34,342 bases of DNA from Deltaproteobacteria bacterium (lineage in GTDB: Bacteria; Desulfobacterota; Desulfobacteria; Desulfobacterales; Desulfosalsimonadaceae), in assembly GCA_013151835.1 (NCBI GenBank), contig JAADHK010000012.1, positions 1-34,342 of the forward strand, written 5' to 3'. The notes beneath the pieces were generated by a model that did not search any database, had not been told where the DNA came from, and worked only from the letters and a program-made list of their open reading frames with translations. Position 1 is the first letter of the stretch. The number at the start of each line of letters is the position of its first letter. Below, piece by piece: positions 1 through 34,342 of the stretch. The position numbers were made by a program, and so were the translations under genes.

Positions 1-1
1 T

Positions 2-535
2 TTTACCCGTGATATTACCGGGGGCGAGACAGACGGGATCGACAACGACAATGACGGAACAATAGACGAGGCGGACGAAGCCGCGTATTACGACGGGGAC
101 ATCAATAACGACGCCAATGAAGACATCCGTTACGCACTTACAAACGATGCAGACGGGGACGGGATAGCAGACGGCATGCCCTGCAACCTGGGCCGGGAAA
201 CCTGCAACAACAACCCGCCTGCCAAGCCGGCCTGCGGCGGCCTCCAGCCTCTTGCCTACAATATCGACGCCCTTAATTTCGTCTTCCTTGACCGCCAGGG
301 GACCGTTATAGGAACCCCAGTGCCCCCAAACCAGCTGGCCAATATCCGGGCCGTCCAGATCACGCTTGTGGCCCGTTCTGGGGAGCATTTGCGGGGCCTT
401 TTAACACCCTATACCGATACAACAAGCTACACCAACCAACAGGGAACCGTTATCCTGCCGGCGCAAAATGATGATTTCCGCAGGATAAGGGTTACAACCA
501 CCGTGACCTGCCGAAACCTGTCCACTGGAATGTAG
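2..535 (+). CDS. pilW: Type IV pilus minor pilin assembly protein PilW, C-terminal part (5' end outside window)
   Basis: The frame is open from the left edge, so the prepilin N-terminus lies outside the window and only about 177 residues are visible. It begins with an acidic stretch rich in Asp, Asn and Gly (about residues 4-55, with DGIDNDNDGTIDEADE), like the calcium-loop-type segment found in PilW proteins of Desulfobacterota. The C-terminal half (LNFVFLDRQGTVI, IRAVQITLVARSGE, RRIRVTTTVTCRNL) is the usual PilW beta-rich end. PilV, PilX and PilY1 genes follow in the order of a minor-pilin operon, and pilV starts 20 nt after the stop. Minor pilins of this class prime pilus assembly with PilY1. 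The assignment rests on context plus the C-terminal pattern, because the diagnostic N-terminus is not visible. Confidence 0.8.
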   Translation, partial: FTRDITGGETDGIDNDNDGTIDEADEAAYYDGDINNDANEDIRYALTNDADGDGIADGMPCNLGRETCNNNPPAKPACGGLQPLAYNIDALNFVFLDRQGTVIGTPVPPNQLANIRAVQITLVARSGEHLRGLLTPYTDTTSYTNQQGTVILPAQNDDFRRIRVTTTVTCRNLSTGM

Positions 536-555
536 GAAAGACTGGAGAAAAAGAT

Positions 556-1059
556 ATGAATTTACAATTTGTAAAACCAGGAAAAAGAGAAGCGGGCTTC
601 ACCCTGGTTGAGGTGATGATTGCAATGGCAATATTTGCCGTGGGTTTTCTTGCCGTGGCCGCCATGCAGATCAACGCGGTAAATAAGACCACGAATGCAA
701 GGAAGGTCACCAAGGCCATTGAGCTTGCCAGCCGGGAGGTCGAGCACATCAGGAATATCCCTTTTTATGACGAGGATGTGGATCTGGACGGAAACGGGAC
801 CGTGGAAAAATTCGATATCCTTCCCGATCTTGCCGTGGGCCAGCACACGATGAACGACGCTTGGACAGGACTGTATACCATACGCTGGACTGTGGTGGAC
901 GACTCGCCCATTGCGGCGATTCCAAATATCTATACCCCGCCGCCGCCCAACAACGTCACCATTTCGAAAACCATAACCATCACTGTGGCCCCTGATGCGG
1001 ACGCCGCAGATATCCTGGCGCGCATGGAGATGGTAAAGGTCTGGGAGCAGGACATATGA
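556..1059 (+). CDS. pilV: Type IV pilus modification/minor pilin PilV
   Basis: 167 residues with a short basic leader followed by the class III prepilin signal G-FTLVEVMIAMAIFAVGFLA (about residues 14-34). The Gly before Phe is the prepilin peptidase cleavage point, and the Glu five residues into the mature protein is present. The hydrophobic helix runs into an amphipathic stretch ending ELASREVEHIRNIP, typical of PilV. The rest is the beta-rich head. A GGAG element lies about 9 nt upstream of the ATG. The stop overlaps the next gene's possible ATG by 4 nt (ATGA), so translation with pilX is probably coupled. The protein is expected in the inner membrane and in the pilus priming complex. Confidence 0.9.
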   Translation: MNLQFVKPGKREAGFTLVEVMIAMAIFAVGFLAVAAMQINAVNKTTNARKVTKAIELASREVEHIRNIPFYDEDVDLDGNGTVEKFDILPDLAVGQHTMNDAWTGLYTIRWTVVDDSPIAAIPNIYTPPPPNNVTISKTITITVAPDADAADILARMEMVKVWEQDI

Positions 1060-1661
1060 AACACCGACATTTAAAATATCGGGAGGCGGATATGAATGCA
1101 TGCGATTCACAGGGGCAGGAGGAAAGTTCATCTCCGGTTTTGAGAAACGAAAAGGGTTCCGTGATCGTGATTGCGCTGATTATCCTTGCCATTATGACGA
1201 TCGCCGGGATTTCAGCCACCAATAATTCAGTCACGGAATCGTATATTATCCGCAACACGGCCTTATATCAGCAGAACCTCCAGCTTGCCGAACTGGCGGC
1301 ATCCGAAGGTTTGCGCTGGATATTAAACCAGACAAACGCCGGCCTCCTCGACCCCACCCGGCCCAACGACTGGCTCAATCCCGAGGACACCTGGGACGAT
1401 GATCCGGACGATGTTGTGCTGGACGGCACCAATTCCGCGATTCCCCTGGCCGTGACCAATGACGCCATCACCACCATAAACGACCGGGGGGAAAAAGCGC
1501 TGAACCCGCTGCGGTATTATTTTGTAGGCTGGAATGTTGTGCCCAACAATTCCATGAAGATCGGCCAGCCCATATGGCGACAGGGCAAGATCGTCGCGAT
1601 CTACAACTCTGCCAAATACGGCCAGTCCCGTATCGAGGTGGGTGTAAAAAAGAAGTTCTAG
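1056..1661 (+). CDS. pilX: Type IV pilus minor pilin PilX
   Basis: 201 residues if read from the ATG that overlaps the pilV stop. An in-frame ATG at 1092 has a better ribosome site (GGGAGG, about 5 nt upstream) and may be the real start, giving 189 residues. The segment EKGSVIVIALIILAIMTIAG is the PilX N-terminal helix: it lacks the strict prepilin FTLxE box but has the Glu-Lys-Gly-Ser lead-in typical of this family. It is followed by the conserved region around NSVTESYIIRN and the AxLAASEGLRW motif. Its place between pilV and pilY1 supports the name. It probably acts as a minor pilin in the PilVWX-PilY1 priming complex. Confidence 0.85.
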   Translation: MKHRHLKYREADMNACDSQGQEESSSPVLRNEKGSVIVIALIILAIMTIAGISATNNSVTESYIIRNTALYQQNLQLAELAASEGLRWILNQTNAGLLDPTRPNDWLNPEDTWDDDPDDVVLDGTNSAIPLAVTNDAITTINDRGEKALNPLRYYFVGWNVVPNNSMKIGQPIWRQGKIVAIYNSAKYGQSRIEVGVKKKF

Positions 1662-1824
1662 TTTAAAGTCGCCAGCATATCCTTTATTAACCCGGCAGGT
1701 TTTACGGATCAAGTACAGATCATTAAATATGGATCAACGTAATGCATGCAAATCACAAGCCCGCAAACCCGGGCGATTATAAAACCCCGACTTATAAAAC
1801 CCTTGGACAAGGGGGAGGTGCACA
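1662..1824 (+). other. Intergenic spacer between pilX and pilY1
   Basis: This gap of 163 nt holds no credible gene. I see no T-tract terminator, so pilY1 is probably read from the same transcript. The only clear signal is the GGGGGAGGTG ribosome site close to the pilY1 ATG. Confidence 0.5.
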
Positions 1825-2931
1825 ATGATAATCCAATCAGGGATAAACGAACCAGAACACAGCCGGAATCTCCGGCCGAAAAACCGGGCACTGGTCTATC
1901 TACTGGGCGTAATGGTTTGCCTAATGGCGTTGGGTCTGTGCTCTGCGAAAACAGCGTCTGCCACGCCCTCGTGTATCAGCGCGGATCTGGCCGACATTCC
2001 ATTGGATACACAGCAGCAGGCGGCCCCGGGGCTTGTCATGTTTTTAATAGACGATTCGGGTTCCATGGACTGGACCTATATGACCCCGCAGCAGGACGGT
2101 GTATTTAACGGCAAGCGCTATGTCTTTCCCAACCCAGGGGATAATGCTTATTCCGGCGGATATTATACCGGCGCCGACAAAATGCACTGGAAGGGCCAGT
2201 GGGCCGAGTACAACCATCTTTATTACAATCCCGTTTCCGAATATGTCCCCTGGCCCAGGTATGAGACCCTGTCGGGCACGGACGTGCCCACCTGGCCCGA
2301 GGCTCCCCAGGCCGATCCCGACACTCCCCGGTCTGATCCCATCAGCTCGAGCCCGACCTTTAACCTGAGCGATATTTTTTATACGCTTACCACCGTTACC
2401 GGCGGCGGCGGCGGCGGGGCACTGGATACGCTCATCCAGACCAGCGGCATCATCGTTGACAACGCCGATACCGTCAGCACCGGTGTCGCGGATATCATCG
2501 TCGATGACGGGGACCCGGGTTTCTGGATGGGAAATAAAAATGTAAATCAATATCATAACAATAACGGCGCGTTCGTACAGGGCGTGTCCGGCAATCATGA
2601 TTACTACTCCATATATCCCAAGAGCGGCAAGTCCAAGATAAAGGTAGACTATACCTTTAACATTCCCCAGGCCGGTCCCTACGAGGCATGGGTCAGCATC
2701 CCCAAGTACTCCAGCCGGACAAACAACGTAAAGTATATTGTCCGCCACCAGGGAATCGATACAAATGTCTGGAAGAGCCAGAATAACGGCGGGGGCCTGG
2801 CCCAGGAATGGGTATACCTGGGCCAGTACAATTTTGACGCGGGAAACAAACGGGGCCGGAAAGATTATGCTTCGTTATTCCGGGAAGAGTTCCAAAAGTT
2901 ACGGGGTGGACGCCGCAAAGCTGGTGTATAA
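1825..2931 (+). CDS. pilY1: PilY1-like pilus tip adhesin, N-terminal fragment (frameshifted gene, part 1 of 3)
   Basis: The ATG is preceded by a strong GGAGGT site. Residues about 20-47 form a signal peptide (hydrophobic run then ASATPS). The MIDAS motif DDSGSM near residue 75 marks a von Willebrand factor A-type domain, followed by the PilY1-typical YNHLYYNPVSEYVPWPRY. From about residue 225 a golvesin-C-like domain begins (IIVDDGDPGFWM) and runs toward YLGQYNFDAG. Past about base 2850 this frame becomes nonsense (NKRGRKDYASLFREE) and stops at 2931, while the proper continuation GAGKIMLRYSGKSS is in the +1 frame. Removing one A from the AAA at 2848-2850 would give DAGNNGAGKIM. The useful coding part is therefore about 1825-2850. 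PilY1 proteins sit at pilus tips and act in adhesion, surface sensing and control of retraction. Confidence 0.82.
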   Translation: MIIQSGINEPEHSRNLRPKNRALVYLLGVMVCLMALGLCSAKTASATPSCISADLADIPLDTQQQAAPGLVMFLIDDSGSMDWTYMTPQQDGVFNGKRYVFPNPGDNAYSGGYYTGADKMHWKGQWAEYNHLYYNPVSEYVPWPRYETLSGTDVPTWPEAPQADPDTPRSDPISSSPTFNLSDIFYTLTTVTGGGGGGALDTLIQTSGIIVDNADTVSTGVADIIVDDGDPGFWMGNKNVNQYHNNNGAFVQGVSGNHDYYSIYPKSGKSKIKVDYTFNIPQAGPYEAWVSIPKYSSRTNNVKYIVRHQGIDTNVWKSQNNGGGLAQEWVYLGQYNFDAGNKRGRKDYASLFREEFQKLRGGRRKAGV

Positions 2932-5170
2932 AGGAAGCTCGGGCGGCGGTCCCATCCCGGATGTGCAGTTTACGCCAAGTGACGCCTGCGTAAATCCGAT
3001 TTCCTGGGAGGGCTACTGCAATACAAGCGCTTATCCCAATGCTTCTTCCTGCGACGGCACGTCCTGCAACGGGGATGACAATTATCTCTATACCAATGAT
3101 GCGGGCGTGCTCTTTACCGCGACCTGGACCGCGAGAAACCTCGATCCGACCGTTCATTACGATGTCTATACCCGGTGGGTTAGTTCGAGCAACCGGTCCA
3201 GCTCGGTCAGGTATACCGTTGATCACGATTCAGGCCCGACCACCGTTTACGAGGACCAGAGATCAAACGGCCAGCAATGGATTCTCCTTACATCCGACGT
3301 TACCTTCGCAAGCGGGATCGGTGTGGTTACACTGAATCATACACCCTCCGCCGCAGGTTCCGACCGGGCCAGCGCCGATGCCGTTGCATTTCTGCCGCAC
3401 ATTAATGTCGGGCAGGTGGATATCGCCAACTCCCATTACTTTGTCCAGAACAGTTTCGGGACATTTCTCGTTAATATCGCAAACAATGATATTTTCTATT
3501 ACCAGTTCAATGACTCGGATGCCGATGATATCGTCGATGATAACGAGCTGTCCGACCTGACCCCGGCCCAGGCCGCGATGTTTGGTATAGTCACCGGCCG
3601 CACCTACGCTGCCGAGCGCCAGAACTTCGCCAACTGGTATTCGTTTTACCGCCGCCGGGAGTTTACGGCCAAAAGCGCCATAGCCCAGGTCATTGATACC
3701 ATGTCCGGTGTTTATATCGGTATTGTCACGATCCACGAGCGGATCAAACAGCGGGGCCTGCCGGTAAACGTGGAGATCGACGGGACAAATTACGACGATG
3801 CCAACTCCCTGTTAAACACCCTTTACGGCATGTATTCATCGGGCGGCACCCCCCTTCGCCTCGGGGTGAAGAATATTGGCGAGTATTATAAGGGCAACTA
3901 CATCAAACCTTCATCTTTACCCCTGGGCACCAGCAACTCAAGCTATCCGTTTTTCACGGCCGACCGGGGCGGCACCTGCCAGCAGGCATTTATGATCGCC
4001 ATGACCGACGGGTATTACAATGGATCAAGCCCGAGCGTGGGAAATGCCGACACTGATAACAACACGGACTTTGACGGCGGCAAGTTCGCCGACAAAGATG
4101 CCAATATCGCCAATACCCTGGCGGACACGACCATGAAGTATTACGAGGCGGATTTAAATACCAGCCTCGACAACAACGTGCCCATAAACGCACGGGATAC
4201 GGCCACCTTCCAGCATATGGTGAGCTATACCCTGTCCTTTGGTCTTAAAGGGACCATTGATCCGGCTTTATGGCTTGACTGCCCTCTGGGCAATTGCCCT
4301 GCCTGGCCGGACCCGGACCCAAATTCATCTTCCGCCATACCCGAAAAGATCGACGATATGTACCACGCGGCAATAAACGGCCGCGGGAAATACATCAGCG
4401 CGGGCAATCCCGAGCAATTGATCCAGGCGCTCATGGACCTGAAATCGGACATTGAAAGCCGGATCGGGGCCGCCGCAGCCCTGGCCACCAACTCCATACA
4501 GCGGCAGGTGGGGACCCGGATTTTCCAGGGGATTTACCACACCGACAACTGGTATGGCGACGTGTTGTCAAAGAGGATCGAGGCGGTATCCGGAGACGTT
4601 GGCGATGCCATCTGGTCGGCCCGCCAGAAGCTTGATTCCGTGACCTGGGACAATCGCAAGATTTTTACCACGGACGGGTATTCGGGTATCGCCTTCCAGT
4701 ACCAGAACCTGACCATTGCCCAGAAGGCGGCCCTTGATCCGGATACCCAGAGAGCTGCGGCCATGCTCCGGTATCTTCGGGGAGAAACCACAAATGATAC
4801 AAATCATGGGGGAACGTTTAGGGCCACGAACGGCAAGCTTGGGGATATCGTCCATTCCGCGCCCCTCTTTTATGACGATGTGATCTATATCGGGGCCAAC
4901 GACGGCATGCTCCACGCATTTGACGCGGAAAACGGGACGGAACTCTTTTCCTATGTGCCGAACCTGATATTCTCCGACCTGAAATACCTGGCCGATCCCG
5001 GCTACAGCCACCGGTTCTATGTGGACTCCACCCCCTATGTCCAGAATATCGGCACGGTAGAGGCCCCCGAAGTCCTGCTGATTGAGGGCCTGCGAAAAGG
5101 GGGTAAGGGATATTTCTGCCTGGACGTGACCACCCCGCATCCCGAAAGCGAGATAACGGCCGATGTTTAA
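2852..5170 (+). CDS. pilY1: PilY1-like adhesin, middle fragment (frameshifted gene, part 2 of 3)
   Basis: Continuation of the gene in the +1 frame. It starts by completing golvesin-like domain 1 (GKIMLRYSGKSS ... VDAAKLVYKG). A second golvesin-like domain follows at about 3085-3400 (YLYTNDAG ... SSVRYTVDHDSG ... ASADAVAFLP). The rest of the VWA-like region then comes (FANWYSFYRRREFTAKSAIAQVID, IAMTDGYYNG), and the C-terminal PilY1 beta-propeller opens (SAPLFYDDVIYIGANDGMLHAFDAENG, LRKGGKGYFCLDVT). The frame ends at TAA 5168-5170 in mid-propeller. Reading frames upstream of base 2850 are not homologous, and no start codon with a good ribosome site is evident, so this part probably depends on the frameshift being an artefact or being bypassed. 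Confidence 0.8.
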   Translation, partial: GAGKIMLRYSGKSSKSYGVDAAKLVYKGSSGGGPIPDVQFTPSDACVNPISWEGYCNTSAYPNASSCDGTSCNGDDNYLYTNDAGVLFTATWTARNLDPTVHYDVYTRWVSSSNRSSSVRYTVDHDSGPTTVYEDQRSNGQQWILLTSDVTFASGIGVVTLNHTPSAAGSDRASADAVAFLPHINVGQVDIANSHYFVQNSFGTFLVNIANNDIFYYQFNDSDADDIVDDNELSDLTPAQAAMFGIVTGRTYAAERQNFANWYSFYRRREFTAKSAIAQVIDTMSGVYIGIVTIHERIKQRGLPVNVEIDGTNYDDANSLLNTLYGMYSSGGTPLRLGVKNIGEYYKGNYIKPSSLPLGTSNSSYPFFTADRGGTCQQAFMIAMTDGYYNGSSPSVGNADTDNNTDFDGGKFADKDANIANTLADTTMKYYEADLNTSLDNNVPINARDTATFQHMVSYTLSFGLKGTIDPALWLDCPLGNCPAWPDPDPNSSSAIPEKIDDMYHAAINGRGKYISAGNPEQLIQALMDLKSDIESRIGAAAALATNSIQRQVGTRIFQGIYHTDNWYGDVLSKRIEAVSGDVGDAIWSARQKLDSVTWDNRKIFTTDGYSGIAFQYQNLTIAQKAALDPDTQRAAAMLRYLRGETTNDTNHGGTFRATNGKLGDIVHSAPLFYDDVIYIGANDGMLHAFDAENGTELFSYVPNLIFSDLKYLADPGYSHRFYVDSTPYVQNIGTVEAPEVLLIEGLRKGGKGYFCLDVTTPHPESEITADV

Positions 5171-6359
5171 GTGGGAATACCCGGGCAGCGGCATTATAGA
5201 CGATGATATGGGCTACTCATACAGCAGGGCCTATATCGTCAACACCAAGGCCGCCGGGTGGGTGGTCATCTTCGGGAACGGGTATGACAGTGTAAACGGA
5301 GAGGCGGTTCTTTACGTGCTTGATCCGACTTATGGATACCCGGTAGCCACCATCCACACCGGGGTCTTCGGTTGCAACGGGCTTTCCACACCCGCCGTGA
5401 TCGATGTAGACATCAATGGCCAGATCGACCTGGTTTATGCCGGGGACCTGAAGGGCAATATGTGGAAATTCGACTTCTCCGGCCCCAGTGTTTCCGACTG
5501 GAAGGTCGCCTATGATGATAATAGTGTGCCGATGCCTCTTTTTACCGCGAAAAATGCCAACGGCGATATTCAGCCCATCACCTCGTCGCCGGATGTCATG
5601 AAACATTGCGAGCAGGGACTGGGGGGCTATATCGTCGTATTCGGCACAGGCGAATACCTGGGCACGCCTGATTTTGCCGACACCACCGTCCAGAGCCTGT
5701 ACGGTATCTGGGACTGGGGGGAGCCCTGGGTCAACCTGAATAATGATCAGGATGAGGATAACGACAAGTATTATGGCTATTTCAAAATAGACCGAACCCT
5801 GTCGAACCTGGACGGAAACACCAACATGACCAGCGCCGTACAGGCGCTGACGCTCCTTGAGCAGACCATTGAATACAGCACCGCAGATTACCTGGTGGTA
5901 TCCAACAACACCATTGACTATTACAACCCTACAACCGACTCGGGCACCAATGTGGGATGGTACCTGGATCTCACGGGTTTTCGCGAGCGCATCATTCGTG
6001 ATCCGATCATCAGGAACGGGGTGGCCCTGTTCGTCTCGTCGATTCCGTCGAGTTCACCGTGCTCCGCAGGCGGTCAATCCGTGATCTACCAGATCAACGC
6101 ATGCAGCGGAAGCCGGACAGACACCTCCCAGTTTGACGTAGACCTCGACGGCAAGTACGACAGTTCCGATATGATCACGCTCCCCAACGGGGATAAGGCC
6201 GCGCCTTCGGGCCAGAAGATAAACAAGATGCTCTATGATCCGATTATCATAAAGGACAGGATGTATATCAACGACGCCACCGGCAGTATCAACAATATGC
6301 CGATTCCAAAGATCCTTGCCGGGCAGTTCTTCTGGCGGGAGATTGAAAACAACTGGTAG
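5163..6359 (+). CDS. pilY1: PilY1-like adhesin, C-terminal propeller fragment (frameshifted gene, part 3 of 3)
   Basis: 398 residues that continue the PilY1 C-terminal beta-propeller directly (MFKWEYPG, ARAYIVNTK-type strand, VVIFGNGYDS). At about residues 75-95 the loop DVDINGQIDLVYAGDLKGNMWKFD matches the PilY1 calcium-binding loop (acidic residues at alternate positions, then YAGD and the WKFD strand). It ends naturally at ILAGQFFWREIENNW. The ATG at 5163 overlaps the TAA of the previous frame by 8 nt, so re-initiation is conceivable, but no clear ribosome site is seen. The simplest view is a second indel near 5157-5168, for example a lost AT in GATATG, restoring a TADMFKWEYP-like sequence. 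Confidence 0.82.
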   Translation: MFKWEYPGSGIIDDDMGYSYSRAYIVNTKAAGWVVIFGNGYDSVNGEAVLYVLDPTYGYPVATIHTGVFGCNGLSTPAVIDVDINGQIDLVYAGDLKGNMWKFDFSGPSVSDWKVAYDDNSVPMPLFTAKNANGDIQPITSSPDVMKHCEQGLGGYIVVFGTGEYLGTPDFADTTVQSLYGIWDWGEPWVNLNNDQDEDNDKYYGYFKIDRTLSNLDGNTNMTSAVQALTLLEQTIEYSTADYLVVSNNTIDYYNPTTDSGTNVGWYLDLTGFRERIIRDPIIRNGVALFVSSIPSSSPCSAGGQSVIYQINACSGSRTDTSQFDVDLDGKYDSSDMITLPNGDKAAPSGQKINKMLYDPIIIKDRMYINDATGSINNMPIPKILAGQFFWREIENNW

Positions 6360-6406
6360 GCAGGATGAGTGAATATGATCAGAAATTGCGTAAAAGGAGG
6401 ATTCTC

Positions 6407-6796
6407 ATGATAAATTCAAAAACATATCGGTTGCGTCGGCGCCTTGTCGCCGGTCTTGTCACCGGCCTGCTGCTGTTTGCGATTCCCGTGCTCGCCGCAG
6501 AAGGAACTTCTTCATCAGGCGGGATTGCTATTCGTTCCCTGCAAAAGGCCGCATCCGTTAATACGGCGGGTATAGACTCGGCCGTCCAAAAAGCATTTGA
6601 CGGCCAGGGGACCATAGACAGGATAGATGAAAACGCCGTGGTGATAGATGATATCGGCTTAAAACTTTTATCCCCGGGTGTCGGGCAGGCCTTTCACAAG
6701 GGCCGGTACGTGGGCTATAAGACTGATGCCTCCGGCGTTGTCATTGAAATACAACCCCTGACCCGGCCGGCCGCAGCACGGCCCCAATTTCAATAA
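6407..6796 (+). CDS. Small exported protein of unknown function in the pilus operon
   Basis: 129 residues from the ATG at 6407, chosen because AAGGAGG lies 7 nt upstream; an earlier in-frame ATG at 6365 has no such site. A basic N-terminus and hydrophobic run (RRLVAGLVTGLLLFAIPVLAAE) make a signal peptide ending near residue 31. The mature part has a region GTIDRIDENAVVIDDIGLKL and a later KGRYVGYKTDASGVVIEIQPL that look like a small beta-barrel/OB-type fold, but I do not recognise a named family. It lies 47 nt after the pilY1 end and 20 nt before the DUF4124 gene, so it is probably in the pilus operon and acts in the periplasm. Confidence 0.75.
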   Translation: MINSKTYRLRRRLVAGLVTGLLLFAIPVLAAEGTSSSGGIAIRSLQKAASVNTAGIDSAVQKAFDGQGTIDRIDENAVVIDDIGLKLLSPGVGQAFHKGRYVGYKTDASGVVIEIQPLTRPAAARPQFQ

Positions 6797-6816
6797 ACGG
6801 CAAGGGAGGTCTTTTA

Positions 6817-7392
6817 ATGCTGAAAAGAATCCTGTGTTTGTTTTTTTTGCTGATTTTCGCGGCCGTTATACCGGCAAGTGCGAAATATTACCAGTACACC
6901 GGTCCGGACGGAGCCGTTCATTTCACGGATAATATCGCCGAGGTTCCGGAAGATCAACGGCCGGGGGTAAAGAGTTATCGCGAGATCGAGCCCGATCAGG
7001 CAGTCCCGCAGGAGGCCGCCGCGACAGGTGAAGGCGATTCCGCGTCCGGTGAACCCGCTTCTGGCTCCGGGGGAACCCGGCCGGCTACCGCTGCCCCGTC
7101 ATCCAATACCTGGGACGGCAAGCTCAAGATCAGGGCAGCCGACCTGGACCGGGAAAAGGCCGAACTCGACAGAAAGTTCGGCGCTCTGGAAGCCGAGCGG
7201 AGCAGCCTGGGTGAGCCTCCCCTGAGCGATGCCTCCATGAAGGACGTGCAGGCCTATGAAGACAAGGTGAATACTTTAAATGAAAAGATCAAGGCCTATG
7301 ACCGGGAAAACAAGGCGTTTAAAGAAAAGGTGGCAGCCTTTAACGAAAAGCTGGAAAATCCCAGGGGAGCGGCGAAAAAACCCGGCCAGTGA
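6817..7392 (+). CDS. DUF4124 domain-containing exported protein
   Basis: 191 residues, with GGGAGG upstream of the ATG. A signal peptide (LKRILCLFFLLIFAAVIPASA) is followed at once by the DUF4124 signature YYQYTGPDGAVHFTDNIAEVP, in which a K/R-Y-x-D-x-x-G-x-V/I-x-F-T/S-D pattern is visible. Residues about 60-100 are a low-complexity Gly/Ser/Ala/Pro linker. The last 90 residues are a charged helix, probably a coiled coil, with repeated KAYDRENKAFKEK-type heptads. DUF4124 proteins are periplasmic or envelope proteins of unknown biochemical role that often lie beside pilus genes. It is the last gene of the pilus block before a strong terminator hairpin. Confidence 0.82.
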   Translation: MLKRILCLFFLLIFAAVIPASAKYYQYTGPDGAVHFTDNIAEVPEDQRPGVKSYREIEPDQAVPQEAAATGEGDSASGEPASGSGGTRPATAAPSSNTWDGKLKIRAADLDREKAELDRKFGALEAERSSLGEPPLSDASMKDVQAYEDKVNTLNEKIKAYDRENKAFKEKVAAFNEKLENPRGAAKKPGQ

Positions 7393-7507
7393 TGGCTCGG
7401 CCCCGGCATTATGAAAATGACCGGGCTTTTGTTAGCATCGTTCGGGCCAATCGAAACTTTGGTGTGCATGCGCTCCTTGGCTTGTTCCCACAGACCTGCG
7501 GATAGTT

Positions 7508-7801
7508 ATGCGAAAACGTCTGCCTGCCACCAGCCGGGCCGGACCTTTGGCCCGGCTGGTGGTTCTTTTTTTCCTTGCCCTCGTGCTTTTCCTTCCTGCA
7601 TCTTCCTTTGCAGCCCCCACTTTAGACGGCGTCATTGATTCGGATTATTTCAAGTACGGCATTGCCGGCAACTATTACGGGTTTACACCCGGGGCGTCCG
7701 CCAGGCTATATGTGATCGACAAAACTACCGTTGATCCGGATTATGTGTGGCTGGCCTGTATTGGATTTTCAACTTGCAGGTTTGAATTACTCCGGTTATA
7801 A
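7508..7801 (+). pseudogene. Truncated start of an exported surface protein
   Basis: 97 codons that begin with a plausible signal peptide (basic start, LVVLFFLALVLFLPASSFA) and continue with a sensible mature N-terminus (PTLDGVIDSDYFKYGIAGNYYGFTPGASARLYVID, quoted here only as far as its key pattern LDGVIDSDY ... ARLYVID ... VDPDYVWLA). After about residue 80 the sequence loses pattern and stops at 7801. A terminator hairpin covers codons 7-22 and a promoter-like sequence covers its last codons. No good ribosome site precedes the ATG. It looks like the remnant 5' end of a large surface protein similar in style to its downstream neighbour, cut short by a deletion. An alternative is a short secreted protein of unknown role. 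Confidence 0.5.
7527..7572 (+). terminator. Rho-independent terminator hairpin with T7 tract
   Basis: A perfect 14-bp GC-rich inverted repeat (CCACCAGCCGGGCC at 7527-7540 and its complement at 7549-7562) with an 8-nt loop is followed by TTCTTTTTTT at 7563-7572. This is a textbook intrinsic terminator for the upstream pilus operon. It lies inside the start of the small reading frame at 7508-7801, where it encodes part of an apparent signal peptide, so either that frame is not expressed from upstream or the hairpin works as an attenuator. Confidence 0.75.
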
Positions 7802-7802
7802 T
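7774..7802 (+). promoter_or_regulatory. Candidate sigma-70-type promoter for the large surface peptidase gene
   Basis: A perfect -10 box TATAAT at 7797-7802 has a weak -35 (TTGCAG, 7774-7779) 17 nt away. It lies downstream of the terminator and about 150 nt before the ATG at 7951. Located by eye only. Confidence 0.4.
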
Positions 7803-7805
7803 CAT

Positions 7806-7870
7806 AACCAAGCGTCGAATTCGGGTTAGCGCAAGCGTAAAGCGTAATTCGGCGATTTCGCCTATACCGC
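7806..7870. repeat. Degenerate REP-like palindrome
   Basis: The stretch around CGAATTCGGGTTAGCGCA ... GCGTAATTCG is an imperfect inverted repeat. It resembles, with several changes, the GTCGGATTAGCGCAGCGTAATCCGAC units at 27822-27970. It sits in the gap between the truncated frame and the next gene. The relation is by eye and loose. Confidence 0.35.
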
Positions 7871-7950
7871 AGCAGTGTTTGGATTATCTGTTTTTATTCC
7901 CTGTGAGGGCGCAATCCGTCCCCGGACTGATTTACCAAGGAGATTTTTCC

Positions 7951-10035
7951 ATGAAACGCCATCATTATTTTACTTCTTTATTCTTCATGGTTGTGGCAAT
8001 CGCTATTCTTGCACATCTGTTTTCTCCGGCAGCCGCCCTTGCCTCGGGCTCCGGGTATTCGGAGTATTATATCCCGGGCGACGAGGTCAATATGAACTAC
8101 GTCCTGGACGATATCGGTGCATATAACGAATCCGGAGACATGCACGCCATAATCTCGGTGACCGCATGGTCGGCTAATACCACAGTTTATTACGATCACT
8201 GGGAAAACGGGTATAATTTCGATCCGGATAACCCTGTGTCGACCGCAGACGAGACATATACCCTGGCAGCCAAAGGGGACAGCAAGATATTCGAAAGCGC
8301 CAACATCCCAACGAATCCCCGGGGCACGGCCACCTATTATGATGGCATGGACCGGATATATGTGGCGGGCGGGGCCGCGACCGTGAGCCGGGCGAGCTGG
8401 ACCGAGGCTGCCGGAACACTGCTGGCCGTGGCCTGGGAGGTCTACCCGGTACGTCCCCAACTCACTACATATATCATGCCTTTCGGCGAGGATCTGGCTG
8501 CAAAAAATCCCCCGAACCTCCAGGATTTCGAGAGGGTCTACGCCCTGGTCCAGGCAACGTCCGACAGCACCACAGTGACAGTGGATATGAACGGGGACGG
8601 TACTCCGGATCAACTCGACCTCAATCGTGACGGCGTCCCGGATGCAACCAGCGTGACCCTGAATGCGGGTAATGTTTTTCTCCTTGACAGGGTGAGCGGC
8701 GTAAATCCTTTAACACTTCTTTATTCCTATGACTTCGAGTCGGGCGCTCAGGGGTTTACCGTGGGCGGCACGGACGGAACCCCGCTCATGAACTGGGAGC
8801 TGGGTGACCCCGCGACCATCTCCCCCCCGAATACCGGTAAATGCACTACCAATTGTTACGGCGGCGGGCCGAACGACGATCACACCCTTTCCGGGGTAAA
8901 TTGCTGGGGTACGGATTTAAATGATCTTTATTCAAACAGCATAGGCAATATCTATCTCTATTCTCCGGTGTATGATTTCACGGGAAAAACCAATATCGAA
9001 ATTTCATACTGGGAGTGGCTTGAGATAGAGGGGAATAATTATGATTTTGCCCGTCTCCAGTACAGCACGGACGGGGGAACGATCTGGAATGATGTCTGGG
9101 TTTACGGAGACAGCGGGGGCGAGGGGAACAGGATCGATACGTCCTGGAGCAAAGTCACGTTTGACGCGTCGGCGTATGCCGACAACCAGTCGAGTATGCA
9201 GTGGCGCTGGGTGCTCCAGTCCGATGGCGGGTGGGAATGGGGAGGCTGGTACATAGACGACGTGGTCGTCGGCCAGGGAAATGTGGGGCTTGACTCCGGC
9301 ACGATAATACAGGCCGACAAGACCGTCCAGATCCAGTACGTAGTGGGGGATCAGGGCTCCAATTACGAGGTCAGGGGCCTGTCCGCCTTTCCACGTGGGT
9401 TCTGGGACAACGAGTATTACGCGCCTGTGCACGGCGGTGATCCCGCCAACGAGGGGGATACGGATATCTACCTCTACAATCCCCATGCGAGCGCCCTTGC
9501 CATAAATTACGAGACAGCCGCCGGAAACGGCACGTTTTCCATACCGTCTAAAACAACGAGTTCTTTTTTTCAGGAGACCGGTTCGTACGTGCCGCGGACA
9601 TCGGCCGTATATCTCAGCGCGACTGACGTGTTCTGGGGAGTTTCCATTATAGACACGTCCGACGGGGACACCAACAGCTTCGGTGCGGGGAGGCGGAGCG
9701 ACTGGGGCTACAGTCTGGTCCCGGCGTTCATGCTTGACGACGAGCATTACATGGGGTGGGCCCCGGGGGCTTTTCCGCCCAATATCACCGGTAACGAGGA
9801 TGACTCTGGTGTTTACATCTCGCCCGCCGTGGATAATGTCCGTATCTACGTGGACCGGGATAACGACGGTATTGCCGAGGATTTTTACGATTTAAGCCAT
9901 CTTTCATCGCAATACATCTTTGATTCCACCGACGGCGACATGTCGAATGCCAATATCTACGCCACCGGCCCCTATACGGCCGCCTATGGCCAGAACCCGG
10001 ATACGGCTGGCAGCCCCCGCCTCTCCCGCCATTGA
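7951..10035 (+). CDS. Giant exported DUF11/SdrD/C25 peptidase, N-terminal fragment (frameshifted gene, part 1 of 2)
   Basis: The ATG at 7951 is chosen because AAGGAG lies about 8 nt upstream and a signal peptide follows (MKRHHYFTSLFFMVVAI ... AAALA, cleavage near residue 30). Residues 32-180 form an unrecognised beta-rich domain starting GYSEYYIPGDEVNMNYV. Residues about 260-445 look like a MAM/immune-inhibitor-A-type jelly roll (YDFESGAQGFTVGG ... FARLQYSTDGG ... GWYIDDVVV). A further beta-rich region holds the Asp/Asn loop DRDNDGIAEDFYD. The frame ends at 10035, but homology leaves it at a C5 run (10014-10018): removing one C joins DTAGS to PASPAIDVGYTALPG in the next frame. The whole protein would be about 2856 residues. 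It is expected to be exported and surface bound or released. Confidence 0.75.
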   Translation: MKRHHYFTSLFFMVVAIAILAHLFSPAAALASGSGYSEYYIPGDEVNMNYVLDDIGAYNESGDMHAIISVTAWSANTTVYYDHWENGYNFDPDNPVSTADETYTLAAKGDSKIFESANIPTNPRGTATYYDGMDRIYVAGGAATVSRASWTEAAGTLLAVAWEVYPVRPQLTTYIMPFGEDLAAKNPPNLQDFERVYALVQATSDSTTVTVDMNGDGTPDQLDLNRDGVPDATSVTLNAGNVFLLDRVSGVNPLTLLYSYDFESGAQGFTVGGTDGTPLMNWELGDPATISPPNTGKCTTNCYGGGPNDDHTLSGVNCWGTDLNDLYSNSIGNIYLYSPVYDFTGKTNIEISYWEWLEIEGNNYDFARLQYSTDGGTIWNDVWVYGDSGGEGNRIDTSWSKVTFDASAYADNQSSMQWRWVLQSDGGWEWGGWYIDDVVVGQGNVGLDSGTIIQADKTVQIQYVVGDQGSNYEVRGLSAFPRGFWDNEYYAPVHGGDPANEGDTDIYLYNPHASALAINYETAAGNGTFSIPSKTTSSFFQETGSYVPRTSAVYLSATDVFWGVSIIDTSDGDTNSFGAGRRSDWGYSLVPAFMLDDEHYMGWAPGAFPPNITGNEDDSGVYISPAVDNVRIYVDRDNDGIAEDFYDLSHLSSQYIFDSTDGDMSNANIYATGPYTAAYGQNPDTAGSPRLSRH

Positions 10036-13000
10036 CGTGGGGTACACGGCCCTGCCGGGCACGAATTTCATTGATCTGGTTTTAACGGTTGATAAATCGG
10101 TCAGCCCCCAGGTCGTTTCCACGGCATCCGGGTCAACGACCGTTTTTACCCTGGACGTGAAATCCTATGACTTTCCGGTGGACGGCATTACGATTGCCGA
10201 TGCCCTGCCAGGCGGGTGGGAATTCGTGACAGACAGCGCCACCATAACCCTTGCGGACAAGACTCAGCTGATCGGCGCCGCCGCGAATCCCACCATAACA
10301 GGCGCCGGGCCGTACACTCTGACCTGGCCGACTTCTCTTCTCGGGAGCCTGGCCGCCAACCAGGAGATCACGGTTGTTTTTACGGGCCGGACCACGCAGG
10401 TTTTTGCCGTGGGGGACCTGTCGCGCAACCTGGTTAACGCCACGGGCACGCGCACGGTGGAAGGGGTCACCCAGACCTTTAACGCCTGGGATTCGGTGTT
10501 CGTGAGTTATGGTAACCTCACGATAAGCAAGACAACGGGCGGTACCGATCCTTTAAGCCCGGGCGATCAATACACCTACACGGTTGTCGTGACCAGTCCG
10601 GCTGCGGCGACCGGGGATCTTACCGGTATCGCCATATATGACCCGCTCCCGAACGGTGTGGGGTATGTTGCGTCAAGCTCGTCCGTTACGGCCCCGAACC
10701 GTGTTTCACCCATCAGGGCGACCGAGTACTACCTGGGCGCGGGCAATTTTACCGGCACGACTTATGACCTGACTCTGAACCAGGATCTTGCATCCGACTA
10801 TTTCGTCATTATTCGGGGGGCCGACGGCGACGGCACCGCCAATACAAATACGGGCCCGGATTCCAATTACCCGGCCCTGACGGCTGACCCCATAGGCACG
10901 GGCGACCTGGCCGCGTCCGGCGCGACCAACACGATTACCCTCACCCGCCACGCCTCGCCCCATGACTGGATCGGAGTGGTCACGGTAGTGGAATGTGTCA
11001 ACAACCAGGCAACAGACGGGTTTAGGCTCCTTTCCGTGGAGCGGGTTCCTCATCCTTCCGGCGGGACCGGCAGCACAGATACATCTGCGGCGGCGTGGAC
11101 GGATATCAACCAGGTGATGCTCATGGGAGGTTTTAACGGGGCGGGATGCGACACCACTGAGGCGAGCAACAACAATATGGTTACCTGCTGGGCAAGGATA
11201 TGGCCGACGGGGACCGATACCATCAACTGGAGCAGGAATGCGGGGGGAGCAACCCTTTCGGCCGCCACGAGTACGGTGATGGTCGTCTCCTGGGGGAGCA
11301 ACTGGACCGTGCAGAGGCTGGAGGTCACCGGTACCAACGGAGGGGATGGGGTGAACGCGGCCGGTGAATATAACACCGCACCCCTTGGAACCTCGGTGAC
11401 ACGTGCCAATACCTGGATCTGGGGCACGGGATTCACGAATAATAACGGCCTGGGCGACGGCGCCGAGGGTGTGGTCGTGACCCTGGGAGACGGGGTGACG
11501 CAGAACGCCACTGAAAGCACGGTGGCCGTGGCCACCGAGTATGTCGGCACCTCCATCGATTTCGAGGTCTATGCCCTGACCCATGCCAATATCGCGGTCG
11601 ATTACAGGTTCAAGGCCGACGCGGACACAACCGCCCTTACCGTGGATGTGCCGGTGGACAGCGCGACATCAAACCGCATTGCATTGTCGTATAACACCTG
11701 CAACGGCACGGGCACGGCATATCCCCGGCCCTTGTTTTCGGCCAGGTATACGTCCAATACAAACGTGCGGCTGGAGCGGCGGCGCTCCGGCCAGCCCTTT
11801 GCCGCATGGGTACAGGGGATAGAATTTTCAATACCGGTATCAGGCACGAGCGTATATCCGGGACACACGCCCCCCAATTTTGTCAGGGCATCCGACGGCT
11901 TCATCCTTTCCCCGGGCGAAACCCTTACCTTGACCTATGACGTGACGGTGGACAACCCCCTGGCGACCGGGATCGATACCATAACAAACACCGCGTCCGT
12001 GACAACGGCGGAGATAAAGACGCCCATAAGCGATTCCGCGACCAATATCGTGACCAACCCGAGCGCGGCCTCCGCCAAGGCGGGGGACCGGGTATGGCTC
12101 GACACCAACGGCGACGGGGTTCAGGACGTGGGAGAACCGGGCCTTTCCAACGTTACCGTTACGCTGAAGGACCAGTACGGTACGCCCATTGCAACGGCCA
12201 CCACGGACGGGAACGGCAATTACCTCTTCGACGGAGTGACCCCTGATACCGGGTATTACGTGGAAGTCACGGCCGGGCTGCCCTCCGGGCTGGTACAGTC
12301 CTGGCCTGCGGGCCATTCGGACAACAAGACCGATCCCTTTGATCTCATCGCCGGACAGACCTACCTGGATGCCGACCTCGGCTATACAGGCGCGCCCGGC
12401 ACCGCCACCCTCGGTGATTTCGTCTGGTCGGACGCGGACGGAGACCAGGCTCAGGATGCAGGCGAGCCCGGGATTTCAGGGGTGACGGTGGAGCTCTATC
12501 TGGATGACGGGGACGGGGTGTTCGAGCCGGGAGCGGGCCCAGGCAATGACGGGGTCGCCGTGGCCACGGCCGTCACCGGCACCAACGGGAACTATCTCTT
12601 CACCGGGGTGACCGCATCCGGCACCGAGGACTACTGGATCGCGGTGGATACCTCCCAGGCCATCCTGACAGGCTACACCGCCACGACCGCGACCCTCAGG
12701 TCCGTTACCAGCGTCAATGCCGGAGATGTTTTGTTAACCTATGATTTCGGGTTTCAAAACCCGAATACCTATTCCATCAGGGACCGGGTCTGGTACGACC
12801 TTGACGAGGATGGCAACGACGATAACGCGACTGTAAACGCGGAGAGCGGTATTTCAGGCGTGACCGTGGACCTGCTTGATGCAAGCCTGAACGTCATCGC
12901 GAGCACGACAACCGACGCAAACGGGTATTTCACCTTTTCCGGGCTTGTTGGAAACGGGGCCGACTACACGGTAAAGATAACCGACACAAGCGGCAAGCTC

Positions 13001-16000
13001 ACCGATTATTTCGGCACCACGGTCCCGGCCCAGGCCGGGGATCTGGCGGTGAACAACCTTATTGCGGACATCGATTACTCGGCCGAGCCCTCCGAGCCCA
13101 ATTTCGGCTATTCCGTGGCCGGCACAATCGGCGATACCGTATTTAATGACATCGGCGGCACAAGCGGGGTCCAGGATACCGGCGAGCCCGGAATATCAAG
13201 CGTAACCGTTGATTTATACCTTGATAACGGGAACGGCGTGTTCGAGCCTGGCGGGGCTGACGGAAGCGCGCTTTTCACCCTTACGACCGATTCCAGCGGG
13301 CAATACCTTTTTTCAGGTCTTAACGACGGAACCTACTGGGTCGATATCGACAACACCCAGCCGGCCCTTACCAGCTATGATCTTTTGACCACGGCCGACG
13401 ATGACGGTTCCGCCGCAGGCCACCAGCGGCTGGTGACCATTGTCGGCGGGGGGAGCGATCTGACTATTGATTACGGCTACCGGGCCTCGGTGCAGCGGAG
13501 TGTGTCCGGAACATTGTGGAGCGACGCGGACCAGGACGGGATCCTGGATGTGGGCGAACTCGGCATTTCCGGCGTGACCATCGACCTTCTGGACGGCGTC
13601 ACCGTGATCAATTCCACCACCACGGATGCCAACGGCGATTATTCCTTTACGGGCCTTCCCTCCGGCACCTACACGGTGCGGATCACCGATAACAGCGGGG
13701 TGCTCACCGATTACACGACGACCTTTGAAGTCAGCGAAGGTGCAAACACTCCCCCCTATAATGGGGAAGAATCCGTTAACCTGACAGGAGGCAATGTTAC
13801 TAATATCGATTTCGGGTATTACAAGCCCACGCCCACCTATGCGCTGATATCCTCCTTTACGGCAAAGGACTCCGGCGGCCGGGTGAGGGTCACGTGGAAG
13901 ACCTCGGCCGAGGTAGGGTGCGCCGGGTTCTACCTCCAGCGCAAAAACGGGTCAGGCGCGTATCAGCCGGTATCAAAGGCGTTGGTCCCGTCGGTGATGT
14001 CGCCTGCGGGCGGGACCTATAGCATGATCGACCCGGATGCCGTATCCGGCGTCATATACACCTACCGGCTCATTGAACTGGAATCTTCCGGGCGCAGGCG
14101 CGTCTGGGGGCCGTTTACGGTGACGGTGGCCCCTTCGGACGGAGGCGCGATCTCGACCCTCGGCACGGCCGCATATATTGCCATGCCCCGGACCCGCGAA
14201 CCTGCGGCCCGGGACGGCCAAAACAGGCTTTCGCTATCCCGGCATCTGTACCGGTCCGCCGGCCCGGCGACTCCCCTGGCTCAGGTTAAGCTCATCACAT
14301 CGGCGTCCGGCATTTACGCATTGAGCGCGGCCTACATTGCCGCCGGCCTGGGTATCTCCGAAGATGAGGCCGCCGGCCTGGTGTCTTCCGGCCGCATATA
14401 TCTTACCTCCAACGGCGCGATTGTTCCCATGCTGCCCTTTGCCGATAACACCGGGATCTATTTTTATGCGCGGCAGCAGGAGAGTATTTATACCGACAAG
14501 ACAGTGTTTTGGCTGTTTGCCGATTACGATGGTGAAAAAGGGGATGTAAACGGCGACGGAAAGGTGAATGACGCCGACTTTGCCGTCTGTATTTCCGTGC
14601 TGAACGGCCTCCCGGCGCCCACGCTCAGGCCGGATTATCCCGAATCCGGGGCCGACGTGAATGGAAATCGGACAATCGATATGGCCGAGGCCGCCTATAT
14701 ATCGGCCATCGTGCATCGGAACATAAAATCCGCCATGGCGACCGCTCCGGCCCTGCCCGTGTCCGGAGATATTCAAACGATTATCCCGGCGGTCCGGCAC
14801 TACGAACAGGATCTGTTTGACAAGACCGACCTCTTTTCAGATCCAAACGCCGATTACTGGTTCTGGACCTTCGTGATTCCCGGTGATTCGAATTTCGGAA
14901 GCGCGACGCTGCCCATTATGATTGACGCCCCTGCTTCCGGCGGCTCTGCCGCAAACCTTCACGTCAACCTCTACGGAGTGGTCAATTATCCCGGAGGGCC
15001 TGATTATCATGCAAGACTCATGCTGAACGGCACGCTTTTGGGCGAATATACCTGGGACGGCCTTACACCCCATACTTTAACCGCATCAGTGGATTCGTCG
15101 CTTTTAATCGACGGGGAAAATACCCTTGCCATCGAGGGGGTGGCAGGCGATCCCGCAACGCCGGGCATTTTTGCCGTTGATTCGGTTGACCTGGAATACG
15201 AGCGCATGGCTTCCGCCAAAGACGACCGGCTGGATATTTTGCCGGGTACCGCCGGTCCTGTCCGTGTATCCGGGTTTTCCGGGCCGGATATCCTGGCGCT
15301 CGATATCGCCGATCCGGCCCATCCGGCACGGATTTCAGGTATATCCGCGACCGGCTCCGGCACGGCCTGGAACATGGATCTGATGCCTGAAAACAAAGAT
15401 AAATCATATGCCCTTGCAGGCCCGGGGGGCGCTATGACCCCGGAAATAGCGGCATCGCATGTCCGGCCGGAGCTTAAAACCAGCCCGGGAGCGGATTATC
15501 TCATCATCGCTGGAGACGATCTCGCGTCCGGCGCGCAAACGCTTGCCGACTACCGGGCCGCCCGTGGTTTTACGCCCATGGTCGTAACCGTGTCTGAAGT
15601 CTATGATACCTTCGGACACGGCGTAAAAGACCCCGGCGCCATTGCAGTTTTTATAAAGTATGCTTATAAAAAATGGGCACTTGTCCCGAAATATGTTGTT
15701 CTGGTGGGTGACGGCACCTATGATTACAAGGACCATCTCGGCACGTCCGACAACCTGGTTCCGGTTTTGATGACTCCCACGTCCGAGGGGCTCTTTGCAT
15801 CGGATACCCTGTTTGTTGATTCTGACGACGACAAAATTCCGGATATTCCCATCGGCCGGATCGCCGTGACGACCGACGCCGAGCTTTCGGCGGCGATCAG
15901 CAAGATAGAGGCGTTCGAGGCCGGGTCCGGTGGGAGAAACATCCTGATGGTGGCCGACCGGGCCGATGACGGCGGTGATTTTCCAGCCGCCAGCGATACC

Positions 16001-16522
16001 GTGGCCGCCCTTGTGCCTGATTCCCTGTTTCTGGAAAGGATTTATCTTGCAGGATCGGTTTCTGCGGCCGAGGCCCGTGCCCAATTGATCGACGGTATCA
16101 ATACCGGCGCTTTTATACTAAATTATATTGGCCACGGCGGCATAGACAGGATATCCAATTCATCGCTTTTGAAATCAGGTGATGAGAGCCTGCTTGACAA
16201 TGCCGGGCATTATCCCATTGCCGTTACCCTTACCTGCCTTGCGGGACAGTTCTCGGTTCCGGGCCTCGATTCCCTCGTAGAGGAGATGATGGCGGCTCCC
16301 GGCAAGGGGTTTGTGGCCGGGTGGGCGCCTACCGGCCTTTCCCAGAACAGCGGGGCCGTTGATTTAAACAAGGACCTTTTCACCGCGATGTTTGCCGACA
16401 ATGCCCCGGATCTCGGCACGGCCGTGATCAATGCCATCCGTAAATACCGGGTGGACGGCGGCTCGGCCGGGCTTCCCATGGTCTATAACCTCCTGGGCGA
16501 TCCGGCCCTTGACATAAGATAA
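10019..16522 (+). CDS. Giant surface protein with DUF11, five SdrD-like B repeats, dockerin-like repeats and C25 peptidase (frameshifted gene, part 2 of 2)
   Basis: Continues the 7951 gene in the +1 frame, about 2167 residues. Order by base position: DUF11-like repeat region 10100-12060 (LTISKTTGGTDPLSPGDQYTY, AIYDPLPNGVGYV); five SdrD B-like/Cna-B-type domains 12070-13830, each with a GDxVWxDxDxDGxQDxGEPG and TTDxNGxYxFxGL pattern; a fibronectin-type segment 13835-14130; a C25 N-terminal region from 14280; two dockerin-like calcium repeats 14540-14730 (GDVNGDGKVNDADF and ADVNGNRTIDMAEA); a jelly-roll segment 14810-15215; and the C25 (gingipain-like) peptidase 15490-16520. The catalytic His is in NYIGHGG (codon 16133) and the catalytic Cys in LTCLAGQF (codon 16235). 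Both are intact, so it is likely an active cysteine peptidase. It is probably exported, with substrates unknown. The cohesin-domain gene follows 44 nt downstream. Confidence 0.82.
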   Translation, partial: ASPAIDVGYTALPGTNFIDLVLTVDKSVSPQVVSTASGSTTVFTLDVKSYDFPVDGITIADALPGGWEFVTDSATITLADKTQLIGAAANPTITGAGPYTLTWPTSLLGSLAANQEITVVFTGRTTQVFAVGDLSRNLVNATGTRTVEGVTQTFNAWDSVFVSYGNLTISKTTGGTDPLSPGDQYTYTVVVTSPAAATGDLTGIAIYDPLPNGVGYVASSSSVTAPNRVSPIRATEYYLGAGNFTGTTYDLTLNQDLASDYFVIIRGADGDGTANTNTGPDSNYPALTADPIGTGDLAASGATNTITLTRHASPHDWIGVVTVVECVNNQATDGFRLLSVERVPHPSGGTGSTDTSAAAWTDINQVMLMGGFNGAGCDTTEASNNNMVTCWARIWPTGTDTINWSRNAGGATLSAATSTVMVVSWGSNWTVQRLEVTGTNGGDGVNAAGEYNTAPLGTSVTRANTWIWGTGFTNNNGLGDGAEGVVVTLGDGVTQNATESTVAVATEYVGTSIDFEVYALTHANIAVDYRFKADADTTALTVDVPVDSATSNRIALSYNTCNGTGTAYPRPLFSARYTSNTNVRLERRRSGQPFAAWVQGIEFSIPVSGTSVYPGHTPPNFVRASDGFILSPGETLTLTYDVTVDNPLATGIDTITNTASVTTAEIKTPISDSATNIVTNPSAASAKAGDRVWLDTNGDGVQDVGEPGLSNVTVTLKDQYGTPIATATTDGNGNYLFDGVTPDTGYYVEVTAGLPSGLVQSWPAGHSDNKTDPFDLIAGQTYLDADLGYTGAPGTATLGDFVWSDADGDQAQDAGEPGISGVTVELYLDDGDGVFEPGAGPGNDGVAVATAVTGTNGNYLFTGVTASGTEDYWIAVDTSQAILTGYTATTATLRSVTSVNAGDVLLTYDFGFQNPNTYSIRDRVWYDLDEDGNDDNATVNAESGISGVTVDLLDASLNVIASTTTDANGYFTFSGLVGNGADYTVKITDTSGKLTDYFGTTVPAQAGDLAVNNLIADIDYSAEPSEPNFGYSVAGTIGDTVFNDIGGTSGVQDTGEPGISSVTVDLYLDNGNGVFEPGGADGSALFTLTTDSSGQYLFSGLNDGTYWVDIDNTQPALTSYDLLTTADDDGSAAGHQRLVTIVGGGSDLTIDYGYRASVQRSVSGTLWSDADQDGILDVGELGISGVTIDLLDGVTVINSTTTDANGDYSFTGLPSGTYTVRITDNSGVLTDYTTTFEVSEGANTPPYNGEESVNLTGGNVTNIDFGYYKPTPTYALISSFTAKDSGGRVRVTWKTSAEVGCAGFYLQRKNGSGAYQPVSKALVPSVMSPAGGTYSMIDPDAVSGVIYTYRLIELESSGRRRVWGPFTVTVAPSDGGAISTLGTAAYIAMPRTREPAARDGQNRLSLSRHLYRSAGPATPLAQVKLITSASGIYALSAAYIAAGLGISEDEAAGLVSSGRIYLTSNGAIVPMLPFADNTGIYFYARQQESIYTDKTVFWLFADYDGEKGDVNGDGKVNDADFAVCISVLNGLPAPTLRPDYPESGADVNGNRTIDMAEAAYISAIVHRNIKSAMATAPALPVSGDIQTIIPAVRHYEQDLFDKTDLFSDPNADYWFWTFVIPGDSNFGSATLPIMIDAPASGGSAANLHVNLYGVVNYPGGPDYHARLMLNGTLLGEYTWDGLTPHTLTASVDSSLLIDGENTLAIEGVAGDPATPGIFAVDSVDLEYERMASAKDDRLDILPGTAGPVRVSGFSGPDILALDIADPAHPARISGISATGSGTAWNMDLMPENKDKSYALAGPGGAMTPEIAASHVRPELKTSPGADYLIIAGDDLASGAQTLADYRAARGFTPMVVTVSEVYDTFGHGVKDPGAIAVFIKYAYKKWALVPKYVVLVGDGTYDYKDHLGTSDNLVPVLMTPTSEGLFASDTLFVDSDDDKIPDIPIGRIAVTTDAELSAAISKIEAFEAGSGGRNILMVADRADDGGDFPAASDTVAALVPDSLFLERIYLAGSVSAAEARAQLIDGINTGAFILNYIGHGGIDRISNSSLLKSGDESLLDNAGHYPIAVTLTCLAGQFSVPGLDSLVEEMMAAPGKGFVAGWAPTGLSQNSGAVDLNKDLFTAMFADNAPDLGTAVINAIRKYRVDGGSAGLPMVYNLLGDPALDIR
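14540..14730 (+). other. Dockerin-like calcium repeat pair inside the giant C25 protein
   Basis: Two about 22-residue repeats, GDVNGDGKVNDADFAVCISVL and ADVNGNRTIDMAEAAYISAIV (each written as its key loop and helix), have the D-x-N-x-D-G-x-x-x-x-x-D calcium loop followed by a hydrophobic helix as in type I dockerins. The second loop is weaker, with Arg and Thr at usual ligand-adjacent places. The pair lies before the peptidase domain rather than at a terminus, which is unusual for dockerins. Confidence 0.6.
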
Positions 16523-16566
16523 GGATGTTTTGCCGATACGTGATTATTATGTAAAGGAGTCTCCAA

Positions 16567-18234
16567 ATGCTTAAAAAACATAATGCATGGCCGTTTATGG
16601 CGATCGCTCTGGCTGTTTTCATTTTTGCGGCGGATGCGGCCGCAGTCTCGCTGCACATGGCAGCAGACACCGACACGCTGAAGCCGGGCCAGGACTTTTT
16701 CGTCGAGATACTGGCGGATGATCCGTCCGGGACCACAGGCGCCGTGTTTTCGATTTACTACCCAAAAGATGCTCTCCAGGCCGACCAGTCATCCGTGTCG
16801 AGTCCGTTTTTCGAATCCGGATCCTGGCAGGCCAATTTTGATGAACCAGGGGTTGTATATTTTGCCGGGCTCCTTTCTCCGGATACGCAGGATGCCGTAA
16901 AAGCGGCATTCTTCGGCGTTTCCTTTCATGTCAGGGATACTGCGAACCAGGAACGTGTAACCCTGGTTCTTGACAATAGCCGGCTATGCGATCCGGCTGC
17001 CGGGTGGGGGGTGGATATCGACGGAGACGGGACCTGCGAGTCATGGGGACTGCCCCCGGTCCTGACCTCTACCGTTTTTGTTGAAGCGGCTGAAAACAAC
17101 GTTGTTGTATCGGCGGCCGAAACCACGGTGGTCCTGGAAGGCTTTTTCAGCCCGCCCAGACTTTCAATGGCCTTGGCCACCGACCTTTGCCCGGATGACC
17201 CGGACAAGGCTGCCCCGGGGATTTGCGGATGCGGCGTGGCAGACATTGATACGGACGGCGACAATGTTTTGGACTGTAACGACGCCTGCCCCGATGACCC
17301 GGAAAAAATCAATGCCGGGGCCTGTGGATGCGGGGTCGCCGATATTGATGAAAATGAAAACGGAATCGCGGATTGCGTGGAAGCGATTGTCTCCCCCGGC
17401 CCTGAAACCGTGAATGTAAATCCTCCGGCAAGCCTTGAAATCATGCCGTTTCCCGGCGGGGCCGGCAACGGAACCGGAATATTATGGCAGATCGCCGGGG
17501 ACGTGGGTTTTTCCGACATGATATTCACCATGACCGGGCCCGCCGCTTCAAATACCCTGACGATACCGGACCTGCTTCTTTCTGGCCACGTCCAGTATTT
17601 CTGGCGGGCCACTTATCTGGGCGGACCGCAAGGATCGGTTAGCAGGACGGCTGCCGCCTGGTTTACCACCGGGACCGCAGACATGCTTGACGGTAACGGA
17701 AACGGTGTCCCGGACGATCAGGAACCGGGTGGCTCCGAAAATCTGATCCAGGAAAGGCTGGTTGACCTGGAATCAAGGGATATCAAATATATCCGTACCG
17801 ATACCGGCGAGTTCCAGTTCGGGTTGCTGCCGGATGCCACGGACACTATCATCGAGGCCGTAAAATGGATGGCGGCCGATGAATCCGGCACCACAGTATT
17901 GCCTATGCCCTTTCCCCGGGGCGTGCTTGCATTCAGGATACAGACGGTAACGCCTGGTGACGAGGTGGGGGTGACCATATATTTTGGCCACCGGCTGGCA
18001 TCCGGCCAGAGATGGTGGAAATTCACGCCGGCCGGTGGGTGGGCCGGTTATTCGGAGCATGCGGATATCGCAAAGGACCGCATGTCCGTCCACCTGGTAT
18101 TAAAGGACGGCGGATTCGGGGATGCCGACGGCGTGGTCAACGGGATCATAGTTGATCCATCGGGTCCGGCCGGGAATGAAACAGGCGGGAATTCCGGCGG
18201 ATGTTTTATCGACCAGGTTACCGGCAGTCGATGA
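16567..18234 (+). CDS. Exported cohesin-like domain protein with thrombospondin-3-like repeats
   Basis: 555 residues, with AAAGGAG just upstream of the ATG. A signal peptide covers residues 1-26. Residues about 27-180 look like a cohesin domain (LKPGQDFFVEILADDPSG, AVFSIYYPKDALQ, FFGVSFHVRD, VTLVLDNSRL). Residues 204-275 hold two copies of a Cys/Asp-rich unit (CPDDPDKAAPGICGCGVADIDTD and CPDDPEKINAGACGCGVADID), like thrombospondin type 3 calcium repeats. An Ig/FN3-like segment follows (about 280-375), then a domain resembling the choice-of-anchor U type (about 390-540). It ends GGNSGGCFIDQVTGSR, where Gly-rich plus CFI recalls the CFI-box C-terminal signal but lacks the usual longer tail. The stop overlaps the next ATG (ATGA). 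A natural role is binding the dockerin-like repeats of the two flanking C25 peptidases; this is inference. Confidence 0.72.
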   Translation: MLKKHNAWPFMAIALAVFIFAADAAAVSLHMAADTDTLKPGQDFFVEILADDPSGTTGAVFSIYYPKDALQADQSSVSSPFFESGSWQANFDEPGVVYFAGLLSPDTQDAVKAAFFGVSFHVRDTANQERVTLVLDNSRLCDPAAGWGVDIDGDGTCESWGLPPVLTSTVFVEAAENNVVVSAAETTVVLEGFFSPPRLSMALATDLCPDDPDKAAPGICGCGVADIDTDGDNVLDCNDACPDDPEKINAGACGCGVADIDENENGIADCVEAIVSPGPETVNVNPPASLEIMPFPGGAGNGTGILWQIAGDVGFSDMIFTMTGPAASNTLTIPDLLLSGHVQYFWRATYLGGPQGSVSRTAAAWFTTGTADMLDGNGNGVPDDQEPGGSENLIQERLVDLESRDIKYIRTDTGEFQFGLLPDATDTIIEAVKWMAADESGTTVLPMPFPRGVLAFRIQTVTPGDEVGVTIYFGHRLASGQRWWKFTPAGGWAGYSEHADIAKDRMSVHLVLKDGGFGDADGVVNGIIVDPSGPAGNETGGNSGGCFIDQVTGSR

Positions 18235-20612
18235 TGGGGGAATATTTAATCTGTTTGTCCGGGTGCCGCAGTCGCGTTTTTAAGGCCATGGCCTTCGTGG
18301 TAATCCTTTCGGCCTTGTGGACAGGCCTTGATGTCGGCCCGGCCATGGCTGGACTCCCTTCAGGCCTTATCCAGGTCCGGGCGGAAGTATCCGAATCGGG
18401 AATTTATCGTATAGAATCCGATGCTCTTGCACAAACCATAGGCGTACCGGTCGACGATGTCCGAAGCTGGATATCCGGAGGCCGGTATCAGGCTGTGAAC
18501 ATGGGCGAACGGGTCGACACCCTTTCGCTCCCGGATGGCGGGGGGTTTTATTTTTACGGCCGGAAGCTTTCGAATCAATTCACCGATACCAATATTTACT
18601 GGCTTAACTTTTTCACCTCCCGGCCTGCCGGGGATGTGACCGGAGACGGGTTGGCGGATGACCGGGACGTTTCCGCCGGCCTCAATGTGCTCACGGCAAA
18701 GCAGTCTGGGAACAATTCCGGTGATGACGGATACGGCGGGATAAATATGGCCCGTCTTGCCACGGCCCTTCATTCGATAAAGGCGCGTGCCCTGGGGTGT
18801 ATGGGCTCTGTTGCAGCCGATATCCCCGGTTTTTCTACGCCCGGCCTTTTATTTCATGTCACAGCCCACGCCGAAGAAGACCGCTATGATATGACCGCCG
18901 ACGCAAATGATCCGGATGTCGATTACTGGTTCTGGGACGTTATCTTTGCAGGCGACCCACAGAAGGGAACCTTAAATTTTAAGATAAAAACCCCCGGCGC
19001 ATCGCCGATAGGAGATGATGCGATCCTTACCGTATATCTCAAGGGCGCGGTAAATGTCCCGGGTCGGCCGGACCACCATGTGAATATATCGCTCAATGGA
19101 AACTTTCTGGGTGAAGGTTTTTTTGACGGGACAGAGTCGTATGTTCAGAGTTTTTCCTTTGATCCTGCGTTTTTGTCCGACGGTGAAAATACCGTTTCCG
19201 TGACCGGGCTGCTTGAAGACGGCGTTGCCTATTCCGCCTTTGCGGTGGACTCCTTCGAACTTTCCTACTCCCGTGAATACCGGGCTCAAAACGACGCGCT
19301 CGCTTTTTTTGCGGACAAGAACGACGTCATTAGGGTTGATGGATTTACAAATGACAACATCCTCCTGTTCGATGTCTCCGACCCAGTCCATCCCCTGGTC
19401 GTGGACGGCGCGGAAATATCGGCTACGGGTGATGGCTTTTCCCTCTCCTTTGTGCCTGCCGGACCGGATACCCGGTATTTTGCCGTCAGACCCGGGGCCG
19501 TCCTTTTTCCCGGGCGAATGACGAAAAATAAGGAATTTGCCGACCTTAAGCATCAATCGGCCCAATACCTCGTGATTGCCCCGGAGCGGCTGGTCAATGG
19601 TGCGGCGCGTCTTGCCCAATACCGGACCGATCATGGCCTGACAACTTTTGTGGTTAGGCTTTCCGACGTGTTTGACCAGTTTTCATATGGTCTCTATAAT
19701 CCGCATGCCATTCACGATTTTATTGCATATGCGTCGGAAAACTGGGACACCCCGCCGGCCTTTGTGGTTCTGGTAGGAGATGGCACCTATGATTACAAGG
19801 ATATTTTAGGGGCCGGGGACAATTGTATCCCGGTGTTGATGAAGGCTACCCCTTACGGACTTGCGGCATCCGACTTTTCGTATACCGACATTGACGACGA
19901 CGACGTGCCCGATATCCCCATCGGAAGGATTCCGGTTTCGACGCCTGCGGCCCTTGATTCCTTTATCAACAGGATAGAGGCCCACGAGGCAAGGCTTGAT
20001 GCTTCGGCAAAAACGGTTATTATGGTGGCGGACAAAAAGGATCAATATGCCGGCGACTTCCCTTCTGACAGTGATGCGCTGGCTCAACATGTGCTTTTGC
20101 CGTATGATGTGGAAAAAATTTACCTTTCACAACTCTCCACCACGGCCGCCCGGCAGGAGTTGATCAATGCCATCAATTCGGATCAGGGGCACGGCGCGTT
20201 CCTGGTCAACTACATCGGCCACGGCGGGATCACGCAGCTTTCATCAGGGGGTGTGTTGCGGGACGTGGATGCCGCTTTTCTGACCAACGGACCGCCGTAT
20301 CCCCTCCTGGTAACCATGACCTGTATCGCCGGCCAGTTTCAGAACCCCGGGTACCCGAGTCTGAGTGAAGCCATGCTGACCGCTGATGCTGGCGGGTTTT
20401 CGGCGGCGTTTGTCCCCTCCGGCCTTTCATTAAACGTGGACGCGGTCATTATCAACCGGTATCTGTTTGACATTCTTTTTTCGGACCGCAAAACCGTCAT
20501 AGGCCCCGCCGTGCTTGCGGCCCTGCAGAAGTATGTGCGGGAAGGAAACTTTGAATACATGCGCTGGATATACAATTTGCTGGGCGACCCGGCGATGCGT
20601 GTTGCAAGATAA
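18231..20612 (+). CDS. Exported C25 (gingipain-like) cysteine peptidase with dockerin-like repeat
   Basis: 793 residues. The ATG at 18231 overlaps the previous stop (ATGA), which favours it over an earlier in-frame ATG at 18201. A signal peptide-like run (AMAFVVILSALWTGLDVGPAMA) ends near residue 40. The N-terminal region (VSESGIYRIESDAL, GGGFYFYGRKL, FTDTNIYWLNFF) parallels that of the giant peptidase. A dockerin-like loop GDVTGDGLADDRDV with a poorer second repeat lies at about residues 133-185. A jelly roll follows, then the C25 domain from about residue 440 with LVGDGTYDYKD. Catalytic His664 is in YIGHGG and Cys698 in MTCIAGQF; both are present. It ends LLGDPAMRVAR, like its paralogue. 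The PqqD-like gene starts 13 nt later, so the peptidase and the peptide-modification genes probably share a transcript. Confidence 0.85.
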   Translation: MMGEYLICLSGCRSRVFKAMAFVVILSALWTGLDVGPAMAGLPSGLIQVRAEVSESGIYRIESDALAQTIGVPVDDVRSWISGGRYQAVNMGERVDTLSLPDGGGFYFYGRKLSNQFTDTNIYWLNFFTSRPAGDVTGDGLADDRDVSAGLNVLTAKQSGNNSGDDGYGGINMARLATALHSIKARALGCMGSVAADIPGFSTPGLLFHVTAHAEEDRYDMTADANDPDVDYWFWDVIFAGDPQKGTLNFKIKTPGASPIGDDAILTVYLKGAVNVPGRPDHHVNISLNGNFLGEGFFDGTESYVQSFSFDPAFLSDGENTVSVTGLLEDGVAYSAFAVDSFELSYSREYRAQNDALAFFADKNDVIRVDGFTNDNILLFDVSDPVHPLVVDGAEISATGDGFSLSFVPAGPDTRYFAVRPGAVLFPGRMTKNKEFADLKHQSAQYLVIAPERLVNGAARLAQYRTDHGLTTFVVRLSDVFDQFSYGLYNPHAIHDFIAYASENWDTPPAFVVLVGDGTYDYKDILGAGDNCIPVLMKATPYGLAASDFSYTDIDDDDVPDIPIGRIPVSTPAALDSFINRIEAHEARLDASAKTVIMVADKKDQYAGDFPSDSDALAQHVLLPYDVEKIYLSQLSTTAARQELINAINSDQGHGAFLVNYIGHGGITQLSSGGVLRDVDAAFLTNGPPYPLLVTMTCIAGQFQNPGYPSLSEAMLTADAGGFSAAFVPSGLSLNVDAVIINRYLFDILFSDRKTVIGPAVLAALQKYVREGNFEYMRWIYNLLGDPAMRVAR
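18629..18785 (+). other. Dockerin-like repeat region in the second C25 peptidase
   Basis: A clear D-x-T-x-D-G-x-x-x-x-x-D loop (GDVTGDGLADDRDV) is followed by a helix-like segment. A decayed second copy lies near GDDGYGGINMARLATALHS. Its location corresponds to the dockerin-like pair in the paralogous giant protein, just after a conserved YWLxF segment. Confidence 0.45.
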
Positions 20613-20625
20613 AAAAGGGAAAAAG

Positions 20626-20943
20626 ATGCCTGTGAACAACGATAATGCCGTAAATGCCCGCCTCGACCGGGTTCTTGCGCGTAAAGACGATATCGTCTCG
20701 CGTGATATTGCGGGAGAGACCTTTCTCGTTCCGATCCGTGGAGACCTCGCCGACATGCAGAAAATATTCACGCTCGATACCGTTGCCGCATTTATCTGGG
20801 ATTCCATTGACGGAAAACGGGCGCTGTCCGATATCCTCGATTCAGTGACCGGAAAATTCGATGTGACCCGTGAATCCGCTGCCGCCGACCTCGAGGCTTT
20901 TTACGGCGAACTTCTGGAAAACGGGCTTATCCTTGAACTATAG
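20626..20943 (+). CDS. PqqD-family peptide chaperone (RiPP recognition element)
   Basis: 105 residues from ATG 20626, with AAAGGGA about 6 nt upstream. It has the PqqD pattern: DDIVSRDIAGETFLVPIRGDLADMQKIF, then DTVAAFIWDSIDGKRALSDILDSV and a helical AAADLEAFYGELLENGLIL end. PqqD proteins form the recognition element that binds the leader of a precursor peptide and delivers it to a radical SAM/SPASM enzyme. Here that enzyme starts 11 nt after this gene and the likely precursor follows. The version with an extended N-terminus ahead of the SRDIAGE motif is the kind found in cassettes with HPr-kinase-like proteins, which fits the gene at 22213. It is probably cytoplasmic. Confidence 0.88.
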   Translation: MPVNNDNAVNARLDRVLARKDDIVSRDIAGETFLVPIRGDLADMQKIFTLDTVAAFIWDSIDGKRALSDILDSVTGKFDVTRESAAADLEAFYGELLENGLILEL

Positions 20944-20954
20944 AGGTTTGGTAA

Positions 20955-22025
20955 ATGGAATGCACAGCCGATTTTTTTGAAAATTTCAGCATAAAATCGG
21001 AAAAAAAAAGAATTCCCCTTTCCGGCAGTATTGAGATAACAAGGCGATGCAATTTTTCCTGCGTCCATTGCTACCTCGGCGGGATGCGCATAGGCAATGG
21101 AGAGCTTGAGACTTCAAAATGGCTTCATATCATAGATGAAATAACGGATGCCGGGTGTCTGTTTTTACTCTTTACAGGCGGAGAGCCGCTTTTACGCCCT
21201 GATTTTCCGGAAATTTACCGTTATGCGCGCAAGCAAGGCATGGTTGTTACCGTATTTACAAACGGAAGCCTGGTTGATAAAAAGATCATAGACCTTTTTT
21301 CGGAATTTCCGCCCCAGGGGGTTGAAATCACTCTTTACGGGGCAAGCCCCGGCGTATATAAAAAAATAACCGGAAAGGCCGAAAATTATAAAAAGGTCAT
21401 GGCCGGGATAGACGCGCTGGTATCGGCGGGCATCAATACCCGGCTCAAGACCGTCCTTCTGACCGTAAACATGGCCGAGTTTTCCGTCATGGAAAAGATA
21501 GCCGATAACCTTGGCGTGAAATTCAGGTTTGACGCAGCCATTTTTCCGCGTTTCGACGGTGACAAGACCCCTGTTCAATTCAGGGTTTCTCCCAAAGACG
21601 CAGTAAGAACGGAGCTTTTATCTCAAAAGCGGGCCGATGAATGGAAAAAATACACAATCCGCATGGCCGGAGTTACGCTTTCGGATTCTCTGTACGATTG
21701 CAGCGCGGGTTTGAACACCTTTCACATAGATCCGCAAGGGATTCTTCAGCCTTGCATTATGGTCCCGCATGTGAGATATAATTTAACGGTTGGCGGTTTT
21801 TCAAAGGGATGGCATGATATTATACCCGAGGTAAGAAAGATTCGTCTGCTGGATGATTTTAAATGCAGAAATTGCACGGATCGGATATATTGCGGGTTCT
21901 GCCCCGGTTTTTTCAGGCTTGAAACAGGAGATGAAACAGTTATATCTCAATATCTCTGTTCAATTGGCCGTCAAATGGGCCGGGCCGTTTCCGGATTAAT
22001 TGCAGATGGAGACAACAATGGATGA
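20955..22025 (+). CDS. Radical SAM/SPASM peptide maturase
   Basis: 356 residues. The CxxxCxxC motif (Cys32, Cys36, Cys39; CNFSCVHC) holds the SAM-reactive 4Fe-4S cluster. FTGGEPLLRPDF is the SAM-binding GGE motif and EITLYGA the following strand. The C-terminal SPASM region (about residues 245-340) has Cys in YDCSAG, LQPCIM, KCRNC, YCGFC and YLCS, enough for auxiliary clusters. Enzymes of this class make thioether, C-C or epimerised products on ribosomal peptides. It is flanked by a PqqD gene and by a small Cys-containing peptide gene whose ATG overlaps its last 8 nt. The reaction cannot be told from sequence. It is cytoplasmic and oxygen sensitive, in keeping with an anaerobe. Confidence 0.9.
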   Translation: MECTADFFENFSIKSEKKRIPLSGSIEITRRCNFSCVHCYLGGMRIGNGELETSKWLHIIDEITDAGCLFLLFTGGEPLLRPDFPEIYRYARKQGMVVTVFTNGSLVDKKIIDLFSEFPPQGVEITLYGASPGVYKKITGKAENYKKVMAGIDALVSAGINTRLKTVLLTVNMAEFSVMEKIADNLGVKFRFDAAIFPRFDGDKTPVQFRVSPKDAVRTELLSQKRADEWKKYTIRMAGVTLSDSLYDCSAGLNTFHIDPQGILQPCIMVPHVRYNLTVGGFSKGWHDIIPEVRKIRLLDDFKCRNCTDRIYCGFCPGFFRLETGDETVISQYLCSIGRQMGRAVSGLIADGDNNG

Positions 22026-22200
22026 GAAGAACAAAAAAAAACTCCCCTATGAGCGGCCGAGGCTCAAGGTGATCGAACTTGTGGCTGACGAGGTTCTTGC
22101 CATTGGATGCAAGCTTGCGGGCGTCGGCCAGGCGGCGTTTGGAAACGCTGCCTTTAACCAGTGCACCCTGCCGCGCCGCTGCTATAATCCCGGTTCTTGA
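22018..22200 (+). CDS. Candidate RiPP precursor peptide, 60 residues, three Cys, C-terminal Ser
   Basis: ATG 22018 is chosen because GGAG lies 6 nt upstream and it overlaps the radical SAM stop. In-frame TTG 22000 and ATG 22006 would add 6 or 4 residues. The N-terminal half (KKLPYERPRLKVIELVADEVLAIG) is a leader-like segment. The K-P-Y-E-x-P-x-L start followed by an acidic amphipathic helix is common in peptides beside PqqD/SPASM genes. The second half, from about Cys31, is a small core of Gly, Ala, Asn, Phe and three Cys (31, 49, 55), ending CYNPGS. No hydrolase or globular domain is visible. It is most simply the substrate of the adjacent radical SAM enzyme. The HPr-kinase-like gene starts 12 nt after its stop. 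A C-terminal Ser beside a kinase gene recalls lasso-peptide kinases; this is speculation. Confidence 0.72.
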   Translation: MDEKNKKKLPYERPRLKVIELVADEVLAIGCKLAGVGQAAFGNAAFNQCTLPRRCYNPGS

Positions 22201-22212
22201 CCACGCACCCCG

Positions 22213-23154
22213 ATGGATAAAGACCCCTGCTGTTTCACCCTTTTCATCGGTGGGGAGCGCCTGACAGTCGCAACAGACGGTATCGCGTTTCCCGATCCGC
22301 TGTATCCCAATCCTGCCTATTCCTTTTTTACATCCCTTTTGCCGGGGACAGACTTTTGCAAGACAGATGTTCTGGTCACAGCCTCGCCCCCCCCGAACCT
22401 GTCGGTTGTTCAATGGTTGTTTAACAATTGTGCTTCCGTAGATGATTCCGGGGGCGCTTCCTGGTCTGCGGGCATTCATGACGGACTCGTTTATATAAAA
22501 TTTGCCGGTCTGTCGTCCTGTCCCCTTTGGGTTGCCCGGTTTCTTCCCGATGCGTCCCGCGTCACGGTCTTTTGTGGAAAGGAGATAATAGACGCAAACA
22601 AGAAAAAGCTTCTCTTAAATCCCGTGACATACCCCTTAGACCAGATACTCCTGATGTACGGGCTTGCGGGCAGGGGGGCGGTCTGCCATGGGGCCGGGTG
22701 GCTTGCAAATAACTCCGGCCTTGTATTTGCAGGCGTTTCCGGTGCGGGAAAGACCACCATCGCAAATCTTCTGGCCCAAAACAAGTCCGGCCGGCTCTTG
22801 AGTGACGACAGGGTAATCATCTGCGAAGAGGCCGGGAAATTTTATGTTTACGGCACCCCCTGGCCGGGTGAAGGCGGGTATGCAAAAAATGAGCGCTCAA
22901 CCATGAACGCCCTTTTTTTTCTGGCCCGTGGAGATGAAAACAGGATTGAGCCTGTTTCGCCCGCAATTGCCGCTTCCCTTATTTTGCCGGTCCTTTCCAT
23001 TCCCTGGTATGACGCGGATATCACAACATCCATGCTCGATTTCTGCGACCGGCTGGTTTCGCGTGTCCCGGCGTATCGTATGGCCTTTACGCCCGATGAT
23101 AGCGTTGCGGATGAAGTTTTGCGCTTTGTAAAACAGACGGGTGGTTTTTTTTGA
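22213..23154 (+). CDS. HPr kinase-like protein of a peptide modification cassette
   Basis: 313 residues. The C-terminal half has a Walker A motif GVSGAGKTT (residues 174-182) preceded by CHGAGWLANNSGLVFA, the arrangement of HPr kinase/phosphorylase (HprK) and its relatives. LLSDDRVII (about 196-204) resembles the HprK Walker B-like SDD element, and TPWPGEGGYAKN is a further family-like segment. The N-terminal half is unlike the HprK sensor domain. No HPr or PTS gene is near. Similar proteins occur in cassettes with PqqD and SPASM proteins, and HprK-like kinases phosphorylate the C-terminal Ser of some lasso peptides. A role acting on the preceding 60-residue peptide or its product is therefore plausible. 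The start lacks a strong ribosome site, so coupling with the upstream gene is likely. Confidence 0.78.
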   Translation: MDKDPCCFTLFIGGERLTVATDGIAFPDPLYPNPAYSFFTSLLPGTDFCKTDVLVTASPPPNLSVVQWLFNNCASVDDSGGASWSAGIHDGLVYIKFAGLSSCPLWVARFLPDASRVTVFCGKEIIDANKKKLLLNPVTYPLDQILLMYGLAGRGAVCHGAGWLANNSGLVFAGVSGAGKTTIANLLAQNKSGRLLSDDRVIICEEAGKFYVYGTPWPGEGGYAKNERSTMNALFFLARGDENRIEPVSPAIAASLILPVLSIPWYDADITTSMLDFCDRLVSRVPAYRMAFTPDDSVADEVLRFVKQTGGFF

Positions 23155-23179
23155 GATTGCACGTTCTTTGTGTTATACA
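23151..23179 (+). promoter_or_regulatory. Candidate sigma-70-type promoter for the secretion ATPase gene
   Basis: TTGAGA (23151-23156), 17 nt, TATACA (23174-23179). It overlaps the end of the HPr-kinase-like gene and sits about 30 nt before the ATG at 23207, so the ATPase gene may be transcribed separately from the peptide cluster. Read by eye. Confidence 0.45.
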
Positions 23180-23206
23180 TACAAAAACTCACACAAAGGG
23201 TCGTCC

Positions 23207-25030
23207 ATGAACAGCAATACCGAACATCCACTTTCCCCTAAACAGGTTATCAAGGCCCTGGTCAATAACAAAGTGATGTCCAAGGATCAGGCCATTGAAA
23301 TCATAGGGGAAAAAGAAAAAATAAGGCGAAGGCTCGAAGACGCGCGCGCAAAAAACGGCCAATCCGTTCCCGGAAGCCTTAAAATCGCAAATCCCGTGAC
23401 CATTGTCGACGTGATCGTCGCTCGGAAGATGATGCGTGCGGATAAACCGGAGCTTGAACTGGACGAGGATATCATCTTCCAGATTCTGGCAAAGCAATGG
23501 GAGAAGCCTTACAAAAAGATCGATCCTCTTTCCCTTGATCTTAATCTGGTGACCACTACCATTCCTAAAAATTTCGCCATGAAGCACCTGCTCCTTCCCA
23601 TTGCCGTTTTTGAAGGAAGCCTTGTGGTGGCAACCTCGGACCCGTTTAACCCGATGGTCATAGAGGATATTTCCAGGGTCGCCCATATGCCGGTGTCAAT
23701 CGTTGTGACGGCAAAGACGGATATCATCCGGCTGATAAACGAGTTCTTCGGGTTCAAACGGTCCATTGCAGCGGCGGAGAGCATGTTTTCCTCTCCCATT
23801 GTTGATCTCGGAAATCTGGAACAATATGTCCGCCTTCAGGCAGATGACGAACTCCCGGCAAACGACCACCATATCGTAAACGCGGTAAATCATCTCTTTA
23901 ACTATGCATTTGAACAGCGGGCGTCAGATATCCACATAGAGCCAAAACGCGAGGTCGTACTTGTCCGCATGAGGATAGACGGTGTGCTCCACACGGTTTA
24001 TCGGCTTCCGAAAAAGGTGCATTCAGCCATAGTAAGCAGGATCAAGAATCTTTCCCGGCTCGACATGGCGGAAAAACGGCGGCCCCAGGACGGACGGATC
24101 AAGACCGACAAGGGGGACGTGGAGGTGGAGATACGTATATCCACTATTCCCGTGGGGTTCGGCGAAAAAGTGGTCATGCGGGTCATGGACCCGGATATTT
24201 TATTCCAGGATCTTGACAAACTGGGGTTTTCAGATAATGACCTTGAACGGTACATGCAGATGGTCAACCGGCCTAACGGGATGGTCCTGGTCTGCGGGCC
24301 CACCGGGAGCGGCAAGTCGACAACGCTCTATTCAACCCTGCGGCGTATTTCAACCCCCGAGGTCAATGTCACCACCATTGAAGACCCCATCGAGATGATA
24401 CATGAGGATTTTAACCAGATATCCGTGCAGCCCTCGGTTGACATCACCTTTGCATCCATTTTGAGAAATATTCTGCGCCAGGATCCCGACATCATCATGG
24501 TGGGCGAGCTTCGTGATCTCGATACATCAAGAAATGCGATTCAGGCGGCATTGACAGGCCACCTTGTTCTTTCCACGCTCCATACCAACGACGCGCCGTC
24601 ATCGGTTGTCCGGCTGCTTGATATCGGCATTCCCTCGTTTCTTGTCCAGGCAACGCTCACGGGTGTAATATCCCAGCGGCTTGTGCGGAAGATCTGTCCC
24701 AGGTGCAGGGAGTCATATGAGATCGAGACATCGGAACTCGAAAAAATGGGGCTTGATGCGGGCGAGGGCGACAAGGCGACCCTTTACCGGGGCAAGGGAT
24801 GCATGAAATGCCGTGGCACCGGTTATTTCGGGCGGACAGCCATACTGGAGGTCATGCCGTATTCAAAGGCGTTAAAGGGGCTGACCCGGCCGGACGCCGA
24901 TCTGGACTCCATCAGGAAAATGGCATTGGCCGAGGGGATGGTTACCCTGCGTGAAAATGCCATGCGAAATCTTCTTTCCGGGATGACGACCATTGAGGAG
25001 GTATTGCGGGTGACCTGGGAACAAGAATGA
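23207..25030 (+). CDS. PilB/GspE/MshE-type secretion ATPase
   Basis: 607 residues from the ATG at 23207; frames open further upstream give nonsense and overlap the previous gene. Residues about 85-190 look like an MshEN/GspE-N domain (LDEDIIFQILAKQWEKPY, LLPIAVFEGSLVVATSDP). The ATPase core follows: RASDIHIEP (about 245), Walker A GPTGSGKSTT (about 364), Asp box TIEDPIEM, Walker B DPDIIMVGELRD (about 428), His box LSTLHTNDAPSS, and a zinc site with CPRC and CMKC near residues 497 and 532. It powers pilus extension or type II secretion at the inner membrane. No pilC/gspF or other secretion genes are adjacent, so its machine is encoded elsewhere. A long palindromic element begins directly after its stop. 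Confidence 0.85.
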   Translation: MNSNTEHPLSPKQVIKALVNNKVMSKDQAIEIIGEKEKIRRRLEDARAKNGQSVPGSLKIANPVTIVDVIVARKMMRADKPELELDEDIIFQILAKQWEKPYKKIDPLSLDLNLVTTTIPKNFAMKHLLLPIAVFEGSLVVATSDPFNPMVIEDISRVAHMPVSIVVTAKTDIIRLINEFFGFKRSIAAAESMFSSPIVDLGNLEQYVRLQADDELPANDHHIVNAVNHLFNYAFEQRASDIHIEPKREVVLVRMRIDGVLHTVYRLPKKVHSAIVSRIKNLSRLDMAEKRRPQDGRIKTDKGDVEVEIRISTIPVGFGEKVVMRVMDPDILFQDLDKLGFSDNDLERYMQMVNRPNGMVLVCGPTGSGKSTTLYSTLRRISTPEVNVTTIEDPIEMIHEDFNQISVQPSVDITFASILRNILRQDPDIIMVGELRDLDTSRNAIQAALTGHLVLSTLHTNDAPSSVVRLLDIGIPSFLVQATLTGVISQRLVRKICPRCRESYEIETSELEKMGLDAGEGDKATLYRGKGCMKCRGTGYFGRTAILEVMPYSKALKGLTRPDADLDSIRKMALAEGMVTLRENAMRNLLSGMTTIEEVLRVTWEQE

Positions 25031-25155
25031 CGACTCCGTAAAAAGCCCGTCTGCGGCGTTGCACTTCACCGGGAAAGTGCTCGACGTACAAAAAGTACGC
25101 CTCCGCTTTTCCCGGCTCGTGCGCCTTGCATACGGAGCTTTTTACGAAGCCGTCG
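25031..25155. repeat. Long palindromic intergenic element, copy 1
   Basis: Terminal inverted repeats CGACTCCGTAAAAAGC (25031-25046) and its near complement GCTTTTTACGAAGCCG (25137-25152) enclose an inner hairpin region with AAAGTACGCCTCCGCTTTT. The element starts right after the ATPase stop. It belongs to a MITE/REP-like class frequently seen between genes in Desulfobacterota and may act as a terminator. It encodes no protein that I can support. Confidence 0.7.
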
Positions 25156-25232
25156 GTCTTTGGGATTGGATTCTTTCACGATGCCGGGCAAGAAATCCGG
25201 TCCGCTTTATACGAGTCCGTCAACCCGGTTCC

Positions 25233-25359
25233 GATGGCTAAGTAGAAAGTTCCATATACAAGGCGTAGTGGTGTCGCGAAAGCGGAGGCATACATCAAGT
25301 ATTCCGAGCAGTTCGCGACCCTCTACAACGCAGTAGATGGGACTTTCTACGACGCCATC
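25233..25359. repeat. Long palindromic intergenic element, copy 2, opposite orientation
   Basis: Arms GATGGCTAAGTAGAAAGT (25233-25250) and 25342-25359 are near-perfect complements. Its reverse complement aligns by eye with copy 1 along most of its length (GTATGCCTCCGCTTT against GTACGCCTCCGCTTT; CGCCTTGTATATGGAACTTTCTAC against CGCCTTGCATACGGAGCTTTTTAC, each cited in part). It ends 1 nt before the stop codon of the minus-strand LysM gene. The two copies separate convergent genes. Confidence 0.7.
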
Positions 25360-25360
25360 T

Positions 25361-26386
25361 TTATTCTACGGCACGTATTTCCATGCCCGCCTTAATATCC
25401 CTGTCTGATTTGGTGATCAGAACGGTGGCGGTATGGGGCCGGGCGATGAGCACGATCACACGCCCGATATCATCCGCCGAAAGCGGGATGGCGGAATGTC
25501 CGGATGCAGCCCTTGCGATCTGCCGGTCATAGATATCATAGGTCTGCCCCTTCCGGACGCCTTCCGCGCTCCCCCGGTTAATAAACACAACGATGTCTTC
25601 TCCCAGCAGTTTCCGTCCTTCTTCCGATTTTACGATGTTGCCCGAAAGTCCGGAGGCGCCTTTTTGAATGAGGATTTTTTCATCCCGGTTTTCAAACGGC
25701 ATTAGCTGGTCATTGACATGGATATCATGGTAATTGGCCACTACCCGTGCAATCGCGAATCCGGGCTTGATGGACTCGATTTCAAGGACGCCGGTGGGAT
25801 ATATCTGGACACCTATTTTTTTTCCGGTGTCCGGATCCTTTACCTGGCTTATGGTATTGTAAGTTTTATAGCGGCTTCCAACGGCAAGGCCGGGTCCCGA
25901 AGGATTGGCATGGATATAGACCTTGTCTCCCCGGTTGATCAGGATGTTTTTCGCGTCGGATGCGAACAGGGCGCCGCAGCTCGCAGCCGGTTTGCCATCG
26001 ATAAATCCGATACTGTTAATGCGGGAGTATCTGAGATATCGTTTCGGTTTTTCGACCTTTTTGACCTGGACAGGAGCCTGTTTTTTCTCTTTTTCGATCC
26101 AGTTTTTTGCGTAGATTTGAATTTTCTGGCCCGGATAGATGAGATGCGGGTTTTTGATTTGCGGGTTATAATGCCAGAGGTCGGGCCACTGCCAGGGGGT
26201 GTCCGAGAATTGTTGCGACAAATCCCAGAGAGTGTCTCCCTTCTGAACCGTATAATAAAATCCGGTTTCGGTTTTAGTGATGTGTTCGGATATACCGGCT
26301 GATGCCGCAGCAGGGAAGAGGGCGGCAATAACGAAAAAAATGGCGGCAAGGCGGATGGCGGTCTTTTTGAGGATATTAAACTTCAT
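25361..26386 (-). CDS. Exported LysM domain protein
   Basis: 341 residues with a signal peptide (LAAIFFVIAALFPAAASAG, cleavage near residue 30). A LysM domain follows at about 42-95 (YYTVQKGDTLWDLSQQF, WPDLWHYNPQIKNPHLIYPGQKIQIY), here with the WQWPDLW insertion typical of the longer LysM variant in envelope proteins. A basic linker follows, and the last 220 residues form a beta-rich region with no named family that I recognise. LysM binds peptidoglycan, so the protein probably sits in the periplasm at the cell wall. AGGTG lies about 8 nt before the ATG. It has its own promoter candidate and is convergent with the secretion ATPase. Confidence 0.82.
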   Translation of the reverse strand: MKFNILKKTAIRLAAIFFVIAALFPAAASAGISEHITKTETGFYYTVQKGDTLWDLSQQFSDTPWQWPDLWHYNPQIKNPHLIYPGQKIQIYAKNWIEKEKKQAPVQVKKVEKPKRYLRYSRINSIGFIDGKPAASCGALFASDAKNILINRGDKVYIHANPSGPGLAVGSRYKTYNTISQVKDPDTGKKIGVQIYPTGVLEIESIKPGFAIARVVANYHDIHVNDQLMPFENRDEKILIQKGASGLSGNIVKSEEGRKLLGEDIVVFINRGSAEGVRKGQTYDIYDRQIARAASGHSAIPLSADDIGRVIVLIARPHTATVLITKSDRDIKAGMEIRAVE

Positions 26387-26446
26387 GATAGAGCACCTGT
26401 CGGTAAATGGGTTAAAGATACCGCTGCGAGTCGAATTAATTAATTC

Positions 26447-26475
26447 TTTTTAACGGTAATTTTCTTTTTTGTCAA
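26447..26475 (-). promoter_or_regulatory. Candidate sigma-70-type promoter for the LysM gene
   Basis: On the minus strand, a perfect -35 TTGACA (26475-26470), 17 nt, TAAAAA (26452-26447). It lies just after the DUF362 stop and about 60 nt before the LysM ATG. The -10 is weak. Confidence 0.5.
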
Positions 26476-26477
26476 GG

Positions 26478-27779
26478 CTATATCAGTCTGGGTATAAGCG
26501 CCTTTGAGCCTTTTGCCCGTGCGAGCGCGAGGCCGGCAAGTGATGCGACCGGGTTGAGGCGTCCAAGTTTTAAGGGGTTTACGCCCATGTGCCGGCACAG
26601 GCCGTAGACGGTCTCGGAAAGGTTGTTGCATCCATTTGAAAAGGTGACCTGCTTTTTCCCGAACCGGTTCACCATTTGACGGCCGTAATCGCCGATGGCG
26701 CAGCTTCCGGCAATATGGACCGGCGGCCGGATGCCCGCGATTTCCTTTTCGTCTATATCCTTTCCCATTAGTATGGTGAAATCACCCTTGCCGTTGTAAT
26801 CCGCGTGCAATACCTCGGCCACGGTTTCGGTATTTTTCCTGCATCCTTCCACGCAGCAGCGGGTTTTTCCGCGCAAGATGACAAGCTCTTCGGGAAAATC
26901 TTCCAGCAGTTCGCAGGTCAGGGATTGTTTCCTTTTTTCAAATAGATCCCGGTTGATGATTTTGATGTCTTTGGGGGAAACCGCGCTGATCCCGGTGGCG
27001 CTGCAAAGTCTCAAATGTTCGATATCATCGCGCTCAAAACCCATGAACTCAGCTGCGGCCGTATCCACCACAAGCGGATCAATACCTGCAATAATGCAGT
27101 TTTTTTCAATTATGCATTTATCCTGGTTGTTTTCTGCAATGTAATGCCCGTGGTTTGTGGCGACAAGTCCGTCTATCAGTACAAAATCGGGCCGGATCAG
27201 GCGGTAGATGTCGGCGAATTTCTGGTGAAGCTTGAAATTATGATCCACGATCCTGCTGTGCTGGTGGACGAACCCGAACTGGTTTTTGATCGAAAGGGTC
27301 ACCTTGGACATGGAGTGGGTTTTGAGTTTTGGTATGGATATATAGAGATTTTTATCCTTGTCCTTAATCAGGCGCTCGTAGACAAACTCGGAAATATCGA
27401 CAAAGGATTTAAGCCCTTCTAAGAAAACCGGGACTGCGCCGGTTTCGTCGAGATATACGGGCACGGCTCCTGTTTTACGGCAGACCTTGTCAATTCCGGT
27501 GGCCGCAAAGACCAGGCGGGTGATATTGGCCTGGGTGCAGTTTTCAATAACATAAATGGAGGCGGCCCCGTTTGCCTTAAGGTATTCGATAACCGCCTTC
27601 AGCACATTCGGATCGGTGTAGGCATAGGGTTTGTGGTCCACGGCATTGATCTTGAGATATACATCCCGGCTCGGTTTGAGCATGGAAGAAAGCCCGCCGA
27701 AATGTTCGAAAGCATCATTGACTGCGGCATCGATCCCGGCCGTGGTGTCGGTGAAAATTACCTCGTTTTCATTTGCCAT
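26478..27779 (-). CDS. DUF362 domain-containing protein
   Basis: 433 residues. AAGGA lies about 9 nt before the ATG. The DUF362 pattern is visible: LKINAVDHKPYAYTDPNVLKAVIEYLKANGA, YISIPKLKTHSMSKVTLSIKNQFGFV, IRPDFVLIDGLVATNHGHY and ACDPLV-like IAGIDPLVVDTAAAEFMGF. The C-terminal part has Cys at TRCCVEGC, GSCAIGDYG and SNGCNN, which may bind metal but is not the classic ferredoxin 2x(CxxCxxCxxxC). The biochemical role of DUF362 proteins is largely unknown; some are linked to iron-sulfur or redox functions. It is downstream of the kinase gene with a 197-nt gap holding palindromic repeats, so it may be the last gene of the glpD-kinase operon or have its own promoter. Confidence 0.82.
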   Translation of the reverse strand: MANENEVIFTDTTAGIDAAVNDAFEHFGGLSSMLKPSRDVYLKINAVDHKPYAYTDPNVLKAVIEYLKANGAASIYVIENCTQANITRLVFAATGIDKVCRKTGAVPVYLDETGAVPVFLEGLKSFVDISEFVYERLIKDKDKNLYISIPKLKTHSMSKVTLSIKNQFGFVHQHSRIVDHNFKLHQKFADIYRLIRPDFVLIDGLVATNHGHYIAENNQDKCIIEKNCIIAGIDPLVVDTAAAEFMGFERDDIEHLRLCSATGISAVSPKDIKIINRDLFEKRKQSLTCELLEDFPEELVILRGKTRCCVEGCRKNTETVAEVLHADYNGKGDFTILMGKDIDEKEIAGIRPPVHIAGSCAIGDYGRQMVNRFGKKQVTFSNGCNNLSETVYGLCRHMGVNPLKLGRLNPVASLAGLALARAKGSKALIPRLI

Positions 27780-27821
27780 GATGGGTTCGTCCTTAAGTAT
27801 AAAGTAAAAGTCGAATTTTGC

Positions 27822-27970
27822 GTCGGATTACACTGCGCTAATCCGACCTACGCACAACGGACCGTTCGTAATCGGAGTAAAATATAATGTCGGATTACGA
27901 TAATTCGACCTACGGAATGTCTGTAATCGGAGTAGAATAGTAGGTCGGATTAGCGCAGCGTAATCCGACA
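27822..27970. repeat. Cluster of three REP-like palindromes
   Basis: Unit a (27822-27851) is GTCGGATTACACTGCGCTAA and on; unit c (27941-27970) is nearly its exact reverse complement; unit b (27889-27913) is a shorter variant. Each is itself a palindrome of the form GTCGGATTA...TAATCCGAC. The spacers share GTAATCGGAGTA(A/G)AATA. The cluster fills the gap between the FGGY kinase stop and the DUF362 start. It resembles bacterial REP/BIME elements and could stabilise or end the upstream mRNA. Confidence 0.7.
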
Positions 27971-27976
27971 ACCCCA

Positions 27977-29533
27977 TTATTCCGGATAGCCCGTAATTTC
28001 CTTAATCTCCGAATAAAGCGGTTTCAGCCTGGCGTACATTTTTTTATAGATGCGCTGGTAAAGTTCTTCATAGAGGCGCACCGTCTCATGGTTCGGTTCA
28101 AACACATCGCCGGTGTGGGTCATGGCGGCGATGGCCCTTTCGTAATCAGCGTGAAGATTCAGGCCCACGGCCTGGTTGATGGCCGCGCCCAGGCCCGAGG
28201 TCTCGTAGAGATGAGGACGGGACGTGGGGAGATTGAATATGTCGGCCGTTACCTGCATGGCGTTCCTGCTCTGGGAGCCGCCTCCCGAAACCCGGAGCTC
28301 AGTGATCGGGATTTTAGTTCTTTTCTCGATCCTTTCCCGTCCTTCCCGAAGAGCGTATGCCAGTCCTTCGAGGATGGCACGGTAAATATGACCCCGTGTA
28401 TGGATGTCTCCAAACCCTATGATGGCGCCCTTGGCCTCGGGTCCCGGCAGGCGGATGCCGGGTGTCCAGTACGGCTGGAGCATAAGCCCCATGCTTCCGG
28501 GCGGAATATCATCGATGAGACTGTCAAAGAGCGCTTCCGCCTCAACCCCCAGATCCTTGGCCTTTTGGGTTTCTTTGGCGCCGAACTCGTTTTTAAACCA
28601 GCTAACCATCCAGTATCCCCGGAAAATCTGGACCTCCAATGAGTAGTATCCGGCAATGGCGGACGGGTAGGGCGGGATCAGGGGGATCGCTTCCACATAT
28701 TTTTTACTTGTTATGTTGATGGTGGCTGTGGTGCCGTAGCTGATGCACCCGGTTGAAGGAACCATGCTCCCGGACCCTATGACTTCGCACGCCTTGTCGG
28801 CCGCGGCCGCGATCACCGGAAGTCCGGCAGGAATTCCGGTGGCATCCGAGCAGGCCCTGGTGATATGCCCCATGAGCCCGCCCGGTTCGACCAGGCGGGG
28901 CAGCATCTCGGGCAGGGCCGTTACGCCCATCCATTTCCAGTCGCGCTTCCCGGCCCACGCGAGTTTTTTGTAGTCAAAGGGAATATAGCCCACCTGGCAG
29001 CCGACCGAATCAGTGAATCCTCCGGTGAGCCGGTGTGTGAGAAACCCGGAAAGTAACAAATATTTATGAGTTTTTTCCCAGATTTGAGGCTGGTTGACCC
29101 TTATCCAGTTGGCCTCGGCTTCCCGCTGGAAATAGGCTACAGTATCGGAACCCCGGGCCAGTTTAAATGCAAGGCCCCAGAGCCCGCCGATGGGGGGAAG
29201 CCCGAAAGTTTTGCGCTGGTCGAGCCAGAGTATGGCCGGCCGCAGGGGCTTTCCGTTTTTATCGACATTGATGACCGTTCCACGCTGGGTGGTAACCGAT
29301 ACCCCGGCGATCCTGCCCTTGTTGATCTTCTGATCCGACCACAGGCCCTTACAGGCGTCGCACAAAGTATTCCAATACATTTCCGGGTCCTGCTCGGCCC
29401 AGCCCGGATGGTCCGAGAAATAGGGCTCAAACGGGATTTTCACGATGCCCTGCATCTGTCCGGAAAGATCAAAAACCATCGCCTTTAAGCTCTGGGTGCC
29501 GTTGTCGATAGTCAGCAGCAAATCTTTTTCCAT
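27977..29533 (-). CDS. FGGY-family carbohydrate kinase (glycerol kinase or xylulokinase-like)
   Basis: 518 residues with GGAGGAAAT close upstream of the ATG. The N-terminal FGGY phosphate loop is [32 protein letters not shown] and [15 protein letters not shown] are further family segments. The C-terminal FGGY domain has [26 protein letters not shown] and the ATP-binding [14 protein letters not shown]. The family phosphorylates sugars or polyols with ATP in the cytoplasm. Neighbouring glpD favours glycerol or a related polyol, but the motifs alone do not separate glycerol kinase from xylulokinase, and the sequence around the substrate site does not look like a standard GlpK. Transcribed after the glpD-like gene with a 76-nt gap. 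Confidence 0.85.
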
Positions 29534-29551
29534 GGATTTCCTCCGTTGTTT

Positions 29552-29600
29552 GTAGCGGTTGACGGTTTTCGGTTGTCAGTTGACGGTCGTCGGCAACCGT
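29552..29600. other. Short GTTGACGG direct repeats between kinase and glpD genes
   Basis: The 76-nt gap holds GGTTGACGGTTTTCGGTTGTCA followed by a variant GTTGACGGTCGTCGGCAACC (each cited in part). These are two imperfect direct repeats of about 18 nt. No promoter or terminator is evident in it. Confidence 0.35.
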
Positions 29601-29609
29601 GAACCGTAT

Positions 29610-31163
29610 TTACCGTACCGGCCGGTGCGCCCATTGCCAGTGATCAATATATTCCTGTCTCTCTGTTTTCCATTTTTCCGTATCCCAGGACAGGTGAGGT
29701 TCGCACAGGGCCTGGACCCTGTCCAGGCAATCACTTCCCCCGTTCGGCAGGATAAGACCGGCCCTTACCCGGCGCAGCAGAAGATCGGAAAGATGCCTTA
29801 CCTGCTCGGTTTTTGCAAGCACGGGAAGCTCTGCCCACAGGGTCATGCTTCCGGGTATCAGGGTAAGGTCTTTGGGTTCGGCTTTGTCGATTAACCCTCC
29901 GGCCCTGAGTCCGTAACGTCCGTAAAGCCGCCTGATAATACCGGACAGCAGGTGTGATGACGCATGCGGTTTTGGAGGCGCCGGGTTAAAGGCCGGCAGT
30001 TTGGTCTGAATGCCGGCGCCACTGGGAAGCCAGGGCCGGGCAGCCTTTAAAGCGTCCAGTGCAAGAACCCGGAAAGTCGTCATCTTCCCGCCGGTTACCG
30101 TCACAAGCCCCTTGTCTATCCAGACCACGTGTTCCCGGGATTCTTTGGACGGGTCAAGGTCGCCCTTGCTCAACACAGGCCGTATCCCGGCAAAAGATGA
30201 GATGCAGTCCGAAAGTTTGAGCTGCGCGGATGGGAAATAGGCATTGAGGCTTCCCATCATGTATTCGCCCTCCTGCTTTGACATCACTGCTTCTTTTGAG
30301 ATATCAGAGCCGTGGTCAATGTCCGTGGTGCCCAGGATGATTGCCCCTTCCCATGGGATGACAAACAAGGGCCTGTGGTCGTCCGGATGCATCAGCGTTA
30401 TGGCCTGGGATATGGGCAGGCGTTGGATGGGGATTACGATATGGCTTCCCCTTAGCGGCCTGAGGTGGAGCCCTTTTTTCGGGGACGAATGCAGGGATTC
30501 GGCCCATGAACCCGTGGCGTTTATGACCGCGCTGCAATTAATATTCCGTTGATCCCCGGTCTCCGAGTCCTCAAGAACAACGCCGGTAACGGAACCGTTT
30601 GCATTCCTTTTTATTTCTGTAACGGCCGTGTAGTTTAATGCCTCTGCCCCCTCGTCAACAGCTTCGTTAATGAGTCTCTGCACGAGCCTGGCATCGTCCG
30701 TCTGAGCGTCCATAAACCTGAACCCGCCCTTGAGATTTTGAGTGCTCATGTGCGGCACCATGCCTGAAAATATATCCTTTTTATGATAGGTATGGGCGAC
30801 CTGGCCGGCCATTAGATCATAAAGGGAAAGCCCGGCGGTCATAGCGGCCCTGCCGGGACCCCTGCCCGAGATGATCGGCATGGTAAAATCGATGGGGTCA
30901 ACGAGTCCCGGCGCCTGGGATATGAGTTTTTCCCGTTCGCGCACGGACTCCCATGTGAGATGTATCCGGCCCTCCTTGAGATACCGCAGGCCGCCGTGGA
31001 CAAGCTTGGACGATTTGCTTGAAGTTCCCCATGCAAAATCGTTTTTCTCCACCAGAAGGACACGGATGCCCATGCGAATCGCTTCTCTCACGATCCCCGC
31101 GCCGGTTATCCCGCCGCCTGTTATGACGAGATCATAGAAGTTTTCCTGCTTTTCGTTTGTCAT
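29610..31163 (-). CDS. glpD: GlpD-like FAD-dependent glycerol-3-phosphate dehydrogenase
   Basis: 517 residues with AAAGGA upstream of the ATG. The N-terminal FAD-binding fold is DLVITGGGITGAGIVREA, followed by the GlpD signature GTSSKSSKLVHGGLRYL. Later come PIISGRGPGR, INATGSWAESL (FAD-binding ATG motif), PLRGSHIVIP, GTTDIDHG and DGLVTVTGGKMTTFR-type strands. The C-terminal about 120 residues form the extra domain of the family. The enzyme oxidises glycerol-3-phosphate to dihydroxyacetone phosphate at the inner membrane, passing electrons to quinone. It begins 14 nt after the stop of the fadR-like gene and is followed by the sugar/polyol kinase, so it fits a glycerol or phospholipid-backbone catabolic operon. 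Confidence 0.9.
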   Translation of the reverse strand: MTNEKQENFYDLVITGGGITGAGIVREAIRMGIRVLLVEKNDFAWGTSSKSSKLVHGGLRYLKEGRIHLTWESVREREKLISQAPGLVDPIDFTMPIISGRGPGRAAMTAGLSLYDLMAGQVAHTYHKKDIFSGMVPHMSTQNLKGGFRFMDAQTDDARLVQRLINEAVDEGAEALNYTAVTEIKRNANGSVTGVVLEDSETGDQRNINCSAVINATGSWAESLHSSPKKGLHLRPLRGSHIVIPIQRLPISQAITLMHPDDHRPLFVIPWEGAIILGTTDIDHGSDISKEAVMSKQEGEYMMGSLNAYFPSAQLKLSDCISSFAGIRPVLSKGDLDPSKESREHVVWIDKGLVTVTGGKMTTFRVLALDALKAARPWLPSGAGIQTKLPAFNPAPPKPHASSHLLSGIIRRLYGRYGLRAGGLIDKAEPKDLTLIPGSMTLWAELPVLAKTEQVRHLSDLLLRRVRAGLILPNGGSDCLDRVQALCEPHLSWDTEKWKTERQEYIDHWQWAHRPVR

Positions 31164-31177
31164 TTTTAATCCTTTAT

Positions 31178-31903
31178 TTACTGGTTTCGAATTTTTACAA
31201 AGCCGTCTTGCTTAATAGATTCCCATATCCCGATACTCGTTTCAAGCCCTTCAAAAACTGCGTTGCGAACATTATCGGGACCAAGGGAAACAGCCTTTGA
31301 AAGTTTTTTATAATAGTCGACAGATGCCTCCCTTGCGGCTTTTACCTTGAAATACGTCGTGCCGAGGGTCATGAATATATATTCAAAGTCGTTTAAGATA
31401 AGCTGATATATGGGGTTTTTTGATTCCCTTGCAAACATGATCTGAAGGTCCCAGTCAAACCGGGTAAAAGCATCGGCATTGGCAGGCAATGATGTAGATA
31501 ATTTCGATAAATGAGAAGATATGGCCCCAGGATTTTTCGATGCGGCAAGGGCAGCGACATCCGGCAGGATATTTAACCTGAATTCGAGCAAGTATCGGAT
31601 CAGCCCGGGTGAAAGCGATTCAGCGTGCCTTGCCAGGGTCCCCAGAAGCCCGAGCCCGCCTGTTTTCCAGAAATCATTCACCCGTGTGGCCTTGCCGTGG
31701 CAAATGGATATCCAACCTTCGGCCGACATGCGCTGGAGTGCCTCGCGAACCGTCTGCCGGGTTACGCCCAGGGATTCGGACAGCCTCCGTTCAGAGGGCA
31801 GGGTGGCGCCGGGCGGATATTTGCCGTTTAAAATGGCGGAAATAAGTTCCTGGCCTGTGTATTGGGCAGGTCTCAATGGTCTTTTTGTCGGATTTGGACT
31901 CAT
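31178..31903 (-). CDS. fadR: FadR-type GntR-family transcription regulator
   Basis: 241 residues. The winged helix is at about 12-75 with LPSERRLSESLGVTRQTVREALQRM. Then HGKATRVNDFW, which closely parallels the HGKPTKVNNFW wing and hinge of E. coli FadR as I recall it, and a C-terminal helical domain with similar order (RYLLEFRLNI, AFTRFDWDLQIMF, NPIYQLILNDFEYIF, YYKKLSKAV, FEGLETSIGIWESI). E. coli FadR binds long-chain acyl-CoA and controls fatty acid degradation and synthesis. Here it heads an operon with glpD and a kinase, so the local targets appear to be glycerol-3-phosphate use; acyl-CoA sensing is inferred from similarity only. Its ribosome site is weak. A palindromic operator overlaps its promoter. 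Confidence 0.82.
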   Translation of the reverse strand: MSPNPTKRPLRPAQYTGQELISAILNGKYPPGATLPSERRLSESLGVTRQTVREALQRMSAEGWISICHGKATRVNDFWKTGGLGLLGTLARHAESLSPGLIRYLLEFRLNILPDVAALAASKNPGAISSHLSKLSTSLPANADAFTRFDWDLQIMFARESKNPIYQLILNDFEYIFMTLGTTYFKVKAAREASVDYYKKLSKAVSLGPDNVRNAVFEGLETSIGIWESIKQDGFVKIRNQ

Positions 31904-31966
31904 TGTATCGATTTTGTGTACCGGGTTATGGCATGATAAGAATAAAAATATTTGATGAATTATTCA

Positions 31967-31984
31967 TGGTATGAGGTCATACCA
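31967..31984 (-). promoter_or_regulatory. Palindromic operator, probably for the FadR-type regulator
   Basis: TGGTATGAGGTCATACCA has perfect 8-bp arms around a GG centre. Read on the minus strand, AACTGGTATGACCTCAT (31987-31971) matches the E. coli FadR site AACTGGTCNGACCTGTT, as remembered, at 13 of 16 defined bases. It covers the -10 box of the promoter below, so bound protein would block transcription of the fadR-glpD operon. Confidence 0.65.
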
Positions 31985-32004
31985 GTTGCATGGGTACAAG
32001 TCAA
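31976..32004 (-). promoter_or_regulatory. Candidate promoter of the fadR-glpD-kinase operon
   Basis: Minus strand: -35 TTGACT (32004-31999), 17-nt spacer, -10 TATGAC (31981-31976), about 70 nt before the fadR ATG. The -10 lies within the 18-bp palindrome. Confidence 0.55.
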
Positions 32005-32073
32005 GAATTTTATTATTGAGGCTGTACGGGGACGGTTCATCGAGAAAATACCAGATAACAGTTCGTGCGAATC

Positions 32074-32406
32074 TCAAATATGAGCAGCTTCTTTCAAAAC
32101 TTCAGAAGCCCACTGGTTTATGCTCTTTCCATGTGCTTGAGCAGCAGTTGCTACAGCGGCATGAACATCTGACGGAACCCGCAACATCAGCTTGCCGGAA
32201 TAAGGCTTTTGTGCCGCTCTTCCCGTTTCTTCACTTATTGCAATATAATTATCCACGGATTCATGAAACGCAACTTCCAATTCCTCTACTGTAGTGCCGT
32301 GAAAACCGACAATATCCTTAATGCCAGCCAGATGTCCGACAAAAATTCGATCTTCTTCGTCATACTCAATGCGGGCAATATAGCCTTTGTATTTCATCAT
32401 ATTCAT
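32074..32406 (-). CDS. hicB: HicB-family antitoxin (orphan)
   Basis: 110 residues. The N-terminal HicB fold is at about 4-65 (MKYKGYIARIEYDEEDRIFVGHLAGIKDIVGFHG as the family pattern, with YxxxxEYD, FVGHL and GTTVEELEVAFHESVDNYI). A C-terminal ribbon-helix-helix follows, LMLRVPSDVHAAVATAAQAHGKSINQW. This is the long HicB type with a DNA-binding tail. I find no HicA toxin (about 60 residues, with a G-S-H-H motif) on either side. It lies 25 nt downstream of the histidine kinase stop and may be cotranscribed with it. In the absence of a toxin it could be a remnant or act as a stand-alone regulator. Confidence 0.82.
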   Translation of the reverse strand: MNMMKYKGYIARIEYDEEDRIFVGHLAGIKDIVGFHGTTVEELEVAFHESVDNYIAISEETGRAAQKPYSGKLMLRVPSDVHAAVATAAQAHGKSINQWASEVLKEAAHI

Positions 32407-32431
32407 GTCTCTTGTAGTTTTTATGAAAGCA

Positions 32432-34189
32432 TCACATGCCGTCGGCCAGGGGAAGGCGGATGATAAAGGTGGTGCCTTCGTCAGGCCGGCTTTGGCAATC
32501 GATGGTTCCGTGGTGGGCCTCTATGATATTTTTCACGATCGACATGCCAAGGCCGGTGCCGTCAGAGCCTTTTGTGGTGAAAAAAGGCTCGAAAATCTGG
32601 TTTTGGATCTGTTCATCCATGCCGCAGCCCGTGTCCTCAACAATGATTATTAGTGAATCAGAGTCAATCGTGCCGCGAATCCGGATGATCCCGCCTTCCG
32701 TCACGGCATCCAGGCAGTTTTTAACCAGGTTGTGAAAGACCTGGTGCATCAGCCCGGTGTCGATATTTACGATCGCTGACTGCTCGGGCCAGTCGATCTC
32801 AATTTGCACCCTTTTTTTTCCGGCTTCTTCCGTGTAAAGGTCCGTTACTTCACGGATGATAATATCGATGGCCATTTTTCGAAGGTTGGGCTCCGGTCTT
32901 CTGGCAAATTGCATGATGTTTTCCACAAATCCCGTCATCCTTTTGGCTTCTCTTTCCAGGATGGAAAGGATCTTGACGCCGGTGGGGCCGAGCGTTTCGC
33001 GGCCGAGCCCGGAAAGGGCCATGTGGATATTGTTTAAGAAATTACCCAGCTCGTGGGTTACCTTGCTGTATGTTGTGCCGAGCACCGCGAGGTTTTCGGC
33101 GTGAACAAGCTTTCTGGCGGTTTCAATTTCGCGTTCAATATACTTTTTCAATGAAATCGTCATTTCGTTAAAGGCACGGCCAAGGTCCCCGATTTCATCC
33201 TCTGATTCAATCGACACTTTTTGTTCCAGGTTGCCCCGGCCGATGATCCGGACCTGCCGGTGCAGTAATTGGACAGGCAAAAGCAGGCGCTTCACCCATC
33301 GCCACCCGAGCAATGTCGCGATAAAACACAGGGCGAGTGTTATGAGAAAGGCCCAAATGAAATTATTGTAAAGATATTCGAAAATTTCACGGCTCGGCTG
33401 GGTCAGCACGATGATCCAGTCAAGGCCCGGGATGTTTACCCCCAGGTTGTAGGACCGGACCCCGTTTACATTTTCCATCCATTCCGCAGTTGTGCCGCCC
33501 TGGCGCAGTTCGGCCAGGATGTCGGGCTTTGCGGCGGGCGGCGTCCGCACAACACGGTCGATATCCTTGTGGGCAATGTACCGGCCGGATAAATCCATGA
33601 TGTAGACCTGTCCTGATTTTCCAATGGTGATGCCTTCGAGTACATCCCAAACGGATTTGAGATTCAGGGTGGCAATCAGGACTTCATCCGTTTTTCCCAG
33701 GCGAAGAACAGGTATACCGATATGAACCACTGGCATATTTTCTTTTCCGAGCATTACCCCGGAAACGGTCTTGCGGCCGGAAACGGCCCCGGCAATAATA
33801 GCGGCGCGCGTTTCATCCGATGCCGGGTCATCTCCTTCAACAGGGACAATCGGCTTGCCCCGGGGTGAAAACAGGCCTACGGACACGAATTGACCGTTGG
33901 TGTGAAGAAAAGCGGAAAGCGCGATTTCCTTTTGCCATTTGTCAGGTTTTGTGGCCGCCATGAGCACGGCAAGGCTTTCGAGGTTCTTTCCCGCACTTTC
34001 CATGAAAACACGGATTTCTCCGGCAGAGCTTTTTATGATATTTCTATAATCCTGGTTGATGGTTTTCTGGAAAAAACCATAGCTCGCAAAGGATAAAAAA
34101 AGACTGGTTATGATAATCGACAGGGCGATAAAAGGGAGGATGAAGATGAAAAATTTATAGATCAAACTCTTTTTTCCAAGGCTCTTCAT
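32432..34189 (-). CDS. Membrane sensor histidine kinase with Cache, HAMP, HisKA and HATPase domains
   Basis: 585 residues from ATG 34189. A TTG at 34198 would add three residues, but AGG spacing favours the ATG. TM1 is near residues 10-36 (FFIFILPFIALSIIITSLFLS). The periplasmic about 37-275 region resembles a double Cache sensor (VYIMDLSGRYIAHKDIDRVV, LDWIIVLTQPSREIFE). TM2 is near 285-305, and HAMP follows (LLLPVQLLHRQVRIIGRGNLEQKV ... DEIGDLGRAFNEM). The H-box KVTHELGNFLNNI has phospho-acceptor His near 378 and F in place of the usual Pro. ATPase motifs NLVKNCLDAV, EDTGCGM and GTGLGMSIVKNII are intact. No response regulator lies beside it in the window. The ligand is unknown. Confidence 0.88.
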   Translation of the reverse strand: MKSLGKKSLIYKFFIFILPFIALSIIITSLFLSFASYGFFQKTINQDYRNIIKSSAGEIRVFMESAGKNLESLAVLMAATKPDKWQKEIALSAFLHTNGQFVSVGLFSPRGKPIVPVEGDDPASDETRAAIIAGAVSGRKTVSGVMLGKENMPVVHIGIPVLRLGKTDEVLIATLNLKSVWDVLEGITIGKSGQVYIMDLSGRYIAHKDIDRVVRTPPAAKPDILAELRQGGTTAEWMENVNGVRSYNLGVNIPGLDWIIVLTQPSREIFEYLYNNFIWAFLITLALCFIATLLGWRWVKRLLLPVQLLHRQVRIIGRGNLEQKVSIESEDEIGDLGRAFNEMTISLKKYIEREIETARKLVHAENLAVLGTTYSKVTHELGNFLNNIHMALSGLGRETLGPTGVKILSILEREAKRMTGFVENIMQFARRPEPNLRKMAIDIIIREVTDLYTEEAGKKRVQIEIDWPEQSAIVNIDTGLMHQVFHNLVKNCLDAVTEGGIIRIRGTIDSDSLIIIVEDTGCGMDEQIQNQIFEPFFTTKGSDGTGLGMSIVKNIIEAHHGTIDCQSRPDEGTTFIIRLPLADGM

Positions 34190-34214
34190 GGAGATCAACC
34201 TGCAATTTTTAGGG

Positions 34215-34244
34215 GACAGTTATGAGCTATTGCTCATAACTGTC
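34215..34244 (-). promoter_or_regulatory. Perfect 13-bp hairpin in the presumed 5' leader of the histidine kinase gene
   Basis: GACAGTTATGAGC (34215-34227) and its exact complement (34232-34244) enclose a TATT loop, about 25 nt before the start codon. There is no T-tract on either side to make it a clear terminator. It lies between the candidate promoter at 34274-34302 and the ATG. Confidence 0.55.
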
Positions 34245-34273
34245 TGAAATGCGTTCAGCTCAAGACGATTTTG

Positions 34274-34302
34274 GATATACAATAAAAAAATAATTTTATC
34301 AA
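34274..34302 (-). promoter_or_regulatory. Candidate promoter of the histidine kinase gene
   Basis: Minus strand: TTGATA (34302-34297), 17-nt spacer, TATATC (34279-34274), in a very AT-rich stretch about 85 nt before the ATG. Read by eye. Confidence 0.45.
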
Positions 34303-34342
34303 GTTGTTAAGAAGAAAAAAAGGGGGCAGTTTTCACGGCCAG

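Follow-up and report, generated by a model that had tools for sequence, protein, structure and literature searches.

A gene cassette for a predicted phosphorylated peptide, associated with C25-family proteases in many bacterial phyla

Described systems and the composition of the locus

Several lasso peptides carry a phosphate at their C-terminus (the kinases being PadeK of paeninodin, ThcoK, SyanK, and PsmK of pseudomycoidin), where an HprK-like kinase with a His-Lys-Asp-Asp motif phosphorylates a C-terminal Ser, and PsmN, a nucleotidyltransferase homologue, adds hexose to a phosphoserine (PMC9266682). The YxxPxL motif of lasso leaders is recognized by B1 proteins, and one lasso kinase acts on Ser3 of its precursor BsfA rather than on the C-terminus (PMC10368454). 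Other systems that share components with the locus considered here are the SynChlorMet cassette (ScmC–F, NCBIfam TIGR04248–04251), which combines the PqqD-related ScmD, the HprK-related ScmC, and the radical SAM (rSAM)/SPASM proteins ScmE/F; sactipeptides and ranthipeptides, with a SPASM enzyme and a Cys-rich core; and the gingipain/PorU peptidases of family C25.

The window analyzed is a stretch of 34,342 nt from a Deltaproteobacteria bacterium (Desulfosalsimonadaceae; GCA_013151835.1, contig JAADHK010000012.1, here C59). The initial annotation described a compact cluster of genes for PqqD, rSAM/SPASM, a Cys-containing peptide, and an HPr kinase-like protein, and this gene arrangement is confirmed (Table 1). 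The intergenic distances are 13 nt (C25 to PqqD), 11 nt (PqqD to rSAM), an 8-nt overlap (rSAM to peptide), and 12 nt (peptide to HprK). PqqD and Radical_SAM pass their Pfam cut-offs (23.4 and 29.5 bits, respectively), whereas the SPASM model is just under its cut-off (18.2 vs. 21.5 bits); nevertheless, in an alignment of 67 rSAMs (66 related loci and the window), the CxxxCxxC cysteines are present in 66, and each of the seven SPASM cysteines in 66 or 67. Promoters, terminators, and RNA families were not examined.

Table 1. Features of the window that belong to, or lie beside, the cassette.
Position	Strand	Feature	Evidence
9920..16522	+	Giant C25 protein (2200-aa ORF) with SdrD-B-like repeats and dockerin; second C25 of the same clade	PF01364 261.7 bits (cut-off 23), PF17210, PF00404; sister of the 803-aa protein in the tree
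16567..18234	+	Choice-of-anchor U protein (555 aa) between the two C25 genes; membership in the system uncertain	NF041766 81.1 bits vs. 32
18201..20612	+	C25-family cysteine peptidase (803 aa) upstream of PqqD; member of the cassette-associated C25 clade	PF01364 248.7 bits (cut-off 23); catalytic-type His and Cys in 49 of 49 cassette-linked domains; tree
20626..20943	+	PqqD-like RiPP recognition element (105 aa)	PF05402 56.1 bits
20955..22025	+	rSAM/SPASM enzyme (356 aa)	PF04055 91.6 bits; C32, C36, C39 and C249, C267, C304, C307, C313, C316, C335
22018..22107	+	Leader part of the 60-aa precursor peptide (residues 1–30), YxxPxL at residues 11–16; leader/core border inferred	Y11 and P14 invariant in 20 of 20 aligned
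22108..22200	+	Core part of the precursor (residues 31–60 and stop): C31-K32, C49, C55, C-terminal G59-S60	C31, C49, C55 invariant, S60 in 19 of 20 aligned
22213..23154	+	HprK-like kinase (313 aa), predicted peptide kinase; P-loop G174–T182, R200, TPW 215–217	H159 in 79 of 79 aligned, K180 in 79 of 80, D198 in 81 of 81; HprK/PEPCK fold (predicted structure)

By sequence alone the HprK-like assignment is weak (PF07475, 14.3 vs. 33.3 bits; NCBIfam HprK-related kinases A and B, 17.3 and 28.3 vs. 200 bits), but the predicted structure (pLDDT 87.3) has 42 PDB matches at E <= 0.001, all of them PEPCK or HprK/P, and it aligns with PEPCK 2pc9 (Z 12.9, rmsd 5.2, 241 residues aligned) and HprK 3tqf (Z 11.4, rmsd 2.9, 121 residues aligned). 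Together with the retained P-loop, His, and Asp residues, this places the protein in the HprK/PEPCK superfamily. The retained His, Lys, and Asp match the His-Lys-Asp-Asp motif of lasso kinases (PMC9266682), but the residue after D198 is Glu in some members.

Like phosphorylated lasso peptides, the locus has a PqqD-type recognition element, a YxxPxL leader, an HprK-like kinase with His, Lys, and Asp residues, a precursor ending in Ser, and, near some related loci, NTP_transf_5; it differs in having an rSAM/SPASM enzyme, three core Cys, and C25 and S26 peptidases. A lasso peptide was rejected because no lasso cyclase (Asn synthase-like) or B2 protease hit lies on the window contig: the Asn_synthase hits of the genome (one on contig C16, about 16 kb from an S26–NTP_transf_5 fusion) and one weak Transglut_core3 hit (contig C3) are all on other contigs. 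SynChlorMet membership was rejected because the window proteins score far below the Scm cut-offs (ScmD 38.1 vs. 100, ScmE 80.3 vs. 400, ScmF 56.9 vs. 400; ScmC not listed for the window kinase); the locus also has one rSAM, another peptide, and a C25 partner; however, 18 of 21 aligned kinases match ScmC weakly (best E 1.7e-8), and three Scm proteins over cut-off lie beside the cassette in one related locus (L044; loci, genomes, and contigs are numbered L, G, and C, respectively). Unlike sactipeptides and ranthipeptides, the cassette has a discrete PqqD, an HprK-like kinase, and a C-terminal Ser; no thioether is shown. Both C25 proteins belong to peptidase family C25, but fall below the cut-off of the T9SS sortase PorU (NF033707, 213.3 and 200.2 vs. 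420 bits), which is their top NCBIfam match; a T9SS was rejected on this score, although other T9SS components were not searched for.

Distribution and conservation of the cassette

A scan seeded with HprK gave 80 loci from many phyla. These were found with one pattern, [YF]GTPW[HPA][GS][ED][AGN], and are the best 80 of 172 confirmed stretches; they are therefore not an unbiased census, the conservation of the TPW residues follows from the pattern, and two pairs share assembly prefixes (L119/L138 and L165/L178). Of the 80 loci, 75 carry the peptide (76 with that of L166, which a length filter missed and which was found by eye), 69 an rSAM, 67 PqqD, 57 an S26 signal-peptidase-like gene, and 49 a C25 peptidase. 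Loci that keep the rSAM gene without a conserved small peptide had been named beforehand as evidence against a peptide-modification cassette, and such loci were not encountered: only L108, L152, L170, and L176 show no peptide, the first three have HprK at the very end of the contig, and none of the four has a cassette-type rSAM (the two rSAM hits of L152 score 47–53 bits). The reading of the cluster as a peptide-modification (RiPP) cassette is thus strongly supported, although no modification is shown. The initial annotation reported no ABC-type peptide exporter in the window; related loci do have exporter-type ABC genes and an S26 peptidase, and the window's own genome has an S26–NTP_transf_5 (nucleotidyltransferase) fusion on another contig. 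The conserved C-terminal Ser, which is the clue to the kinase, had not been remarked upon.

Among 72 distinct peptides (without that of L166; starts were chosen by rule), YxxP is present in 72, CK in 70, and exactly three Cys from the first core Cys onward in 67; the last residue is Ser in 68, Thr in two, Ile in one, and Pro in one, and 62 end in Gly-Ser. At the core's own Ser frequency (0.104), the chance of that many final Ser is about 1e-61, if related peptides are counted as independent. In the 67 three-Cys peptides, five residues follow the last Cys in 47 and six in 17. The exceptions are L143 (its contig is as long as that of L050), which ends STI; L151, which has no Cys and ends KP; and L116 and L167, which have two Cys. 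The family is under purifying selection: of eight codon-aligned close pairs seven were pooled (three share sequences), giving core dN 0.055 vs. dS 0.57 (pN 0.053 vs. pS 0.398), with no amino-acid change in the core in four of the seven. The 20 peptides scanned match no Pfam or NCBIfam model, so the family is probably not annotated. One natural rSAM–HprK fusion lies beside a weakly matching precursor.

Eleven of the 80 loci show no rSAM, several at contig ends, and these first looked like a variant without radical chemistry. Among eight such genomes searched, a cassette-type rSAM (360–416 bits) was found elsewhere in G183, G088, G190, and G030, with S26 and an ABC gene close by in all four, and in G030 just upstream of C25. 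The other four (G125, G075, and the genomes of L151 and L173) have none (best 105 to 128 bits, apart from a 45-residue piece in G075); the L173 locus lies on a record titled 'chromosome', so the rSAM step may be dispensable.

A phylum-wide search with the peptide gave matches in 14 of 395 genomes, several of which had no HprK within 1.5 kb (L088–L092, L094–L098). With more flanking sequence, G240 and G332 do have HprK in the same stretch, and G528 has it as a fusion on contig C11; on G528 C55 and the two G513 contigs there is none, but both genomes hold HprK elsewhere, and the peptides seen there end in Ser or Thr. The G481 hit had an internal stop and was dropped. No HprK was found in G154 and G175, where the cassette meets a contig end. 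Three more distant HprK/rSAM loci (L071, L073, and L074) have candidate precursors that do not end in Ser.

Association with C25 peptidases

The suspicion that the upstream C25 peptidase belongs to the cassette is borne out. C25 is found in 21 of 27 loci with 8 kb on both sides, but in 0 of 15 more distant HprK loci; 31 of the 80 loci show no C25 within 10 kb, partly because contigs are short. Across one order, by our count, 18 of 22 cassette genomes have C25, compared with 25 of 172 others (Fisher p 2e-10). A cassette genome was defined by a hit at E <= 2e-25 in one search of these genomes or a hit in the peptide search. In a tree of 60 C25 domains (eight of 68 matches, mostly short or weak, were left out; linked, unlinked, and no-cassette labels were assigned by us), 23 of 30 domains from cassette genomes and 0 of 30 from others fall in two supported clades.

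Members of these clades outnumber cassettes: there are two in G105, three in G088, two each in G125 and G190, and two in the window genome, whereas a genome-wide peptide search gave one match each in G000 and G105 (peptides were not counted for the others). Nine of the 23 are not next to the cassette: four (one in G014, one on C18 of G105, and two in G088) are on long contigs away from it, while for G125 (two), G190 (two), and G154 the cassette contig is under 8 kb, so linkage is not excluded. Conversely, some cassette genomes lack a clade C25: G082 has only other C25 proteins, and G075, G106, G138, and G183 (77–83% complete) show none. Of the six well-flanked loci without C25 within 10 kb, L130 (genome G008) has a divergent clade C25 just beyond, and L135 (G014) has one elsewhere. 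The C25 proteins are often very large, and the domain ends within 10 residues of the C-terminus, without a long tail, in 34 of 49.

Proposed function of the cassette and alternatives

We infer, with a probability of about 0.6, that the cassette makes a RiPP that is modified by radical SAM chemistry and phosphorylated at its C-terminus. In this view, PqqD binds the YxxPxL leader and presents the precursor to the enzymes; the rSAM/SPASM enzyme modifies the three-cysteine core, most simply by making thioether bridges; and the HprK-like kinase phosphorylates the C-terminal Ser (Thr in a few relatives), as lasso-peptide kinases do, after which, in genomes with an NTP_transf_5 protein, the phosphate may receive a sugar. 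The peptide would be exported, by an ABC exporter where one is linked, and its leader removed by the S26 peptidase or the C25 peptidase outside the inner membrane, the C25 proteins being dedicated functional partners of the product. The gene set, its conservation, the purifying selection, the enzyme families, the intact catalytic residues, and the C25 clade association rest directly on the sequence and structure comparisons, whereas every chemical step, the order of steps, export, and the role of C25 are inferred, without product, expression, or activity data. Kinase activity on the peptide was not assayed, and the assignment relies on the C-terminal Ser/Thr (70 of 72) and the lasso precedent; given BsfA and the distant precursors that do not end in Ser, an HprK does not by itself imply a C-terminal phosphate. 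An S26 cleavage site (A-x-G before the first Cys) was considered for the main peptide subtype, but the second subtype does not fit and it is not claimed; cleavage by C25 after the conserved Lys was dropped because L049 and L063 lack that Lys.

Among the alternatives, it is possible, but held only tentatively, that the modified peptide is made for the C25 proteins, as a ligand, a propeptide-like regulator, or a group that the C25 domain (a relative of the PorU sortase) joins to a surface protein, so that C25 is client or user and not a leader peptidase. The excess of clade C25 copies over cassettes, the restriction of all 23 clade members to cassette genomes, the copies not next to the cassette, the often very large size of the C25 proteins, the C-terminal position of the domain, and the sub-threshold PorU match are in keeping with this reading; the cassette genomes without a clade C25 and the well-flanked loci without C25 nearby speak against it, and several proteases could also serve one peptide. 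No peptide-binding part was sought in the C25 proteins. In its fullest form, which we consider unlikely though not excluded, an rSAM-modified, C-terminally phosphorylated peptide would be made specifically for a subfamily of giant C25 surface proteins in several phyla, with one peptide serving several C25 proteins of a cell; this would be a RiPP whose purpose is to equip surface proteases rather than to be an antibiotic or a cofactor.

Somewhat less likely is an ordinary sactipeptide- or ranthipeptide-type antimicrobial, in which the rSAM makes thioethers, the exported peptide kills competitors, and kinase and C25 are accessory. The three near-invariant Cys, the complete SPASM set, and the variable residues between the Cys are consistent with this. 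However, no immunity gene was recognized among ten annotated neighbor clusters (ABC, ABC-2, six polysaccharide-type, one AAA, and one without a match; genes under 110 aa were not clustered), the core is unchanged in several close pairs, and HprK is as much a part of the set as the rSAM.

A role in making or decorating an exopolysaccharide, with the phosphoserine as an attachment point for sugar and the peptide ending up on the polysaccharide, is doubtful. NTP_transf_5 lies near 20 of 80 loci, PsmN provides a precedent (PMC9266682), Wzz, Poly_export, Wzy, and glycosyltransferase clusters recur in 3 to 6 of 92 loci, and the S26–NTP_transf_5 fusion of the window genome ends a polysaccharide operon; but these are a minority of loci, polysaccharide operons are common, and the window locus itself is beside type IV pilus genes. 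A cofactor precursor like PqqA or MftA is very unlikely, despite PqqD, the SPASM enzyme, and family-level rSAM hits to mycofactocin, PQQ, and heme maturases, because core residues between the Cys are not conserved across the family and no dedicated oxidoreductase was seen among the ten neighbor clusters.

We found no description of such a system in literature searches (including PMC4289311 and PMC9902471, and with none of the terms counted found in PMC12710340, PMC7470986, or PMC10885120), although these covered open-access papers only and are weak evidence of absence. The cassette defines a RiPP family, spread over many bacterial phyla, that combines rSAM/SPASM chemistry with the C-terminal kinase logic so far described for lasso peptides, with each chemical step inferred as above, and it gives the HprK-like kinases of PqqD/SPASM cassettes a concrete predicted substrate site. 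C25 proteins may be clients of the peptide rather than only its proteases, and the tie to a C25 subfamily offers a testable answer to what such a peptide is for.

Gene content of the locus and its distribution

The four-gene cassette is encoded on contig C59 of a 3.3-Mb genome of 147 contigs, and its arrangement was confirmed (Table below): PqqD, radical SAM/SPASM (rSAM), peptide and HprK-like genes are successively separated by 11 nt, an 8-nt overlap, and 12 nt, and a C25 peptidase gene ends 13 nt before PqqD. A Shine-Dalgarno-like GGAG lies 6 nt before the ATG at 22018. Pfam confirms PqqD, Radical_SAM, and two C25 proteins; SPASM is just under its cut-off, the HprK model is well under its cut-off, and the peptide matches no model. 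No curated NCBIfam cut-off is reached by the four cassette proteins, which for the rSAM was judged on the best 25 of 75 matches. The initial annotation, which had described a compact peptide-modification cluster, was right in its observation. Type IV pilus genes (PilW, PilX, PilY1, and a T2SSE-family ATPase with an MshEN domain) flank the C25 and peptide genes. PilY1-like sequence is split over overlapping ORFs in different frames, and the giant C25 gene seems to be preceded by a part in another frame, which shares a cluster with C25 proteins; these are frameshifts, either real or assembly errors. The choice-of-anchor U protein of the window and a protein of locus L173 have a Gly-rich GGCFI motif at or near the C-terminus, and both lie near the cassette.

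Coordinates of the cassette genes and of associated features in this and related loci
Sequence	Position	Strand	Feature
Window	20626-20943		PqqD
Window	20955-22025		radical SAM/SPASM
Window	22018-22200		60-residue peptide
Window	22213-23154		HprK-like protein
Window	1825-6359 and 7879-16522		split PilY1-like sequence; giant C25 gene with preceding part in another frame (7879-10035)
Window	2-6359 and 23141-25030		type IV pilus genes
Window	18175-18234		GGCFI motif, choice-of-anchor U protein
L173	12440-12910		GGCFI motif protein
L179 (genome G528, contig C11)	8338-10347		radical SAM/SPASM and HprK-like kinase fusion
L202 (own genome, contig C16)	8469-10331	-	S26-like peptidase fused to NTP_transf_5
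L044 (also L133)	13908-17132		SynChlorMet proteins ScmC, ScmD, and ScmF
L151	7318-9067		PqqD-peptide-HprK locus, peptide without Cys

A search of 194 genomes of the order matched the kinase in 32 (E <= 1e-6) and the peptide in 11 (E <= 0.01), and a peptide profile matched in 14 of 395 genomes of the phylum; G105, a genome of the same family, has its cassette on a contig of 34354 bases. Scanning of 37 sequence stretches showed the order C25 - PqqD - rSAM - peptide - HprK repeatedly. Conserved neighborhoods had been put forward beforehand as a test of the cluster, and a scan of named genomes with the kinase alignment provided 80 loci (the best 80 of 172 confirmed), from records titled Desulfobacteraceae, Deltaproteobacteria, Nitrospirae, Acidobacteria, Planctomycetota, Verrucomicrobia, Kiritimatiellia, Lentisphaerae, Omnitrophota, Chloroflexi, Myxococcales, and others. 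Within 10 kb, these 80 loci encode the peptide in 75 (76 including locus L166, identified by eye), rSAM in 69, PqqD in 67, S26 in 57, C25 in 49, NTP_transf_5 in 20, and a close ABC exporter in 4, although many contigs are short. Of the 27 loci with at least 8 kb on both sides, PqqD is present in 27, rSAM in 26, the peptide in 26 (by automated detection), C25 in 21, S26 in 21, and NTP_transf_5 in 7. In L044 (also L133), SynChlorMet proteins over cut-off lie directly beside a peptide cassette of the present kind.

The interpretation in the initial annotation, that of a peptide-modification cassette, is broadly supported. The locus belongs with the PqqD/SPASM RiPP cassettes, which are already known; added here are the family and its spread, the C-terminal Ser as a predicted phosphorylation site, the S26 and NTP_transf_5 partners, and the C25 clades bound to the cassette. 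No description of this gene set was found in the literature searched, which was open-access only.

The precursor peptide and its predicted modification

In an alignment of 20 peptides, Y11, P14, L21, C31, C49, and C55 are invariant, and S60 is present in 19. Among the 75 peptides detected automatically, 72 are distinct: all have YxxP, 70 have CK, 67 have exactly three Cys from the first core Cys on, and 68 end in Ser, 2 in Thr, 1 in Ile, and 1 in Pro; 62 end in Gly-Ser. Seven close pairs, when pooled, give core pN 0.053 against pS 0.398, and four of the seven show no amino acid change in the core. None of the 20 aligned peptides matches Pfam or NCBIfam at 0.01. Exceptions within the family are the peptides of L151, a gammaproteobacterial locus (no Cys, with GSK in place of GCK, ending in KP, and no rSAM nearby), L143/L050 (ends STI), L116 (two Cys, ends GT), L167 (two Cys), and L171 (ends QT).

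For the kinase, an AlphaFold2 model based on the kinase alignment gave pLDDT 87.3, and the 42 Foldseek matches at E <= 0.001 are PEPCK or HprK/P chains. VIA-align gives Z 12.9 to PEPCK 2pc9 (rmsd 5.2, 241 aligned) and 11.4 to HprK 3tqf (rmsd 2.9, 121 aligned). H159 is retained in 79 of 79 aligned sequences, K180 in 79 of 80, and D198 and R200 in 81 of 81; the residue after D198 is Asp in most members of the kinase alignment and Glu in some. PadeK and homologues phosphorylate the C-terminal Ser of lasso precursors and depend on a His-Lys-Asp-Asp motif, and PsmN, a nucleotidyltransferase homologue, adds hexose to the phosphoserine (PMC9266682). YxxPxL is the leader motif read by B1 proteins, and a kinase that instead acts on Ser3 of its precursor has been reported (PMC10368454). 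In G528, an rSAM and a kinase of these families form a single 669-aa protein (residues 11-356 and 363-663) beside a weakly matching precursor (E 3e-3), which argues that both act on one substrate. Against this, three distant HprK/rSAM loci (L071, L073, and L074) have candidate precursors, selected by eye, that do not end in Ser; these are Cys/Gly-rich repetitive small ORFs and possibly represent a different precursor family.

The rSAM enzymes retain the CxxxCxxC motif and the seven SPASM cysteines in 66 or 67 of 67 sequences. No reaction is known for the enzyme, and thioether formation is inferred from the three Cys. Of eight genomes whose cassette lacks the rSAM, four encode one elsewhere at 360-416 bits, with S26 and an ABC gene close by; the other four (G125, G075, and the genomes of L151 and L173) show none of that strength, apart from a 45-residue piece in G075.

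Proposed export and leader removal

The gene after the kinase in many loci encodes an S26/S24 signal-peptidase-like protein (one member tested passes TIGR02228), with invariant Ser57 and His96 in 11 aligned members. ABC exporters, of which four were scanned and show no protease domain in Pfam, lie beside it or beside the displaced rSAM; an ABC and an ABC-2 gene recur in 9 and 8 of 92 loci, respectively. The window lacks both, but its genome has one S26 match of this type, fused to NTP_transf_5, on contig C16 at the end of a polysaccharide operon (GT4, HD, AAA, Poly_export with FG-GAP, Wzz, Wzy). That this protein serves the cassette is a guess. An Asn_synthase hit lies about 16 kb away on the same contig.

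Association with C25 peptidases

All 49 C25 domains examined (47 from related loci, 2 from the window) retain the His and Cys, and 34 of the 49 lie near the C-terminus. In all 49 of the 80 loci with C25, it is on the strand of the kinase, upstream in 40 and downstream in 9. As a control, none of 15 more distant HprK loci of the order (L061-L076 without L063) has C25 by the same HMM, against 11 of 22 loci of the close group. In the order, C25 occurs in 43 of 194 genomes; by our count, it is present in 18 of 22 cassette genomes and 25 of 172 others (Fisher p 2e-10).

A tree of 60 of the 68 C25 domains places the 14 cassette-linked and 9 further domains in two clades (supports 96/100 and 100/100), with no member from a genome without the cassette; 7 other C25 domains of cassette genomes and all 30 of other genomes lie outside. 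Four of the 9 lie on long contigs away from the cassette, whereas for the other five, short contigs leave linkage possible. Five genomes, including that of the window, have two or three clade C25. The C25 partner is the least explained and most interesting part of the system. This distribution is what would be expected if C25 proteins need the peptide, although it also fits several proteases that act on it.
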